A DNA stretch of 64,000 nucleotides from Stagnimonas sp. (GTDB lineage: Bacteria; Pseudomonadota; Gammaproteobacteria; Nevskiales; Nevskiaceae): positions 1 through 64,000 of the forward strand of contig JAUSQI010000153.1 of the NCBI GenBank assembly GCA_030652575.1. The letters run 5' to 3'. Below the pieces are notes generated by a model. The model was not told where the DNA came from. It saw only the letters and a list, made by a program, of their open reading frames with translations, and did not search any database. Below are positions 1 to 64,000 of the stretch, one piece after another (position 1 is the stretch's first letter; every line of letters starts with the position of its first letter). A program made the translations under genes and the position numbers.

Positions 1-351
1 ACCCGCGTCGGCCGCTTCATCCGCAAGACCTCGCTCGACGAGCTGCCGCAGTTCTTCAACGTGCTCAAGGGCGAGATGAGCGTGGTCGGCCCGCGCCCGC
101 ACACCGTCGCTCACAACGAGCACTACCGCAAGGAAGTGCGCCGCTACATGCTGCGCCACAAGGTCAAACCGGGCGTCACCGGCTGGGCGCAGGTCAACGG
201 CCTGCGCGGCGAGACGGCGAACATCGAGCGCATGGAAGAACGCATCCGCTTCGACCTCGAATACATCCGCATGTGGTCGCCCTGGGTCGATCTGAAGATC
301 ATCTTCCTCACGGTGTGGACGATCGCCCGTGGCGACGAAAATGCGTATTGA
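1..351 (+). CDS. Exopolysaccharide sugar transferase, C-terminal part (5' cut by window edge)
   Basis: This is the carboxy-terminal ~116 residues of a bacterial sugar transferase of the WcaJ/EpsB type, which moves a sugar phosphate from a nucleotide sugar to undecaprenyl phosphate to start exopolysaccharide synthesis at the inner membrane. Visible family motifs are RKTSLDELPQFFNVLKGEMS, SVVGPRPH, KPGVTGWAQVNG and the closing DLEYIRMWSPWVDLKIIF membrane-associated segment. The frame is open from base 1, so the start and the transmembrane part lie outside the window. The stop overlaps the ATG of the next gene (341), which suggests translational coupling with the EpsL-like barrel. The exact sugar cannot be told from this part. 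Confidence 0.93.
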   Translation, partial: TRVGRFIRKTSLDELPQFFNVLKGEMSVVGPRPHTVAHNEHYRKEVRRYMLRHKVKPGVTGWAQVNGLRGETANIERMEERIRFDLEYIRMWSPWVDLKIIFLTVWTIARGDENAY

Positions 352-1552
352 GAGGCTCAGTGCGGCGTTGGCGCTGAGCCTTGCCGCGACCTCGGTGGGT
401 GCGCTCAACCTGCAATTCAAGCCCTCGGTGCATGCCGAGGTGCAGCGCGACGACAATGTCTTCCGCGCACCCGACGATCCCGCGCCGGGCACCGCCCCGC
501 ACGTCGGCGACACCATCAAGACCTTTGGCGCCGGTGCCCGGCTGGCGCTGCGCGAAAGCCTGCAGGAGCTGGAGGTGCGCGGCGAGTTCGACCGCATTGA
601 CTACGCCAGCCTCGACACGCTCGACTACAACCGCTACCTCGTCGCCGCCGAAGCGCGCCTTGCCTATGCCTCGCTGCTGCGCCTGAGGCTGGATGCCGGT
701 CGCGAACGGCGGCAGGAGAACTTCATCTACCGCGACGACACCGGCAACGGCTTCATCACCGTCGACCAGGCCACGGCGGAGTTGCGGCTGGCGGTGACGC
801 CGCGCTGGAGCGGCATCGCCAAGGCCGAGCACTACCAGACCGAAGCCTCGCGCGTCGCCTCGCAGGACTACGACCTCACCGAAGACGCGGGCGAACTGGG
901 CGTGGAGTACCGTCGCAACGGCTATTCGTCGCTCGGCCTTGCCCTGCGCATGGCCGAGGGCAAGTATCCACGCCGCGTCGTCACCCCCGGCGATGGCCGC
1001 GAAAAGGACTACGACCAGCAGAGCCTGCTGGCACGGGTCGGCTACACGCCCAGCGGTCTTTCAGATTTGAATGCGCAGCTGGGCTACACCCAGCGTCGCC
1101 ACGACGATGCCGGGGTGCCGGATTTCAGCGGCTTCACCGGCCGGGCCAGCTACACGCGCCGCTTCTCCGGCGTCAGTCAGGTGCAGCTGGAGGCCTATCG
1201 CGACCTGTATTACGTCGAAGACGTCAGCGCCAACTACGTCGAGAACCTGGGCTTCAAGGCCACCTACGACTATCGCTGGTCGGCCAAGCTCGCCTTTGCG
1301 GTGGCGGCCGAGCGCTACGAGTCCAGCTTTGAGAGCTCACCGGGTTTCACGGTGGCGGGTGAGCCGCGCAAAGACGATGTTTTCAACGTCCGCCTCGGTC
1401 TCGACTACCAGCCGTTCTACCGCTTCAGCATCCTGCCGGAATACCGCTACGAGCGTCGCGGCTCCAATGTGGCGAACAGCCGCTACGACTTCAGCGTGAT
1501 CGGTGTCGATCTCGCCTACGAATACGGCGTGCGCAGCACACGCCGTCAATAA
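341..1552 (+). CDS. EpsL-like exopolysaccharide outer-membrane beta-barrel protein
   Basis: A 403-residue exported protein with a short signal peptide (MRIERLSAALALSLAATSVGA) followed by alternating, aromatic-rich strands typical of an outer-membrane barrel. The DDNVFR segment near the mature amino terminus and the closing YDFSVIGVDLAYEYG strand fit the EpsL/BBP2 group found in PEP-CTERM/XrtB-type exopolysaccharide operons. Function by family: an export or assembly pore for the polysaccharide started by the upstream sugar transferase. I chose the ATG at 341 because it gives a clean signal peptide; a GTG at 329 is also in frame. The start overlaps the upstream stop by 11 bases. Confidence 0.8.
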   Translation: MRIERLSAALALSLAATSVGALNLQFKPSVHAEVQRDDNVFRAPDDPAPGTAPHVGDTIKTFGAGARLALRESLQELEVRGEFDRIDYASLDTLDYNRYLVAAEARLAYASLLRLRLDAGRERRQENFIYRDDTGNGFITVDQATAELRLAVTPRWSGIAKAEHYQTEASRVASQDYDLTEDAGELGVEYRRNGYSSLGLALRMAEGKYPRRVVTPGDGREKDYDQQSLLARVGYTPSGLSDLNAQLGYTQRRHDDAGVPDFSGFTGRASYTRRFSGVSQVQLEAYRDLYYVEDVSANYVENLGFKATYDYRWSAKLAFAVAAERYESSFESSPGFTVAGEPRKDDVFNVRLGLDYQPFYRFSILPEYRYERRGSNVANSRYDFSVIGVDLAYEYGVRSTRRQ

Positions 1553-1589
1553 CTTCCCACCGGCGTGCACCCACGTCGCGAAAAAAACA

Positions 1590-2297
1590 ATGAAACTCAT
1601 CAAGGCCTACAACAACGCCGATTTCCTCAACGGTGACGACGCCCGCAGCGTGCGCATCCTCTGCGAATATCTGGAGCCGCTGTCGCGCCTGAAAAGCGAG
1701 GGCGTGAGCCGCGCCATCGTTGCCTTCGGCTCGGCCCGCGTGCGGCGACTGACCGAGGGTGCGACCGGGGTGGATTACTTCCACGACGCCGCCGAACTGG
1801 GCGAACGGCTGGCGCGCTGGACCACCGAAACCCATGCGGCGGGTGAGCGCTATCACCTGGTCACGGGTGGCGGCCCCGGCATCATGGAGGCACTGCACGA
1901 AGGCAGTGCCAGGGTTGATCGCGCGCTCAATGTCGGCATCGGCATCTCGCTGCCGTTCGAGCAGCATGGCAATCCCTACCTCGATGCCGGTCACGGTTTC
2001 GAGTTCCACTACTTCTTCATGCGCAAGTTCTGGTTCATGAACCTGGCGAAAGCCGTGGTGGTGTTTCCGGGTGGTTTCGGCACGCTCGACGAGTTGTTCG
2101 AGGTGCTGACGCTGACGCAGGTCGGCAAGGCCGAACGCATGCCGGTGGTGCTCTATGGCAGCGAGTTCTGGAAGGAGATATTGAACATCCCGGCGCTGAC
2201 CCGCCGCGGGCTGATTGCCGCCGACGATGAGAACATCTTCAGCTACGCCGACAGCGTCGAAGAAGCCTTCACGCTGCTGACCCGCACGCTGCCCTGA
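1590..2297 (+). CDS. LOG-family protein (TIGR00730-like, Rossmann fold)
   Basis: A 235-residue LOG (Lonely Guy) type protein. Members are cytoplasmic nucleotide 5'-monophosphate phosphoribohydrolases and were long misnamed lysine decarboxylases. Key motifs are present: FGSARV at the first nucleotide-binding loop, TGGGPGIMEALHEGS, the MRKFWFMNLAKAVVVFPGGF stretch and the signature PGGFGTLDELFE (PGGxGTxxE). Length is in the long-LOG range. The ATG at 1590 starts the conserved part; the frame opens further upstream but reads through the intergenic region. It sits 37 nt after the EpsL-like gene and may be read through from the exopolysaccharide operon, though its role there is unknown. Confidence 0.88.
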   Translation: MKLIKAYNNADFLNGDDARSVRILCEYLEPLSRLKSEGVSRAIVAFGSARVRRLTEGATGVDYFHDAAELGERLARWTTETHAAGERYHLVTGGGPGIMEALHEGSARVDRALNVGIGISLPFEQHGNPYLDAGHGFEFHYFFMRKFWFMNLAKAVVVFPGGFGTLDELFEVLTLTQVGKAERMPVVLYGSEFWKEILNIPALTRRGLIAADDENIFSYADSVEEAFTLLTRTLP

Positions 2298-2298
2298 A

Positions 2299-2355
2299 TT
2301 GGGGTTCTCTCCCGAAGGCGGGAATTAGGTTTCTCTCCCGAAGGTGGGAGAGGGC
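2299..2355. repeat. Two tandem TCTCCC-gaaggy-GGGA palindromes (REP/terminator-like)
   Basis: Two near-identical small palindromes stand one after the other between the convergent LOG and 87-residue genes. The second forms a perfect 7-bp stem, CTCTCCC (2333-2339) with GGGAGAG (2346-2352), around GAAGGT. The first is shorter. Such elements are common dispersed palindromes in GC-rich proteobacteria. They may end transcription from both sides, but no clear T-run follows. Confidence 0.6.
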
Positions 2356-2371
2356 AGGGCAGCTTCGAGAG

Positions 2372-2635
2372 CTACTTGCTCTTGACGATGCGGGGCTTTT
2401 CTTCGCGGAAGAGATAAGCCTCAAGGTCTTCCTCGACCAGCTTGCGCAGGTCGCGGGCCTCGCGGTACTTCTCCACATCGCGCCAGTCGCGGCGTTCTTC
2501 GCCTTCGGCAGTTTCGATGTCGGGCACGTCTTCGGTAAAGCCCGAGTCGTCGCCGGCGTAGTCATCGTAGGTTTTGGCCGCAGCTTCGGCTTGCGCCTTG
2601 GCTTCTTTGGCTTTCTTGCTGGGACGTCCTGCCAT
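2372..2635 (-). CDS. Small charged hypothetical protein (87 residues)
   Basis: I do not recognise a firm family. The protein begins MAGRPSKKAKEAKAQAEAAA, has an acidic middle (DDYAGDDSGFTEDVPDIE) and ends in a charged helical segment (REARDLRKLVEEDLEAYL). There is no signal peptide or membrane segment. The carboxy-terminal helix loosely resembles the PA3496-type small proteins, but this is a weak match by eye. The ATG at 2635 is the only reasonable start. It faces the LOG gene across the palindromes and is separated from the next minus-strand gene by 85 nt. Confidence 0.6.
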   Translation of the reverse strand: MAGRPSKKAKEAKAQAEAAAKTYDDYAGDDSGFTEDVPDIETAEGEERRDWRDVEKYREARDLRKLVEEDLEAYLFREEKPRIVKSK

Positions 2636-2720
2636 TTCTCTTCACTGGTTCTAAAAGCGGGCGCGTTTTAACAGGCTTAGGCGCATAAGGGAAGTGCCGT
2701 GACTCAAAGCCGCCGCCGCC

Positions 2721-3326
2721 TCAGCACCGCACCAGCGGCGGCAGCTGCCCCAAACGCCGCGCCCGCCGCCAGTCTGCGGCGTTGTCGAAGTCGTCCCGCG
2801 CGGGCGCCAGCCGCTGCAAAGTGCCCCTCGGCCGCAGGCGGCGAGCCGTTTGCGCGCACTCTGCGCCGCTGCTCCAGCGCACGCCTGCGAGTGGCGGCAG
2901 CGGCTTGCGGCAGCCGATCAGCACATAGCCGCCATCGGGGGCCGGCAGCAGCACGTAGTCGCTGCTGGCGAGTGCTGCTGCTGCCTGCTGCAAATCCGCC
3001 ACCTGCAAGCCAAAGGCATCCGAGCCGATCAACAGGCCGGGTTCCTGCCGCAGCGCACTGCGCATCCTGACGCCGAGATCGCCACGCGCCTGCCGCGCCA
3101 GCCGCACGCCGAAGCGCTGGCGGCATTGCATGAAAAACCCATGTGCCGTATCCGGTGCGCCCCAGAGCGTGACGTTTTCAGCGCCCGCCGCTGCGCAGGC
3201 AGTGCTCAGTGCCCGCTCCACCAGCCGCCGCTGCACCCACGCCGCACCGCGCGCGCCGAGGCGCGGCACCAGCCGGGTTTTGCACCGACCGGGAATGGGC
3301 GCGCGGGCAAAGATGTGGACACGCAT
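2721..3326 (-). CDS. DUF2064 / TIGR04282-type glycosyltransferase-like protein
   Basis: A 201-residue nucleotidyl/glycosyl-transferase-A-like protein of the DUF2064 group (TIGR04282, arsenosugar-associated glycosyltransferase-like). Visible signatures are the start [19 protein letters not shown], the GSDAFGL segment (usually GSDxPxL, so Pro is replaced here) and [17 protein letters not shown], the characteristic DGGYxLIG motif. It is cytoplasmic by appearance. The substrate is unknown for most members, and nothing nearby fixes it. The gene stands alone, transcribed away from the tRNA. It is unusually rich in Arg and Ala and has a noisy carboxy end after about residue 165. Confidence 0.8.
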
Positions 3327-3417
3327 GGGGCTTGGGTGAGTGATCTTGCGAAGCCCATTCTGCCTCGGGATTGGCTGGCGTTTCGCATATGTGCCGCGTA
3401 GACTTCGGCCTCTTCAC

Positions 3418-3493
3418 GGGGTGGTAGCTCAGCTGGGAGAGCGCTGCGTTCGCAATGCAGAGGTCGGGAGTTCGATCCTCCTCCACTCCACCA
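3418..3493 (+). tRNA. tRNA-Ala (anticodon CGC)
   Basis: A complete 76-nt cloverleaf. The acceptor stem GGGGTGG pairs with CCACTCC and includes the G3:U70 wobble that identifies tRNA-Ala. The D-arm is GCTCAGCTGGGAGAGC, the anticodon stem is CTGCG/TGCAG with loop TTCGCAA giving anticodon CGC (reads GCG), and the T-arm is GGGAG-TTCGATC-CTCCT. The CCA end is encoded (3491-3493). A terminator follows 42 nt later, so it is a single-gene transcript. An Rhs remnant begins right after the terminator. Confidence 0.97.
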
Positions 3494-3534
3494 GACAGTC
3501 ATTCTCCACGATAGACATCGTGTAGAAGTATGTG

Positions 3535-3565
3535 AAAGGCCCACACGACGTGGGCCTTTCCGTTT
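3535..3565 (+). terminator. Rho-independent terminator after tRNA-Ala
   Basis: A perfect 10-bp stem AAAGGCCCAC (3535-3544) / GTGGGCCTTT (3550-3559) with a 5-nt loop and a short T-containing tail. It ends the tRNA transcript. Confidence 0.85.
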
Positions 3566-3569
3566 CCGA

Positions 3570-4634
3570 ATGGTCGGCAGAGACGGAAATTGGCTGATTT
3601 GCCCTCTATTTTGGGCCGGGCGTCTCCAAAGTTCATCAAACAGTTCATACGCGACGAACGTCTACACATCGAATGGACAGATCAATTTCACGCGCGATGC
3701 CAAAAACAACCTCACTGACTTCAGCTATGACGGCTTTGATCGGCTCAACAAAACGCTATTTGCTGACGGCAGCTATGAAGAGTATTTCTTCGATGCGAAC
3801 AGCAACGTCACCGCAAAGCGCAACCGCAGCGGCCAAACCATCGGCTTCGCATTCGACGCGCTCAATCGCGAAACCGCCCGCACCGTGCCTGCAACAGCGG
3901 ATGGGTTCGCGCGCACGCTGACGACAAGCTACGACCTGGCCTCGCGCAAATGGGACATCACCGCGGATGGTCAGTCCCTACGCAATCGCTACGACACAGC
4001 AGGCCGCCCTAACTTTGTCGGCGATTCATTGCTCAATTCGCTGGGCAGCAGTGGCACGGCTGGCAACATCAGTTACACCTATGACGGTAGTAGCAATCGC
4101 AGCGGCTTTACGGTATTTGCCAATGACAGCACTTGGACGCCCAGCTACGTTTACGACGACGCAAGCCGCTTGCAGCAAGTGCACTCCGCAGGCACCAACC
4201 TCGCGCTCTATAGCCTCAATCCGCTGTCGCAGAGGAAGTCGACCACGCTGCTGGACGGCAGCAGCATCGCTTACGACTACTTCCCAAACAGCGATCTCAA
4301 AACGCTGACACACACTTGGAGTGGAAACAGCCTGACGCTTGGATACACCCGCAACGGTGCCCGCCAGATCACTGCTCTCTCACTGAGCGATGATACTTTT
4401 CTGCCCAACCCGCCGGAAACCGCTCGAACCTATTCCACCAACAACCTCAACCAGTACACCACGGTCGCCAGCAATGGCCAGGCACCCGGTAGCAATACCC
4501 TGAGCTATGACGGCAATGGCAATCTAACAGGCGACGGCGTCTGGACCTTTAAATACGACGAAGAAATGGGAGTGAACAATCACGGCGAGGAAGTTGTTGC
4601 CGAGCCAAGTACTACAAGCGGCTTAAAAATCTAA
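3570..4634 (+). pseudogene. Rhs/YD-repeat protein fragment, truncated at both ends
   Basis: The frame encodes about 315 residues of YD repeats (FSYDGFDRLNKT, FAFDALNRETAR, RYDTAGRPNFV, YVYDDASRLQQV, LSYDGNGNLTGDG, FKYDEE) as found in Rhs polymorphic toxins. No signal, PAAR or upstream Rhs segment precedes it, and the first ~18 residues are not Rhs-like. After FKYDEE the reading breaks off before the RHS core that should follow. The tail in this frame (EMGVNNHGEEV...) is not Rhs-like, and a shifted frame over the same bases stays open to 4667. It is lower in GC than its neighbours. I read it as a decayed insertion next to the tRNA, not a working toxin gene. Confidence 0.8.
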
Positions 4635-4670
4635 AAGGGATTCATCAATTGCAATGAACACAAGTCACAC

Positions 4671-4692
4671 AAAGCCATTGGTTGGCTTTTTG
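4671..4692 (+). terminator. Rho-independent terminator after the Rhs remnant
   Basis: AAAGCCA (4671-4677) pairs with TGGCTTT (4683-4689) around a 5-nt loop and runs into TTTTTG. The stretch 4693-4770 that follows holds no gene I can support. Confidence 0.7.
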
Positions 4693-4770
4693 TTATGATT
4701 TCCGCCGTTATTCTTCAGCTGGATTTGAATGGAGTCCGCAATCGCGACTCGCCCCCAGCACCCGTTTCCA

Positions 4771-4945
4771 AAGGCCCACTTAGTCCAGTGGGCTTTTTTC
4801 GTTGACCACTGGACGGAAAATGATCCTCCGCCAGTGGGTTTTTTTCGTTATCCACTGGATGGAAAATGATCCTCCGCCAGTGGGCTTTTTTCGTTATCCA
4901 CTGGATGGAAAATAATCCTCCAGCGGGCTTTTTGTTGTCACCGGA
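4771..4945 (+). repeat. Tandem array of terminator-like hairpins (46-nt unit)
   Basis: The 315-nt gap before astC is mostly this array. A first hairpin is GCCCACT (4774-4780) / AGTGGGC (4787-4793) followed by TTTTTT. Then come two full 46-nt units (4806-4851 and 4852-4897) differing at only a few positions, and a partial third from 4898. Each unit contains CCACTGGAYGG ... CCGCCAGTGGG and then a run of T. Each can fold as a stem of CCACTGG with CCAGTGG, so the array looks like serially duplicated Rho-independent terminators. It lies just upstream of the astC start and may insulate or attenuate it. Confidence 0.75.
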
Positions 4946-4954
4946 GAGCAAGCC

Positions 4955-6169
4955 ATGACTGTCAGCCGCCAGACCTTCAACGAAGTGATGGTCCCCAACT
5001 ACCAGCCCGCCGAGATCATTCCGGTGCGCGGTGAGGCCTCACGCATCTGGGACCAGCAGGGCAAGGAGTACATCGACCTCGCTGGCGGCATCGCGGTGAC
5101 GGTGCTCGGGCACGCCAACCCGATCATGGTCAACGCACTCACGGCGCAGGCGCAGAAGCTCTGGCACCTGTCGAACGTGATGACCAACGAGCCGGCGCTC
5201 AAGCTCGCCCAGGCCATCACTGACGCGACCTTCGCCGAGCGCGTGTTCTTCTGCAATTCCGGTGCGGAGGCCAACGAGGCTGCGTTCAAACTCGCGCGCC
5301 GCCACGGCAACACCATCGCGCCGCACAAGAACAAGATCATCTCGTTCTTCAACGCCTTCCACGGCCGCACGCTGTTCACGGTGAGCGTCGGCGGGCAGGC
5401 CAAGTACACGCAAGGCTTCGAGCCCATCCCCGGTGGCATCCGCCACCTGCCGTTCAACGACCTGGCCGCGCTCGAAGCGGCGATGAGCGACGAGGTCTGC
5501 GCCATCGTGCTCGAACCGGTGCAGGGCGAGGGCGGCATATTGCCCGCGAGCAAGGCCTTCATCGAAGGCGCTCGCATGCTGGCGACGAAATACAACGCCC
5601 TGCTGATCTTCGACGAAGTGCAGTCCGGCAACGGCCGCAGCGGGCATCTCTATGCCTACCAGCACTACAGCGTCGAGCCGGATGTGCTCACCACCGCCAA
5701 GGGTCTGGGCGGCGGCATTCCCATCGGCGCGATGCTGACCACCGCCAAGCACGCCGAGACGCTCGCGTTCGGCACCCACGGCAGCACCTACGGCGGCAAC
5801 CCGCTGGCCTGCGCGGTGGCGCATGCGGTGTTCGAGACGATCAACACGCCCGAGATGATGGCCAACGTGAAAGCCCGCGCCGTGCAGCTGCGCGAGGGCC
5901 TGCTCGACATCGGCGAACGCTACGGCGTGTTCGAGGGCGTGCGCGGTCTGGGCCTGTTGATCGGCGCGCCGATGAGCGCGGCGTGGAAAGGCAAGGCCAA
6001 GGAGATCGTCAATGCGGGTCTGAAGCACGGTGTCTGGACGCTGGTCGCCGGCCCCGACGTGCTGCGCATGGCACCGGCGCTCAACATCACCGAAGCTGAA
6101 GTGGCCGAGGGCTTGAAGCGGCTTGAGGCGGCTTGTGCTGAGGTGACGGCGGTGGCGAAGGTGGCCTGA
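4955..6169 (+). CDS. astC: Acetylornithine/succinylornithine-type aminotransferase (AstC/ArgD family)
   Basis: A 404-residue class III pyridoxal-phosphate aminotransferase. Motifs seen: [73 protein letters not shown], and the PLP-binding lysine in [13 protein letters not shown]. The length and these motifs match ArgD/AstC. These enzymes act on N-acetyl- or N-succinyl-ornithine; I favour succinylornithine transaminase because astB, astD and astA lie in the same window, but ArgD activity cannot be excluded. The start codon at 4955 follows a GGAG-type site (4941-4945). The upstream array of terminator hairpins is unusual for this gene. Confidence 0.85.
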
Positions 6170-6188
6170 ATCGCATTGGGCGTAAACA

Positions 6189-6452
6189 ATGAAGCTGTCC
6201 CATAAAGCAGCATTGCTCTTCGCGACCTTCCCACTTCCAGTAGTGGTTTTTGGCCTTGTCGGCTTTAACTTGCCATCAAGCTGGATACCGCTTTTTGTTG
6301 CTGGTGCTGCTGCATGGCTTTTGTTCTTCTTCGGCCTCACATATTCACTGTTGGTCTGCCCGCATTGTGGTAATTCAGCAATTAACACTTCAAGCGGCTT
6401 TCACACACCATTTGTTGGCAGCAAGTGTCGCTCCTGTGAAAAGCCTTATTAA
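6189..6452 (+). CDS. Small membrane protein with a zinc-ribbon-like tail (87 residues)
   Basis: I do not recognise a family. Two hydrophobic segments (about residues 8-26 and 33-55) form a probable membrane hairpin, followed by a tail with two CxxC knuckles, CPHCG and CRSC, about 20 residues apart, which could bind zinc. Base composition is clearly more AT-rich than the flanking genes, with codons that are rare in the neighbours, suggesting recent acquisition. It begins 19 nt after the aminotransferase. No dedicated terminator follows except the small palindromic repeat at 6463. Confidence 0.55.
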   Translation: MKLSHKAALLFATFPLPVVVFGLVGFNLPSSWIPLFVAGAAAWLLFFFGLTYSLLVCPHCGNSAINTSSGFHTPFVGSKCRSCEKPY

Positions 6453-6462
6453 CTTAGCCCGC

Positions 6463-6494
6463 GTAGGTCGGGTTAGCGCAGCACAACTCGACTT
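6463..6494. repeat. Imperfect palindrome of the GTCGGGTTAGCG type
   Basis: AGGTCGGGTT (6465-6474) pairs imperfectly with AACTCGACTT (6485-6494) around AGCGCAGCAC. This resembles a dispersed intergenic palindrome common in many proteobacterial genomes. The rest of the gap to 6562 shows nothing I can name. Confidence 0.5.
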
Positions 6495-6562
6495 CAGAGT
6501 TTCGCGTCCGGCTAGCTAAGGACGGTTGGCAGAACGCGCTGGCGCTATTCCGCCCTAGGGAG

Positions 6563-7345
6563 TTAACGCGGCAGCTCCACCAGCACCTTGCTGCCGCGCT
6601 GCTCCACCACGACGCCCACCGGCGTGATCTCCAGCACGCGCGGGCCTTCCATCAGCGTGTCGGTCTCGCGGTATTTCTTGCCGTTGACGAGCACGAAGCG
6701 CCGCAGCGGGTTTTCGTCGTAGACGTGCACGTCCACCACCAGCTTGGGGAACTCGCTGCGAAAAGCGGGCGGCATTTCCTTGAGCGGGCGCACGGCAGAG
6801 TTGTCCTGCGGCGGCGTGCTGGCGACGATGGCAGGTGCCGGTGTCGGCGTGGTCGGTGCGGGGGCCGCTTCGGCAACCACCGGGGGTGTCGGCGGCTCGT
6901 ACTGCGACGACTTGCTGGACGAGGGCTCGGGCGCGTCGCCATCCAGCTCGTCCATCGTCATGGCCTGCGCGGCGCCGGTGTCGGTGCTGCCCACGGGTTC
7001 TTCCGGCACATCGGCCACGGGCGCTTCCAGGCGCTCGGGGTCGATGCGTAAAGCGGGCGCCGGCGTGTTGTCTTGCGCAGCGGGTTGGTCAGTGGCGGGT
7101 GCTGCGGTGCTGGCCGCAACCGTCGCCGGCGTGGGTGCGGCAGAGGGCCAGAACCAATATGTCAATCCAGCCAGCGCAAACAGCACGGCGAACAGGATGG
7201 CAGCGACCAGCAGCACATCCTGCTGCGGGTCACGGCGGCGGGCGGCCGGCGGCGCGCGGCGCACCAGCATTTCGTCCAGCACCGGTGCCTGCCCGGCGTG
7301 GCGGTCCTGCTCGGCTTTTTTCAGTGCATCGAGAATGAGGCTCAT
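6563..7345 (-). CDS. gspB: General secretion pathway protein GspB
   Basis: A 260-residue inner-membrane protein with the typical start MSLILDALKKAEQDR, one membrane segment at about residues 45-66, a long Pro/Ala/Thr-rich periplasmic linker and a carboxy-terminal GspB domain (about residues 190-258; FPKLVVDVHVYDENPLRRFV and VVVEQRGSKVLVELPR). By family it works with ExeA/GspA to build or position the type II secretion secretin in the peptidoglycan. Its start overlaps the exeA stop by 4 nt, so the two are translationally coupled. The main gsp cluster is not in this window. Confidence 0.9.
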   Translation of the reverse strand: MSLILDALKKAEQDRHAGQAPVLDEMLVRRAPPAARRRDPQQDVLLVAAILFAVLFALAGLTYWFWPSAAPTPATVAASTAAPATDQPAAQDNTPAPALRIDPERLEAPVADVPEEPVGSTDTGAAQAMTMDELDGDAPEPSSSKSSQYEPPTPPVVAEAAPAPTTPTPAPAIVASTPPQDNSAVRPLKEMPPAFRSEFPKLVVDVHVYDENPLRRFVLVNGKKYRETDTLMEGPRVLEITPVGVVVEQRGSKVLVELPR

Positions 7346-9099
7346 GGCGTCGCCTTTTTGCGCGCGGACAACACCGGCCCCGGCTGGCTGGCGAGCGCGA
7401 TGAGCGTGCGCGGCCCGGCAATGCCATCAGGGCGGGCGCCGATCTGCGATTGCAGGCGCTGCACGTTCTTGCGCAGGGCTTCATCCCAGGTCGCGTCACC
7501 GGTGATGACGTTGGCAGCGCCCAGCCGCGCGGCCAAGCGCTGCCGCAGCCACAGAATCGGCTCGCCGCGAATGTCCGGGCCGATCAGCGTTTCGTCGGTC
7601 TCACGCCGCCAGAGCAGCAGGTATTCGCCGGTCCACAGCGGGTCGAGTGTGGCCACCGGCACGCGCACGCTGCCGCGGGTGCCGAGCAGTGTGGCCTGCT
7701 CGTTGCCGAGCTCGCGCAGCAGCACGTAATGCAGGCTGCCGCCTTCCGAAATTGTCAGCACGGCCGGGCTGTTCATGGCGACCAGATCATTCCATTCGGC
7801 GCTGCCTTTCAGGCACTCCAGCCGCGCCACGCGCAGGGAGTTGCAGGCCCGCTCGCCGCGTTGCAGCTTGAAGCCCGGCTGCCAGAGCTGCGCCAGCCTT
7901 TGCACCAGGCTGTTGAGCGGCGCGTAGGCATCGGCGAGGGCGGAAGGTGGCGCGGCCTGCGGCGTGCTGGCGCTCTGCACGGCTACCGGCTCGGGCGATG
8001 CACTGCGGGGTTCGACGGCATCGGGAACAGGTGATGTCGCCGTGCTGGATGACTCAGCCGATGAAGGTGTGGATGCCGGTTCGCTGAGCGTGCTGGCGGG
8101 TTCCGTCGTGGCGGGCGCGCTGCGCCATTCGCGCATCAGCAGCGTGGCGGCCAGCACCAGCCCGGCCAGCACCAGCACGCCTTCGGCCCAGCGCAGCCAG
8201 CCGCCCGGCACGGTGAGGCGAGGCAGCTGAAAGGTCGGCTTCACCCGCGCGGCAGTCGTCGGCGGGCGGATTCCCGCAATCAGCGACGCGGGCGTGCCGA
8301 ACACTTCGGCCGCCGCCTGGCTGACCATCTCTGGCGTCACCTGCCGCACGCTCTGCGAATAGGCGCCGAGCAGTGCGCGGTCGCAGAGAATGTTGACGAG
8401 GCGCGGGATGCCGCCCGCGTGCTTGTGGATGAGCTTGATCGCCGCCGGGCTGAACAGATCCCGCGCGCCACCGGCCACCTGCAGGCGGTGCGCGATGTAT
8501 TCCATCGTCTCGTCGCCGGAGAGCGGCGTGAGGTGGTAGCGCGCGGTGATGCGCTGGGCGAGCTGGCGCAGGTCCTGCCGCGCCAGCAGCTCGGCCAGCT
8601 CCGGCTGGCCGATGAGCATGATGCGCAGCAGCTTCTCTTTGTCGGTTTCGAGGTTGGTGAGCAGGCGCACCTGTTCCAGCACATCGGGTGCGAGCTGCTG
8701 CGCCTCGTCGATGATGAGCACCGTGCGGCGGCCTGCCGTGTGGCGCTCGATCAGGTAGGCGTTGAGCGCATCCACCAGCGCCTTCAAGGATGGGTTGGCC
8801 TTGTCGTAGCTGATGCCCAGCTCGTCGCAGATGCTCTGCACGAACTCGCGCTCGCTTTGCCTCGGGTTGTGGATCATCGCGACATCGACATTGTCGAGCC
8901 GCTGCGCGAGCAGCGTGCGGATGATGGTGGTCTTGCCGGTGCCCACCTCGCCCGTGAGCTGCACGAAACCGCCGTATTTTCCGGTGCCGTAGAGCAGGTG
9001 GCCGAGTGCCTCCTGATGGCGCGGGCTCATGTAGAGGTAGGCGGGATCAGGGGCGATGGAGAAGGGCATCTCCCGCAGGTTGAAAAATTGGGTGTACAT
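7342..9099 (-). CDS. exeA: ExeA/GspA-type AAA ATPase with peptidoglycan-binding domain
   Basis: A 585-residue protein starting MYTQFFNLREMPFSIAPDP, the hallmark of the ExeA group. The cytoplasmic ATPase domain has Walker A GEVGTGKTT (about residues 50-58) and Walker B VLIIDEAQQL. One membrane helix lies near residues 297-317, followed by a Ser/Thr/Pro-rich linker and a carboxy-terminal peptidoglycan-binding domain (ALRKNVQRLQ ... ARPDGIAGPRTLIAL). By family, ATP hydrolysis drives peptidoglycan remodelling for secretin assembly together with GspB. The pair suggests active type II secretion, and a very large secreted protein is encoded 1.1 kb upstream on the same strand. Confidence 0.9.
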   Translation of the reverse strand: MYTQFFNLREMPFSIAPDPAYLYMSPRHQEALGHLLYGTGKYGGFVQLTGEVGTGKTTIIRTLLAQRLDNVDVAMIHNPRQSEREFVQSICDELGISYDKANPSLKALVDALNAYLIERHTAGRRTVLIIDEAQQLAPDVLEQVRLLTNLETDKEKLLRIMLIGQPELAELLARQDLRQLAQRITARYHLTPLSGDETMEYIAHRLQVAGGARDLFSPAAIKLIHKHAGGIPRLVNILCDRALLGAYSQSVRQVTPEMVSQAAAEVFGTPASLIAGIRPPTTAARVKPTFQLPRLTVPGGWLRWAEGVLVLAGLVLAATLLMREWRSAPATTEPASTLSEPASTPSSAESSSTATSPVPDAVEPRSASPEPVAVQSASTPQAAPPSALADAYAPLNSLVQRLAQLWQPGFKLQRGERACNSLRVARLECLKGSAEWNDLVAMNSPAVLTISEGGSLHYVLLRELGNEQATLLGTRGSVRVPVATLDPLWTGEYLLLWRRETDETLIGPDIRGEPILWLRQRLAARLGAANVITGDATWDEALRKNVQRLQSQIGARPDGIAGPRTLIALASQPGPVLSARKKATP

Positions 9100-9109
9100 G
9101 CCGCTGATT

Positions 9110-9562
9110 CTACGCAGGCAGCCGCATTTTCACGTGCGGAATGCCGTCTTCCAGCTCGGGTTCGGTTTCGGTGACGAAACCGAAGCTCGAATAGAAGCGC
9201 TCCAGATGGGCTTGAGCCCAGATCAGGTTCGGCAGGGCGGGGTAGTGCTCACGCGCGCCGCGCACGCTCTCGGCCATCAGCCGGCGGCCGGCACCGGTCG
9301 AGCGCACGGCGCTGCTGACGACCACGCGGCCGATCGAAGGCTCGATGTATTTCTCGCCCGGCGGCAGTAGGCGCGTGTAGCCGATGAGCTGGCCGGTGGC
9401 GTCGTGCATCAACAGGTGCAGCGCGTTCTGGTCGTGGTCGTCGAGGTCGAGAAAGACGCAGTTCTGCTCCACCACGAAGATTTCACTGCGCAGCTTGAGC
9501 AGCGCGTACAGCTCGGTGTTGGTGAGTGCGTCGAAGTGTTTCCAGCAGAAGGTTTCGGTCAT
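9110..9562 (-). CDS. elaA: ElaA-type GNAT acetyltransferase
   Basis: A 150-residue cytoplasmic GCN5-related acyltransferase. Features of the ElaA group are LYALLKLRSEIFVVEQNCVF near the start, the core GYTRLLPPG, IGRVVVSSAVRSTGAGRRLM (acyl-CoA-binding R/QxxGxG/A loop as RSTGAG), and FYSSFGFVTETEPELEDGIPH. The acceptor is unknown for the family. It is encoded 10 nt before exeA on the same strand, so it may share its transcript, but no functional link is known. Confidence 0.88.
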   Translation of the reverse strand: MTETFCWKHFDALTNTELYALLKLRSEIFVVEQNCVFLDLDDHDQNALHLLMHDATGQLIGYTRLLPPGEKYIEPSIGRVVVSSAVRSTGAGRRLMAESVRGAREHYPALPNLIWAQAHLERFYSSFGFVTETEPELEDGIPHVKMRLPA

Positions 9563-9576
9563 GGCACGCGGCAGTG

Positions 9577-9610
9577 AAAACGAAAACGGCGCGGACAGAC
9601 GCCGCGCCGC
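9577..9610 (-). terminator. Rho-independent terminator for the barrel/giant-protein operon
   Basis: Read on the minus strand, GGCGCGG (9610-9604) pairs with CCGCGCC (9596-9590) and is followed by GTTTTCGTTTTC. It lies 17 nt past the end of the outer-membrane barrel gene. Confidence 0.75.
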
Positions 9611-9627
9611 AGTCTACCGGTGCGCCA

Positions 9628-10242
9628 CTATTTGCCGAAGCGATATTCCACGCCCGCATGCAGCAGCTGCACCGTGCCGCGATCGCCTTGGTGGAAGGCG
9701 TCGCCGCCCACGGCCAGCGACCACGGCCCGCTGAGCGCGTACTGCGCGGCGAATCCCAGCATCAGGCCGCCGCCTTTGGAGGTGCTGCTGTCCTGCACCG
9801 TGCCGCGCACGGGTTCGTCCAGCTGCCAGCCGAAGGCACCGAGGCGCGTCACCAGCGACCACCGCGGGGTGATGGGCAGGTCCTGTCGCAAGGCAAGGCC
9901 GACGAATTCGCCGCCCGCAGGCCGCGTCTGCACCAGATCGGTCGCCAGTGCGCCGGCGTTGCCGCTGCCGCCCTGCAGCGTGGCGCGGTAGCGCCCGAGG
10001 GTGCCCAGCGATGCCTCAAGGCTCAGCAGGCGGCTTGCGCGATAGCCCAGGCTGACGATGCCGGCGGTGTCGCGGCTGTCCACGCTCGCATCCACCGCAT
10101 GGCCGCGCGCCGACAGCGCCGCTTGCAGGTCGCCCGCGCCGTGGTCGTTGCGGGTGAGGCCGCCGCGCAGGCCCGTCATCCATTCGGCCTGCGCCAGCGT
10201 GGGCAGGGTGGCGGCAAGCAAAAGCAGGGTCGTGCGCTTCAT
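9628..10242 (-). CDS. Small outer-membrane beta-barrel protein
   Basis: A 204-residue exported protein with signal peptide MKRTTLLLLAATLPTLAQA, then short amphipathic strands and a final strand ending in VQLLHAGVEYRFGK, typical of 8-stranded OmpA/OmpW-like barrels (OMP_b-brl type). The product is probably an outer-membrane protein; no enzyme motif is visible. Its ATG overlaps the stop of the 1571-residue secreted protein (ATGA at 10239-10242), so the two are translationally coupled and are likely to act together, for instance as surface partner or anchor. That partnership is inference. Confidence 0.75.
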   Translation of the reverse strand: MKRTTLLLLAATLPTLAQAEWMTGLRGGLTRNDHGAGDLQAALSARGHAVDASVDSRDTAGIVSLGYRASRLLSLEASLGTLGRYRATLQGGSGNAGALATDLVQTRPAGGEFVGLALRQDLPITPRWSLVTRLGAFGWQLDEPVRGTVQDSSTSKGGGLMLGFAAQYALSGPWSLAVGGDAFHQGDRGTVQLLHAGVEYRFGK

Positions 10243-13200
10243 GCGGTTTCTCCTTGGCGACGACGACGGCAGGCCAGCGCCGCCAGCAAGGGCAGCAGGC
10301 CCAGCAGCCCCAGGCTGCCGCCGCCGGTGGTGAGAGTGACGGCATCGGTCTCGATCACCGGCCCGCCCGGATCGCGGATGCGACCGGCGACCGGGTCGTG
10401 GTCGCCACGGCCGTTGTCGCGCAGCTGCAGCGCCACTGTGTCACCGCTGATCTGCGCCCCGGTGCCCGTCGCCGCGTCGAAGTTGAAGCGGTAGTAATGG
10501 TCGAAGGCGATGCCGGGCTCGGTGCCGAACTTGTAGTAGCTGTTCGGGTTGCTGCCGGGCGGCAGCTGCACTGTCACGGTCACCGCCGCGCCCGGTGTGA
10601 CGCCTTCGACATCGAAGGCGAACACACCGCTGGTGAAGCGCACGTTGGCGGGTGCACCGGCGGGGGTCGGCACCAGCCGCACGTTCACCAGCGTGCCCAT
10701 CGTCGTGGTGAACACGATCGGTCGGTTGCCCGCATCCATCAGCTGCACGGTGGAACCACCGGCCGGCGGCGGGCTGGTGGCAGCCGCACTCGCCACGTCG
10801 AAGGTGTCCGAAACCCCACCCACCGTCAGCGTCGCCTGCGCGCTCTGCCCCGCCGCCGCTGCAACCAGCCGCAGCTGCACGGTCTGGCCGTTGCTGATCT
10901 GCCCGGCCTGCGCCGCGAAGGCCCCGCCATCGACGCTGTATTCGCCGCCCTGCACCGAGATCGCCGCCGGCGCATTGATGCCACTGACCGTGATGGCGTT
11001 GGAGCTGACCGTCGCCCCTGCCATCACATCGGTCTGATCCATGAAGCGGAAGGCATCCGGCGTGGTGTCGCTGGCGGGCGGTACCTGCTGGGCGCGGGTG
11101 CTGCTGGTGAAGCTGCCTGTCACGCCGCCGATGCTCAGCGTGGTGACGGTCGTGGTGCTGAACATCAGCGAGGCGGTGTGGCGCAGCTGCACCGTGTCGC
11201 CGTTGGCCAGCGTGCCCGCCGCACTGCCGTAGCTGCCGCCATTGATGCGGTAATCGCCGCCCTGCACGGTGACGGCAGCGGCGCTGTCGATGCCGCGGAT
11301 CGTCACGCTCTCGCTCTCCACCACCGCGCCGGGTTCGGTGTCGCTGCGCGGGGCAAAACCGAAGGCATCCGGCGTGGTGTCGGCCGGTGGCGGTGTGGGC
11401 GTGTTGTCGGCCGTGGTGCTGCTGAAGGTGGCCATCACGCCGCCGACATTGAGCACGGTCTGCACCGTGCCTGCACCCGTCGCGGCCGCAGTGTGCTGCA
11501 CGCAGACCGTCTGCCCGTTGGTGATGCTGCCCGCAGCATCGGTGAAGCTCTGCGTGCAGCCGATGGAATAGCGGCCGCCCGCCACCATGACGGCGGTGGG
11601 TGCGTCGATACCGGAGATGGAGACGGTGTTGGAGGTGACGACGGCATTCACCGCGACACCGGTCTGCGCCGCAAAGGCGAAGGCATCCGGTGTGGTATCG
11701 GCGCCACTACCGCCCCCCGAGGTCGCCACCGGCAGGACGCGCGTGCGAAGACCGTAGCTGTCGTTGACGTTGCCGTTGCTGCACTGACCTGCGATCAGCG
11801 CGCGGCCCTGGGGGTCGAGATTCGCCCCCGTGGTGCCGGCGCCGTTGGCGCACGGGCGGTTGGCGGCGGTCACCCCGTCGAGGAAGACGCGCGTGCCGTT
11901 GTTGCCGAAACTGGTGTTGCGCGAGCCGTCCGGGTTGAGCAGCGTCAGCTGCGGCGCGCCGAGGCTGTTCTGACTGCCGCGCTCGGTGACCAGCAGGCTG
12001 CCGTCACTGCGGAAGGCGAGGTCGAGCCCGGTGATCTGGTCGACAAAACCCGTGGTGCCGAAGCGGGTCACCCGCGTGCCGGCCGGCGTGTACAGCGTCA
12101 CCCGACCCACATCGTTGACCAGTGTCGCAAACTGGCCGTCGGCGCGACGGGCGAGGCCGATGTCGAAGCCGCCGGTGGGAATCTCGCCGCCGTTGCCGAA
12201 CGCCGTATCGCGCGAGCCGTCGGCGTTGAGCCGCAGCAACAGGGCGCGCTGGCTGTTGCCGCTGCCGGTTTCGCCCGCGACCAGGAACGCGGTGCCGTCC
12301 GCCACCACATTGGTTGCCCGGCCGATGGATTCCGGCAACTGGAACATGCCGTCGCCGTCGAAGCCGGTGTCGAAGCTGCCGTCGCCGTTGAGACGCCAGA
12401 CCGCGAAGGGATTGCTCTGGCCGCTGAAACGCGCCTCGCCAGCGACGACGATGTCGCCGTCGCTGGTGACGTCTATGCCGGCGCAGGCGGACTGCGGCGT
12501 GAGCGGAGCGGGAATGCCGACCACGCCGCTGCCGCCGAAGCCCGCATCCAGCGAGCCGTCGGTGTTCAGGCGCACGATCTGGCATTGCGCGATGTCGTTC
12601 ACCGACATCGACAGCGCCATCACCAGCTTGCCGTCGGCCTGCAGAGCCAGCGCATCCTTGTTGACGCGGTCGATGCGCTGGTTGGTCAGCAGCGACACCA
12701 GGCCGTTGCTGCCGTAGCCGGTGTCGAGCGTGCCTTCGGCGGTGAAGCGCGCCAGGCGCACGCCATCGACGATGGCATTGGTCGACAGCACGATCAGGCG
12801 GCCCTGGGCATCGACGAGGCTGTCGAAGGCGTCGCCGGAAGGCTCGGGGATGATGCCGACGCCATCGCCGTCGTACGAGGGATCGAGGTCGGGATCGGGC
12901 CCGGCCGCCGCCGCGCAGTTGACGCCGCCGGTGTAGCTGCCGCTGCCCAGCGCACCAGCCACATATACGCCCGCGCCTTCGAGGCCGACAAAGGCCGTGC
13001 CGTCGGCCGCGAAGCCCAGGCTCAGCAGGCCGCGCCGGGCGCTCGGGTCTGCGGCCGGTATCGGCAGATTGCCGTTCTCGTCGGTCCAGCTGGTGCCACC
13101 GTTGGTGGTGCTGAACAGGCCAGCCTGCTTCGAGAGCAGGTAGATCGTGCCGTTCGGCCCCTTCTCGAAGCGCAGGTTGGCCAAGCCGAGGTTGATCTGG

Positions 13201-14954
13201 TCCTGCGGCAGGCCTGTGCTGCGCCGCGTCCAGGTATTGCCGGCGTCAGCCGAGACGTAAACGCCGGGCGGCCCGGCGGGTGCGGTGGTGGTGACGAGGT
13301 AGACGTTGCCGACGCCATCGCCGATCACCGAACCGTAGAAAGCTGGGTTGGGCAGGCCGTTGCCGGCCACGTTGTCGATGCGCGTCACCGCCGTCTGGCC
13401 TGCGAGACGGCGGTAGACGCCCCCATCGTTGCTGAGCAGGAACAGGTTGCCGTTCTGGTCGGCGGCGATGTCCTGGCCGTTGCCGACGTTGACATTGGCA
13501 ATCGAACTCCAGCGTTCGCCGCCGCTATCCGAGAACATGAAGGCGAGGCCGCCGTTGCTGGTGCCGATCGCCGAGGAGTACAGGATGCCCGCGTGCTCGG
13601 TGATGCGGGTGATGGCCGGCTGCTGGTTGGTGGCGAACGCCGACCAGGTGGCACCGCCATCGGTGGACGAGTACAGATTGGGCCGGTTGGCATCGCGGAG
13701 GATGTTGGCGGCGAGGATGCGCTGGCTGCCGGCAGGCTTGAAGAACTGCTGGATGTCGGTGCTTTGCAGGGTGTAGTTGGTGGTGACCCAGGTCGAACCG
13801 CCGCTGGTCGTGCACTGGTTGCCGCTGCCGCGCCCGGCCGCCAGCAGCGAGCCGGGCCCGCCGAACACCGAGTTGACCACGCCCGCATCCAGCCCCTTGT
13901 TCATCGGCGCCCAGCTGATGCCGTCCGTGCTCTGCCAGACGCCCGCACCGTTGAAGCCCGCAAGCAGCCGCCCGCCCGAGACCGCCCGGATCACCGGCAC
14001 CGCCGCACCCTGCTGGTTGAGCGGCGCGCCCGCGACGTTGAGATTGGCGACGGAAGTCCAGGCCGCACCGCCGTTGGTGCTGCGGCGCAGGCTGGCGGTG
14101 ATGGCGGTGTTGCTGCCCTGGCCCACCAGCACGCTGCCGTCTGCTGCGACCACCGCCGAATGGATGCCGTGGGCCACCGCCGAGAAGAAGGTGGCCCGAC
14201 GGGTCCAGTTCACGCCCGCATCGGTGGTCCTGTAGACGTCGCCGGAGGTCATGAAGGCGAGCATCGCGCCGTTGGCGTCGGCCGCGAAAGTGATCGGTGC
14301 GCCGGCCGGCAGGCCTGTTTCGCGCTTGCTCCAGTTGGCCCCGCCGTCCACCGACACGTAGACGCGGTTGCCGGGGTCGGTCGTCGCCGCATAGAGGTTG
14401 CCGGCCGAGTCCTGCTTGACCAGCCGCACCTGCGCAAAGCGTGTGCCCAGCACCACCGTGCCCGCCATGCCGTTGCTCGCCTCGCTCCAGGTGGCCCCGT
14501 CGTCGGTGCTGCGGAACAGCGCGCTGGCAGAGAGCAGCAGCGTGCCGTTTGCGGTGCGCAGCAGGCTCTGTGCCTGCGCATTGCTGTTGGTCGCGAACGG
14601 GATGCCGCTGCTGGAATCCGTCCAGCTGCCGGCGGCGAAGCGGAACAGTGCCGTGGGTGTGACGGCGATCGGTGTGCCGTTGGCGGCGAGCACCAGATCG
14701 GCCAGGTCGAAGCGCGTCAGGCCGCTGTTGCGTGCCGTCCATTGCGTGCCGTCAGCGCTCGAATACACACCGCCACCCCGTGCGGCCAGCCACAGCGTGT
14801 TGTCGCCGGCCTGGTCGAGCCCCACCACCCAGGCTCCTTCCGGGCCTGGGGTTTTCTGCCAGGTGAAGGCCGAGGCCGGCATTGCCAGCAGCAGCGTGGC
14901 AAGAAAGGCGAAGACGGTGGCGAGCAGTAGTGTGACGGGTGCGAGACAGCGCAT
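10239..14954 (-). CDS. 1571-residue secreted modular protein (sortilin/BNR-like, delta-60, three repeats, choice-of-anchor U, sorting tail)
   Basis: A very large exported protein. Signal peptide: about residues 1-30 (ends MPASAFTW). Residues ~30-660 carry repeated Asp-box/BNR-like blades (FRSTDDGATWSE, VSVDGGANWSK, STDGGATWSAF, VSADAGNTWTRR) as in sortilin-type propellers. Residues ~690-1060 hold delta-60 repeats (LARFTAEGTLDTGYG, VRLNTDGSLDAGFG). Then come three ~105-residue repeats, each opening DTTPDAF. Residues ~1400-1540 match the choice-of-anchor U type. The tail GGGSLGLLGLLPLLAALACR plus an Arg cluster is a GlyGly-CTERM-like sorting signal. No enzyme motif is seen. ExeA/GspB nearby fit export by type II secretion. 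A CCCCWGWWCNGG site lies 61 nt upstream. Confidence 0.85.
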   Translation of the reverse strand: MRCLAPVTLLLATVFAFLATLLLAMPASAFTWQKTPGPEGAWVVGLDQAGDNTLWLAARGGGVYSSADGTQWTARNSGLTRFDLADLVLAANGTPIAVTPTALFRFAAGSWTDSSSGIPFATNSNAQAQSLLRTANGTLLLSASALFRSTDDGATWSEASNGMAGTVVLGTRFAQVRLVKQDSAGNLYAATTDPGNRVYVSVDGGANWSKRETGLPAGAPITFAADANGAMLAFMTSGDVYRTTDAGVNWTRRATFFSAVAHGIHSAVVAADGSVLVGQGSNTAITASLRRSTNGGAAWTSVANLNVAGAPLNQQGAAVPVIRAVSGGRLLAGFNGAGVWQSTDGISWAPMNKGLDAGVVNSVFGGPGSLLAAGRGSGNQCTTSGGSTWVTTNYTLQSTDIQQFFKPAGSQRILAANILRDANRPNLYSSTDGGATWSAFATNQQPAITRITEHAGILYSSAIGTSNGGLAFMFSDSGGERWSSIANVNVGNGQDIAADQNGNLFLLSNDGGVYRRLAGQTAVTRIDNVAGNGLPNPAFYGSVIGDGVGNVYLVTTTAPAGPPGVYVSADAGNTWTRRSTGLPQDQINLGLANLRFEKGPNGTIYLLSKQAGLFSTTNGGTSWTDENGNLPIPAADPSARRGLLSLGFAADGTAFVGLEGAGVYVAGALGSGSYTGGVNCAAAAGPDPDLDPSYDGDGVGIIPEPSGDAFDSLVDAQGRLIVLSTNAIVDGVRLARFTAEGTLDTGYGSNGLVSLLTNQRIDRVNKDALALQADGKLVMALSMSVNDIAQCQIVRLNTDGSLDAGFGGSGVVGIPAPLTPQSACAGIDVTSDGDIVVAGEARFSGQSNPFAVWRLNGDGSFDTGFDGDGMFQLPESIGRATNVVADGTAFLVAGETGSGNSQRALLLRLNADGSRDTAFGNGGEIPTGGFDIGLARRADGQFATLVNDVGRVTLYTPAGTRVTRFGTTGFVDQITGLDLAFRSDGSLLVTERGSQNSLGAPQLTLLNPDGSRNTSFGNNGTRVFLDGVTAANRPCANGAGTTGANLDPQGRALIAGQCSNGNVNDSYGLRTRVLPVATSGGGSGADTTPDAFAFAAQTGVAVNAVVTSNTVSISGIDAPTAVMVAGGRYSIGCTQSFTDAAGSITNGQTVCVQHTAAATGAGTVQTVLNVGGVMATFSSTTADNTPTPPPADTTPDAFGFAPRSDTEPGAVVESESVTIRGIDSAAAVTVQGGDYRINGGSYGSAAGTLANGDTVQLRHTASLMFSTTTVTTLSIGGVTGSFTSSTRAQQVPPASDTTPDAFRFMDQTDVMAGATVSSNAITVSGINAPAAISVQGGEYSVDGGAFAAQAGQISNGQTVQLRLVAAAAGQSAQATLTVGGVSDTFDVASAAATSPPPAGGSTVQLMDAGNRPIVFTTTMGTLVNVRLVPTPAGAPANVRFTSGVFAFDVEGVTPGAAVTVTVQLPPGSNPNSYYKFGTEPGIAFDHYYRFNFDAATGTGAQISGDTVALQLRDNGRGDHDPVAGRIRDPGGPVIETDAVTLTTGGGSLGLLGLLPLLAALACRRRRQGETA

Positions 14955-15010
14955 GACGAACTCCTGGCAGGTAGGCGCACAGAAGGTTGCGAGCTGGCAG
15001 GCGGGGAAAC

Positions 15011-15030
15011 ACTCCCCCGATCTGGGGAGT
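15011..15030 (-). promoter_or_regulatory. Inverted-repeat operator candidate (site A)
   Basis: ACTCCCCCGATCTGGGGAGT is a perfect 7-bp inverted repeat with a 6-nt spacer. Read toward the giant secreted gene it contains CCCCAGATCGGG and ends 61 nt before that gene's ATG. It starts 3 nt after the stop of the response-regulator gene. The same 12-nt pattern recurs at 18859, 22701 and 31492. It has no T-run, so a terminator is less likely. Confidence 0.55.
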
Positions 15031-15032
15031 TG

Positions 15033-15683
15033 CTAAGCGAGGCCGAGATGGCGCGCGGCCAGCACCGCCTCCGCGCGGCTGGCGACGGCGAGCTTGCGGT
15101 AGACCGCCTTGATGTGCGTGTGCGCCGTGTGCGGGCTGATCACCATCGCCTTCGCCGCCTGCGGCACCGAATAGCCCTTGCTCACCAGTTGCAGCACCTC
15201 GCGCTCGCGTTCGGTCAGGCCATCATTTGCCGGGGCAGGTACCGTCACCGGCGGCAGATTGAAGTGCGACAGCAGTCGGCGCGCCACGCCAGGCGAGAGC
15301 GGCGGCTGGCCGGCCTGCATGGCGAGCAGCATGGCGGTCAGCTGGTCGCGCGATTGATCTTTCAGCACATAGCCGCTGGCCCCGAGCCGCAAGGCGGCAA
15401 ACAGGTGCTCGTCGTCATCGAAGATGGTGGTGACCACGCAGCGGCTGGCGGGGTGATCGCGCCGCAGCGCCTCCAGCACCACCATGCCGGAGCCATCCGG
15501 CAGGCCCAGGTCGAGCAGCAGCAACTCGGCCGGGGCCTCTGCAAGTGCAGCCAGGGACTCGGCCACGCTGCCGGCGGTGCGCAGGCGGGCCTCCGGGAAG
15601 GCGGCCTGCGCCGCCTGCGCCAGCCAGTCCAGCGTGGTCGGCAGGTCCTCGATGATGAGCAGGGTGGTCGGGGCGGGAAGCAT
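15033..15683 (-). CDS. NarL/FixJ-type response regulator (first copy)
   Basis: A 216-residue response regulator. The receiver domain (about 7-125) has acidic residues in IIEDL, the phospho-acceptor Asp in LLLDLGLPDGSG, a Thr in VVTTIFDDDEHLF and the Lys in GYVLKDQ. The LuxR-type DNA-binding domain is about 150-212 (LTEREREVLQLVSKGYSVPQ ... HTHIKAVYRKLAVASRAEAV). It is transcribed divergently from the Ser/Thr kinase-histidine kinase pair (99-nt gap) and is probably phosphorylated by that histidine kinase. It closely resembles the second regulator at 30769-31416, including the unusual HLFxALRxGAxGYxLKDQ segment. Confidence 0.93.
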   Translation of the reverse strand: MLPAPTTLLIIEDLPTTLDWLAQAAQAAFPEARLRTAGSVAESLAALAEAPAELLLLDLGLPDGSGMVVLEALRRDHPASRCVVTTIFDDDEHLFAALRLGASGYVLKDQSRDQLTAMLLAMQAGQPPLSPGVARRLLSHFNLPPVTVPAPANDGLTEREREVLQLVSKGYSVPQAAKAMVISPHTAHTHIKAVYRKLAVASRAEAVLAARHLGLA

Positions 15684-15782
15684 GGCGGTAGATTAGCGGA
15701 AGCTCGTACGGCGGTTGCCGATTGGCGCACCAAACCGGTGCCGAAGTGCGAAGCCGGTAAATAAAACAACAAGGAGGAGCGG

Positions 15783-18173
15783 ATGAGCGGGCAAATGGAA
15801 TTGCCGGAACAGATCGGGCCGTATCGCGTGCTCGGCCTCTTGGGCGAGGGCGGCAGCGGCCGGGTATACCGCGCCGAAGAGACCGCACCCCGTCGCGAGG
15901 TGGCGCTCAAGGTGCTGCGCGAGAGCCAGGCGGCGGCGTCTTTCCAGGCGCGCTTCCAGCGCGAGATCGCCCTCATGGGCGCGCTCGAACACCCCGGCAT
16001 CGCCCGTCTCTATGCCGCCGGCACTGCCGCCACGCCGAGTGGGCCGCTGCCGTATCTGGCGATGGAATACGTGCGCGGCACCGACCTGCTCGACTACTGC
16101 CAACATCAGGCGCTGCCGATTGCCGCCAGGCTGCGCCTGCTGGCCGCCGTGTGCGAGGCGGTGCATTACGCCCACACACGCGGAATAGTCCACCGCGACC
16201 TCAAGCCCGGCAATGTGCTGGTCGATGCCCGCGGCGCGGCCAAGGTGCTGGACTTCGGCATCGCCCAGGTCACCACCGACGGCAACGCCACGCAAGTGAC
16301 CCGCATCGGCGAAGTGCTCGGCACCTTGCCGTACATGAGCTGGGAGCAGCTGGCCGGCGAGCCCGGCGCGCTCGACCCGCGCGCGGATGTGTTCGCGCTC
16401 GGGGTCATCGGCTACCAGCTGCTCAGCGGCCAGCTGCCGTTTGCCGGCGGCCGCAACACCACGCTGATGCAGGCGCTGAAAGAGCGGCAGGAGAAAACGC
16501 CGCTGCCGCTCGCCCGCGTGCTGCCGCTCGCACATGGCGATCTCGACACCATCGTGATGAAGGCGATGGCGCACGAGGCCGCCGCGCGCTACGGCTCGGC
16601 CGCCGAGCTGGCGGCCGACCTGCAACGCTATCTCGACCGACGGCCCATCGAGGCTCGGCCGCCGACGGCGAGCTATGTCGTGCGCTTGTTCGTCCGCCGC
16701 CACAAGGCGCTCGCGGCCGGTGCGGCGCTTGCAGTGCTGGCGCTGCTGCTTGGTGCCGGGGTGTCCTTGCACTACGGCCTATCGGAGGCCGCCGCGCGGC
16801 ACGATGCTGAACAGCGGCTGGCCGAACGTGATGCGGTCAGCCGCTTTCTTGAAAACATGTTCATCGCTGCCGATCCCGAGCGCGCACTCGGCAGCAAGCT
16901 GACCGTGCGCGACGTGCTCGACGTCGCCCGGCGCGAACTGGACAGCCAGCGCGCCACCCTTTCGCCCGGCGTGCTGGCGCAGTTGCAGGGCACGCTCGGC
17001 AACACCTACACCAGCCTCGGCCAGCCGGCGCAGGCGCTGCCGCTGCTGGAGGCCGCTGAGCGCGCGGCCGTCGAGACCACCGGTGCCGGCAGCCTTGCGG
17101 CACGGCGCGCGCGGCTCGACACCCTGCGCGGCCTGATCCGCGCCGGTCGGCAGGCGGAGGCCGCACCGCGGCTCAGGGCGCTGGTCGCCGAGCCGGTCGG
17201 CAAGGAACCGGGCGCGCTGGCGCTGCATCTCGCAGCGGTCACCGAGCTGGCCGATCACGAGATCTACACCGGCTCGCCGAGGGAGGCCGAGCAGCTCGCC
17301 AGCGCCGCGCTGCCGTCGGCGCGCGAGGGTCTGGGTGCCGATGATCCCGTGACCTTGATGCTCGGCTACGAGCGCGCGCTGGCCTTGCAGATGGATGCGC
17401 GCTACGACGAGTCGATCGCGCAGGCGATGGAGACCATCGCCGGCATGGAGCGTCGTTTCGGTGCGCAGCATCCGCGCACGCAACTGGCGCGCGACGCGCT
17501 GGCGCTGTCCTACCGCGAGCAGGGAAAGTTCGCCGAGGCCGAAGCGATCTACCGAGCGACCGTGGCGGCGCGTGAGCAGGTGCTCGGCCCGACCCATCCG
17601 CAGACCGCGGCGGTGCGTGTCAGTCTGGCCGCCGTGCTGTCGCTGGCCGGTCGCAATGCCGAAGCACTGCCGCTGGCAAGGCAGGCGCACGCTGACATCC
17701 TGAAGGTACTCGACCCCGAGGCCGAGACCGCGCGCAGCGTCACCAGCCTGCGGGCTTACGTCGAAAGCGAGAACGGCGAGATCGCCATCAGCGCCGAGCT
17801 CAACCGCGGTCTGATCGCGCAGACCGAGGCCAAGCCGGGCGGCCCGAGCGAGAACGATCTGCCCGACTACAACAACCTCGCTAACCAGCTGATGAAGCTC
17901 GACCACAAAATCGAGGCGCGCGCGCTGTATGAGCGCCTGCTGGCCCATGCCGAGCGGCTGGTCGGCCGCGATCATGCGCATTACGGCATGTTCGAAAACA
18001 ACTACGGCGAATGTCTGCGCCAGCTCGGCGAACTGAGCGCCGCGCGCACCGCACTGCTGCACAGCCGCGGCGTGCTGGAGAAGCAGCTGGAGCCGGAGCA
18101 CCCGCACCGCAAGCGGGTGGTCGAGCGACTCGCGCAGGTCGAGGCGGCTTTGGCCGCGCAGAAGCCGCGTTGA
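15783..18173 (+). CDS. Transmembrane Ser/Thr protein kinase with TPR-rich C-terminal part (copy 1)
   Basis: A 796-residue eukaryotic-like kinase. The kinase domain (about 12-280) has the glycine loop GEGGSGRVY, catalytic Lys in EVALKVL, catalytic loop HRDLKPGN and DFG in VLDFGIAQ. The activation segment reads YMSWEQ where the family usually has M(S/A)PEQ, so the conserved Pro is Trp here. One membrane helix lies near residues 311-331, followed by about 450 residues of TPR-like helices (NTYTSLGQPAQALPLLEAAE, YREQGKFAEAEAIYRATVAA). By family the TPR part binds a partner or signal on the far side of the membrane. The stop overlaps the histidine-kinase start (TGATG), so the two are coupled. An AAGGAGGAG site precedes the ATG. 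Confidence 0.92.
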   Translation: MSGQMELPEQIGPYRVLGLLGEGGSGRVYRAEETAPRREVALKVLRESQAAASFQARFQREIALMGALEHPGIARLYAAGTAATPSGPLPYLAMEYVRGTDLLDYCQHQALPIAARLRLLAAVCEAVHYAHTRGIVHRDLKPGNVLVDARGAAKVLDFGIAQVTTDGNATQVTRIGEVLGTLPYMSWEQLAGEPGALDPRADVFALGVIGYQLLSGQLPFAGGRNTTLMQALKERQEKTPLPLARVLPLAHGDLDTIVMKAMAHEAAARYGSAAELAADLQRYLDRRPIEARPPTASYVVRLFVRRHKALAAGAALAVLALLLGAGVSLHYGLSEAAARHDAEQRLAERDAVSRFLENMFIAADPERALGSKLTVRDVLDVARRELDSQRATLSPGVLAQLQGTLGNTYTSLGQPAQALPLLEAAERAAVETTGAGSLAARRARLDTLRGLIRAGRQAEAAPRLRALVAEPVGKEPGALALHLAAVTELADHEIYTGSPREAEQLASAALPSAREGLGADDPVTLMLGYERALALQMDARYDESIAQAMETIAGMERRFGAQHPRTQLARDALALSYREQGKFAEAEAIYRATVAAREQVLGPTHPQTAAVRVSLAAVLSLAGRNAEALPLARQAHADILKVLDPEAETARSVTSLRAYVESENGEIAISAELNRGLIAQTEAKPGGPSENDLPDYNNLANQLMKLDHKIEARALYERLLAHAERLVGRDHAHYGMFENNYGECLRQLGELSAARTALLHSRGVLEKQLEPEHPHRKRVVERLAQVEAALAAQKPR

Positions 18174-18865
18174 TGCTGCTCCTGATCGTTGCGGCGCTGA
18201 TCGTCGCCATCGCACTCGGCTGGTGGCTGGGGCATCGCCGCCTCGCGCAGGCCGCGCCGCCGCCGGTCGAAACGAATGACGCGCAGGCCATGCAGCACGA
18301 ACGCGAGCGCATCTACAAGGATCTGCACGACGACATCGGCGCCAAGCTGCTGCAACTGGTGCATGGTGCCGAGAGCCCGCAGCAGGCCGACCTGGCCCGC
18401 GCGGTGCTGCAAGATTTGCGCGATGTGGTATCGCGCTCGCGCCGCCCGCCCGCACCGTTGTTGCAACTCCTGGGCGAGATCGAAGCCGAAGTGCGCCAGC
18501 GCCTCGCCGCCGCGGACGCCGAGATGCTCTGGGAGCAGGAGGCCGGTCTTGCCGATGTCGCGCTTGACCAAGCCCAGACCCTGCACCTGATGCGCATCGG
18601 CCGCGAGGCGGTGAGCAACGCCCTGCAACACGGTGCGGCGCACTGGCTGCGGGTGCGGGTGTTCCGCGCGGGTGCAGAACTGGTGCTGGAGATCACCGAC
18701 GACGGCCGCTTCAGCCCGGCGCAGATCGGCGAGGGGCGTGGCACCACGAGCATGCGCGAACGGGCCAAAGGCTTGGGGGGTGACATCCACTGGAATCCCG
18801 GCACGCTGGGCGGTACCAAGGTGATTTTGCGGGCGAGGGTGTTCCCTGCATCGGGACTCCCCTGA
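18173..18865 (+). CDS. Short membrane histidine kinase (HisKA_3 type, copy 1)
   Basis: A 230-residue sensor kinase made only of one amino-terminal membrane helix (about 1-20), a HisKA_3 dimerisation/phospho-acceptor segment (YKDLHDDIGAKLLQL, His acceptor) and a HATPase domain with N-box REAVSNALQHG, ITDDGR and GRGTTSMRERA. There is no recognisable sensory domain, so the input probably comes from the kinase-TPR protein encoded just upstream, with which it overlaps by one base. I chose the ATG at 18173 because it gives the membrane helix and the coupled start; the frame is open further upstream inside the previous gene. Expected partner: the response regulator at 15033. Confidence 0.9.
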   Translation: MLLLIVAALIVAIALGWWLGHRRLAQAAPPPVETNDAQAMQHERERIYKDLHDDIGAKLLQLVHGAESPQQADLARAVLQDLRDVVSRSRRPPAPLLQLLGEIEAEVRQRLAAADAEMLWEQEAGLADVALDQAQTLHLMRIGREAVSNALQHGAAHWLRVRVFRAGAELVLEITDDGRFSPAQIGEGRGTTSMRERAKGLGGDIHWNPGTLGGTKVILRARVFPASGLP

Positions 18866-18874
18866 TCGGGCGAT
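18856..18874 (+). promoter_or_regulatory. Operator candidate (site B)
   Basis: ACTCCCCTGATCGGGCGAT matches site A, read toward its gene, at 16 of 20 positions (one base beyond this span included). Its core CCCCTGATCGGG (18859-18870) ends 63 nt before the ATG of the secreted protein at 18934, nearly the same distance as at site A. It overlaps the end of the histidine-kinase gene. Confidence 0.5.
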
Positions 18875-18933
18875 AGGCGCGGATGCAGGGCCTGCATACC
18901 GTGGCGGAACCTGCTCAACCACCTGCTGCCGCC

Positions 18934-20004
18934 ATGAAACTCACCGCCCCGCCCCCACTGAAGGCATCCGCCTTCGCCCTGCTCCTGGCCACCTGGCTGG
19001 TGCCCCTGCAAGCGCAGGATGCGGTGCCTGAGACGACACCTGTCGAAGCAACTGCCGCCGCTGTTGCTGCCCCGCTTGCGGACTCTGCGCCACTGGCCGT
19101 GTCTGTGAAGGCTGGCCATGTGGCCGACCTCGCCGACTACGGCAAGACCGTGGTGGTGCCCACGGCCTATGTGAAGTTCCTGGTCGACGGCAGCATCTTC
19201 GTCGCCAAGCAGACCAGCGGCCTGCTCACCCTGGGCGGCGGCAGCGGCAACTCGGTGAAGGCCAAGGCCAAGTACAAGGTGGCCGGGCTCGACAAGGCGC
19301 TGGCGCAGCAGATAGCCAAGCGCGCCTACGACGACTTCGTGGCCGGCCTGCGCGCCGCTGGCTACACCGTGCTGACCTATGACGACATCAAGAGCCGCGA
19401 CTATGTCGCCTCGGCCTCGCGAGCCCGCGCCGACGACGACTGGGGCCTGCCCACCGAGAGCGCCGTCGGCAGCCGCGACACCTATGTGGTGGCCGCGCCG
19501 AGCGACGAGATGGCCTTCAAGATCGGCTTCACCGGCCCGTTCGCGGAGTTCATCAGCATGGGCAAGCCCAAGTTCAACGATGCCACCCTCGTCATCCCCA
19601 TCTACACCATCACCGCACCACAGTCCGCCAGCGAAACCGGTGGCGGCTTCAATCGCATCTCGGCCGAAGTGAGCGTAATGCCCAACATGAACCTCAGCAG
19701 CGCACAGGCGCTGTGGATGGGCAAGCCGCAGGTGCGCATGGGCGGCAGCATCGCAGGTGTGGTCACCCAGGGGCCGACGCTGAACCTCACCGAAAAGGCC
19801 GGCGAGCTGGTGAAGGCGAGCGACACCACGCCGACGGCGGCCAACGCGCTGAGCAAGACGCTGTCGATGTTCGGCGGCGGCAGCATCAGCAGCAGCTCGG
19901 CCGACTATGTGCTCAACATCGACCGTGAGGTCTACACGGCTGCCGCGCTGCGCGGAATCGGCGGTTTCAATACCGAGGTCGCGAAGGCGGTAGCCGGGCA
20001 ATAA
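18934..20004 (+). CDS. Secreted protein of unknown function, paralogue of the 31588 gene
   Basis: A 356-residue exported protein; the ATG at 18934 gives a clean signal peptide (MKLTAPPPLKASAFALLLAT, cut near LQAQD). I do not recognise a named family. Segments in order: VVVPTAYVKFLVDG, a Gly/Ser-rich stretch, IAKRAYDDFVAGLRAAGYTV, then DATLVIPIYTITAP and a carboxy end that returns to TAAALRGIGGFN. The order of these blocks matches the protein at 31588 (ITDQAYADTLAALKSAGIEV, then LGATLLHVHYLVGFG), so they look like distant paralogues. It follows the kinase pair on the same strand with its own upstream operator-like site, and ends at a clear terminator. Confidence 0.75.
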   Translation: MKLTAPPPLKASAFALLLATWLVPLQAQDAVPETTPVEATAAAVAAPLADSAPLAVSVKAGHVADLADYGKTVVVPTAYVKFLVDGSIFVAKQTSGLLTLGGGSGNSVKAKAKYKVAGLDKALAQQIAKRAYDDFVAGLRAAGYTVLTYDDIKSRDYVASASRARADDDWGLPTESAVGSRDTYVVAAPSDEMAFKIGFTGPFAEFISMGKPKFNDATLVIPIYTITAPQSASETGGGFNRISAEVSVMPNMNLSSAQALWMGKPQVRMGGSIAGVVTQGPTLNLTEKAGELVKASDTTPTAANALSKTLSMFGGGSISSSSADYVLNIDREVYTAAALRGIGGFNTEVAKAVAGQ

Positions 20005-20022
20005 GCCATCTGGGGAGAGGCG

Positions 20023-20053
20023 GGCACCGGGCATCAGAGCCGGTGCCTTTTTT
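20023..20053 (+). terminator. Rho-independent terminator
   Basis: GGCACCGG (20023-20030) pairs with CCGGTGCC (20040-20047) and is followed by six T. It ends the kinase/secreted-protein unit just before the convergent astB gene. Confidence 0.85.
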
Positions 20054-20061
20054 GTTGGCGA

Positions 20062-21411
20062 TCAGCGCTGGAAATCGTAGATGGAGCCCAGCCGCAGCAG
20101 CTGGGTCAGGCGGTCGAGCGCGGTGCGGGTTTCGTCGAGCAGCGTGGGGTCGGCGAGATCGGCAAACACCAGCCGGTCGCGGTAGTGCTGTCTCACCCAG
20201 GCTTCGAGTGCATCGGCCTTCTCGGGTGTGATCCAGCTCTGCGCATTCACCGCCGCGCGCTCGGCTGGGTTGAGCACCACGCGCAGGCGCAGGCAGGCCG
20301 GACCACCGCCGTTGTGCATGCTTTGTCTCAGATCGAACACCTTCACGTCGTCGATGGGGTTGTCGCGCGCGGCGACGAGGCGCTGGATGCAGGCCCAGAC
20401 CTTCTTGTTCTCGGCGCACTCCTGCGCCACCACCAGCGTGTGGCCCGTGGTGCCCGGCACGCAGACGAGCTGCGAGTTGAAGAGATAGCTCGATACCGCA
20501 TCGGCCACGCTCACCTCGCTGTCGGCGACTTCGGCGAAGCGCACGCCTGGCAAGGCGGCTAGCAGGTCTCGTTGGAGTGCTGCCGCATCGACGAAAGCCT
20601 GCTGGTGAAAGAACAGCAGCTCGCGGTTGCCCACCGCGATCACATCGTTGTGGAACACGCCCGCGTCGATCACCGCCGGCGACTGCTGGTGATGCACGGC
20701 CTGCGCAGCACTCAGCTGGTGCAGCCGCGCCACCGCCTCGCAGGCCGCGCGGGTCTGGCGCGCCGGATATTTCTGCGGCTTCGGCTCGCTGTCGCTGCCT
20801 TGGCCGTAGACGAACAGCTCCACGCCGGCCGCACCGTAGTCCAGGCACAGCCGGGTGTGGTTGGCCGCGCCCTCGTCACCCATCGCCGGTGTGGCGGGCA
20901 ACGGCGCGTGGTGCGCGAAGTGCCGGGTGTCGGCGAAGGTGGCGGCGAGTGCGCGCGCGGTGGTGGCGGGTTCCAGCGAGCGGTGCAGATGGCTGGCGAG
21001 ATTGGCGGGCGTGAAATGCAGCTTGCCGTCGGCGCAATCGGCGCTGGGCGACACGGTGGCGGCGTTGGCCGTCCACATGCTGCTGGCGCTGCTGACGGCC
21101 GCGAGCAGGCCGGGCGCTTCGCGTGCAGCCTTGGCCAGCACCTCGCCGTCTTTGCCGGTGAAGCCGAGCGCCTTCAGCGTCGGGATGTGCGGCCGCTCCT
21201 GCGGCGGCAGCACGCCCTGGGCCAGGCCGAGTGCTGCGAGCGCACGCATCTTGCCCAGGCCTTGCAGCGCGGCTTCGCGCGGGTTGCTGGGCTTATCCGC
21301 ATTCTTTGCGGAGGCAACGTTGCCGTGCGCGAGGCCGGCATAGTTGTGCGTGGGGCCGACGAGGCCGTCGAAGTTGGCTTCAACGCTCGACGCAGGGGCT
21401 GGGGAGGTCAT
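20062..21411 (-). CDS. astB: N-succinylarginine dihydrolase
   Basis: A 449-residue cytoplasmic enzyme of the amidinotransferase fold, second step of the arginine succinyltransferase pathway: succinylarginine plus two waters gives succinylornithine, CO2 and ammonia. The start [22 protein letters not shown] is diagnostic. A catalytic His lies in [12 protein letters not shown] and the catalytic Cys in [15 protein letters not shown], as in E. coli AstB. Length is normal. It is a single gene between the secreted protein and an unknown secreted protein, not next to astC, astD or astA, which are elsewhere in this window. Confidence 0.95.
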
Positions 21412-21535
21412 GCCGCCATTATCGCCCCGGCCACTGCCGACCGTCTCGTCGCCCTGCGGCGTTAAACACCAGCCAGGAGTCGGGGATGGAGGTCACCCGT
21501 CGAAGTGAGCCTCGCCACGCCAACACCGAGTAGCG

Positions 21536-22630
21536 TCATTTCGCCGTATTGCTGGCTGCCACCAGCTGCTCCAGCTTGCCGACGTAGTCCTTGTAGTAAG
21601 CCGACAACTCCACGTTCGGCTTGAACGGCGCTTCGTCGAGGCTGTAGAGATCGCGCAGGCCGCGCGCGCACACCAGATTGCCGGGTTCGAAGTCCAGGCA
21701 TTTACGGTACTGGATGCTGGCCAGCTGATATTGCTCGCCCTGCGGCTCGTACCAGTACTGGTAGCGCGTGAACTCGGTGGGCTCGAAGTATTTCTTGCCC
21801 TTGTAGCGCGCCAGCGGGTGCATGTTCATCTCGGCCGCGCGCTCGTAGGCCGGCAGCACGCCGTTGACGATGGCGACTTCGTAAGCATCGCGAATGCGCA
21901 AGCTCGGATGCTTGTCCATGACCTTGTCCACACCCGGTGTCACCATGTCACCCAGCTCAAGGATGCGGCCCAGCCAGTACGCGGTGCCACCGCAGTTGTT
22001 CTGCTTGCCCTTCTGCGCAATCGCAAAACCCTTGGCCGGGTTCTTCTGCTCGGGTGTCACGAAATCGCCGAAGGTATAGGCACGCGTCAGCACGGTGGCG
22101 ACTTCGCAGGCTTTCCACTTGTCGGCCGGTGTCTTGGAATACCAAGCTTGGTCGGTGCTGTAATCGGCGGTGCCGTAGGTCTCCAGCAGCTTGCCGGCGT
22201 CGATCGACACGCCGATGTCGCTGCGAATCGCGGCCCGCTGTTCGGCCGGGATGTCGGCGCCGTCGTACTGGTAGATCGCAACGGTCTGCTGGCCGTTGAC
22301 CAGCTCCATCGAGGTGCCGTATTTCATCTTCGACCAGAGCTGCGCGCGCTCGGCCAGGAAGGCAGCATTGCTGCGCTGTAGTGCAGCGCGCTGCGCATCG
22401 TCGTTTGCCTGGCGCTGCTCCATCAGGCCCTGCATCTGCTGGCCGATGACGCCGATCGAGCCATAGGTTTCGGTCGGCTTGTCCGACTTGCACTTGCCGT
22501 AGTCGTAGCTGCGCGGATCACCGTCGGTGCCCTTCTTGTCGGTCTGCAGGCAGGGGTCGGCGAAAGCCGACGTGGACAGCAAGCCGACGGTGCACAGCAA
22601 CAGCAGCGAACGCATTCCGTTGTTTCTCAC
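21536..22630 (-). CDS. Secreted protein of unknown function (helical, Cys-containing)
   Basis: A 364-residue exported protein. The signal peptide is about residues 1-24 (MRNNGMRSLLLLCTVGLLST ... AFADPCLQ). An alternative start at the second Met (MRSLLL) is possible. The mature part is mostly helical with Sel1/TPR-like pieces (AYWLGRILELGDM, IQYRKCLDFEPGNLVCARGL) and scattered Cys that could form disulfides. No family is recognised. It is divergent from the cyclase-TPR gene across 163 nt that hold operator site C, 69 nt upstream of this start in the reverse direction. Its neighbours suggest a link to the signalling region, but that is inference. Confidence 0.65.
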   Translation of the reverse strand: MRNNGMRSLLLLCTVGLLSTSAFADPCLQTDKKGTDGDPRSYDYGKCKSDKPTETYGSIGVIGQQMQGLMEQRQANDDAQRAALQRSNAAFLAERAQLWSKMKYGTSMELVNGQQTVAIYQYDGADIPAEQRAAIRSDIGVSIDAGKLLETYGTADYSTDQAWYSKTPADKWKACEVATVLTRAYTFGDFVTPEQKNPAKGFAIAQKGKQNNCGGTAYWLGRILELGDMVTPGVDKVMDKHPSLRIRDAYEVAIVNGVLPAYERAAEMNMHPLARYKGKKYFEPTEFTRYQYWYEPQGEQYQLASIQYRKCLDFEPGNLVCARGLRDLYSLDEAPFKPNVELSAYYKDYVGKLEQLVAASNTAK

Positions 22631-22698
22631 GCAAGTCCCCAGACGCGGCGCAAGACGCGCCTACCGCGACGATTGTAGAGACCCATCAATTCAGGTCT

Positions 22699-22716
22699 GC
22701 CCCCAGAACAGGGGGC
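22699..22716 (+). promoter_or_regulatory. Inverted-repeat operator candidate (site C)
   Basis: GCCCCC and GGGGGC form a perfect 6-bp inverted repeat around AGAACA. The core CCCCAGAACAGG (22701-22712) ends 81 nt before the cyclase-TPR start and lies between two divergent genes, so it could serve either. Confidence 0.5.
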
Positions 22717-22793
22717 GGCGTGCGCAGCCACCGTCCTGCCGGTGCGTTAGCATCCCCGCAAGGGATCGGGAATAAATCACTGGCGGGGGCCAC

Positions 22794-25160
22794 ATGAAAA
22801 CACCCAGCAGGCGCCTGACGGCGATCGTCTTCACCGACGTCGTCGGGTACAGCGCTGTCGTCCACCGCGATGAGCGGCTCGGCGACCGCCTGCTCGAACG
22901 CCAGCGGTCGGTGGTGCGCAAACTCATCCCTGCGTACGGCGGCCGCGAGGTGTCCACCGCGGGCGACAGTTTTCTGCTTCAGTTCGACAGCACGCTGTCA
23001 GCGGTCGAGGCGGTCATCGCCATCCAGCAGCGGCTGGCGCGCGAGCCATCGACTGAAGCGCCGATCCTGTTGCGCGCCAGCGTGCATCTGGGCGATGTCG
23101 AACATCGCGGCGGCGATCTCTATGGCGACGGTGTCAATGCCGCCGCAAGGCTGCTGCCGCTGTCGCCGGAGGGCGGCCTGGCGCTGTCCAGTCAGGCGCT
23201 CAGCATGATCCGCCCACGCATCGAGCTGCCGGTGCGCTCACTCGGCATGCCGCCCCTGAAGAACATCGTCACGCCCATCGAAGTGTTCGTAGTCGAGGCG
23301 GCCGATCTGGCCTGCATCGAGCTTCAGGCCGCAGTGCCTCCCCCTACTGCCTTCAAGTTCGCCGGGTTCGGCGCAGCGGCGTTACGTATCGGGTCCGCTG
23401 CGGTCATCGTGGTGATCGCAGTGTTGATGGGCTGGGGCATCGCGCACTGGTCTAAGGCACCTGCGCCGGTGCCTGTCATCGCGCCCGCCGACCCTGCGGC
23501 AGTGTTGGATAAATCGATTGCGGTATTGCCCTTTGCCAACATGAGCGAGGACAAGGGCAACGGCTATTTCGCCGACGGCATGCAGGACGAAATCCTCACC
23601 GCGCTCGCCAAGATCAAGGCGCTGAAAGTCATCTCGCGCACCTCCACCGAGCAGTTCCGCGGCACCACCCGCAAACTGTCGGACATCGGCAGCGCGCTGG
23701 GCGTGACGGCGGTGCTGGAAGGCAGCGTGCAGCGCCTGGGCAATCGCGTGCGCATCAACGTGCAGCTCATCAATGCCCGCACCGATTCTCATCTGTGGGC
23801 CGAGAGCTACGACCGCGAGCTGACCGATCTGTTTGCCGTGCAAAGCGATGTCGCGCGAGGTGTGGCTGCTGCCTTGCAGGCCAGTCTGCTGCCGGCAGAG
23901 CAGAAAGCCGTCGGACGCGTGCCGACCCAGAGTGCCAAGGCCCACGACCTGTATCTGAAAGCCAGCGCCCTGGAGCGGCGCGGCGACGACGCGCCCCAGC
24001 CCGACGACATCAAGACACTCTGGCCGGAGGTCGTCGCACTCTATCGGCAGGCGCTCGCCGAAGACCCGCAGTTCGCACTGGCCGCCGCCGCGATCGGCCG
24101 CGTGCAGATGCGCATCTACTATTACGGCGCACACGACAAGGCGCAGATGGCCGACGCCCGCAGCGCGGCCGAGCAGGCGCTGCGACTCGACCCTGATCTC
24201 GCCGAAGCGCACCTGGCGCTGGGGCTCTACCACTACTGGGGCCGAAAGGACTACGGCGCTGCGCGTGCCGCGCTCGAAACGGCGCACAAGCTCCAGCCCA
24301 GCAACGCCAATGTGCGCGGCTATCTGGGCGTCATCGCGCGCCGCCAGGGGCGCTGGGACGAGGCCGTCGAGCAGTTCCGGCAGGCCGTCGGGCTCGATCC
24401 GCAATCCACCGGCTGGTGGGAGCAGCTGGCAATCGTCTACCGCGAGCTGAACCGCTGGCCCGAGAACGAAGCCGCCGTGGGCCGGCTGATGGCGCTCGTG
24501 AATGATCCGACCTATCGCCAATGGTGGCTGGCGAACGATGCGATCTCGAAGTCCGGCGATCTCGCGCCCCTGCGCGATTTCCTGGCGGGTTTGAAACCGG
24601 GCTCGGACGCCTATCGCCAGTACACGGTGGATCGCGCGGATGGGCAGTACCTGCTGCGTGATTTCGATGCGGCGAGCGCGGCGCTGGACGAAGTGGAAGA
24701 GCGCTGGATCACGTCCGCCCACGGCGAGGCATTGCAGCCCAAGGTCCTGCGCATCGGCATGCTCCACTATCTGAAGGGCGACCTCGTGCGTGCCCGCCCG
24801 CATTGCGAGGAAGCGCTGCGCCTGGTGGATGCGGCGCTGCGGGAGCATCCCGAGGAAAGCGCCTCCCACTTCCATCGCGGCTATGCACTGGCCTGCCTCG
24901 CACGGCGCACCGAGGCGGTCGCGGCGGCGGAGCGCGGTGCCGCACTCACGCCCGTCGCCAAGGATGCGCTCGCGGGTGCCAACTTTCTCTTCGACCTTGC
25001 TTCGGTCTACGCCCTCACGGGCGATCGCGACCGGGCCATCGAGACGCTGCGGCAGCTGCTGTCGGTGCCCGGCGATTACTCGAAGGGATGGCTCAGGGTC
25101 GAGCCGCAGCTCGATGCCTTGCACCCGGACCTGCGCTTTCAGCTGCTGCTGAAGGATTGA
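22794..25160 (+). CDS. Class III nucleotide cyclase-like protein with TolB/FlgO-like and TPR domains
   Basis: A 788-residue membrane protein. Residues ~8-150 form a class III cyclase domain: first metal Asp in IVFTDVVGYS, second metal Asp in STAGDSFLLQF, and the Asn/Arg pair in YGDGVNAAARLL. The Lys normally three residues before GD (VKTxGD) is Ser here (VSTAGD), so substrate choice or activity is uncertain. One membrane helix lies near 194-213, then a FlgO/TolB-like domain (KSIAVLPFANMSEDKGNGYF ... DSHLWAESYDRELTDLFAVQ; about 238-365), then TPR repeats to the end. By family: cAMP/cGMP synthesis or ligand sensing. It converges on the kinase operon at 25180 with 19 nt between. Confidence 0.88.
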   Translation: MKTPSRRLTAIVFTDVVGYSAVVHRDERLGDRLLERQRSVVRKLIPAYGGREVSTAGDSFLLQFDSTLSAVEAVIAIQQRLAREPSTEAPILLRASVHLGDVEHRGGDLYGDGVNAAARLLPLSPEGGLALSSQALSMIRPRIELPVRSLGMPPLKNIVTPIEVFVVEAADLACIELQAAVPPPTAFKFAGFGAAALRIGSAAVIVVIAVLMGWGIAHWSKAPAPVPVIAPADPAAVLDKSIAVLPFANMSEDKGNGYFADGMQDEILTALAKIKALKVISRTSTEQFRGTTRKLSDIGSALGVTAVLEGSVQRLGNRVRINVQLINARTDSHLWAESYDRELTDLFAVQSDVARGVAAALQASLLPAEQKAVGRVPTQSAKAHDLYLKASALERRGDDAPQPDDIKTLWPEVVALYRQALAEDPQFALAAAAIGRVQMRIYYYGAHDKAQMADARSAAEQALRLDPDLAEAHLALGLYHYWGRKDYGAARAALETAHKLQPSNANVRGYLGVIARRQGRWDEAVEQFRQAVGLDPQSTGWWEQLAIVYRELNRWPENEAAVGRLMALVNDPTYRQWWLANDAISKSGDLAPLRDFLAGLKPGSDAYRQYTVDRADGQYLLRDFDAASAALDEVEERWITSAHGEALQPKVLRIGMLHYLKGDLVRARPHCEEALRLVDAALREHPEESASHFHRGYALACLARRTEAVAAAERGAALTPVAKDALAGANFLFDLASVYALTGDRDRAIETLRQLLSVPGDYSKGWLRVEPQLDALHPDLRFQLLLKD

Positions 25161-25179
25161 GACCGCGCCCGACGTGGCC

Positions 25180-27564
25180 TCAGCCGGATGTCGTGCGGCC
25201 CAGCGCCTTCTCGGCCGCCTCCAGCCGCTGCGTGCAGGTCTTGATGCGCGGATGCTCGGGGGCCAGGTTGGCCTTGAGCTGCGCGAGTGCGGGGATCAGC
25301 TCGTCGCGTGCTTCTTTGGCGCGGCCCAGTTGCAGCAGCGCATCGGCGCGGTTGCAGCGGTAGATGGCGTTGGAGGGATGCTCCGGCCCCATCACCTCGG
25401 GCAGACGCTTCATCAGCCGGTCGTAGGTCGCCAGTGCTTCAACAGGACGATGTAGCTGCATCAGCAACTGGCCGTAGTGATTCAAGCCAGTGATATCGAT
25501 GGCCGCCGGGCGGCGCTGGTCGAGGCCGTCGAGCACCTTGAGCATCAGCGGCTCGGCGTCGGCGGGTTGGTGGCGGTCGCGCAGCATGATGGCGAGCACC
25601 ATGTAGGCGGTGCGGGTGTTGTAGTCCTGCTCGCCAAGCTGCGCGCGCAGGCCTTCGAGCGAGTGGCGCGCAAGCTGCTCGGTCTCCGGTTCCGCCGAGC
25701 GGCCGGCCGCCCACAGCGTGGCGGCCAGGCCCTGCTCGGCGAGCAGGGTGGTGAGGTGTTCGGGGCCCATCACGCGGCGGCGCGCGGCGAGGGCCTCGCG
25801 CCACAGCACTTCGGCCTGCGGATAGCGGCCCCATTCGCGCTGGATCAGCGCCACGCCTTCGAGCGCGTCGAGGCTTTGCGGATGGTCGCGGCCGAGGCGG
25901 GCGACGCGCTGATCGAGCAGCTGCCGTTGCAGGCGGTCGGCGCTGCCGTAGTCGCCGCTCTGCCAGAGCGCGACCGCGAGGCGGCGCAGGGTTTCGAGCG
26001 CGTCTGGGTCGTCTGCACCGAGTCGCACCACGGCCTCGGTTTGCAGCGGCTTGAGCAGGGCGATGGCCTCCACCTGGCGATCACGCGCCAGCAACAGTTC
26101 GGCCTGTCGCCCCACGGCCTGAATACGCAGGCGCTCGTCCGCGACGGTCTTGGTTTGCAGGCCTTCGAGCGCGCGCGTCAGTTGCAGGTCGGCATCGGCG
26201 TAGCGCCCGGCGAGCTGGTAGGCGGCGGCCAGCGAGATGCGCGCGCTGCGACTGGCCGCGGCCTCGCCCGGCGTGGCGTCGGCGGTGGCAACGCCGGCTT
26301 CGAGCTGGGCGATGGCGGGTGCGGCCTGGCCGAGGCTGGTGAGCGTGTCGCCGAGGGTGGTGCGCAGGCGCACGGTGACACCAGCGGGCAGGGAGTGGTC
26401 GGCGTCGAGCGCGATGCGCGCGGCGTCGATGGCCTCCAGCACCGACACGTTGCGGCCGCGCGCCTGCGCCGGTGTGGCGGCGGTGAGCATGTCGGTCATG
26501 AAACGGTTGACGGCATCGAGTTCCGCCGAGCGTTGTTCGGCCTCGCGGCGCGCTTGGGATTCCGATACCGCATAGCGCGCCGACACCACCGCGCCGCCGA
26601 GGATGGCGAGCAGCACCAGCACGGCGGCGGTCGAGGCCACGCGATGGCGACGCACAAACAGCTTCAGCAGATAGCTCGCGGTGGGTGGCCGCGCTTCGAT
26701 GGGCCGGTCGAGCAGCCAGCGTTCGAGATCGGCCGCGAACTCGGCGAGCGATTCGTAACGCTGCGCCGGCTCGCGCGCCATCGCCTTGCCGATCATCGTT
26801 TCGACATCGCCCGCTGCGGCCGGTGCGAGCTTGGAGAGGCGCTGCGGCGTGCCGCGCTGGATGGTCGCCAGCGCCTCGATGACGCTGGTGGTGGAGAGGC
26901 CGGGGAACGGCAGCTGCCCCGACACCAGCTCGTAGCCGACCACGCCCAGCGCATACACATCCATCCGCGCATCGCTGCGGGCACTGCCCGCAATCTGCTC
27001 CGGCGCCATGTAGGGCAGGGTGCCGAGCACTTGCCCTGCCACCGTCATCTGCGTGAGGTCTGCACGTGCGGCGTGGGCGATGCCGAAGTCCAGCACCTTG
27101 GGCTGGCCACCGGCGTCGACCAGGATGTTGCCGGGCTTGAGGTCGCGGTGGATCACACCGTGCGTGTGCGCGAAGTGCACCGTGCGGGCGACCTGCGCGA
27201 GCAGTTGCAGGCGGGCGCGCAGATCGAGGCCCTTCGTGTTCGCGTGGCGCAGCAGGTCTTCGCCTTCGATCAGCTCCATCGCCAGGTAAGGCACCGGGCC
27301 GCTGTCGCCCTCGGCGGTGCCTGCGGTGTAGAGCCGCGCGATGGAGGGATGTTCGAGTGCGCCGAGCAGTTCCACCTCGCGCTTGAAGCGCCGTTGCGCT
27401 TCGGCAGGCAGGCCGACCGAGCGCAGCACCTTCAACGCGACGCGGCGCAGCGGTGCGGTTTCTTCGGCCAGATAAACGCAGCCGCTGCTGCCTTCGCCCA
27501 GCAGGCCGAGGATGCGGTAGTGCGCGATGCGGCTGGGCAGCACCACCGCCGCTTCAGCCGACAT
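25180..27564 (-). CDS. Transmembrane Ser/Thr protein kinase with TPR part (copy 2)
   Basis: A 794-residue kinase of the same build as the one at 15783: kinase domain (about 14-280) with GEGSSGCVY, VALKVL, HRDLKPGN, LDFGIAH and the normal activation motif YMAPEQ; one membrane helix near 309-328; then TPR-like helices to the end (LTSLGQAAPAIAQLEAGVAT, REWGRYPQAEVLWREALAAR). All catalytic residues are present. It is the last gene of the operon regulator-kinase-histidine kinase-kinase, and its start overlaps the histidine-kinase stop by 11 nt. What it phosphorylates is unknown; the co-encoded histidine kinase or response regulator are natural candidates. Confidence 0.92.
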   Translation of the reverse strand: MSAEAAVVLPSRIAHYRILGLLGEGSSGCVYLAEETAPLRRVALKVLRSVGLPAEAQRRFKREVELLGALEHPSIARLYTAGTAEGDSGPVPYLAMELIEGEDLLRHANTKGLDLRARLQLLAQVARTVHFAHTHGVIHRDLKPGNILVDAGGQPKVLDFGIAHAARADLTQMTVAGQVLGTLPYMAPEQIAGSARSDARMDVYALGVVGYELVSGQLPFPGLSTTSVIEALATIQRGTPQRLSKLAPAAAGDVETMIGKAMAREPAQRYESLAEFAADLERWLLDRPIEARPPTASYLLKLFVRRHRVASTAAVLVLLAILGGAVVSARYAVSESQARREAEQRSAELDAVNRFMTDMLTAATPAQARGRNVSVLEAIDAARIALDADHSLPAGVTVRLRTTLGDTLTSLGQAAPAIAQLEAGVATADATPGEAAASRSARISLAAAYQLAGRYADADLQLTRALEGLQTKTVADERLRIQAVGRQAELLLARDRQVEAIALLKPLQTEAVVRLGADDPDALETLRRLAVALWQSGDYGSADRLQRQLLDQRVARLGRDHPQSLDALEGVALIQREWGRYPQAEVLWREALAARRRVMGPEHLTTLLAEQGLAATLWAAGRSAEPETEQLARHSLEGLRAQLGEQDYNTRTAYMVLAIMLRDRHQPADAEPLMLKVLDGLDQRRPAAIDITGLNHYGQLLMQLHRPVEALATYDRLMKRLPEVMGPEHPSNAIYRCNRADALLQLGRAKEARDELIPALAQLKANLAPEHPRIKTCTQRLEAAEKALGRTTSG

Positions 27565-28288
27565 GGTTTGCTGGCGCAGGCAACGGGAATTGCAGGATCA
27601 CTTTCGTGCCGCCGGTGGTGCCGCGCGCCCAGTCGATGGTGCCGTGCAGCGCCTCGGCGCGATGCCGCATGCCGAGCGTGCCGCGACCGCTGCCTTGCGC
27701 TGATTCGGCTGTCGCGGGCAGGCCGGGGCCGTCGTCGGTGACGTCGAAGATCAGCATCGCCCCCACCGCCTGCACGCGCATGCGGATGTGCGTCGCGAGG
27801 CCATGCCGCAGCGCGTTGGTCACGGCCTCGCGCGCGATACGGAACAGGTGCAGCACCTGCGCTTCATCCAGCTCAGGGTCGGGGGTGTCGGCGTGCTGCT
27901 GCCAGTCGAGCAGGCTGCCGGCGGCTTCGAGCCGCGCCTCGGTTTCTTCGCGAATCTGACCGAGCGCCTGTAGAAGCGTGCAGGCGTCCTGATTGCTGCG
28001 GCTCACCACATCGCGGAAGTCCTGCACCACCGAGCGTACGAGGTCGGCCTGCTCGGGGCGTTCGAGTGCGTGGACGAGGTTGAGCAGCTTCGCGCCGATG
28101 TCGTCGTGCAGGTCGGCCAGCAGGCGGCGGCGTTCGTCGGCGGCTGCACGCAGGCGCGCAGTGGCGACGTCTGCGGACTGGTCGCTGAGCATCTTGGCGA
28201 TCTCCTTCTGCATCGCACTTTGCTGGCGCCACAGCAGGCCGCAGGCAAGGCACAGAATCAGGATGGCGAGTGCAGCGAACGCAAGCAT
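27554..28288 (-). CDS. Short membrane histidine kinase (HisKA_3 type, copy 2)
   Basis: A 244-residue sensor kinase with one amino-terminal membrane helix (about 1-22), a short coiled segment (QSAMQKEIAKMLSDQ), the phospho-acceptor motif LADLHDDIGAKLLNL, N-box REAVTNALRHG, VTDDGPGLP and GRGTLGMRHRAE. There is no periplasmic or PAS/GAF sensor. It is very like the copy at 18173, including the DLVRSVVQDFRDVVSRS stretch after the acceptor site. It sits between two Ser/Thr kinase genes in one operon (44 nt after the first, 11-nt overlap with the second), so those kinases probably supply the input. The likely partner regulator is encoded at the head of the operon (30769-31416). Confidence 0.92.
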   Translation of the reverse strand: MLAFAALAILILCLACGLLWRQQSAMQKEIAKMLSDQSADVATARLRAAADERRRLLADLHDDIGAKLLNLVHALERPEQADLVRSVVQDFRDVVSRSNQDACTLLQALGQIREETEARLEAAGSLLDWQQHADTPDPELDEAQVLHLFRIAREAVTNALRHGLATHIRMRVQAVGAMLIFDVTDDGPGLPATAESAQGSGRGTLGMRHRAEALHGTIDWARGTTGGTKVILQFPLPAPANHVG

Positions 28289-28332
28289 CGGATGATCGAA
28301 GAGAGGCGGCGTCGCAGCTTAGCCCACCCAGA

Positions 28333-30738
28333 TCAGTCCTTGACGGGCGCTGCCGCCACAAGCGCCGCCGCTTCGGCCTTCAAGCCCAGCGCCTCGTACA
28401 CCTTGCCCAGACGTTCGCGCGCCATACGGGTATGCCGATGCGTGGGGCTCAGCCCCTTGGTGAAGGCCGCAAGGCTGGCTTCGAGTGCGGCGCGCGCGCC
28501 AGCCTTGTCACCCATGCGCAGCAGGCATTCGCCGTAGCCGCTGCGGTACAGCGCGGTCTCCCAGTGATCTGCACCTTGTCGCGCGGTGCTGTCTGCAATC
28601 GCGGTTTCGAACATCGCTTTCGCTTGCGGCAGCCGGCCATCGTCCATCATCAGTTTCGCGTAGTTGCCGCGCACGCCGAGGGCATCCCAGCCCAGGGTTT
28701 GTGGGTCGGTAGCGGCGGCGTCCAGCGCGGTGCGAAACATTTGTTCGGCCTCGTCGTGATGGCCCAGATCGGCCGCGGTGCGGCCCACGGCGTTGAGCGC
28801 GGCAACGGTCTGGCGGTTGTTCAGTCCATAGCGCTCGCGGCTGGCGGCCAGAAACTGCTGCGCCAGCTCATAGCTCTCCTGCGTGCGCCCGGCGTCGTTG
28901 AGCATGCCGGTGAGACTGCGCAGCGACATGATGGTGTTGGGGTGCCGGTCGCCGAGCATTTTGCGGTTGGCGGCCAGCACCGTGCGGATGATTTCGATCG
29001 CAGCCGGAAACTCGTCCGAGTAGGCGTAGTTGATCGCCAGCGTGTCGCGTAGTCCAATGGTTTCCGGGTGATCGACGCCCATCAGCCGGGTGCGGATCTC
29101 GATCAGGCGCAGCAGTTCGGCGCGAGCGGTCTTGAGATCGCCCAGCGTTTGCGCTACGCCGACATAGTCCCCGGCGAGGTCGAGCGTCAGCGCGTCTTCA
29201 GCACCCAGGCGCGTGGTGGCTTCGTCGCGCAAGGCCAGCACGCGCTTGCCGCCTTCTTCAAAGTGGCCCTGCTCCAGCAGGCTGAACACCGCGAGCCGCC
29301 TCGCGCGCAGGCTTTGGCGCCATTGCTCGACGCTGCTCGATGGCAAGGCGGCAACCACTGCGAACTCTTTTTCGGCCTCGGCAAACTGGCGCGCCTGCAG
29401 CAGCGTTTCGCCATACAAAACCGTGGCGGTTCGGGTTTGCAGCGCCTCGCTACCGTAGGCCTTGCCCGCCAGCTCCTTGGCCTGCTTCAGCAGCAGCAGC
29501 GCGGTGTCGGTATCGGCAAGGCCCAGATAGGTTTCGCCCAGCGTGCGATACAGGCTGGCGGCGACGAAAGGATTTTGCTCCGATGCCAGCGAGGCGCGCG
29601 CGGTATCGAGGAGGTCGCGCACTTTCAGCTCGCGGCCCTGATCCTGGTCGGGATTGCTCGCCGTGAGCATGCGTTCGAGAAAGCCGTTCACGGCCTCGGT
29701 CTCGGCGGCGCGCGCGGTGGCCTGCCGCTGGGCAGCGGCTGCCACCAGGCCGTAGCGGATGGAGATTGCAGAGGCGAGGATCAGGCCGACCAGCGCCACG
29801 GCGGCGATCACCGACAGCGCGCGATGCCGGCGCACGAACAGCGCCAGCAGATAGCCGGCAGTCGGCGGTCGTGCCTCGATGGGTTGCTGCGACAGCGTGC
29901 GCTCGACATCCGCCGCCAGTTCGGCAGCGGAGCCATAGCGCTGTGCTGATTCGGCGGCCATCGCCTTCATCACCACGGTTTCGACATCGCCGCGAGTTGC
30001 CGGGCTGAGCTTGGACAGCCGCTCAATGCGGCCACTGCGGATGATCGCGATGGCCTCGATCACGGTGGATTGCGACAGTCCGGGATACGGCAGCTGGCCA
30101 GCCAGCAGCTCGTAGGCGATCACACCCAGCGAGTAGACGTCGCCGCGCGGATCGCTGCGCTGCGCGCCGCCTGCCAGCTGCTCGGCGCTCATGTACGGCA
30201 CGGTGCCCAGCACCTGGCCCGCCAGCGTCATGCCCGCCGGCTGCTCGGCCACGCGCGCCACGCCAAAGTCGAGGATGCGCGGCGCGCCTGTCGCATCGAC
30301 GAGGATGTTCGCGGGCTTCAGGTCGCGGTGCACGATGCCGCGGCTGTGTGCGTAGTGCACCGCCTGGCAGACCCGCGACAGCAGCACGAGCTTGTCGCGC
30401 TGGTCGAGCTTGCGCTCGCGTGCATAGCGCATCAGGTCTACGCCCTGCACCAGTTCCATCGCCAGGTAAGGCACCGGCCCGGCCTCGCTATCGGCAACAC
30501 CCGCCGCATACAAACGCGCAATGCCGGGGTGTTCCAGCTGCGCCAGCAACTCGGACTCACGACGGAAGCGCTGCTGCGTTTCGCTGCTCAGGCCCGCCGT
30601 CTTCAGCACCTTCAGCGCCACCTCGCGCTGGGGTTCGTTTTGCTCGGCGCGATAGACGCGGCCAGTGGCCCCCTCACCCAACAAGCCAAGAATGCGGTAC
30701 GGCCCGATGCGGGCAGGCAAGCTGGAGTCGAGGTTCAT
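28333..30738 (-). CDS. Transmembrane Ser/Thr protein kinase with TPR part (copy 3)
   Basis: An 801-residue kinase with the same layout: kinase domain (about 10-280) with GEGATGRVY, VALKVL, HRDLKPAN and LDFGVAR, activation motif YMSAEQ (Ala where Pro is usual), membrane helix near 307-327, then TPR-like helices (TLGETYLGLADTDTALLLLK, ETLLQARQFAEAEKEFAVVA). Order in the operon: response regulator, this kinase (30-nt gap), histidine kinase, second kinase. The membrane-proximal pattern VNGFLERMLTASNPDQDQGR just after the helix is shared by all three kinases in the window, pointing to duplication from one ancestor. Confidence 0.92.
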   Translation of the reverse strand: MNLDSSLPARIGPYRILGLLGEGATGRVYRAEQNEPQREVALKVLKTAGLSSETQQRFRRESELLAQLEHPGIARLYAAGVADSEAGPVPYLAMELVQGVDLMRYARERKLDQRDKLVLLSRVCQAVHYAHSRGIVHRDLKPANILVDATGAPRILDFGVARVAEQPAGMTLAGQVLGTVPYMSAEQLAGGAQRSDPRGDVYSLGVIAYELLAGQLPYPGLSQSTVIEAIAIIRSGRIERLSKLSPATRGDVETVVMKAMAAESAQRYGSAAELAADVERTLSQQPIEARPPTAGYLLALFVRRHRALSVIAAVALVGLILASAISIRYGLVAAAAQRQATARAAETEAVNGFLERMLTASNPDQDQGRELKVRDLLDTARASLASEQNPFVAASLYRTLGETYLGLADTDTALLLLKQAKELAGKAYGSEALQTRTATVLYGETLLQARQFAEAEKEFAVVAALPSSSVEQWRQSLRARRLAVFSLLEQGHFEEGGKRVLALRDEATTRLGAEDALTLDLAGDYVGVAQTLGDLKTARAELLRLIEIRTRLMGVDHPETIGLRDTLAINYAYSDEFPAAIEIIRTVLAANRKMLGDRHPNTIMSLRSLTGMLNDAGRTQESYELAQQFLAASRERYGLNNRQTVAALNAVGRTAADLGHHDEAEQMFRTALDAAATDPQTLGWDALGVRGNYAKLMMDDGRLPQAKAMFETAIADSTARQGADHWETALYRSGYGECLLRMGDKAGARAALEASLAAFTKGLSPTHRHTRMARERLGKVYEALGLKAEAAALVAAAPVKD

Positions 30739-30768
30739 TGCGGAGACGCCGTGAGGGAGATGCGCAGT

Positions 30769-31416
30769 CTAGAGGTGTGGATTGACCAAGCCCAGACGCG
30801 TCGCTTCGAGCGTGGCCTCGGCGCGGCTGGTCACCTTGAGCTTGCGGTAGACGCTTTTGATGAACTCGTGCGCGGTGTTGTGGGTGATGCCCATGCTGGT
30901 GGCGACTTCGGCGATCTTGTAGCCGCGCGCGATCAGCGAGAGCGTCTGCTGCTCGCGCGGGGTGAGACGCTTTTCAGCCACATCGGCGCTCTTGGTTTCG
31001 GTATCGAACACCCGCAGCAAACGTCGCGCGATGCTGGCCGACAGCGGTGGCTCGCCAGCGGTGATGCCGCGCAGCGCCTGCACGATCTTCTCGCGCGGCT
31101 GGTCCTTGAGCAGATAGCCCTGCGCACCCGCACGCAGGGCGGGGAAGAGATGCTGGTCGTCGGCATAGATGGTGGTGACGACGATGTGGCAGGCCGGGTG
31201 CCGGCTGGCGAGATCGCGGATGAGGTCGATGCCCGAGCCATCGGGCAGGCCGAGATCGACCAACGCAATCTGCGGGGTCTCTGTTGCGGCCAGTCGCAAG
31301 CCCGCCGCAAGCGTCGCCGCGTGCTCGACGCGAATGCCGGGGAAGCACTCCTGCAAGGTCTCCATCAGCCAGCGCGCCAGCGGCGCCTGATCTTCCACCA
31401 GCAAGCCCAGCTGCAT
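30769..31416 (-). CDS. NarL/FixJ-type response regulator (second copy)
   Basis: A 215-residue regulator. The receiver domain starts MQLGLLVEDQAP, has the phospho-acceptor Asp in ALVDLGLPDGSG, Thr in VVTTIYADDQHLF and Lys in GYLLKDQ; the LuxR-type DNA-binding domain follows (LTPREQQTLSLIARGYKIAE ... AHEFIKSVYRKLKVTSRAEA). I start it at the ATG at 31416, where the receiver fold begins; the frame is open 57 nt further upstream but that stretch is not conserved-looking. It heads the kinase operon and is divergent from the secreted protein at 31588, with operator site D between them. Confidence 0.92.
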   Translation of the reverse strand: MQLGLLVEDQAPLARWLMETLQECFPGIRVEHAATLAAGLRLAATETPQIALVDLGLPDGSGIDLIRDLASRHPACHIVVTTIYADDQHLFPALRAGAQGYLLKDQPREKIVQALRGITAGEPPLSASIARRLLRVFDTETKSADVAEKRLTPREQQTLSLIARGYKIAEVATSMGITHNTAHEFIKSVYRKLKVTSRAEATLEATRLGLVNPHL

Positions 31417-31489
31417 CGCGCCACTCCAAGGTTTCGATGCCGCACCTTGGGGCGGCGCTGACGCTCGCGTCAAGGCGCATGCGAGCCAT

Positions 31490-31507
31490 ACCCCCTGTTC
31501 TGGTTAT
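31490..31507 (+). promoter_or_regulatory. Operator candidate (site D)
   Basis: ACCCCCTGTTCTGGTTAT contains the 12-nt core CCCCTGTTCTGG (31492-31503), 84 nt before the secreted-protein start and 75 nt upstream of the divergent response-regulator start. Only one half is strong: the GGGG arm is degenerate (GGTT). Confidence 0.42.
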
Positions 31508-31587
31508 GTCTGCGGCAGCCCGCGCTGCTTAGTGTCTGCACAGCCGAAATCGGCCAAGACCTCACCATCTCCCACGGAGCTGCACCC

Positions 31588-32586
31588 ATGAAACTCGCCC
31601 ACCTTGCTGCCATTGCACTCCTGCTGCCGGCCGCCGCCCTCGCCGACTCAAGCCCCAGCATCGGCGACGACAAGGCCTCGGCCTTCAAGGGCACGCAGAA
31701 GGTCGCCATTGCCGAGTTCGGCGTCGAGTTCTACACGCAGATCCACGCCGAAGGCCGCCAGGGCGGGGCTGCGGCGATGGTCACCACCGAGTTGCAGTCT
31801 GTGAGCGATGCCGACTTCCAGGCCATCACCGACCAGGCCTATGCCGACACGCTGGCGGCGCTGAAGAGCGCGGGCATCGAGGTGCTCGACCCGGCCACGG
31901 TCAATGCCAATGCCGACTACCAGAAGCTCGCCGAGAAATATGGCGCGCCTTCGCCGTACACCTTCACCGATTCCAGCATCGTCAAAGACAAGCCGATGGT
32001 GAGCAAGATCTTCGCGCCCGCCGGCATGAAGGCTTTTCACTCCACCAGCACGGGTCGCGGCAATTTCAGCCAGCGCACCGATTCTCAGAACCAGGGCCGT
32101 GGCAGCAAGGAGGGCGAGCTGGCCAAGTCGCTCGGCGCCACCTTGCTGCATGTGCACTATCTGGTCGGCTTCGGCCTGCCGTCCGCCAGCAAGAACAACG
32201 CGCTCTGGGGTGGCAGCACGGCGCGCGCCGGCATCGCCATGGGCAATACGCTGTTCGCCGAAGACACCGAGTGGCAGTTCGTGACCGACGCCGGCATGCG
32301 CACCTTCACCAACAGCAAGCGCCCACGCCACACGGGTGCCTTGTATCTCGCCAAGCCCTTCGTGGCCGAGAAGAACATCTTCGCCGTGCAGGACACCACC
32401 GGCAGCGCCGAGAAGAAGAGCGACGGCGTGATGAATGCGATGGGCGGCCTGCTCGGCGGCTTCGGCCAGAAGACCAAGCTCAGCGATGCCACGCCCGAAA
32501 GCGCCGAGGCCTATCGCCAGAACCTCGGCCAGCTCATCGCCACCAGCGCCACTGCCTTTGCGCAGGCGCTGGGTGCAGCCAAGTAA
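31588..32586 (+). CDS. Secreted protein of unknown function, paralogue of the 18934 gene
   Basis: A 332-residue exported protein with signal peptide MKLAHLAAIALLLPAAALA. No named family is recognised. Block order: QKVAIAEFGVEFYTQI, AITDQAYADTLAALKSAGIE, PMVSKIFAPAGMKAFHSTST, LGATLLHVHYLVGFGLPSAS, then a carboxy end with NAMGGLLGGFGQKTKL and a helical tail. The arrangement parallels the secreted protein at 18934. Both stand next to a Ser/Thr kinase-histidine kinase-regulator cluster, and both have a CCCCWGWWCNGG site upstream. I infer a shared role as output or as input ligand of the signalling systems; the sequence alone does not say which. Confidence 0.75.
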   Translation: MKLAHLAAIALLLPAAALADSSPSIGDDKASAFKGTQKVAIAEFGVEFYTQIHAEGRQGGAAAMVTTELQSVSDADFQAITDQAYADTLAALKSAGIEVLDPATVNANADYQKLAEKYGAPSPYTFTDSSIVKDKPMVSKIFAPAGMKAFHSTSTGRGNFSQRTDSQNQGRGSKEGELAKSLGATLLHVHYLVGFGLPSASKNNALWGGSTARAGIAMGNTLFAEDTEWQFVTDAGMRTFTNSKRPRHTGALYLAKPFVAEKNIFAVQDTTGSAEKKSDGVMNAMGGLLGGFGQKTKLSDATPESAEAYRQNLGQLIATSATAFAQALGAAK

Positions 32587-32638
32587 GCACACAAGCACAC
32601 CCACAAAACCGCGCATCCCGTTCATGGAGAACAGCCCG

Positions 32639-34621
32639 ATGAAACCCTTTTCCTTCACGACCTCGGCCAGCGCACTGGCCCTTGGCTTCGCCGCCCTCGG
32701 TCTTGCTGCCTGCAACGACCAGAACACCAGCACTACGCCGGTGCTGACCATCCCGACAACGCCAACCACACCGGTCGCGATGACCACGGTCAGCGGCGTC
32801 GCGGCTACCGGCGCGCCGATCAGTGGCGGCGCAGTGGCACTGCGCTGCGCCAACGGCACAACGGCCAGCACCACCAGTGCCGCCGATGGCCGTTGGAGCG
32901 CCAGCGTGCCGTCATCCGCCCTGCCTTGCGCGGTGCAGGTTTCGGGTGGCACGCCCACGGGCACCTTCTATTCCATCGCCCGCAGCGCCAGCGGCACGGC
33001 GAGCACGGCCAACCTCACGCCGATCGGCGATCTCGCGCTGGCCTCGGCGGTGAATGCGGCCGTCGGCACGGCGGTCGATGCCTGGTACGCCAGCGCCACC
33101 GACGCCCAGCGCCAGCAGGTGGCGGATGGCCTCAACACCGCCATCGCCAGCCTGCGTACCGCACTGGCCAATGCCGGCTACAGCCTGCCGGGTGAGGGAT
33201 TCGATCCCTTCACCGCGGCTATTACGGCCGGTGCAGCCACCGATGCCTACGACCAGTTGCTGGAGGCCTACAAGCAGGCACTGGCCGACGAAGGCAAGAC
33301 CTACGAGTCGGCTCGCGGTGACTACACCGCCGGTGCCGGTGTGGCCGCCGCACCCACCACCACGCCGCCGCCCACCGGCGAGACGCCCGACACCAGCCTG
33401 AGCGCCAGCGAGACCGGCGCGCGCTTTGCCACCACCGGCACCGTGCTGGGCACGGCGGAGCAGAACCAGCTGCGCTACTGGGCCGGCCCCGGCAGTGTCA
33501 CCACCGGCAGCACCGCCGGCACGCTCGACGAGGTGACGCTGATCGGCCCGGATGCCAACAGCTATCTGAATTTCCGCGACCTGCCGGATGCCGTCGGCAC
33601 CTACGACTGCGGCTATGGCTTCAACGACGAGAAGGCCAACATCGAACTCGGCTTTGCCGCCAACAACGGCTACAACACCGTCGGCACGCGCGGCAGCAAC
33701 GGCACGTTCACGACGGGCTTCCGCTGCTCCATCACGCTCACCAAGGTCGGCGAGCGCAACGGCAGCGGCTACACCGGTGCCATCGAGGGCAGCTTCGACG
33801 CGCAGCTCTACCGGAGCGGCCGGGCCGTGAACCAGCCGGATTCGATTTCGGTGAAGGGCAACTTCCGTCTCGGTGCCGCTACCCCAGTCACACCCACACC
33901 GACACCCACGGTCGGCAAGGGCATTCTGGGCAGCGCGCTCAACACGGTGTTCGCGGGTGACTACGTGCTGAAGTGCTCCGCCTCGCCGGGGCAGGCGGTG
34001 CAGACCTTCGCGTTCTCCATCGCGGCGGATGGCAGCAGCCGCTTCAACGGCGCGCCGCTGGTGGATGCAACGCATCCGGGCGTGGTCGAGACCGAAGGCA
34101 TTCTCTCGTCGGGCATCACGATGGAGTTTTCACCCTCGGCCAGCGGCAGCGCCTACGTGGTGCTGGGTTTCCGCAGCGACGGCAGCTTCGTGCCGAACAG
34201 CGTCCACGTGCCAGGCGAACCCTACGGTCAAACGCTGACCTGCTTCAGCAACAGCGGCAACACCGCACCGGCCGGTACCAGCCGCGCCTTGCAGAGCATC
34301 CCGCAGGCCGTCGCCGCACTGGCGCGCACCGAGACGCTCAACTGCCGCCAGGGCGGGGCGACCGCGCCGCAGACCCTCACCATCAACAGCGATGGCTCGG
34401 CCCAGCTGGGTGCGCAGAGCTTTGCGGCCGCCACACTCTTCAACATCACCGACCGGCTGCTGTTCGGCGCGGAGGGCCAGAAAGGCACCGTGCAATACAG
34501 CGACAGCAGCAGCGGCAGCTTCCGCCTGCTGGCGGTGGATGTGGATGCCGACCTGAAGACCACCGGCGTGATCGCCGCGGTGGGTACCGGGCCCAACGAC
34601 AGCATCAGCTGCACGCCCTGA
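32639..34621 (+). CDS. Lipoprotein of unknown function with an Ig-like N-terminal domain
   Basis: A 660-residue predicted lipoprotein: signal MKPFSFTTSASALALGFAAL with lipobox GLAAC. After a Thr/Pro-rich spacer comes a domain like a carboxypeptidase-regulatory/Ig fold (VSGVAATGAPISGGAVALRC), then a helical segment to about residue 215, another Thr/Pro linker, a beta-rich central domain with paired Cys (TYDCGYGF, GFRCSITLTKVG) and two related carboxy-terminal pieces (VLKCSASPGQAVQTFAFSIA and LNCRQGGATAPQTLTINSDG). I start at 32639 because GGAG lies 8 nt upstream, though an in-frame ATG at 32624 exists. It follows the secreted protein by 52 nt and ends at a strong terminator. Function unknown. 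Confidence 0.75.
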   Translation: MKPFSFTTSASALALGFAALGLAACNDQNTSTTPVLTIPTTPTTPVAMTTVSGVAATGAPISGGAVALRCANGTTASTTSAADGRWSASVPSSALPCAVQVSGGTPTGTFYSIARSASGTASTANLTPIGDLALASAVNAAVGTAVDAWYASATDAQRQQVADGLNTAIASLRTALANAGYSLPGEGFDPFTAAITAGAATDAYDQLLEAYKQALADEGKTYESARGDYTAGAGVAAAPTTTPPPTGETPDTSLSASETGARFATTGTVLGTAEQNQLRYWAGPGSVTTGSTAGTLDEVTLIGPDANSYLNFRDLPDAVGTYDCGYGFNDEKANIELGFAANNGYNTVGTRGSNGTFTTGFRCSITLTKVGERNGSGYTGAIEGSFDAQLYRSGRAVNQPDSISVKGNFRLGAATPVTPTPTPTVGKGILGSALNTVFAGDYVLKCSASPGQAVQTFAFSIAADGSSRFNGAPLVDATHPGVVETEGILSSGITMEFSPSASGSAYVVLGFRSDGSFVPNSVHVPGEPYGQTLTCFSNSGNTAPAGTSRALQSIPQAVAALARTETLNCRQGGATAPQTLTINSDGSAQLGAQSFAAATLFNITDRLLFGAEGQKGTVQYSDSSSGSFRLLAVDVDADLKTTGVIAAVGTGPNDSISCTP

Positions 34622-34636
34622 TCGCTGGGTGTCCTC

Positions 34637-34668
34637 AAAAAAAGCCCGCGCTGGTCGCGGGTTTTTTT
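34637..34668. terminator. Bidirectional Rho-independent terminator
   Basis: CCCGCG (34645-34650) pairs with CGCGGG (34656-34661), flanked by an A-run before and seven T after. It ends the secreted-protein/lipoprotein unit. The remaining gap to 34771 holds an AGGAGAG ribosome site (34762-34768) for the next gene and nothing else I can name. Confidence 0.9.
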
Positions 34669-34771
34669 GTGAACGTTCCGTCGCGAGCGATCTTTACCAC
34701 TTCGCGCTGCGCGGGATGCAGGCAAGAATGCAGCGCTGCATCGGATGCGGCTTTCGAAGCTAGGAGAGATC

Positions 34772-36994
34772 ATGCGCTGGATTCTGCGACGGGATTGCCT
34801 GTCACCCCTGTTGATGGCTGCTGCGCTGGTCGGCTGCGGTGATTCGCCGCCGCCGGTCACCGCGCCGGGTGGTGTGACCGGCGACAACACCGCACCGGCG
34901 GTCAGCAAGTTCGATCTGGCCAACCGCTGCTTCGTGATGAAGACCGGCGGCAAGTACGTGGTCAGCGATGCCGACGGCTTCATCGCCAGCGGCGGCGATG
35001 CCGCCAGCGCCGAGCATTTCTACATGAAGCCCGCCGGCCTCGGCCGCTACCTGTTCTACACCAGCGGCAAGGCGCTGCTGACCGGCAGCGGCACCGCCGT
35101 GACGGCCGAGACCACCCCTGCGGACGGCGCCGACATCACGCTCGACGGCACCAACGGCAGCTACACGGCGACGTCGCTGGGTCTGCCGCTGGCCACCGAC
35201 GGCACCGGCCGCCTGCTGCTGGGTACCACGCCCGCACCGCTGACGTTCGAGCTGGCCAAGGGCGGTTGCAGCGTCTACCCCGAAATGCCGGTCGGCATCG
35301 ACGCGCCGACTTTCAAGAACTTCATCGGCAAGCCGGTGATCGGCTTCGCCGAAGTGCATTCGCACATGGGCATGAGCAGCGAGATGTCCGACGGCAGCGG
35401 CGATGTCGGCCCGTCTTCCGGCGGCGTGCTGTACGGCCAGCCCATCAACCGCTTCGGCGTGCCCGAGGCGCTGGGCAATTGCATCGCCCTGCACGGCCCC
35501 AACGGCATCCTGAGTGCCGAGAACATCATCCTCGACACCGACCCGCTGGCGATGCACGACACCGTCGGCTGGCCGAGTTTCATCGACTGGCCGAAGGACG
35601 ATTCCTTCCTGCACCAGCAGATGTATTACAAGTGGATCGAGCGCGCCTGGAAGGCCGGCCTGCGCACCATGTCGATTCACGGCACCACCATCGAGGCGCT
35701 GTGCAACATCGCCAAGGCGACCTACGGTGGCCTGACCAACGTCGGCAAGAACGTCGAGTGCGTCGACCAGGACGTGGGCGACTTGCAGGTGGCCTATTTG
35801 TTCGACATCGAGAAATACGTCGACGCGCAGGAAGGTGGTCCCGGCAAGGGCTGGTTCCGCATCGTCAAGGACCCGACCGAAGCGCGCAGCGTGATCGCCG
35901 ACGGCAAGCTGGCGGTGATTCCGGGGCTGGAGTTCGCCAACGTGTTCCGCTGCCGCGTGCGCTTCCTGCCCGACGGCACCGAGATTCCGGGCTGCACCCG
36001 CGAGTCGATCGACGCGGAAATCGACAAGGCCTGGGCCTCCGGCGTGCGCCAGATCTTCCCCTACCACGATGTCGACAGCGCGCTCGGCGGCACCGGCATC
36101 TTCAGCTCCATCCTCAACTACGTCGGCTTCACCGACACGCTCGGTTTCTGGAAGACCTACAACTGCCCCGACGTGGAGTACTTCACCGGCGAAGGCGTGT
36201 ATGTCGCCGGCGCGGAGCTGGAGACCGGCGCGCTGATGCTGGGCGGCGACCCCTTGAGCCAGGCGCTGATCGCAGCCGGTGCTGGCGTGCTGCCGCTGTA
36301 TCCGCCCGGCCGCCAGTGCAATGCGCGCGGCGTGACCGACCTCGGCAAGTACGCCATCGACAAGATCATGAAGAAGGGCTTCGTGTTCGACATCGACCAC
36401 GCCGAGCTGTCGATCAAGCAGTACATGCTCGACCAGGGTGCCAAGGTGACGCCGAACTACCCGATGATCTCGGGCCACGGCGGCCACGGCGGCATCACCA
36501 CGGCGCAGGCCGAGCAGCTGTTCCGCCAGGGCGGCGTGATCTTCCCCGGCCTGCCCAACGGCAAGGACTTCGCGCGCTTCATCCAGCAGCTCAAGCCGGT
36601 GTGGACGCGCTCCACCAGCCGCCCACTGGCGGTCGGCTACGGTGCTGATTCCAACGGCCTGCGCACCCTGCCGGGGCCACGCGGTGCGGGGTCGGAGCCC
36701 ATCCAGTATCCCTTCACGCTGTTCAAGGGCGCAGGCTGGGGGCCGCAGTACGCGGCGGCCGGCATCGCGCCGATCAAGGTGGAGATGCTGTCGATCCCCG
36801 GCGGCAAGACCTGGAACATGGACGAGCAGGGCATGTCGCACTACGGCCTGGTGCCGGACATCGTCGAGGAGCTGCGCATCGAGGGCGGCGAAGAGGCCAC
36901 CACGGCGCTCTACAACTCGGCCGAGACCTACCTGCAGCTGTGGGAGCAGACGCTGAAGGCCTCCGCCGAGGCCAAGAAGCTGCCGTCGCCATAG
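34772..36994 (+). CDS. Lipoprotein with a metal-dependent (amidohydrolase/M19-like) hydrolase domain
   Basis: A 740-residue predicted lipoprotein (MRWILRRDCLSPLLMAAALV, lipobox LVGCG). Residues ~40-165 are a beta-rich domain. From ~190 on it looks like a TIM-barrel metal hydrolase: EVHSHMGMSSEM supplies an HxH metal pair at the first strand, with further candidate ligands in SIHGTTIEAL, DIDHAELS, ISGHGGHGG and VGYGADSNGL. The DIDHAE...SGHGG order resembles membrane dipeptidases (M19), but I cannot call a family firmly. It is probably periplasmic or outer-membrane anchored. The substrate is unknown. The next gene, a polytopic membrane protein, starts 10 nt after its stop, so the two probably act together. 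Confidence 0.72.
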   Translation: MRWILRRDCLSPLLMAAALVGCGDSPPPVTAPGGVTGDNTAPAVSKFDLANRCFVMKTGGKYVVSDADGFIASGGDAASAEHFYMKPAGLGRYLFYTSGKALLTGSGTAVTAETTPADGADITLDGTNGSYTATSLGLPLATDGTGRLLLGTTPAPLTFELAKGGCSVYPEMPVGIDAPTFKNFIGKPVIGFAEVHSHMGMSSEMSDGSGDVGPSSGGVLYGQPINRFGVPEALGNCIALHGPNGILSAENIILDTDPLAMHDTVGWPSFIDWPKDDSFLHQQMYYKWIERAWKAGLRTMSIHGTTIEALCNIAKATYGGLTNVGKNVECVDQDVGDLQVAYLFDIEKYVDAQEGGPGKGWFRIVKDPTEARSVIADGKLAVIPGLEFANVFRCRVRFLPDGTEIPGCTRESIDAEIDKAWASGVRQIFPYHDVDSALGGTGIFSSILNYVGFTDTLGFWKTYNCPDVEYFTGEGVYVAGAELETGALMLGGDPLSQALIAAGAGVLPLYPPGRQCNARGVTDLGKYAIDKIMKKGFVFDIDHAELSIKQYMLDQGAKVTPNYPMISGHGGHGGITTAQAEQLFRQGGVIFPGLPNGKDFARFIQQLKPVWTRSTSRPLAVGYGADSNGLRTLPGPRGAGSEPIQYPFTLFKGAGWGPQYAAAGIAPIKVEMLSIPGGKTWNMDEQGMSHYGLVPDIVEELRIEGGEEATTALYNSAETYLQLWEQTLKASAEAKKLPSP

Positions 36995-37004
36995 GCCGTT
37001 TCTG

Positions 37005-38486
37005 ATGCGCGTGTTGAAGTCGATGAGCACGCGCATCGTCTGCGCCCTGGCGGCGCTGATGCTGCCGCTCGGTGCAGAGGCGCACGGCTTCGGCCGGCTC
37101 TACAACCTGCCGGTGCCGTTCTGGCTCTACGCCTGGGCGGCGACGGCAGCACTTGTGCTGTCTTTCCTGCTGGTCGCATTTTTCGCAAGCGCGCCGAAGG
37201 CGGCATCACCGCCGTCGACGCGCGACATCAGCCATGCCGGTTGGGTGCGTGCGCTGCGCCGCCTGCTGCCGGCACTGAAGCTCTTCAGCGTGCTGCTGTT
37301 GCTGCTGTGCATTGCCACGGCGCTGTTCGGCAATCGCGATCCCTTCCGCAATTTCAGCATGACTTTTTTCTGGGTCGTGTTCCTGCTCGGCGTCACCTAT
37401 CTGACGGCGCTGGTCGGCGATTTCTATGCCGTGCTCAATCCCTGGCGGGTGATGACCGACGCGCTTGGCCGCGTCGTGCGCGGCTATGCCCGTGGGCGCG
37501 TGCCGTATCGCGCCAGTTGGGGCGACTGGCCGGCGCTGCTGCTGTATCTGACCTTTATCTGGTTCGAGCTGTTCGGCCTGGGCAGGCCGGTGCCGCTGGC
37601 CAAGCTGCTGCTCGCCTACAGCGCGCTCAACATCGTCGGCGTCTGGCTCGTCGGCAGTGCGGCGTGGTTCCGGCACTGCGAGTTCTTTGCGGTGTTTCTG
37701 CGTCTCGTTGGGCTGATGGCACCACTGGACTACCGCCGTGGCGCGGCAGGCGAGCGCGGCAGCCTGCATCTGCGCATGCCGTTTGCGGGGCTGGTGCAAC
37801 AGCGCCCCGAAAGCCTGGGTACCGTGCTGTTCGCACTGGCCATGCTCTCCACCACCGCCTTCGACGGCCTGCGCGCCACGCAAAGCTGGGTGTATCTGTT
37901 CTGGAGTGATCCGACCGGCCTCGTCACCGCGCTGGCGGGTGCACGCCCGGTGGCGGTTTACGCCAGCCTGAGGTCGTGGTACCTGGGCTGGGAGACGTTC
38001 TGGCTTATCACTTCGCCGTTTCTCTACCTTGCCGCCTATCTGGCCTGCATCGCGCTCGCGAAATGCCTGACCCGCAGCCCGCGTCCGGTGCGCGAACTGG
38101 CGCTGGATTTCGGCTTCACGCTGCTGCCCATCGCGTTCGTCTACCACCTCACGCACTACGCCACGCTGATGCTCACGCAGGGTCTGAAGATCGTCAGCTT
38201 GGCATCCGACCCCTTCGGCTGGGGCTGGAATCTGTTCGGCACCGCCACACTGCTGAAGGCCCCGATATTGCCGAGCATGGGCCTGGTCTGGCATGCGCAG
38301 GTGGGCCTGATCCTGTTCGGCCACATCGCCAGCGTCTATGTCGCCCATCTTGTGGCATTGCGGGTGTGGCCGACACGCCGCAGCGCCCTGCTGAGCCAGC
38401 TGCCGATGCTGGCGCTGATGGTGCTGTTCACCGTGGCGGGGCTGTGGATCATCGCGCAGCCGCTGACGACGGAGTCAATGCGCTAA
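37005..38486 (+). CDS. Polytopic membrane protein (start resembles proteins annotated as fenitrothion hydrolase)
   Basis: A 493-residue integral membrane protein with a signal-like start (ending GAEAHGFG) and roughly ten hydrophobic segments spread through the whole length, such as FWLYAWAATAALVLSFLLVA and LFSVLLLLLCIATALFG. The RLYNLPVPFWLYAWAATAAL opening resembles proteins that databases often label fenitrothion hydrolase, a label I regard as unreliable. No hydrolase motif is visible. Conserved-looking His/Arg residues near membrane borders (HLTHYATLMLTQGLKI) might bind a cofactor. It is encoded 10 nt after the hydrolase-like lipoprotein and is probably its transport or membrane partner. 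Function unknown. Confidence 0.7.
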   Translation: MRVLKSMSTRIVCALAALMLPLGAEAHGFGRLYNLPVPFWLYAWAATAALVLSFLLVAFFASAPKAASPPSTRDISHAGWVRALRRLLPALKLFSVLLLLLCIATALFGNRDPFRNFSMTFFWVVFLLGVTYLTALVGDFYAVLNPWRVMTDALGRVVRGYARGRVPYRASWGDWPALLLYLTFIWFELFGLGRPVPLAKLLLAYSALNIVGVWLVGSAAWFRHCEFFAVFLRLVGLMAPLDYRRGAAGERGSLHLRMPFAGLVQQRPESLGTVLFALAMLSTTAFDGLRATQSWVYLFWSDPTGLVTALAGARPVAVYASLRSWYLGWETFWLITSPFLYLAAYLACIALAKCLTRSPRPVRELALDFGFTLLPIAFVYHLTHYATLMLTQGLKIVSLASDPFGWGWNLFGTATLLKAPILPSMGLVWHAQVGLILFGHIASVYVAHLVALRVWPTRRSALLSQLPMLALMVLFTVAGLWIIAQPLTTESMR

Positions 38487-39124
38487 CCGCGCCAGGCACG
38501 CGAGAGCAGCACCCCGGCGAGCAGCAGCATGGTGAGGCCGACCAGCAGGTCGAGCACCTTCCACGCCATCGGCCGTGCAAACACCGGTGCCAGCCAGCGT
38601 GCGCCGTAGCCGAGGCCGATGAACCAGACATAAGAGGCTGCGGCCGCGCCCACCACGAATAGCGTACGGCTGGCCGGCGGCAGCCCTGAACCCACCGCAC
38701 CCATCAGCAGCACGGTGTCGAGATAGACGTGCGGATTGAGAAAGGTGAAGGCCGCCGTGCTCGCCAAGGCGCGCGCCAGCGTCATGGAAGGTTGCAGCGT
38801 CACCGCCATCGTCTCGGTGTGCGCCGCGCGGCGCAGGGCGCTGATGCCGTACCAGGCCAGAAACACCGCGCCACCGAGCGTCAACGCCAGCGTCAGCCCC
38901 GGCACGACCGTGAGCAGCGCGCCCAGGCCCGCCACGCCAGCCGCAATCAGCAGCGCATCGGCCGTGCCGCAGAACAGCACGATGGCGCCCACGTGCTCGC
39001 GGCGCAGCCCTTGCCGCAGCACGAACATGTTCTGCGCGCCGATGGCCATGATGAGCGCGGCCGAGAGTGCAAAGCCCTTGGCGAAAGCGGCGAACAGCGA
39101 AAGCTCTGCGAGATTGGGTGACAT
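38483..39124 (-). CDS. argO: LysE/ArgO-family amino-acid exporter
   Basis: A 213-residue inner-membrane exporter with six hydrophobic segments. LysE/ArgO signatures are FAKGFALSAALIMAIGAQNMFVLRQGL (the GxQNxxVLRQGL core of the first helix) and AFTFLNPHVYLDTVLLMG (the NPxxYLDxxxLxG motif). By family it removes excess arginine or lysine from the cell. I start at the ATG at 39124; upstream in-frame residues are not conserved-looking. The location fits a window with four arginine-catabolism genes and an amino-acid importer. Its 3' end overlaps the convergent membrane-protein gene by 4 nt. Confidence 0.88.
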   Translation of the reverse strand: MSPNLAELSLFAAFAKGFALSAALIMAIGAQNMFVLRQGLRREHVGAIVLFCGTADALLIAAGVAGLGALLTVVPGLTLALTLGGAVFLAWYGISALRRAAHTETMAVTLQPSMTLARALASTAAFTFLNPHVYLDTVLLMGAVGSGLPPASRTLFVVGAAAASYVWFIGLGYGARWLAPVFARPMAWKVLDLLVGLTMLLLAGVLLSRAWRG

Positions 39125-39159
39125 CAAGAGGTTCGAAAAGCCCGTGGATTTCGGTGATG

Positions 39160-40686
39160 TTAAATCCAGTACTTGATGAGCGACGCGCCGGTTTCCTTCA
39201 GGCGCTCGACCCAGGGCCGCGCACGCCATTCTTCCAGCGTGATGCGATGGGACTGCGCCATGTCCTGCGTGAACAGCGTCTCCATCTTCGTGCCGAAGCG
39301 CTTGCCGATCACCACCGCGTTGGCCTCGTCGTTGTGGATGAAACTGCGGTAGTCGAGGTTGGCACTGCCGACGGTGGACCAGACGCCGTCCACCACCGCG
39401 GTCTTGGCGTGCAGCATCACGGGTTTGTATTCGTAGATCTTGATGCCGGCCTTCAGCAGCCGGTCGTAATAGTGGCGTGTGATGAGCGGCAGAAAGCCGA
39501 CATCCGACTTGGCCGGCAGCAGCAGGCGCACGTCGACACCGCGCTTGGCGGTGTCGCAGAGCAGCGCGGTGAAATCCTCGTTGGGCGCGAAGTAGCTCTG
39601 TGTGATCCAGACGCTTTTTTCAGCGAGCTTGATGGCGCTGAAATAGGTGCCATAGATGACGTTCTTCTTCTCGCGCCGGTTGAGCAGCGCCTTGGCGGCG
39701 GACTCCGGCACGGCGAGGAACACGCTCAACAGATCGGTGCCCTCGCTGGTGAGCACGCGCACGATGTCGTCGCCCACCGCCTGCTGCGGTGGAAAGTACT
39801 GACCGCTCAGGTCGATCTCCCCCTTGCCGGCCTCCCAGGCTTCGAGAAACGCGCGCTGGAACGACGCCACCGCCGGGCCTTCGACCTTGATGTGGGTGTC
39901 GCGCCAGCCGGCACCGGGCGGCAGCTGCGAGGGCCGCATGCCGGAACCGCCGCTGGGCTCCTCACCACCGCTGCTGCCCGCGCTGCCGCCACTGCCGCTC
40001 GCCCCGCTGCTGCTGGCCGCGACACCCGTGGCGCGCGCCTCGCCGTTGGGTGAGGACTCGGTGTATTCGTCCATGATGTTGATGCCGCCGGTGAAGGCGA
40101 CCAGGCCATCCACCACCAGGAGCTTGCGGTGGCTGCGGCGGTTGACGCGCCAGATGCGGAGGTCTTTGGTCTTGTGGAACTCCAGCAGTTGCACGCCTGC
40201 GGCCTTGAGCTCGTCCTTGAACTTCTCGCCCGCGCCCGCGCCGCCGATGCTGTCGAACGCGAGTCGCACAATCACACCGGCCCTGGCTCGCGCGCTCAGG
40301 GCCTCGGCGTACTGCTGGCCGATCTTTTCGTCGGTGATGATGTAGATGTCGAGATGGATGTGATGCTTTGCCTTGCGGATGGCATCGAGCTGTGCCGCGT
40401 GCGCGGCGGGGCCGTCCACCAGCAGCTCCACCTTGTTGCCGGCGATGGCCGGGCGGCGCGTCAGCGCGGTTTCAGCCGCACCCACCTTGCGGGCGTATTC
40501 GTAGGCGGCCGGGTCGTGGCCGACGGCATCGCGCAGCACGGCGTCGGGCGATTTGGCGACGGCACCATTGCAGTTGCAGGTGTCGGCGACGCGAATCCAG
40601 TTGCTGCCCGCTTTCACGGCGGTTGGCGGCACGCTGGCGCAGGCTGCGAGCAGCAGTGCGGCGGCGAGCGCTGCCGCGAGTTTCAA
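39160..40686 (-). CDS. Phospholipase-D-superfamily lipoprotein (cardiolipin synthase C-like)
   Basis: A 508-residue predicted lipoprotein with two HKD motifs, HRKLLVVDG (followed by TGGINIMDEY) and HAKTAVVDG (followed by GSANLDYRSF), as in ClsC/YmdC-type cardiolipin synthases that transfer phosphatidyl groups. The best start is a TTG at 40686, which gives the perfect lipoprotein signal MKLAAALAAALLLAAC; upstream ATGs do not. That TTG overlaps the astD stop (TTTGA), so translation may be coupled to astD. A low-complexity Ser/Gly insertion (roughly 29 residues) sits after the first HKD region. A role in membrane lipid remodelling is inferred from the family. Confidence 0.8.
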   Translation of the reverse strand: MKLAAALAAALLLAACASVPPTAVKAGSNWIRVADTCNCNGAVAKSPDAVLRDAVGHDPAAYEYARKVGAAETALTRRPAIAGNKVELLVDGPAAHAAQLDAIRKAKHHIHLDIYIITDEKIGQQYAEALSARARAGVIVRLAFDSIGGAGAGEKFKDELKAAGVQLLEFHKTKDLRIWRVNRRSHRKLLVVDGLVAFTGGINIMDEYTESSPNGEARATGVAASSSGASGSGGSAGSSGGEEPSGGSGMRPSQLPPGAGWRDTHIKVEGPAVASFQRAFLEAWEAGKGEIDLSGQYFPPQQAVGDDIVRVLTSEGTDLLSVFLAVPESAAKALLNRREKKNVIYGTYFSAIKLAEKSVWITQSYFAPNEDFTALLCDTAKRGVDVRLLLPAKSDVGFLPLITRHYYDRLLKAGIKIYEYKPVMLHAKTAVVDGVWSTVGSANLDYRSFIHNDEANAVVIGKRFGTKMETLFTQDMAQSHRITLEEWRARPWVERLKETGASLIKYWI

Positions 40687-42155
40687 AAGGTCAAACCGGG
40701 TGAGAGAGATGAGGGTTTCTCCAGCTTGGGCGCTTCGCTCGATGCAACCGGGTAGCTGCAATAGTCCGCTGCATAGTAGGCGCTGGGCCGGTGGTTGCCG
40801 GAATGGCCGGGGCCACCAAACGGGAAGCTGCCGGAGGCCCCCGTGGTCTGCCGGTTGCGGTTGACGATGCCGGCGCGGATGCGTTTGAAGAACTGCGCCC
40901 ACTCGGCATCGTCGTCGGTGAGCATGCCGGCGCTCAGACCAAATTGCGTGTTGTTGGCCTGGGCGATGCTTTCGTCGAGCGAGGCGGTGCGGATGACTTT
41001 CAGCAGCGGGCCGAAGTCTTCTTCGTCCGGTACGTCGGCAACGCAGGCGGTGATGTCGATGAGGCCGGGCGAGACGAAGGCATCGCCCTTGTCGAGACGC
41101 TGCATTTTCAGCAGCGGCGTGGCGCCGAGTGCGATGAGGCGCGTTTGAGAGTCCAGCAGCAGCTGCGCGGCGCGCGATGAGACGACCGGGCCCATGAAGG
41201 GTGCGGGTTCGTCCTCGCTGCCGCCGATGCGCAGGGCTTTGGTGACTTCGATCAGCCGCGCGAGCAGGGCATCGCCCTTGGCGCCAGCAGGCACCATCAA
41301 GCGACGCGCGCAGGTGCAGCGCTGGCCGCTGGTGATCCAGCTCGACTGCACGATCTCGTGCACGGCCGCATCGACATCGCCGACGCTGCCGATGACCAGC
41401 GGATTGTTGCCGCCGAGTTCCAGCGCGAGGATCACATGCGGCCGTGCGGCGAACTGAGTGCTAAGGATGCCGCCGGTGCGGGCGCTGCCGGTGAAGTAGA
41501 GGCCATCGAGCTGCTTGTGCGCCGCCACCGCTTCGCCCGTCGCCCGCTCGCCCTGCACGAGGTTGATGACACCTGGCGGCAGGCCGGCGGCCTCCCAGCA
41601 CTTCAGTGTTTCCTCGGCGACCATCGGCGTCAGCTCGCTGGGCTTGAACACCACGGTATTGCCGGCGAGCAGGGCGGGCACGATGTGGCCGTTGGGCAGA
41701 TGGCCGGGAAAGTTGTACGGCCCGAACACCGCGACCACGCCATGCGGCTTGTGGCGCAGGATGAAGCGGCCGAACGGCTGGGCCTGTTCACGGGTGCCGG
41801 TGCGCTCGTGATAGGCCGCAATCGAGAGTTCGATCTTGCCTGCCATCGCAGCGACTTCCGTGCGTGCTTCCCACAGCGGCTTGCCCACTTCGCGGGCGAT
41901 GGTCAGTGCCAGTGTCTCGCTGCGCTCTTTCAGCACCGCCGCAAAGCGCCGCGCAAAGCCAGCGCGCTCGTCGAAACTCAGATCGGCCCAGGGCTCGAAC
42001 GCAGCGCGGGCGGCGGTGAAGGCGGCATCGACATCGGCCGCATCGGCGCTGTGTCCCTGCCAGAGCGAAGCGCCGGTCGAAGGGTTGTGACTCTCGAAGG
42101 TCGCGCCGTGGCCGGACTGCCAGTAGCCGTTGATGAAAAGCGGATTGTTGGTCAT
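40683..42155 (-). CDS. astD: N-succinylglutamate 5-semialdehyde dehydrogenase
   Basis: A 490-residue NAD-dependent aldehyde dehydrogenase, fourth step of the arginine succinyltransferase pathway (succinylglutamate semialdehyde to succinylglutamate). Signatures: start MTNNPLFINGYW, VFGPYNFPGHLPNGHIVPAL, the catalytic Glu in LALELGGNNPLVI, the catalytic Cys in SSWITSGQRCTCARR, and the AstD-type tail NRQTTGASGSFPFGGPGHSG. I start at the ATG at 42155 because the residues before it are an Arg-rich, non-conserved extension. Its stop overlaps the start of the phospholipase-D-like gene. Confidence 0.95.
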   Translation of the reverse strand: MTNNPLFINGYWQSGHGATFESHNPSTGASLWQGHSADAADVDAAFTAARAAFEPWADLSFDERAGFARRFAAVLKERSETLALTIAREVGKPLWEARTEVAAMAGKIELSIAAYHERTGTREQAQPFGRFILRHKPHGVVAVFGPYNFPGHLPNGHIVPALLAGNTVVFKPSELTPMVAEETLKCWEAAGLPPGVINLVQGERATGEAVAAHKQLDGLYFTGSARTGGILSTQFAARPHVILALELGGNNPLVIGSVGDVDAAVHEIVQSSWITSGQRCTCARRLMVPAGAKGDALLARLIEVTKALRIGGSEDEPAPFMGPVVSSRAAQLLLDSQTRLIALGATPLLKMQRLDKGDAFVSPGLIDITACVADVPDEEDFGPLLKVIRTASLDESIAQANNTQFGLSAGMLTDDDAEWAQFFKRIRAGIVNRNRQTTGASGSFPFGGPGHSGNHRPSAYYAADYCSYPVASSEAPKLEKPSSLSPGLTF

Positions 42156-42248
42156 GGGTCTGCTGCCGTAGTGCGTGCCACAGTTTAGGCAAACACAGAT
42201 TACCCCGCGCCTTCTTCGACGACGTGCTGTAGCAGCCAAACCTCACGA

Positions 42249-45155
42249 TCAGTGGAAGGACAGGCTCGTCTGCTCAGCCGCCGTGGCCTGCACCAGCCGC
42301 GCGTAGGCAAGCAGCTCACCGAGCCGTGCGTGCTTGCTGCGCCATTCGGCAAAGGCGCGTTCGCCCAGCAGCACATAGGCCCACTCGCGGTCACCACGAT
42401 GCTCCGGTGCAAGCCCGTTGAGCCGCGCACACCAGTTGAGTGCGGCCTTGCACTTGCGCTGCACATTGGGGTGGTTGAGTTGCCCTTGCGCCTTGGTCTC
42501 TACCAAGTAAATCCGTTCTGCCGTGCGCACCAGAAAATCCGGTGAGTAGTGGCCTGGAAGGCCGTCGTCCTTCACGTAGCGCAACTGCACAAAGCTGTGC
42601 TTCTGCTCATGCACTTTGCAGAAGGCTTCAATGCTCGCATCCACATTCGCCCACTCGATGAAGGCGCGTTCAAGCCCGCCAGAGCGGGCAGGGAAGGCAA
42701 GGCGTTCGTAGATGCACTTCTGCACCAGTAGCGAGCAACTTTCGCGCATGGGCAGATGAGTTACCTCTGACAAGAATCGCTGGCTCACCTCCGCCTCGCC
42801 ATCCAGCTCCACGTTCTCGGCCTCGATCAAGGCCAGCGCCAAGTGTTTCACCACATGGTCGAGCACAGGCTGCAACAGCAGCAGACGCCAGTTTTCATCC
42901 TCCAGCGGCTCAAAGCTCGCGCCAAAAAGCACGCGGCGGATGTAGTCATCAATACAAGCGGTCAAATAGGCCGGGTTCACCTGCAAATGCGGCAGCTGCA
43001 TGGTGCTGCTGACGCGATTGCCCTTGAGCGGCTGCGATAGCGCTTGCTGAATACGCCGTGTCAGTCGCGATAAGTAATCGTTGTAGCCCCCCACGTTCAT
43101 CGCCGCGCCATTCACGCGGTAATCGCCAAACAGCGTGCTGCTTTGCAGATCGTGCGAGATGAAGGTATCGCCCTTGCCCAACATGCCTTTGAGTTGCGGC
43201 AGGCCCATGTGGGTGAATGGCGTGAGCTTGTCCACCGCAATCAACTCTTGCCGCAGGGTCTCGTCTGCTTCACGCAATATGAAAGGAATGGCGAAATCAA
43301 ACTCCTCAAAGCCCTCGCGCAAACCGACGCTCAACAGGTCGCCAATACCTGACGTGCCATCGCTTTCTTCGGTGGTTTCGCCAGCCAAACCCTCCGCTGT
43401 CAGCTCGTCGTAAAATGCTTGAAAGGCGGGGTGTTCAATGATCGAGAGAATGTCGATGAGGCTCGATGGCTCCTGCCCCTTGTTGATGCGCTCGCGGTTC
43501 TCGCGCCGCACCGGGTCGTAGTCAGGCCCACGCCACATCAGGCGCAGACCACGCCCCAGCGTCTGCTCCAAAAGAATCTGAGCCTGTGAGGAACGCAGCG
43601 GCACGATGACGCAGATGTTGTTCACGTCAAAGCCCTCGCGCAGCATCAGCACGCTGACGATCACGCGCGGCTGTGTGCGCTTGTCCACGTCGAACAATTG
43701 CTCGCGCAGCTTGGCCCATTCGACCTCGCCCACCTCGCCCTTGCGGTTGCTATCCACCCGCAGCACTTCACCCTCGTTCAAGCCTTCCTGCTCCAGAAAC
43801 GCCTGCACCACGGGGGTGACACTGGTGTCTTCGCACACCACCAGCATCTTCGGGCGGCGGCTCGCATCCAGCACTGCGAAATCGGTTTCGAGCTTGCGCA
43901 GCTTGGCGAGGCCCGCACGCAGCATCACCCGCTGGCCCTCGCTCAAGGCGATGTTGCCATCGGCATCGCGCTCAGCCTTGAACTCCAGCGGCAGCGCGCC
44001 CAGCTCCTTGCGCTTGTCCAGCACCAGCGATTTCACCAGCCCCGCCCGCATCGCCTCCTTCAAATCGAAGTCCACGATCACATGCGGGAAGTACGCCTTG
44101 CGCGCCTTCTTGCCACTGCCCACCTGGTTGTAGGGGGTGGCCGAAAAGTCCACCTGCACAAACTGCCGCCCCTTGGTCTCGGCAATGCGGCTCAGGCTCT
44201 TTTGCCACTCCACCTCGGTCACTTCACCGCCCGCTTTCACCTCGTGGATGTGATGCGCCTCGTCGTTGAACACCATCAGGTCGGGCAGGGCGGCGAGGTA
44301 GTCGAGCACGCCGCCGCGTGCATAGGCGCGGTCGAGCTGATCCAGCGCATTGCCCGCACTGGTGCCGGGGCTGATGGGGAAGATCGAACGCACCACCGCA
44401 GCCGCATCCACATCGGCACCACGGGCTTCCAGCGTGTCGGCTTCTTCCTCCTCATCGCGCCCTGCCAGCAAGTGCCAATTGGTGAGTGCAATCAGGCCAT
44501 TGCCCGTGCTCTTCAAGCCGATCTCGGTTTTCGCGCAGGCGTTGTTGCGCACAAAGCCAAACAACTGCTCGCGTGCCCCTTCGGGGATGAACAGCTCGCG
44601 GTAGCTGTAAAGGTCGCTAGTCGCAAAGTCCCGCACACCCTCGCGCTGCTTGCCCATGAAGGCATCCAGCAGGCGTTCGTAGACGATCAGCCCCGGAGCC
44701 ACCACCAGAAACCGCCGCGTAAAACGCGCATCCTCCGGCGTGGCGGATTTGTTCAGCACCTGCCACACCAGCAGCGCCTGCAACACCCAGGTCTTGCCGG
44801 TGCCGGTCGCCATCTTCAAGCAGTATTTGGGGTGCGTGTGCTTGGTTTGATTCACCTCCGTCAGCCAGTCGCCCGTCAGCAGCAGCTCTGGCGCGGCCTG
44901 CTCATAAAGGCTCTTGAGTGAAGTGACGCCCAGCACCTCATGGGCATAGATCGTATTCAAGATCGCCCGCCGCTGGCCCTCATGAAAATTGATAGCGCGC
45001 GTATCGCAGTAATCAGTTTGAAACCAGAACTTGAGCAGGGCGGCAGTGACGGGTGTGACCTGTTCAAGCAGGGGTGCTGCGCCTGCCTCCAGCCCCAGGC
45101 TGGCGGCTGCAACGGTTTTGCTGAGGGCTACGGCCAGCGGGAGTGGAGTGCTCAT
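42249..45155 (-). CDS. res: Type III restriction enzyme, Res subunit (DEAH helicase + nuclease)
   Basis: A 968-residue Res subunit. The superfamily-2 motor has Walker A KMATGTGKTW, DEAH box FNDEAHHIHE, SATP in VDFSATPYNQ, SVLMLREGFDVNN and QTLGRGLRL. The carboxy end has a PD-(D/E)xK nuclease signature (SPDFLVRTAERIYLVETKAQ). All motifs look intact and the length is normal. By family it cuts DNA at a distance from unmethylated sites, and only in complex with a Mod subunit. mod lies upstream on the same strand but is separated by a two-gene VapD cassette on the opposite strand, so res must have its own promoter in the 35-nt gap or inside that cassette. Confidence 0.93.
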   Translation of the reverse strand: MSTPLPLAVALSKTVAAASLGLEAGAAPLLEQVTPVTAALLKFWFQTDYCDTRAINFHEGQRRAILNTIYAHEVLGVTSLKSLYEQAAPELLLTGDWLTEVNQTKHTHPKYCLKMATGTGKTWVLQALLVWQVLNKSATPEDARFTRRFLVVAPGLIVYERLLDAFMGKQREGVRDFATSDLYSYRELFIPEGAREQLFGFVRNNACAKTEIGLKSTGNGLIALTNWHLLAGRDEEEEADTLEARGADVDAAAVVRSIFPISPGTSAGNALDQLDRAYARGGVLDYLAALPDLMVFNDEAHHIHEVKAGGEVTEVEWQKSLSRIAETKGRQFVQVDFSATPYNQVGSGKKARKAYFPHVIVDFDLKEAMRAGLVKSLVLDKRKELGALPLEFKAERDADGNIALSEGQRVMLRAGLAKLRKLETDFAVLDASRRPKMLVVCEDTSVTPVVQAFLEQEGLNEGEVLRVDSNRKGEVGEVEWAKLREQLFDVDKRTQPRVIVSVLMLREGFDVNNICVIVPLRSSQAQILLEQTLGRGLRLMWRGPDYDPVRRENRERINKGQEPSSLIDILSIIEHPAFQAFYDELTAEGLAGETTEESDGTSGIGDLLSVGLREGFEEFDFAIPFILREADETLRQELIAVDKLTPFTHMGLPQLKGMLGKGDTFISHDLQSSTLFGDYRVNGAAMNVGGYNDYLSRLTRRIQQALSQPLKGNRVSSTMQLPHLQVNPAYLTACIDDYIRRVLFGASFEPLEDENWRLLLLQPVLDHVVKHLALALIEAENVELDGEAEVSQRFLSEVTHLPMRESCSLLVQKCIYERLAFPARSGGLERAFIEWANVDASIEAFCKVHEQKHSFVQLRYVKDDGLPGHYSPDFLVRTAERIYLVETKAQGQLNHPNVQRKCKAALNWCARLNGLAPEHRGDREWAYVLLGERAFAEWRSKHARLGELLAYARLVQATAAEQTSLSFH

Positions 45156-45190
45156 ATAATCATCATCACTGCGTTTTCAGGAGCAAAACC

Positions 45191-45382
45191 ATGCACAGCA
45201 ACACCGCCAGCAGCATTGGCAGCCGCCACACCTTCGGCGCATTTGGGCCTGTCTACGAAGTGCTTAAAACGGTTAAACACCTTGAGCAAGACGACTGTCT
45301 GATGCGCGTGCGGGTGCTGGAGTCGGGCGAAGAACTCGACTACCGCTACAGCAAGATCAAAGACGACCCCGAAGCGCGCTAA
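45191..45382 (+). CDS. DUF5397-family small protein (possible VapD partner)
   Basis: A 63-residue protein containing HTFGAFGPVYEVL, LMRVRVLESGEELDYRYSKI and DDPEAR, which is the DUF5397 pattern as I know it. An AGGAG ribosome site (45179-45183) lies 7 nt before the ATG at 45191, which fixes the start; the longer in-frame start at 45143 would begin inside res. It is 12 nt ahead of vapD. By position it is the likely antitoxin or partner of VapD; this is an inference from gene order. Confidence 0.8.
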   Translation: MHSNTASSIGSRHTFGAFGPVYEVLKTVKHLEQDDCLMRVRVLESGEELDYRYSKIKDDPEAR

Positions 45383-45394
45383 AGCCCGCAAGCC

Positions 45395-45676
45395 ATGTTC
45401 GCCATTGCCTTTGATCTGGTGGTTGCCGATACCGAGCGCGAGCACCCCAAGGGCGTGTGCGAGGCTTACTCCGAGATTGCCGCCACCCTGGCGGAATACG
45501 ACTTTCGCCTTGTGCATGGGAGCTTGTATGTGGCGGAGTCCGAAGACAGAACCAAACTCTTTGCGGCCATCAACGCCCTGAAGGGCAAGGCATGGTTCCG
45601 CGCGGCGGTGCGCGACATCCGTGCCTTCCGGATTGAGCAGTGGTCGGATTTCACGGCTGACATCAAGCAGGGTTGA
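45395..45676 (+). CDS. vapD: VapD-family endoribonuclease (toxin, Cas2-like fold)
   Basis: A 93-residue protein matching VapD: MFAIAFDLVVADTEREHP at the start (the first-strand Asp expected in this ferredoxin-like fold), EIAATLAEYDFRLVHGSLYV, and the tail FRIEQWSDFTADIKQG. VapD proteins are small RNases related in fold to Cas2 and act as toxins in toxin-antitoxin pairs. It follows the DUF5397 gene by 12 nt and ends 17 nt before the convergent end of mod. The pair sits between the mod and res genes on the opposite strand, where it could stabilise the locus. Confidence 0.9.
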   Translation: MFAIAFDLVVADTEREHPKGVCEAYSEIAATLAEYDFRLVHGSLYVAESEDRTKLFAAINALKGKAWFRAAVRDIRAFRIEQWSDFTADIKQG

Positions 45677-45693
45677 TTGCGGGGCTTGGGCGC

Positions 45694-47731
45694 TCATGCG
45701 CCCACCACCTGCACCGCTTCCGCCTCAAACCCGAACACATCCACCGCCCGCACGCACACCCGGCGCGGGCCAGCCTTGGCAGGCACGGTGAGCGTGGCGG
45801 TCGTCACTACCCTCAGCGGGTCGCCATCGTTATCGGTATTGCCGCGATAGTCCTGCCACACGCTGCGGAACACCTGCCCGTCGTAGTCCGGGTCTACCGC
45901 CCAATACTCGATCAGCGCCAGCGGTTCGGCATTGGCCACGGCGTGCAGCTTTTCGCGGTTGGCATCGTCGAGATTGATGGCATCAGGGGAGAGCAGCACA
46001 TAGTTGGCGAGGCGCACGGTCAGCGTTTCGTTGCCGGCCTCGGTGCGGCGCTGAATCGGTGCCAACGTCAAATACTGCAAGCTCGAAAACCGCAGCTTGC
46101 CCGCCAGCTTTTCCACCCCGCCTTTCTTCTTCAGGCGATCAAGCAGGTCAGGCGGAATCACCAGCACCTCCAGTCGTGCATCGTTCAAGCCCGCAATGGC
46201 CTGGCCCGCATCGCTGGTGAAGTTCCAGCCCAGCACCACCACCTTGTCCCAACCGCCCAGCAGGTTGTCGCGCAGGGTTTGCGCTTTCTTGAAGGTAGCG
46301 AGGCCGGTGAGCTTGGTGGGCGAATCGGCCAGCACCAGCGTTTTGCTGCCGCCCGCCACCACGCGGCCCAGATTACGGTTAGCGTTGTCCTCGGCTGACA
46401 AAGGCAGCGCGCCATAGAGCTGCAACACAATTTCTGCCAACTCACCGACGCGGAACTTGCGGCCCAGCGTGCTCTTGGCGGCCTCTAACTGATAGTCGCC
46501 AATGGCCTGGTAGAGAAAGGGCTTGGCGTTTTGGTCGATGAGCCGCTTGCGGGCAATCATGCAGGCGGGCTTGCCGAGGTCGCTGGTGATCCAGCGACGG
46601 CCCAGGCGCTCAGCGACGGAGGCAGTGGTGCCGCTTCCACAGAAAAAGTCGGCTACTAAATCGCCTTTTCGGCTGCTGGCTTTGAGAATGCGCTCTGAGA
46701 TCGCTTCGGGTTTTTGAGTTGCGTAGCGAAGATTTTCAACACGATCAGCGGGCTGAAGCATCGACATTCGCCACACATCATCAACAGATTTCTCATCCGT
46801 TTCGATGTAGATGACTTTTCCATCTGGGCCTTTTGCATTAACCAGTTTTTTCTTTTCTTTGTCCCAAACCCGCATCAACTGGCGAACTGTTTCTTCTCGT
46901 CCCTCTCTGACTCGCTCGAACTTTTTTTCATCACTTTTTGAATACCAAAAAATCACGTCATGGTTCGAAGCAAAACGGCCCACGTTGCCCTGAAGCTTGT
47001 TGTAGTAGTGCCAAACAATCTCGTTGACGAATTGGTGCTTGCCAAAAATCTCATCTAAAACAATCTTGACGTAATGCCCCACATGCCAATCCAGATGCAC
47101 ATAAATGCTGCCGGTATCGGCCAATAGCTCGCGCATCAGCACCAGACGCGGCGTGAGCATGGCGAGGTAGCTGGCGGTGCCATCAGCCCAGGTATCGGAG
47201 TAGGCAAACTGCTCGATGACGGTGGGCTTCTGCTCAATCTCCACGCCCGGCAGCGTCACCTTGGTGCGGTAGTCAGCCTTGCTGTCGAACGGTGGGTCGA
47301 TGTAGATCAAATCCACCTTGCCGCGCAGGGGAGGGGTGAACTCATCACCGGCCAAGAGGGCTGCCATCGCCAGCAGGTTGTCGCCATAGATCAGGCGATT
47401 CTCGAACGGTGCCGCCTTGGCTAAGCCAGCGGGAGCCGCTGCCGTGAGCGTGGCTTGCAGGGGTGCAAATATCTCGGCTTGGGGCTTGACTAGCTCAGGC
47501 AACGAGGCATCGTTTCTCGCTCGCTCGCTCGCTCGCTCGCTCGCTCTGCGCGTCGCGGCGGGCGCTGGCGTTGATCCAATCGGCATTGGCGCTGTCTTTG
47601 GCGGGCAGAACCCATTCGCGGGTTTGCAGGCTCACACGATGACGGCCTTCCAAGCCCTCAAGAATCTGCTCGGCTTGTTTCTTGCCGGTAGCGACGATGT
47701 CGGGGAGTTGTTCAAGCAGTGACTTGGGCAT
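45694..47731 (-). CDS. mod: Type III DNA methyltransferase (Mod), split by a tetranucleotide tract: phase-variable, currently out of frame
   Basis: A beta-class adenine methyltransferase gene in two frames. The true amino end starts at 47731 ([20 protein letters not shown] ... [20 protein letters not shown]), as in type III Mod proteins, but this frame stops at 47495, just past a CTCG repeat tract. The rest (45694 to about 47520) is open in another frame: [29 protein letters not shown] (DPPF), a middle target-recognition region and [12 protein letters not shown]. Loss of one 4-nt unit, or gain of two, joins the frames to a ~678-residue protein. A start at 47586 ([10 protein letters not shown]) lies in the downstream frame and might give a truncated enzyme. 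The target-recognition part is more AT-rich than the flanks. Confidence 0.92.
47516..47546 (-). repeat. Tetranucleotide (CTCG)7.75 slippage tract within mod
   Basis: Seven perfect CTCG units plus CTC, 31 nt with no interruption. On the coding strand it reads AGCG repeated and encodes SER/ASER repeats in either frame. It lies where the two mod frames meet. Confidence 0.95.
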
Positions 47732-47751
47732 AGATGGTTAAAGGCTGTGAT

Positions 47752-48165
47752 TCAAATCAGGACAATGCCACTGCTGCGCGCAGCAGCACGCAGGGCATCG
47801 TTTTTGGTGGCGAGTGGCAGTTGCAGCCGCATGGCGAGTTCGAGGTGGCTGGCGTCGTAAGCGGAGAGTTCGTAGCGGAGTGCCAGCTTGAGAAGCTCGT
47901 CAGTTTCGACCGGTGTTTCGTTGACCAGAAACGGCAATGCTTGATGCTCGACAATGATCGCGAACGCCTCGGCCTCTGTGATGCGCTGACCACGGATGGC
48001 TTTCTTCATGACATGTGCAAACTCAAGCCGCCAGGCTGGCGGTGCACAGGCCGTCTGGGTTGTCAGGAGTTTGAAGATGCGTTCCGTTTCAGACCTGATT
48101 ATAGGAGTTCCAATCATCCATCCCGTAGCCAGAGTCGATGGCATTCGATGCACTTCAAATAACAA
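47752..48165 (-). CDS. PIN-domain (VapC-like) protein, probably degraded at the N-terminus
   Basis: A 137-residue frame with a recognisable PIN-domain body: APPAWRLEFAHVMKKAIRG (second acidic position), LALRYELSAYDASHLELAMR (third) and LPLATKNDALRAAARSSGI. The first catalytic Asp, expected in a VLDAS-type start, is missing: the residues there are HRMPSTLATGW. The reading frame begins at a TTG and has no good ribosome site. No antitoxin gene is adjacent. I think this is a remnant of a VapBC pair. It starts beside the putative Fur site of the receptor gene and ends 20 nt before mod. Confidence 0.65.
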   Translation of the reverse strand: MLFEVHRMPSTLATGWMIGTPIIRSETERIFKLLTTQTACAPPAWRLEFAHVMKKAIRGQRITEAEAFAIIVEHQALPFLVNETPVETDELLKLALRYELSAYDASHLELAMRLQLPLATKNDALRAAARSSGIVLI

Positions 48166-48179
48166 TGGTTCTCATGTAG
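48161..48179 (+). promoter_or_regulatory. Putative Fur-binding site upstream of the iron operon
   Basis: AACAATGGTTCTCATGTAG agrees with the 19-nt Fur consensus at about 10 positions, and an overlapping imperfect palindrome (GAATCGCATTC, 48179-48189) extends it. It is 132 nt before the receptor start. The rest of the 146-nt gap before the receptor holds only the AGGAG ribosome site (48302-48306). Confidence 0.4.
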
Positions 48180-48311
48180 AATCGCATTCGTCTCATAGGC
48201 AAGGCATGTGGAGGTTCTTCAGGCCAGTACCGAATTAGGAAGACAAGAGCGATGTCGCGGCCGCCAGTCCGCGTGCTCTGCGGTACGCCCACCCACTTGA
48301 CAGGAGTCTCC

Positions 48312-50693
48312 ATGAAGTTCCGTTTGAAGCCCATCGCCGCCGCCGTTCTCGCTCTCCACGCCTTGCCGGGCACCGCCCAGGAGACACAGCCGGTCGCCGA
48401 ATCGACGGCTGCCGAACAACCGGCCACCCAGCTGCCCGCAGTGAAGGTGCAGGACGAAGTGATCCAGGAATACAAGGTCGATCGCATCTCGTCGCCCAAA
48501 TTCACGCAGCCCCTGGTCAACACCACGCAGACCATCAGCGTCGTCAAGAAGGAAGTGATGGCGGAGCAGGGCGCGCTCTCGCTGAGCGATGCCTTGCGCA
48601 ACACGCCCGGCATCACCTTCCAGGCCGGTGAAAACGGCAACTCCACCAGCGGCGATGCGATCTTCCTGCGCGGCTTCGACACCCAGGGCAGCATCTTCCT
48701 CGACAACATCCGCGATCTCGGCCCCGCCGTGCGCGATCTGTTCAACGTCGAGCAGGTCGAGATCGTCAAAGGCCCGGCTGGTGCCGACAACGGTCGCGGT
48801 GCGGCGTCCGGCTATATCAACCTGGTCAGCAAAACCCCTTTTGCGGATGACCTGGTCTCCGGCACTGCGAGCTACGGCAGCGCCGACCGCCGCCGCGTCA
48901 CGGCGGACATCAACCAGAAGGTGGGCGAGCACTCTGCCGTGCGTCTGAATGTGATCGGCCAGGACGGCGGTGTGGCCGGCCGGGACTTCATCGAGCGCCA
49001 GCAGTGGGGCATCGCGCCGTCGCTGGCACTGGGCCTGGGCACCGCCACCCGTATCACGCTGTTCTCGCAGCACATCCAGCAGAACAACACGCCGGACGGC
49101 GGCGTCTCGGCCATCGGCATTTCGGGCTACCGCAATCTCATCCTCGAAGGCCGCGACGCCAACGGCAACGCGACCAATTCCACCGGCACGCCGGTGATTG
49201 CGCAGACGGTCGACTCCGACAATTTCTATGGCCTCGACGACGACTTCGAGGACATCCGCGCCAACATGTTCACCGCGCGCATCGAGCACGACCTGCGGCC
49301 GGGTCTGACGGTGCGCAACACCTCGCGCTATGGCGACAGCGACCAGGCGCGCATCCTCACCGCACCGCTGCAGGCGCCGGTCGTTTCGGATGACCCGGAT
49401 GGCACCGGGCCGATGCTGCCGGTGGTGCGTGCCGACCCCAACACCTGGACGCAGGGCCGCAACCGCCAGGCGAGCTATCGCGACAACCAGATTCTCACCA
49501 ACCAGACCAATCTCACGGCCGCCTTCAAGACCGGCGCGATCGAGCACTCGCTGACCAGCGGTGTCGAGTTCATCTACGAATCGCAGTTCACACCGACCTA
49601 CGCGGTGGTGGGCGCAGCACAGACACCCGCCAACCTCTACAACCCCAACCGCACCGATGCCGCCGCAACACTGGCTCCCAATGGCGCGTTCTCCGATGGC
49701 GACACCACCACGGCCGCGATCTACGCCTTCGACACCATCAAGCTGAGCGAAAAGGTGCAGCTCAACGGTGGTCTGCGTGTGGAGCGTTACAAGACCGCCA
49801 CCGACAGCGCCAGCCTGTCGACGGCCGCGGCCAACCCGACGCTGCCGGTCGGCACCTTGATTCCGGCGCACATCGAGGACTCCGAGAACCTGCTCAGCTA
49901 CAAGGTCGGCGCGCTCTACAAGCCTCGGCCCGAGGGCAGCATCTACGTCGCCTACGCCAACTCGCTGCGTCCGCCCAGCGGCGACAACTTCACACTGTCG
50001 GCGGCGACCACCGCAGCCGGCGCGCCCAACGCCAACATCAACAGCCCGGCGCTGGACCCGCAGGAGGCCACCAACATCGAGCTCGGCACCAAGTGGGATC
50101 TGCTCGGCGGCAAGCTGGCCGTGACGGCGGCGCTGTTCAAGAGCGAGAACAAGAACGACCTCGCCCGCGCCGCCGACGACAGCATCATCCAGTACGGCAA
50201 GCGCGAGGTTGAAGGTCTGGAGCTGGGCCTGGTCGGCCAGATCACCACCGGCTGGCAGGCCAGTGTCGGCTACACCTATCAGGACACCAAGGTCTCCGAG
50301 GGCTCGCTCGCCACCGATGGCACCAGCACGCAGACGGGTGCGGCGATCAACTTCTCGCCGAAGAACAGCGCCACGGTGTGGACGACCTACGACCTGCCGT
50401 TGCCGATGCTGCCCCGGCCGCTGACGCTCGGCGGTGGCCTGCGCTACGTCGACAGCCAGGCGCGCACCGTCAACAACAATCTGGCGGGCGTGACCAGCGG
50501 CATTGTCGAGGTCAAGAGCTACACGGTGTTCGACGCAATGGCCTCTTACGAGGTCACGCAAAACCTCGGCGTGCAGTTCAACATCTACAACCTCGCCGAC
50601 GAGGACTACGTGGCCAGCGTCAACAACTCCGGCCAGCGTTACTTCCCGGACATTCCGCGTTCGTTCCTCGTCACGCTCAACGCCAAGTTTTGA
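48312..50693 (+). CDS. fiu: TonB-dependent catecholate-siderophore receptor (Fiu-like)
   Basis: A 793-residue outer-membrane receptor. Signal peptide MKFRLKPIAAAVLALHALPG, then a TonB-box-like segment (AVKVQDEVIQ), a plug domain (TTQTISVVKKEVMAEQGALS ... DALRNTPGITFQAGENGN, IFLRGFDTQGSIFLDNIRDL, EIVKGPAGADNGRGAASGYI) and a 22-strand barrel ending in DIPRSFLVTLNAKF with the terminal Phe. The match is to the Fiu/catecholate group, which imports ferric monomeric catechols. The ATG at 48312 has AGGAG upstream. It heads a ten-gene operon with PiuC, TonB, ExbB and ExbD, and is probably Fur-controlled. Confidence 0.92.
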   Translation: MKFRLKPIAAAVLALHALPGTAQETQPVAESTAAEQPATQLPAVKVQDEVIQEYKVDRISSPKFTQPLVNTTQTISVVKKEVMAEQGALSLSDALRNTPGITFQAGENGNSTSGDAIFLRGFDTQGSIFLDNIRDLGPAVRDLFNVEQVEIVKGPAGADNGRGAASGYINLVSKTPFADDLVSGTASYGSADRRRVTADINQKVGEHSAVRLNVIGQDGGVAGRDFIERQQWGIAPSLALGLGTATRITLFSQHIQQNNTPDGGVSAIGISGYRNLILEGRDANGNATNSTGTPVIAQTVDSDNFYGLDDDFEDIRANMFTARIEHDLRPGLTVRNTSRYGDSDQARILTAPLQAPVVSDDPDGTGPMLPVVRADPNTWTQGRNRQASYRDNQILTNQTNLTAAFKTGAIEHSLTSGVEFIYESQFTPTYAVVGAAQTPANLYNPNRTDAAATLAPNGAFSDGDTTTAAIYAFDTIKLSEKVQLNGGLRVERYKTATDSASLSTAAANPTLPVGTLIPAHIEDSENLLSYKVGALYKPRPEGSIYVAYANSLRPPSGDNFTLSAATTAAGAPNANINSPALDPQEATNIELGTKWDLLGGKLAVTAALFKSENKNDLARAADDSIIQYGKREVEGLELGLVGQITTGWQASVGYTYQDTKVSEGSLATDGTSTQTGAAINFSPKNSATVWTTYDLPLPMLPRPLTLGGGLRYVDSQARTVNNNLAGVTSGIVEVKSYTVFDAMASYEVTQNLGVQFNIYNLADEDYVASVNNSGQRYFPDIPRSFLVTLNAKF

Positions 50694-50705
50694 GGGAGGG
50701 TCACC

Positions 50706-51386
50706 GTGTTGCTGCACATCCCCCAGTTGCTGACGACCGATGAGCTGACCGCGATACGGTCAGCTCTGGCCCAGGCCAACTGGGAGGATGGCCGCAACAC
50801 GGCAGGGCACCAGGCCGTCAAGGTCAAGCACAACGACCAGCTCAGCGAGGAGCATCCGCTCGCGCGCGAGCTGGGCGATGTGGTGCTCAAGGCGCTGGCA
50901 CGCAGCAGTCTGTTCACGGCGGCCGCATTGCCGTTGAAAGTATTCCCGCCGTTGTTCAACCGCTATCAAGGCGGTGGTCACTTCGGCATGCACATCGACA
51001 CTGCGGTGCGACTGACGCGGCTGCCGCCGCATCGGGTGCGCACCGATTTATCCGCCACCCTGTTTCTGGCCGCGCCCGAGGAGTACGACGGCGGCGAGCT
51101 GGCGGTGGAAGACCACTACGGCTCGCATCACGTGAAACTGCCTGCGGGCGATCTCATTCTTTACCCGGCCAGCAGCCTGCACGAGGTGCGGCCGGTGACA
51201 CGCGGCGCGCGACTGGCCGCGTTCTTCTGGGTGCAAAGCATGGTGCGGGAGGATGCGCGCCGCAGCCAGCTCTACGAGATGGATCGCGCCATCCAGCAGC
51301 TGACGGCGGATCATCCGGGCCACCCTGCCTTGCTGAAGTTGACCGGCGTTTATCACAACCTGTTGCGGCAGTGGGCAGAGCTGTGA
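50706..51386 (+). CDS. piuC: PiuC/YbiX-type Fe(II)/2-oxoglutarate hydroxylase
   Basis: A 226-residue PKHD-type dioxygenase. The iron-binding triad is visible as HIDTAV (HxD) and the distal His in [20 protein letters not shown], with Arg for 2-oxoglutarate in that same stretch. [20 protein letters not shown] is typical of the family. By gene order in many bacteria it accompanies Fiu/PiuA receptors and is thought to modify or help release iron from the siderophore. The start is a GTG at 50706, 12 nt after the receptor stop. Its stop overlaps the tonB start by 4 nt (GTGA). Confidence 0.92.
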
Positions 51387-52069
51387 GCACATTGGCATTG
51401 GAAGCCGACTACAGATTGGCACAGCGCATGGGCAGACCACAGCGTGGCCTCGCCGGGCTGCTGATCGTCGGCCTGCATGTCGGTGCCTTGGCCGCGCTGA
51501 TGCACCTGCCCGCCGAATCGGCACCGTTGCCGGCACCGCAGGCCATGATGGTGAGCTTTATCAGCGAGCCCGCTCCGCCCAAGGTGGAGCCGCCGCCGCC
51601 CGAGCCACCACCACCGCCCAAGCCGCTGCCCAAGCTGGTTGCAAGCAGCAAGCCGACGCCTTCAGTCATGCAGGCGCCGCCGCCGGATGAACTGCCAGCG
51701 GTTGAAGAGACGGCTGCTGAGTTGCCGCCAGCGCCGCCACAGCCGCCAGCACCCGCGCCCGAGCCAGAGCCAGAGCCGGTGATCGTGCCGCCCAATTTCG
51801 TCGCCGCCTATCTCAATAATCCGGGGCCGGCGTATCCGTATGTTTCGAAGCGTCAGCGCGAGCAGGGCGAGGTGATGTTGCGGGTGCTGGTGAGCGCGGC
51901 GGGCCGCGCCGAGCAGGTGCTGATCGAGCGCAGCAGCGGCCACAGCCGGCTTGACGAGGCGGCACAGGAAGTGGTGCTGAAACGCTGGCGTTTCGTAGCG
52001 GCCAAGAAGGGCGACCAGGCGATTTCCGCCTGGGTTCTGGTCCCCATCCAATTTGAATTGAAGGGTTAG
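51383..52069 (+). CDS. tonB: TonB energy-transducing protein
   Basis: A 228-residue protein: short cytoplasmic start, one membrane helix (about 22-42, [20 protein letters not shown]), a long Pro-rich periplasmic spacer (about 60-135, [11 protein letters not shown] and [11 protein letters not shown]) and a carboxy-terminal TonB domain ([20 protein letters not shown] ... [20 protein letters not shown]). It transmits proton-motive energy from ExbB/ExbD to the receptor. The GTG start at 51383 overlaps the piuC stop, indicating translational coupling; a GTG 12 nt earlier is also in frame. Confidence 0.93.
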
Positions 52070-52080
52070 CAAAGCAAGCA

Positions 52081-52821
52081 ATGGACACAATGCAGAGCAT
52101 GGGCTTCGGCCATTTCATCCAGCAGGCCGATGGTGTGGCAAAGGCCATCCTGATCATCATGCTGCTGGCCTCGATCAGCAGCTGGTATCTCATCGTCACC
52201 AAGCTGATCTCGTACCGCCGCGCGCGCAATCGCAGCACCAAATTTTTGGACTTCTTTTGGAATGCACCCTCGCTCGACGTGGTGGCGGCCGAGATTGAAC
52301 AGCGACACCCGGACGAACCGTTTTCGCACCTCGCCTACCACGGCATCGCCGCCAGTCGGCACCACGAGCGGCACGGCATCAATCGCCTCAACGAGGCGGG
52401 CAGCTCCAGCGATTTCGTCACCCGCACGCTGCGCAAGACCATCGACGAAGAAACCGCCAATCTCGAATCCGGCCTCACCATCCTGGCGTCAGTCGGGGCC
52501 ACGGCACCGTTCGTGGGTCTGCTCGGCACGGTGTGGGGCATCTATCACGCGCTGGTCGCCATTGGCATTTCCGGCGCTGGCACGCTGGATAAAGTCGCGG
52601 GGCCAGTGGGCGAGGCGCTGATCATGACGGCCATTGGTCTGGCGGTCGCGATCCCGGCGGTGCTGGGCTACAACGTCATCGTCCGCGCCAACCGCATGAC
52701 GCTGTCGCAGCTCGATGGCTTCGCGCATGATCTGTTCACCTTCCTCGGCACCGGCGTGAAGTACGACGCGCAGACCGGCAGCAGCGTCACCCCGCTGAAG
52801 CTCAACACAGCGAGGAATTGA
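52081..52821 (+). CDS. exbB: ExbB, TonB-complex proton-channel protein
   Basis: A 246-residue MotA/TolQ/ExbB-family inner-membrane protein with three membrane helices: about 20-40 (AKAILIIMLLASISSWYLIV), 140-162 (LTILASVGATAPFVGLLGTV) and 180-203 (ALIMTAIGLAVAIPAVLGYN). The GTVWGIYHAL motif of the family is present. It works with ExbD and TonB from the same operon. The ATG lies 12 nt after tonB and 3 nt before the exbD start at its other end. Confidence 0.95.
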   Translation: MDTMQSMGFGHFIQQADGVAKAILIIMLLASISSWYLIVTKLISYRRARNRSTKFLDFFWNAPSLDVVAAEIEQRHPDEPFSHLAYHGIAASRHHERHGINRLNEAGSSSDFVTRTLRKTIDEETANLESGLTILASVGATAPFVGLLGTVWGIYHALVAIGISGAGTLDKVAGPVGEALIMTAIGLAVAIPAVLGYNVIVRANRMTLSQLDGFAHDLFTFLGTGVKYDAQTGSSVTPLKLNTARN

Positions 52822-52823
52822 GC

Positions 52824-53270
52824 ATGGCCTTCGGCAGCTTTGGCGCGAGCCGCAACAACGCCCCGATGGCGGAGATCAACGTCGTGCCGATGGTCGACAT
52901 CATGTTGGTGCTGCTGGTGATCTTCATCATCACCGCACCCTTGCTGAGTCATGCGGTGAAGATCGACCTGCCCAAGGCCAGCAGCACGCCCAACGCTTTG
53001 CAGGCCGACAACATCCAGTTCGCCATCGACGCCGCAGGCCTGATGTATTGGAACGGCGAGGCGCTGGCGATGCCGCAGGTGATCCAGCGCATGGCAGCGG
53101 CAGGGCAGAAACAGCCCACGCCGGAACTGCACTTGCGCATCGACCGCGACGCCCGCTACCAGCAGATCGCCGAAGTGATGAGCGAGGCCGGCAAGGCGGG
53201 CCTCGGCAAGGTCGGCTTCGTCACCGATCCCTCCGGCGCGCCGGTGACCACCGTGTTGCCGCAGCCCTGA
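52824..53270 (+). CDS. exbD: ExbD, TonB-complex protein
   Basis: A 148-residue ExbD/TolR-family protein with one membrane helix near the amino end and a periplasmic domain. The helix carries the functional Asp in INVVPMVDIMLVLLVIFIIT, and the tail LHLRIDRDARYQQIAEVMSE is typical. It is the proton-conducting partner of ExbB. An in-frame TTG at 52818 overlaps the exbB end; I prefer the ATG at 52824. Confidence 0.95.
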   Translation: MAFGSFGASRNNAPMAEINVVPMVDIMLVLLVIFIITAPLLSHAVKIDLPKASSTPNALQADNIQFAIDAAGLMYWNGEALAMPQVIQRMAAAGQKQPTPELHLRIDRDARYQQIAEVMSEAGKAGLGKVGFVTDPSGAPVTTVLPQP

Positions 53271-53277
53271 TTTGCCC

Positions 53278-53910
53278 ATGAGCGCCGACGCCCCCGCCGC
53301 GCGCCAGCGCCGTTCGTACTGGCTCAAGACCCTGCACCAGTGGCACTGGATCAGCGCCGCCTTGAGCCTCATCGGCTTGATCGTGTTCGCCATCACCGGC
53401 ATCACCCTCAATCACGCCTCGCAGATCAAGGCCACGCCCCAGGTCGTGACGCTCAAGGCCACGTTGCCGGAGCCGCTGCGCGAATCGCTCGCCACGCAGC
53501 CAGAGCAGGGTACCGCGCCGTTGCCGCCAGCTCTGCGTGCGTGGCTCGCCGACGAGTGGTCGCTGCGCAGCGGCGGCCGCGAGGCGGAGTGGTCGGCAGA
53601 CGAGGTGTATCTGTCGCTGCCGCGCCCCGGCGGCGATGGCTGGCTGAGTGTTGATCGCGCCAGTGGTGAACTGGAATACGAGCAGACCGACCGCGGCTGG
53701 GTCTCCTACTTCAACGACCTGCACAAGGGCCGCAACGCCGGGCCGATGTGGGGTTGGTTCATTGATCTATTCGCCGGTGCCTGCCTGCTGTTCGCGCTCA
53801 CCGGTTTGTTCCTGCTCAAGCTGCATGCCGTGCAGCGCCCTTTGACCTGGCCTGTGGTCGGGCTGGGTGTGGTCATCCCGCTGCTGCTGGCGCTGCTGTT
53901 CGTTCACTAA
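53278..53910 (+). CDS. PepSY-associated transmembrane protein
   Basis: A 210-residue membrane protein of the PepSY-TM type: YWLKTLHQWHWISAALSLIG with two His residues next to the first helix (about 16-43), a periplasmic domain with the PepSY-like phrase GDGWLSVDRASGELEYEQTD, then YFNDLHKGRNAGPMWGWFID before two more helices. The conserved His residues near the membrane suggest haem binding or electron transfer across the membrane, as in siderophore-reducing PiuB-type systems. In this operon it lies between exbD and the DUF2271 gene, and it could carry electrons from the cytoplasmic flavoprotein to the periplasm. Confidence 0.85.
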   Translation: MSADAPAARQRRSYWLKTLHQWHWISAALSLIGLIVFAITGITLNHASQIKATPQVVTLKATLPEPLRESLATQPEQGTAPLPPALRAWLADEWSLRSGGREAEWSADEVYLSLPRPGGDGWLSVDRASGELEYEQTDRGWVSYFNDLHKGRNAGPMWGWFIDLFAGACLLFALTGLFLLKLHAVQRPLTWPVVGLGVVIPLLLALLFVH

Positions 53911-53938
53911 CCCTTTTTTCCCGACGCCGAGAACCCTA

Positions 53939-54514
53939 ATGCGTACTCCACAACTTTCTTCCTTCGCGCTGGCCCTGAGCGGTGGCTTGCTGGCTGGTCC
54001 AGCCTCTGCTGCTGGCCTCGATATCCGTATCCAGATCCCCCAGCTCGATGTCGCCGAATACCACCGCCCCTATGTCGCGGTGTGGGTGGAGCGTGAAGAC
54101 CGCAGCGTTGCCGCCAACTTGAGCGTCTGGTACCAACAGAAACGCGCTGCTGCCCCAGCCGCTGCCGCCCCGGCAGCGGGCGCGCCGCCGCAGGGCAACG
54201 AGGGTGGCACCAAATGGCTGCCCGACTTGCGCCAGTGGTGGCGTCGTGGTGGTCGCGAGCTGAGCCTGCCGGTCGATGGCTTGAGCGGTGCCACCCGCCC
54301 GGTCGGTGAACACGACTTGCAGTTCGGTGATGGCAAGACGCCGCTGCCTGCTTTGCCTGCGGGCAAATACAAGTTGATGGTGGAAGCCGCGCGCGAGGAA
54401 GGCGGCCGCGAGCTGGTCGAGATCCCGTTTGAATGGCCGGCCAAGGCCGGCACGCCGCTGAAAGCACAGGGCAAGAGCGAGCTGGGTGCCGTCAGCCTCG
54501 TCGTCAAGTCCTGA
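53939..54514 (+). CDS. Exported DUF2271 protein with an ApbE flavinylation motif
   Basis: A 191-residue periplasmic protein: signal peptide MRTPQLSSFALALSGGLLAG with AlaSerAla cleavage near residue 24, then the DUF2271 pattern (PYVAVWVEREDRSVAANLSV ... WLPDLRQWWRRGGRE). Residues 113-119 read DGLSGAT (54275-54295), the motif at which ApbE attaches FMN through the Thr (here Thr119) in NqrC/RnfG-type flavoproteins. ApbE is encoded two genes downstream. So this is probably a covalent FMN electron carrier. A Pro/Ala insertion lies at about 70-85. I chose the ATG at 53939, which gives the signal peptide. Confidence 0.85.
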   Translation: MRTPQLSSFALALSGGLLAGPASAAGLDIRIQIPQLDVAEYHRPYVAVWVEREDRSVAANLSVWYQQKRAAAPAAAAPAAGAPPQGNEGGTKWLPDLRQWWRRGGRELSLPVDGLSGATRPVGEHDLQFGDGKTPLPALPAGKYKLMVEAAREEGGRELVEIPFEWPAKAGTPLKAQGKSELGAVSLVVKS

Positions 54515-54539
54515 ACCACACCCCGCTTGGAGCCACACC

Positions 54540-55358
54540 ATGAATAACTCTACCCGCAGCGCCCTCGTCCTCGCCGCGCTGCTGCTGCCCTTGAGCAGCC
54601 ACGCCCACAAGGGCTGGTTGCAGCCCAGCAAGACCGTGCTCAATGTCGGCCAGTGGGTCACGGTCGATGCCGCCAGCTCGACCGATCCTTTCGTCAAGGA
54701 TCACAACGCCATGCGCCTTGAGAGCCTGCTCATCACCGCGCCCGATGGCAGTACGGTCGCCGCCGAAAACCTGAGCAGCGGCAAGCTGCGCAGCAGCTTC
54801 GATCTGCAACTCAAGCAGGCGGGCACCTATCGCCTGGCGGTGGTCAACAACGGCCTCAATGCCAGCTGGGAGGTGGATGGCCAGCGCAAGTCCTGGCCGC
54901 CGCGTGGCCAGCCCGCCACCGCAGAAGGCTTTGCCAAAGAGGTTCCCGCCAAGGCCGACAAGCTCAAGGTGGTGAGCTCTCAGCGCCGGCTCGAAACCTT
55001 CGTCACCGCCGGCAAGCCCAACGTCACCGCGCTGCAACCCAGCGGCGTTGGCCTGGAACTGGTCGTCGCCCAAGGTGTGAACGATCTCTACAGCAACGAG
55101 CCTGCGACCTTGCAGTTTCTGCTCGACGGCAAGCCCGCGCCCAAGCTCAAGGTGGAGCTGATCGCCGACGGCGTGCGCTATCGCAACAGCGTCGGCGAGA
55201 TCGAGCTGGTCACCGACGCCGAGGGCAAGGTGAAAGTGCAGTGGCCGCAGCCCGGTCTGTACTGGATCAGCACTTCGACAGAAGACCAGAACGCCACCGC
55301 ACCCGCCACCGAGCGCCGCGCCAGCTACACGGCAACGCTGGAAGTGCTGTCGCCCTGA
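54540..55358 (+). CDS. Exported DUF4198 protein
   Basis: A 272-residue periplasmic protein with signal peptide MNNSTRSALVLAALLLPLSS and a mature start HAHKGWLQPSKTVLNVGQWV, typical of DUF4198 (a beta-sandwich family often found with iron, nickel or cobalt uptake genes). The carboxy half has an Ig-like repeat (PATLQFLLDGKPAPKLKVEL ... GVRYRNSVGEIELVTDAEGK). A His pair at the mature amino terminus could bind metal. It sits between the DUF2271 and ApbE genes; a role as partner of the flavinylated protein is inferred from order only. Confidence 0.85.
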   Translation: MNNSTRSALVLAALLLPLSSHAHKGWLQPSKTVLNVGQWVTVDAASSTDPFVKDHNAMRLESLLITAPDGSTVAAENLSSGKLRSSFDLQLKQAGTYRLAVVNNGLNASWEVDGQRKSWPPRGQPATAEGFAKEVPAKADKLKVVSSQRRLETFVTAGKPNVTALQPSGVGLELVVAQGVNDLYSNEPATLQFLLDGKPAPKLKVELIADGVRYRNSVGEIELVTDAEGKVKVQWPQPGLYWISTSTEDQNATAPATERRASYTATLEVLSP

Positions 55359-55376
55359 TCTGTAGATGATTCAAGG

Positions 55377-56414
55377 GTGCGCCGCACGATGACCGAAGCC
55401 GCCAAGCGCATCCTCATCCCCCAGCGGCTGAGTGCGGCCGCACAGGCAGGTGCAGCACCCGGCGCGGTGCTGCACAGCCTGAGCGGCGAGAGCATGGGCA
55501 CGCGCTGGACGGTGAAGCTGTCGGCACCGCCGCGCGCGCTCGAACCTTTGCAGCGGCTAGTGCAGGCCGAGCTGGATCGCGTGGTGGCCGAGATGAGCAG
55601 CTGGCAGGCCGACTCCGAGCTCTGCCGCTACAACGCCGCCGAGGCCGGCAGCTGGCAGCAGTTGCCGGATGGCTTCTTCGAGGTGATGCAGCAGGCGCTG
55701 CTGGTGGCTGACGACAGTGCTGGTGCCTATGACCCCACGGCGGGCCCGCTGGTGGATTGCTGGGGTTTTGGGCCTGCGCCGCGCCGCAGCACGCCGCCTT
55801 CGAGTGAGGAGATTACGAACGCGCTGGCGCAGGTCGGCTGGCAACGCGTGCGGCTCGATGTCACTCATCGCCGCCTGCTGCAACCGGGCGGTGCGCAGCT
55901 CGATCTCTCGGCGATTGCCAAGGGCTACGGCGTCGATCTGCTGGCACGCGCGCTGGCCGCACAAGGCTTGCACCACTACTTGGTGGAGGTGGGCGGCGAG
56001 CTGCGCGGGCAGGGCTGCAAGCCGGATGGCAGCCCGTGGTGGGTGCAGCTGGAAGCGCCGGATGCGCAAGCAGGTCATGCGCCCATCTTGCTCGCGCTGG
56101 ATGGCCTCGCCGTCGCCAGCTCCGGCGACTACCGCCGCTATTTCGAGAGCGGCGGGCAGCGCTACGCGCACACCATCGACCCCCGCGATGGCTGGCCGCT
56201 GCGCCATGAGCTGGCATCGGTGAGCGTGGTGCATACGTCCTGCATGCGGGCCGATGCGCTCTCCACCGCGCTATTCGTGCTGGGGCTTGAGCAGGGCCTG
56301 CAATACGCCAGTCAGCATGGGCTAGCGGCACACTTTGTCGAACGCCACGCGGGCGAGAGCGGCCCGATCTACCAAGAGCGTTGGTCGCCCGCATTAGAGG
56401 CATTGCTGGAATGA
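55377..56414 (+). CDS. apbE: ApbE-family FAD:protein FMN transferase
   Basis: A 345-residue flavin transferase that moves FMN from FAD to a Thr in target proteins. Motifs: SGESMGTRWTVKL, DPTAGPLVDCWGFG, LDLSAIAKGYGVDLLAR, the FAD/metal-binding segment RYAHTIDPRDGWPL and CMRADALSTALFVLG. No signal peptide or lipobox is visible, which is unusual, because most ApbE proteins act outside the cytoplasm; no alternative start upstream restores one. Either the 5' end is altered or it acts before export. The likely substrate is the DUF2271 protein of the same operon. Starts at GTG 55377 or ATG 55389. The stop overlaps the reductase ATG (ATGA). Confidence 0.9.
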   Translation: MRRTMTEAAKRILIPQRLSAAAQAGAAPGAVLHSLSGESMGTRWTVKLSAPPRALEPLQRLVQAELDRVVAEMSSWQADSELCRYNAAEAGSWQQLPDGFFEVMQQALLVADDSAGAYDPTAGPLVDCWGFGPAPRRSTPPSSEEITNALAQVGWQRVRLDVTHRRLLQPGGAQLDLSAIAKGYGVDLLARALAAQGLHHYLVEVGGELRGQGCKPDGSPWWVQLEAPDAQAGHAPILLALDGLAVASSGDYRRYFESGGQRYAHTIDPRDGWPLRHELASVSVVHTSCMRADALSTALFVLGLEQGLQYASQHGLAAHFVERHAGESGPIYQERWSPALEALLE

Positions 56415-57847
56415 AGAAACCGGGTTTGGGAACGCTGGGTCTGCTGATGATTGGGCTGCTGTCGGTCTGGTCGTTCTTTGGTCAGCACGCGCCCATCGCC
56501 TGGCCGCAGCCTTCTGAGCAGGCTTTGTTGTCGGCGGCGGTGACGGTGCTGGTGTATGTGCTGGCCTGCACCGCATTGCTCTGGCGTCGGCGCGCAAAGC
56601 CGGCGGCACCAGCAGCGGGCGAGGGCGCGCTGCTGGTGGTCTACGCCAGCCAGACCGGCCATGCCGAGCAGCTGGCGCAACACAGTGCCGATGCGCTGCG
56701 TGCGGCAGGCCAGTCGGTTGAACTGTTGCCGCTGGGCGCGCTGGATGCCGCGCGTCTGCGACGGCACGACCGCATGTTGTTCGTGATCAGCACTACGGGC
56801 GAGGGCGATGCGCCCGACAACGCCTTCCGCTTTCTCGCGCGCATGACCGAGCAGCACCCGCTGCCGACGCTGCGCTACGGCGTGCTCGCCCTCGGCGACC
56901 GCCGCTATCAGCACTACTGCGGCTTCGGCCATGCGGTCGCAAGTTGGTTGCGGCAGCAGGGCGCGCAAGCCTTGTTCGAGACCATTGAAGTCAACGATGG
57001 CGATGCCGCAGCGCTGAAGCAGTGGCAGCAGCAGCTGGGCCAGCTCGCAGGCAATGCGGTGATCGGCAGCTGGGCACAGGCCGAGTTTCCGCGCTGGCGA
57101 TTGGTCGAGCGCCGCCAGCTCAACCCCGGCAGCGTCGGCGGCCCGGTGCACCATCTCGCCTTCGAGCCGGTGTCAGCGCTGCCCGCGTGGCAGGCGGGTG
57201 ATATCGCCGAAGTGCGCTTGCCGCAGCGCGATGCCGCCGAGCCTGTGCAGCAACGCGACTACTCCATCGCTTCGCTGCCCACCGATGGTCGTCTCGAATT
57301 GCTGGTGCGCGAGCAGCGCGATGCCGAGGGCAGGTTGGGTCGCGGCTCCGGCTGGCTGTGCGTACAGGCGGTGATCGGTGAAGAGATCGCCATGCAAGTG
57401 CGCAGCAACCGCAGTTTTCATCTGCCCGACGACAACCGCCCGCTGATTCTCATCGGCAATGGCACCGGGCTTGCGGGCTTGCGGGCCTTGCTGAAGGCGC
57501 GCGCGGCAGCGGGCCAGCACCGCAACTGGCTGCTGTATGGCGAGCGCAACGCCGCGCACGATCAGGTCTATGGCGGCGAGTTGGCCGACTGGCAGCAAGC
57601 GGGCGTGCTCACGCGCGTGGACTTTGCCTGGTCGCGCGACCAGCCCGAACGCATCTACGTGCAACAGCGATTGCAGCAAGCGGCCGACCTCCTGCGCAGC
57701 TGGGTCGCCGAGGGCGCAGCCATCTATGTGTGCGGCGGTGCGCAAGACATGGCTCCGGCGGTAGAGCAGGTGCTGCTGGCCGAGCTGGGCGCAGAAACGC
57801 TGCAAACCCTGCGAGAGACGGGTCGCTATCGCCGCGACGTGTATTGA
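56411..57847 (+). CDS. Membrane-anchored flavodoxin/NADPH-flavoprotein reductase (CysJ/P450-reductase-like)
   Basis: A 478-residue diflavin reductase. Two amino-terminal membrane segments (about 5-23 and 37-57) anchor it, followed by an FMN flavodoxin domain (LLVVYASQTGHAEQLAQHSA, FVISTTGEGDAPDN, YGVLALGDRRYQHYCGFG), an FAD domain (RDYSIASLPTDGRLELLVRE) and an NAD(P)H domain (ILIGNGTGLAGLRALLKAR, WLLYGERNAAHDQVY, YVCGGAQDMAPAVEQVLLAE). It can take electrons from NADPH and pass them to the membrane PepSY protein and so to the periplasmic flavoprotein, for ferric-siderophore reduction; that route is inferred from the operon. Its start overlaps the apbE stop. The frame also opens at 56381, inside apbE. 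Confidence 0.88.
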   Translation: MKKPGLGTLGLLMIGLLSVWSFFGQHAPIAWPQPSEQALLSAAVTVLVYVLACTALLWRRRAKPAAPAAGEGALLVVYASQTGHAEQLAQHSADALRAAGQSVELLPLGALDAARLRRHDRMLFVISTTGEGDAPDNAFRFLARMTEQHPLPTLRYGVLALGDRRYQHYCGFGHAVASWLRQQGAQALFETIEVNDGDAAALKQWQQQLGQLAGNAVIGSWAQAEFPRWRLVERRQLNPGSVGGPVHHLAFEPVSALPAWQAGDIAEVRLPQRDAAEPVQQRDYSIASLPTDGRLELLVREQRDAEGRLGRGSGWLCVQAVIGEEIAMQVRSNRSFHLPDDNRPLILIGNGTGLAGLRALLKARAAAGQHRNWLLYGERNAAHDQVYGGELADWQQAGVLTRVDFAWSRDQPERIYVQQRLQQAADLLRSWVAEGAAIYVCGGAQDMAPAVEQVLLAELGAETLQTLRETGRYRRDVY

Positions 57848-57865
57848 ACGGCTTGTAACCCGACC

Positions 57866-58876
57866 CTACAGCTGCGATACCCGCACGCTGTCGCCCGCCT
57901 GCACGCCGAGACATTGAGCGAGGTTTGCGTCGAGCGTGACGCTGCCGTCGTCCGGCTCCAGCTCGGCATGGGCGCAGCGGAAATCACCCAGTGCCATGTT
58001 GGCGACCAGGCAGGGTGCGCCGCCCTGCGGCTGGCCGATGCGCACCGTGACCGATTGCGAGCGGCGGATGCTGCGGATTTCTTCGCGCGGCGCTTCCACC
58101 GTCGGCCCGCCATCGAAGATGTCGATGTAGCCCTGATAACGAAACCCTTCCTGCTGCAACAGGTGCAGCGCCGGTGCGGTGTGCGGGTGCACCTTGCCCA
58201 TCACGTCCTGCGCCTTTTGCGGCAGCAGCACGGCATAGATCGGATGCGGCGGCATCAGTTCGGCGATGAAGGCCTTGTTGCCCATGCCGACGATGTGCTC
58301 GGCCTCGGTGTAATCCACCGACATGAAGTGACGACCCAGGCCCTCCCAGAACGGCGAATGGCCGTTCTCGTCGGAGTCGCCGCGCATCTCGGCGATCACC
58401 TTCTCGGCGAAGCGGTGCGGAAAGTTGGCCATGAACAGGAAGCGGCACTTGCTGAGCAGCTTGCCCGCACCCGCGCCGCGAAAGTGCGGTTGCATGAACA
58501 GCGAGCACAGCACGCTGGTGCCGGTGTAGTCGTTGCTCAGGTACAGCGTCGGCACGCGGTTGTAGATGGCGAGCTCACGCGAGGCATGCACGGTGAGGCC
58601 GACGCGATAGTTGTAGAAGGCCTCGTCCAGTCCGCAGGCGGCTTCGATGGCGCAGCAGGCGCCGACTTCACCGGTGTCGGTTTCGACCATCACGAACAGA
58701 TAGCGCTCGTGGCCGGCGACGGTCACGTGTTTCTCGAACGAGGCCAGCGAGAGTTCGATCTTCTCGCGCAGGAAGACCTCGTTGGTGGGCAGCGAGGTGA
58801 AGCCGGCACCCGCGCTCTCTGCCAGATGGACGAGAGCAGGAAGATCAGCAAGGGTGATGGGTCGGATGATTTTCAT
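57866..58876 (-). CDS. astA: Arginine N-succinyltransferase
   Basis: A 336-residue enzyme, first step of the arginine succinyltransferase pathway (arginine plus succinyl-CoA). Signatures are the start MKIIRPITLADLPALVHLAE, GAGFTSLPTNEVFLREKIEL, TGTSVLCSLFMQPHFRGAGA, LLSKCRFLFMANFPHRFAEK, EMRGDSDENGHSPFWEGLGR and FDGGPTVEAPREEIRSIR. It is close in length to E. coli AstA (344). It is the last gene of the minus-strand set M20 hydrolase, CsaA-like, astA, with 9 nt between it and the CsaA-like gene. No second (alpha/beta) copy was found in the window. Confidence 0.95.
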   Translation of the reverse strand: MKIIRPITLADLPALVHLAESAGAGFTSLPTNEVFLREKIELSLASFEKHVTVAGHERYLFVMVETDTGEVGACCAIEAACGLDEAFYNYRVGLTVHASRELAIYNRVPTLYLSNDYTGTSVLCSLFMQPHFRGAGAGKLLSKCRFLFMANFPHRFAEKVIAEMRGDSDENGHSPFWEGLGRHFMSVDYTEAEHIVGMGNKAFIAELMPPHPIYAVLLPQKAQDVMGKVHPHTAPALHLLQQEGFRYQGYIDIFDGGPTVEAPREEIRSIRRSQSVTVRIGQPQGGAPCLVANMALGDFRCAHAELEPDDGSVTLDANLAQCLGVQAGDSVRVSQL

Positions 58877-58885
58877 GTTCTTCTT

Positions 58886-59233
58886 TTAGTAGACGCGAGC
58901 GCCATTGGGTACTGCACGTTCGACGCCAAGAACAACCAGTCCGCCCTCGCCATCGACGGCGAGCGTCAGGCATTCGCTGAGCACATCCGCCACTTTGCGT
59001 GACGCGAAATTGACTACGGCCAGCACCTGCCGGCCGATGAGTTGTTCAGCCGTGTAGAGCGCGGTGATCTGCGCGCTGCTGGTCTTGATGCCGAGCGGGC
59101 CGAAATCGAGTGTGAGCACATAAGAAGGCTTGCGCGCCTTGGCGTTGGGCACGCAGGCGGTGACGGTGCCCACGCGCAGATCGCAGCCGAAGAATTGCTC
59201 TACTGGAATCGTCGGTGCCGGGCTCAGGTCCAT
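58886..59233 (-). CDS. csaA: CsaA-like tRNA-binding-domain protein
   Basis: A 115-residue OB-fold protein of the CsaA/tRNA-binding (EMAP/Arc1p) type: VEQFFGCDLRVGTVTACVPN, RKPSYVLTLDFGPLGIKTSS, AQITALYTAEQLIGRQVLAV and VVNFASRKVADVLSE. Length and motifs match CsaA, which has been linked to protein export chaperoning in Bacillus; in general the domain binds tRNA or proteins. Its start overlaps the end of the M20 hydrolase gene by 10 nt, and astA follows 9 nt later, so all three are probably in one transcript. A link to arginine use is not known. Confidence 0.88.
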   Translation of the reverse strand: MDLSPAPTIPVEQFFGCDLRVGTVTACVPNAKARKPSYVLTLDFGPLGIKTSSAQITALYTAEQLIGRQVLAVVNFASRKVADVLSECLTLAVDGEGGLVVLGVERAVPNGARVY

Positions 59234-60438
59234 TGCAGCTCTCCGCTGGCGAGCCTGAGCAGCAGCAGGCCCGAGAGTTTGGCGCGCTCACTGATGGACG
59301 ACACGCGCATCCACTCCTGATCGCTGTGGATGCGATCGCCGACCACGCCCATGTTGTCGAGATTGGCCAGGCCGTGCGCGGCCAGATTGTTGCCGTCGCA
59401 GCAACCTCCGGTGGGCTTGAAGTGCAGGCCCAGGCCCAGCTTCGTCCCACAATCGCCGACGTAGTCCATCAGCCGCTGGATTTCTGCGTTCACCACTTTT
59501 GGCGGCCGCGTGAAGCCACCGGAAAGTTCGCAGTGCAGACCCTCGCGCGCATTCAGCCGCGTCATCAGCAGATCGAGTTCGTCGTGCATCCAGCACTCGT
59601 CGCTGGCCTGCGAGGTGCGCACGTTGAACTTGAACACCGCCAAGTCGGGCACGACGTTGAGCGCACCGCCGCCCTTCACATAGCCGGGGTTGATGGTCAC
59701 GCCCTCGCGCGTTCCATTGAGCGCATTCAGCCCGCTGATGAAGTCCGCACAGGCGGCAATGGCGTTGCGGCCCTTGTCGAAATCACGCCCCGCGTGCGCG
59801 GCGCGGCCGTGCACCACCACGTTGAAGTTGCCGCTGCCCTTGCGTGCCGATGCCAGCGAGCCATCGGGCAGGGCGGGTTCGTAGATCAGGCCCAGGTGAT
59901 GCGACTTGGCCGCCTCGGCCAGCAAGGGCGCGGAGGACACCGAGCCGATCTCCTCGTCCGGGTTCATCAGCACCGTCCAGCCGATCTTTTCTTTCCACGG
60001 CGAGCGCTCCAGTGCCATCAGCGCCTGCAACAGCACCAGCAGGCCGCCCTTCAAGTCCGCCACGCCGGGGCCGTTGAGCGTGTCCGCGTCGATCTGCTTC
60101 ACGGTCTGGAATGAATGGTCGGCCGCAAATACGGTGTCGAGATGGCCGCAGAAAAACACTTGCAAGGGCGCTTGCGGGCGCAGTCGCAGTCGCAAAGCCT
60201 TGCCCACGGGTCGCGTGATGGCGATGCCCGCATCGTTGACGCTGCGGTGAGAGGCCAGGTCCAGCAGCTCCGAACTCGCTTGCAAGGGTGCGAACACCTC
60301 GCGCATCGCCTCGGCCATCGCCGTCACCCCAGCCGCATTGAAGCTGCCGGAATTGATGCTGGCGAGCCGCACCAGCGTCTCGTGCATGGCAGGCAGGGCA
60401 GCGTCGATGGGCGACAAATAGGGGGCGTAATCCGTCAT
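59224..60438 (-). CDS. M20-family metallohydrolase (CPG2/ArgE-type)
   Basis: A 404-residue zinc hydrolase. Metal ligands and signature: His and Asp in FFCGHLDTVF, Asp in NGPGVADLKGGL, Glu pair in MNPDEEIGSVSS, Glu in YEPALPDG and the distal His in VVGDRIHSDQEWM. A dimerisation domain with AHAGRDFDKGRNAI lies in the middle. The family removes acyl or glutamyl groups from amino acids (glutamate carboxypeptidase, acetylornithine deacetylase). It is co-transcribed with astA, and no astE gene is seen in the window, so it is a candidate for the missing succinylglutamate desuccinylase step; this is inference. It is divergent from the ABC-transporter operon (70-nt gap). Confidence 0.88.
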   Translation of the reverse strand: MTDYAPYLSPIDAALPAMHETLVRLASINSGSFNAAGVTAMAEAMREVFAPLQASSELLDLASHRSVNDAGIAITRPVGKALRLRLRPQAPLQVFFCGHLDTVFAADHSFQTVKQIDADTLNGPGVADLKGGLLVLLQALMALERSPWKEKIGWTVLMNPDEEIGSVSSAPLLAEAAKSHHLGLIYEPALPDGSLASARKGSGNFNVVVHGRAAHAGRDFDKGRNAIAACADFISGLNALNGTREGVTINPGYVKGGGALNVVPDLAVFKFNVRTSQASDECWMHDELDLLMTRLNAREGLHCELSGGFTRPPKVVNAEIQRLMDYVGDCGTKLGLGLHFKPTGGCCDGNNLAAHGLANLDNMGVVGDRIHSDQEWMRVSSISERAKLSGLLLLRLASGELQWT

Positions 60439-60508
60439 GCGGCGATTTTAGTGGAATGCTTGTTGCGAGCTTTACACTCGACGCCAAGTCTCAAGCCCTC
60501 GGACCTTC

Positions 60509-61312
60509 ATGAAACGACTGTTATGTAGCCTGCTACTGCTCGCGAGTTTCTGCGCGAGTGCCGCCGACCAGGCCCTGTGGGAAAAATCCACCCTCAACCA
60601 GATCATGAAGCGCGGCGAGCTGCGTGTGGGGCTGGAGGCCGGCTACATGCCCTTCGAGATGCGCGACAAGAACGGCAACATCATCGGTTTCGACGTTGAC
60701 CTCGCCAAGAAGATGGCGAGCGTGCTGAAGGTGAAGGTCACCTTCGTCAACACCCAGTGGGACGGCATCATCCCGGCGCTGCTCACCGACAAGTTCGACA
60801 TCCTGATGTCCGGCATGACCATCACGCCCGAGCGCAACGCACAGGTCAACTTCAGCGCGCCCTACATCACCGTCGGTCAGACCGCGCTGCTGGCCGGCAA
60901 GCATAAAGGCAAGGTGCTGCATGCCAAGGCGCTGGACGACCCCAAGTTCATCATCGCCACCAAGCTCGGCACCTCGGGCGACATCGTCAGTAGCCGTCTG
61001 CTGCCACGCGCGACGATCAAGAAGTTCGAGACCGAGGCCGATGCCGCACTCGAAGTGAAGAACGGCCGCGCCGATGCCTTCGTCTACGACCTGCCGTATC
61101 TCGCCGTCTACGCCAACCAGTATCCCGATGGCGTCTACATGCTGCCCGAGCCCTTCACCAAGGAAGACCTCGGCTGGGCGATCAAGAAGGGCGACCCTGA
61201 CTTTCTGAACTGGCTCGATCACTTCATCGTCTCGATCAAGAACGACGGCACCTACGACGTGCTCTACAACCGCTGGTTCAACAGCACCGTCTGGCTGAAG
61301 AACGTGCAATGA
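60509..61312 (+). CDS. Amino-acid ABC transporter, substrate-binding protein
   Basis: A 267-residue periplasmic solute-binding protein (family 3). The signal peptide is about 1-18 (MKRLLCSLLLLASFCASA). The mature part has the family start LNQIMKRGELRVGLEAGYMP, then GFDVDLAKKMASVL, DGIIPALLTDKFDILMSGMT and the carboxy motif GDPDFLNWLDHFIVSIKNDG. It delivers a polar or basic amino acid to the permease encoded next. Position beside astA and the M20 gene suggests arginine or a related amino acid, but the ligand cannot be read from the sequence. Its stop overlaps the permease ATG by 4 nt. Confidence 0.9.
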   Translation: MKRLLCSLLLLASFCASAADQALWEKSTLNQIMKRGELRVGLEAGYMPFEMRDKNGNIIGFDVDLAKKMASVLKVKVTFVNTQWDGIIPALLTDKFDILMSGMTITPERNAQVNFSAPYITVGQTALLAGKHKGKVLHAKALDDPKFIIATKLGTSGDIVSSRLLPRATIKKFETEADAALEVKNGRADAFVYDLPYLAVYANQYPDGVYMLPEPFTKEDLGWAIKKGDPDFLNWLDHFIVSIKNDGTYDVLYNRWFNSTVWLKNVQ

Positions 61313-62244
61313 GGCCTGAAAATCCTGCCTGGCGATTGCTCACCGTCGCGCTCGTCCTGCTGATCGGTGCCGGCCTCTACTGGGCCACCATCAAGGTCAA
61401 CTACCAGTGGCGCTGGGACCGCGTACCCGAATACCTGCTGATGACCGGCGGCGAAGAAGTGCTCTCGCCGGTGGATGGCACCGTTGCGGTCTCGGGCAAG
61501 CAGATCATCTTGACCCCGCTGCTCGGCGGCGAGCCGCAGACCTTTCCGCAGATCGACGTCGTGCAGGTCAGCGACGGCGAGATCGTGTTCGCCAACAACA
61601 CCCTCGGCAAGAAGGCGGGTGTCACCCCCGGCCCGCTGCTGGTGGGCCTGTGGGTGACGCTGCAAATCTCGGCGTGGTCGCTGGTGTTCGCCCTGGTGCT
61701 GGGCCTGATCGCGGGCCTGGGCCGCGTCTCCGCCAACCCCGCCGCACGCGACATGGCCGCGATCTACGTCGAGCTGATCCGCGGCACGCCGCTGCTGGTG
61801 CAGATGTTCATCGTCTACTTCTTCTTGGGCACGGTGCTCAATCTTTCCGGCTTCGTGGCGGGTGTCGCCGCACTCTCGGTATTCACGGGTGCGTATGTGG
61901 CCGAGATCGTTCGCAGCGGCATCGAGGGTGTGAGCAAAGGCCAGATGGAAGCCGCCCGTTCGCTCGGCATGAGCCACTGGCAGGCGATGCGCCATGTGGT
62001 GCTGCCACAGGCGCTCAAGCGCAGCCTGCCGGCACTCGCAGGCCAGAGCATCAATCTGGTGAAAGACAGCTCGCTGGTGTCGATCATGGCGCTCACCGAT
62101 CTCACCAAGGCCGGGCGGGAGATTGTTGCCAGCACCTTCAGCCCGTTCGAGGTCTGGTTCACCGTCGCCCTCATGTATCTGGTGCTGACGGGTGCCCTGT
62201 CGGTGTTCGTGCGCCGCTTGGAAAAGAAGATGGCCCATGACTAA
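61309..62244 (+). CDS. Amino-acid ABC transporter permease with an extracytoplasmic insert
   Basis: A 311-residue inner-membrane permease of the HisM/GlnP type. After the first helix (about 8-27) comes an unusual hydrophilic stretch of roughly 75 residues (about 30-105) with [16 protein letters not shown] and [16 protein letters not shown], which looks like a small beta domain. The usual permease part follows from about 107 ([20 protein letters not shown]), with the EAA-loop motif [20 protein letters not shown] that contacts the ATPase and the [13 protein letters not shown] motif. It lies between the binding protein and the ATPase, overlapping both by a few bases. Confidence 0.9.
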
Positions 62245-62992
62245 ACCCACCACCGAAGTGCTCATCGACGCCCGCGAAGTCAGCAAGGTCTACCCCAACG
62301 GCACCCAGGCGCTCACCAACGTCTCGCTACAGGTGCGACGTGGCGAGGTGGTGTGCATCGTCGGCCCCTCGGGCTCCGGCAAGTCCACCCTGCTGCGCAC
62401 GCTCAACGCGATGGAAAGCATCACCAGCGGCGAAGTCATCATGGATGGCCTCAACGTCCACGCGCCCAAGACCAACCTCAACGAAGTGCGCACGCACGCC
62501 GGCATGGTGTTCCAGCAGTTCAATCTCTTCCCGCACAAGACCGCGCTCGAAAACGTGATGCTCGCACCCATGCAGGTGCTCAAGCACACTCTCGATACTG
62601 CCCGCGCCAACGCCGAAAAGCTGCTGGCGAAAGTGGGCCTGGCCGAAAAGGCGCAGAGCCGCCCCAGCCAGCTCAGTGGCGGCCAGCAGCAGCGTGTTGC
62701 CATCGCCCGCGCACTCGCCATGCAGCCGCGCGTGATGCTGTTCGACGAGCCGACTTCAGCCCTCGACCCGGAGAAAGTCGGCGAAGTGCTGGAGGTGATG
62801 AAGCAGCTGGCACTTGAAGGCATGACGATGGTCGTCGTCACCCACGAGATGGGCTTTGCCCGTGCGGTGGCCAACCGCGTGGTGTTCATGGATGGCGGCG
62901 AGCTGGTGTATCAGGACGCGCCCGAAGCCTTCTTCAGCAATGCGCAGCATGAGCGGCTGCGGAGTTTTTTGGGGCAGGTGTTGCCGCATTAA
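62237..62992 (+). CDS. Amino-acid ABC transporter ATPase
   Basis: A 251-residue ATPase of the HisP/GlnQ type. It has Walker [14 protein letters not shown]-loop [17 protein letters not shown], signature [17 protein letters not shown], Walker [17 protein letters not shown] and switch His VVTHEMGF. Length is normal. It powers the permease just upstream, whose stop it overlaps by 8 nt. The ATG at 62237 starts the conserved part; the frame is open further upstream inside the permease gene. Confidence 0.95.
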
Positions 62993-63024
62993 GCGCCGCG
63001 CACGCGGCTTGCAGGGCGAGGTGC

Positions 63025-63807
63025 ATGAACGCCGCCGCCCTGCCCATCACTGCCCAGCTGCACTCCTGGCTCAATGCCTGGCGCTGGGCGACGGATCGCC
63101 GCGCGCGCCAGCAGCCCAAGCCCTACCGCGAGACGCCCGCCGGGCGGCTGATCAGCCTGCCGCTGCCGGTTTCCCGACGCCTCTCGCAGCTGCGCTCGCG
63201 GTATGGGGTGGCGTTCGAGCAGCAGCTCAATGCCGATAACGCGCTGGAAAACTACGTCTACCTCGACGTGCTGCACCGCCTGCGCGCGCACAGCCCGCGC
63301 TGGCCCGCGGTGCAGGGGCGGGTACTGGACGTGGGCTGCAAGAACTTCTACTACGCCGCCGCACTCGCCGCCGCCTTCAAGCCCGCACAGCTCACGGGGC
63401 TGGAGCTGGAAGGCCATCGCCGCTACCGCGACGGCCACCGGCGCAGTGACTACGCGGCCTTCTACACCGGGCAGTTGGCAGGCGCGCGCTATTGCGTGGG
63501 CGATGTCTGCGACTGGGGCGAGCAGGCCGATCTCGTCAGCTGCTGGTATCCCTTCGTGTTCGCCGAGGTCGCACTCGCCTGGGGGTTGCCGCTCTCGGCG
63601 TTTGCGCCGCAGCGGTTTTTCCCGGCGCTGGCTGCTGCGATGGCACCCGGCGGGCTGCTGCTGGTGGTGAATCAGGGGCTTGCCGAGTGGCAGCAGACGG
63701 CGCACTGGTTGGGCCAGCAACACCTGCATTGTGTGGCGCGTGTGGTGGTGGATGCACCCCTGCTACCGCGCCCTGCGCCGCCGGTGGCGTCGCTTTGGCA
63801 GGCCTGA
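63025..63807 (+). CDS. Methyltransferase-like protein of unknown role
   Basis: A 260-residue protein with a Rossmann methyltransferase motif I near residues 98-112 (GRVLDVGCKNFYYAAAL) and a possible second motif (YCVGDVCDWGEQADLVSCWY) and a late one (APGGLLLVVNQG). I do not recognise a closer family. The amino-terminal ~95 residues are Arg-rich and helical (RRLSQLRSRYGVAFEQQLN). No signal peptide or membrane segment is present. It lies 32 nt after the ABC-transporter ATPase but need not be part of that operon. The substrate is unknown. Confidence 0.65.
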   Translation: MNAAALPITAQLHSWLNAWRWATDRRARQQPKPYRETPAGRLISLPLPVSRRLSQLRSRYGVAFEQQLNADNALENYVYLDVLHRLRAHSPRWPAVQGRVLDVGCKNFYYAAALAAAFKPAQLTGLELEGHRRYRDGHRRSDYAAFYTGQLAGARYCVGDVCDWGEQADLVSCWYPFVFAEVALAWGLPLSAFAPQRFFPALAAAMAPGGLLLVVNQGLAEWQQTAHWLGQQHLHCVARVVVDAPLLPRPAPPVASLWQA

Positions 63808-63816
63808 ACGCTGCGA

Positions 63817-63846
63817 ATCCGTCATGCCCGCGAAGGCGGGAATCCG
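63817..63846. repeat. REP-like palindrome (GTCATGCCCGCGAAGGCGGG)
   Basis: CCCGC (63827-63831) pairs with GCGGG (63836-63840) around GAAG, inside the common proteobacterial intergenic motif CGTCATxCCCGCGAAGGCGGG. It lies between two convergent genes. Confidence 0.65.
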
Positions 63847-63860
63847 GTGCCCGGCAAGCG

Positions 63861-64000
63861 CTACGACTGTAGATACGCCTGCAACCAGCCCTGAAGCAGC
63901 GCACTGCCCACCAGCCAATCGGTGACGAAGAAAAAGTAGAACGCCAGCAGAAAGAATGTGAGGTAAGTCGCCGGGTGCAAGCGCCGCAGCGTCTTCCAGT
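63861..64000 (-). CDS. Membrane protein, C-terminal end (cut by window edge)
   Basis: The last 46 residues or so of a minus-strand gene, with its stop at 63861-63863 and the rest beyond the window. The sequence includes RRLHPATYLTFFLLAFYFFF, then VTDWLVGSALLQGWLQAYLQ. It holds a strongly hydrophobic helix and a second amphipathic segment, so it is a membrane protein. No family can be named from this piece. Confidence 0.6.
   Translation of the reverse strand, partial: WKTLRRLHPATYLTFFLLAFYFFFVTDWLVGSALLQGWLQAYLQS

Follow-up and report, generated by a model that had tools for sequence, protein, structure and literature searches.

A tetranucleotide repeat within a type III mod gene of Stagnimonas sp. 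and its probable role as an ON/OFF switch

Gene content and genomic setting

The window analysed here, a 64,000-nt stretch of contig JAUSQI010000153.1 of Stagnimonas sp., contains a type III restriction-modification (R-M) locus in which mod (47731-45694) and the downstream res (42249-45155) both lie on the (-) strand. The res gene encodes an intact 968-aa type III restriction subunit with a ResIII match, the Walker A motif GTGKT, DEAH and PDFLVRTAERIYLVETK, which places helicase motifs and a C-terminal PD-(D/E)XK nuclease adjacent to mod. It is collinear with its orthologues at 44-68% identity, and in one genome scan 75 of the 80 orthologous loci allowed a mod-res pair to be scored. Besides a frame break at a repeat tract in mod, no further lesions were found in mod or res.

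Between mod and res lie two small ORFs on the opposite (+) strand. The first (45191-45382) is DUF5397/VapX-like, while the second (45395-45676) would encode a VapD-like toxin with a Cas2-like fold, which matches NF041506 at E 6e-4 (below its cut-off) and the Cas2 model at E 4e-7. A similar DNA segment occurs on Neisseria and Sulfuriferula plasmids, where it is annotated as VapD and DUF5397. Directly 5' of mod is a PIN-domain ORF (47752-48165, (-) strand) in which the first ~18 profile positions are missing and beside which no antitoxin gene is evident; it is probably a VapC remnant. Toxin-antitoxin genes recur within or beside this type III R-M family. The VapD/VapX-like genes of the window occupy 45143-45676 on the (+) strand, a HigB-HigA pair fills the same mod-res gap in the same orientation in six orthologous loci, and HigBA is found directly 5' of mod on several plasmids. 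This association is possibly a habit of the family, by way of locus stabilisation or linked defence.

The R-M locus belongs to a segment of ~15.7 kb (42138-57866) that also carries iron-uptake genes, with a Fiu-like siderophore receptor and, apparently, PiuC-like, TonB/ExbB/ExbD-like and other genes. Two relatives of the genus lack the segment at this site; in both, the match to 42133 is followed within ~157 bp by the match to 57959. A third relative has a shorter, different insert at the site, with another TonB receptor. The G+C content of the R-M part is 0.58-0.62, against mostly 0.64-0.70 around it. Elsewhere in the window, at 4785-4921, a 46-bp unit is present in three tandem copies with 93% identity.

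Identity and distribution of Mod

The Mod body (45694-47515, (-) strand) comprises an N6_N4_Mtase domain, a target recognition region and a C-terminal part, and is intact in a frame that differs from that of the amino terminus. An earlier sequence-only reading of the window had taken mod for a type III methyltransferase gene, an assignment that sequence profiles and a structure model both support. A profile search places an N6_N4 methylase domain in the body (E 6.3e-45), the best PADLOC score is MTase_III (E 9.5e-81), and the sequence matches EcoP15I Mod (4zcf) at E 4.3e-15. Motif IV, the DPPF of IYIDPPFD, lies ahead of AdoMet motif I, as in the beta class of type III enzymes. DPPY/F in motif IV alone does not separate m6A from m4C type III enzymes. 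For the Arenimonas orthologue an AlphaFold2 model was made from 25 family members (mean pLDDT 71); its best fold match in the PDB is EcoP15I Mod (4zcf), with 640 alignment columns and E 7.5e-17.

The Mod family has a patchy distribution and is mobile. One other member was found among 369 sampled genomes of the class. Two other families have members in 8 of 345 and in 18 of 351 genomes, with the seed genomes included in the counts. Several orthologous mod genes are broken, three by in-frame stops and that of genome G894 by an insertion of ~1 kb that splits it, so inactivation is not rare in the family. An orthologous res from Azotobacter vinelandii CA has a (GCACG)5 tract of 25 nt in its 5' part (L058:8059-8083); this gene is frameshifted further downstream and may be a pseudogene.

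The repeat tract

Within the mod reading frame, at 47516-47546 on the (-) strand, is a (GAGC/CTCG)7.75 tract of 31 nt, in which the 7.75 copies match at 100%, as first described. The GAGC unit is free of stops, which leaves the tract open in all three frames, and its translated cycle is S-E-R-A. The expectation for a period-4 tract of at least 31 nt under a third-order Markov model is ~6e-8 per 3.44-Mb genome, or ~1e-9 per 64 kb, which bears out the earlier claim that the tract lies beyond chance. Period-4 tracts in 332 kb of the same genome number 61 of 10 nt, 17 of 11 nt, 4 of 12 nt and one each of 13 and 15 nt, after which comes the mod tract at 31 nt; the longest in 1.36 Mb of other loci is 16 nt. 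A genome search finds (GAGC)4 or longer at a single place in the 3.44-Mb assembly, and no comparable tract occurs in the N-terminal parts sampled from two further type III-like mod genes of this genome. A tract beyond chance inside a mod ORF, with a unit length that is not a multiple of three, supports its placement in the class of repeat that drives phase variation.

A search for the same tract in related genomes had been proposed, and its outcome was negative. No comparable tract is present in ~73 orthologous mod genes, and none was seen in orthologues of up to ~71% identity from the genus, wider relatives, one genome scan, two viral-contig scans, plasmids and phages. Across 156 loci and the plasmid copies, a search for simple sequence repeats (SSRs) yielded in mod at most A runs of 8 nt or dinucleotides of five units. 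The tract appears from these comparisons to be a private innovation of this lineage. Likewise no second sequence with a different unit number was found in the genus, the family, wider relatives, plasmids, phages or viral contigs.

The unit number is read from one draft assembly of 177 contigs, in which no 16S was found and which is probably metagenome-derived. Since repeat tracts are error-prone, the real number could be 6 or 9, with the gene ON. This is improbable, as 31 nt is less than the length of ordinary short reads and an error of a few bases could not create the tract itself; even with 6 or 9 units the gene would be switchable.

Reading frames and the start of Mod

The frame from ATG 47731 stops at 47495, giving a truncated product of 78 aa in the seven-unit state (47495-47731, (-) strand), while the methylase lies in a 630-aa frame (47586-45694, (-) strand) that opens at an out-of-frame internal ATG and is without the conserved amino terminus. 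With 7 GAGC units the amino terminus and the intact methyltransferase body are therefore in different frames, in agreement with the sequence-only reading that mod is now in the OFF frame. When the unit number is varied in silico, 0, 3, 6, 9 and 12 units each give one continuous Mod ORF of 669-685 aa from 47731. The frame is restored by the loss of one unit (6 units, 677 aa) or the gain of two (9 units, 681 aa), as had been worked out before, whereas translation stops after 78 aa at 7 units and after 81 aa at 8 units. Stops thus lie close behind the tract in both OFF frames, and in silico a change in unit number switches Mod between its full length and a truncated form.

The conserved Mod amino terminus spans 47547-47731 on the (-) strand, and the comparison of 73 orthologous N termini confirms what had been recognised at 47731 as typical of Mod. 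In the orthologues, from many phyla and from Proteobacteria to archaea, the same amino terminus is in frame with the body, which identifies 47731 as the true start. Where the motif can be recognised, the orthologous protein opens with M[ASP] and continues through LQTRExVLPxxD to a linker, followed by a conserved second part. The linker is hypervariable in length and sequence among orthologues, and it is the linker that holds the tract; of the two conserved parts, the window has the first in the 47731 frame and the second in the other. The amino-terminal part includes a long helix in the structure model.

By mean identity to the unique orthologues, the amino terminus of the window ranks sixth of 48. 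Over 46 codons it differs from its closest relatives by 16-22 synonymous and 7-9 nonsynonymous changes. Its conservation, and the excess of synonymous over nonsynonymous differences, indicate that it has been under selection and was translated within Mod up to the present or the very recent past. This selection is the strongest evidence on the state of the gene, and from these sequence comparisons the seven-unit state is most likely the OFF state of a working gene, not a gene that starts at 47586.

Two readings nevertheless give the internal ATG a role. ATG 47586 shares the Mod frame exactly at 1, 4, 7 and 10 units, and the whole MTase domain lies downstream of it, so the tract could switch between isoforms, with a 630-aa Mod, active or altered, at 7 units, the full protein at 6 or 9 and none at 8. 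The ~60 residues that the shorter protein would lack are conserved between phyla and include the long helix of the model, which makes such a product very doubtful. The 47586 frame before the tract would encode a low-complexity protein and has no sign of coding, and no Shine-Dalgarno-like sequence is seen upstream of 47586, although none is seen upstream of 47731 either. A three-state switch, in which 3n units give full Mod, 3n+1 units a truncated Mod with altered behaviour (methylation but no restriction, or the opposite, for example) and 3n+2 units none, is just as improbable. As the main reading, 47586 as the real start was rejected on the ~57-residue amino terminus, conserved from Proteobacteria to archaea and in frame with the body. 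Automatic annotation will pick out the 630-aa ORF that opens at 47586 and so miss the conserved amino terminus.

An ON/OFF switch as the best explanation

The best explanation, to which we give a probability of roughly 0.7, is that slippage switches a complete type III R-M system ON and OFF, and that the assembly caught it in the OFF frame. Slipped-strand mispairing would add or remove GAGC units in the non-conserved linker that joins the conserved amino terminus to the methyltransferase domain. Whenever the number of units is 3n (6 or 9), a full-length Mod would be made, the host would be methylated and foreign DNA would be restricted together with Res. With 7 units, the assembly state, or 8, ribosomes starting at 47731 would stop after 78-81 codons. 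A cell in the OFF state would have no Mod and so would neither modify nor restrict, and the population would be a mix of protected and permissive cells. A return from OFF to ON could expose the cell to cleavage while methylation is still incomplete.

Type III Res needs Mod, as is established for EcoP1I and EcoP15I, and an OFF cell would therefore drop modification and restriction together without damage to itself. Type III systems tolerate the risk of the return to ON, as they need two unmodified sites in opposed orientation. The tract sits where orthologues tolerate any length and sequence, so extra SERA repeats should not harm the protein. Of the phase-variable type III mod that was originally proposed, the type III identity, the 47731 start, the out-of-frame state and the class of the tract stand, while the case for switching is made in silico. 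We infer that slippage would occur at useful rates, that OFF cells would lose Mod activity and that the switch would serve phage defence or DNA uptake. Gene regulation is no more than a possible purpose, in which case the locus might control a phasevarion. Because Res is intact, phase-variable restriction is no less likely than gene regulation to be what the switch is for. The locus offers a test case of what such switches are mainly for: phage defence and DNA uptake, or gene regulation of the virulence type.

Seven units is short, which counts against a switch; well-studied modA tracts are longer than seven units. Tetranucleotide tracts in H. influenzae gain or lose units at ~1e-4 per generation, and the screen of this species' genomes for such tracts set its threshold at a few units (PMC2651432). 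Slippage rate depends on tract length according to the passages of PMC2651432 and PMC11868660 that cite De Bolle et al. 2000.

The mod gene could alternatively have been inactivated recently and one way, by slippage in a fortuitous repeat, with a tract too short for frequent reversion and decay already begun. The orthologues without the tract fit this account, as does a patchy, mobile family with broken members, among them the mod genes described above and the frameshifted A. vinelandii res. It is nonetheless unlikely, if the least unlikely of the alternatives, because mod and res are otherwise without lesions and the N terminus is conserved as in intact genes. A perfect tract of 31 nt, moreover, needs repeated slippage to grow and so implies instability at least in the past. 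Ordinary pseudogene decay was rejected on the same two grounds of lesions and N-terminal conservation. With the N terminus conserved, and the mod body and res open and collinear, the frameshift should be very recent or reversible and not old decay.

Comparison with known systems

The proposed switch resembles the SSR-switched mod genes modA, modB and modD of Haemophilus and Neisseria, modM of Moraxella, ModS of Streptococcus suis and modH of Helicobacter. Here, as there, a type III mod ORF has in its 5' part a tract whose unit number sets the frame, and a beta-class Mod lies beside res. It differs from them in its Mod lineage, marked by a conserved KSLLEQLP amino terminus and motif IV DPPF, and in having a GAGC unit in a high-GC genome, in a tract private to the lineage, whereas the modA tract is conserved. 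Further differences are the intact res and the toxin-antitoxin-like genes between mod and res. EcoP15I (4zcf) shares the Mod and Res organisation and matches in sequence and fold, although at ~17% identity in the structural alignment, and no repeat switch is known in its mod.

The m4C type III systems (BspHIV, PleII, Eco86II and others) are alike in their beta-class Mod, motif IV DPPY/F and PD-(D/E)XK Res; according to a 2021 paper no phase-variable member had by then been described (PMC8259958), and a cytosine-specific phase-variable ModP1 appears in a review of 2026 (PMC13076061). The sequence-only reading held that no such system was known from this kind of organism, which is too strong, since SSRs are reported in 17.4% of type III mod genes, commensal and environmental species included (PMC7394358). 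On that figure the kind of switch is itself not new. We found no described case for this Mod lineage, the list of the primary survey of mod SSRs aside, and what the locus presents is a known kind of switch in a new place.
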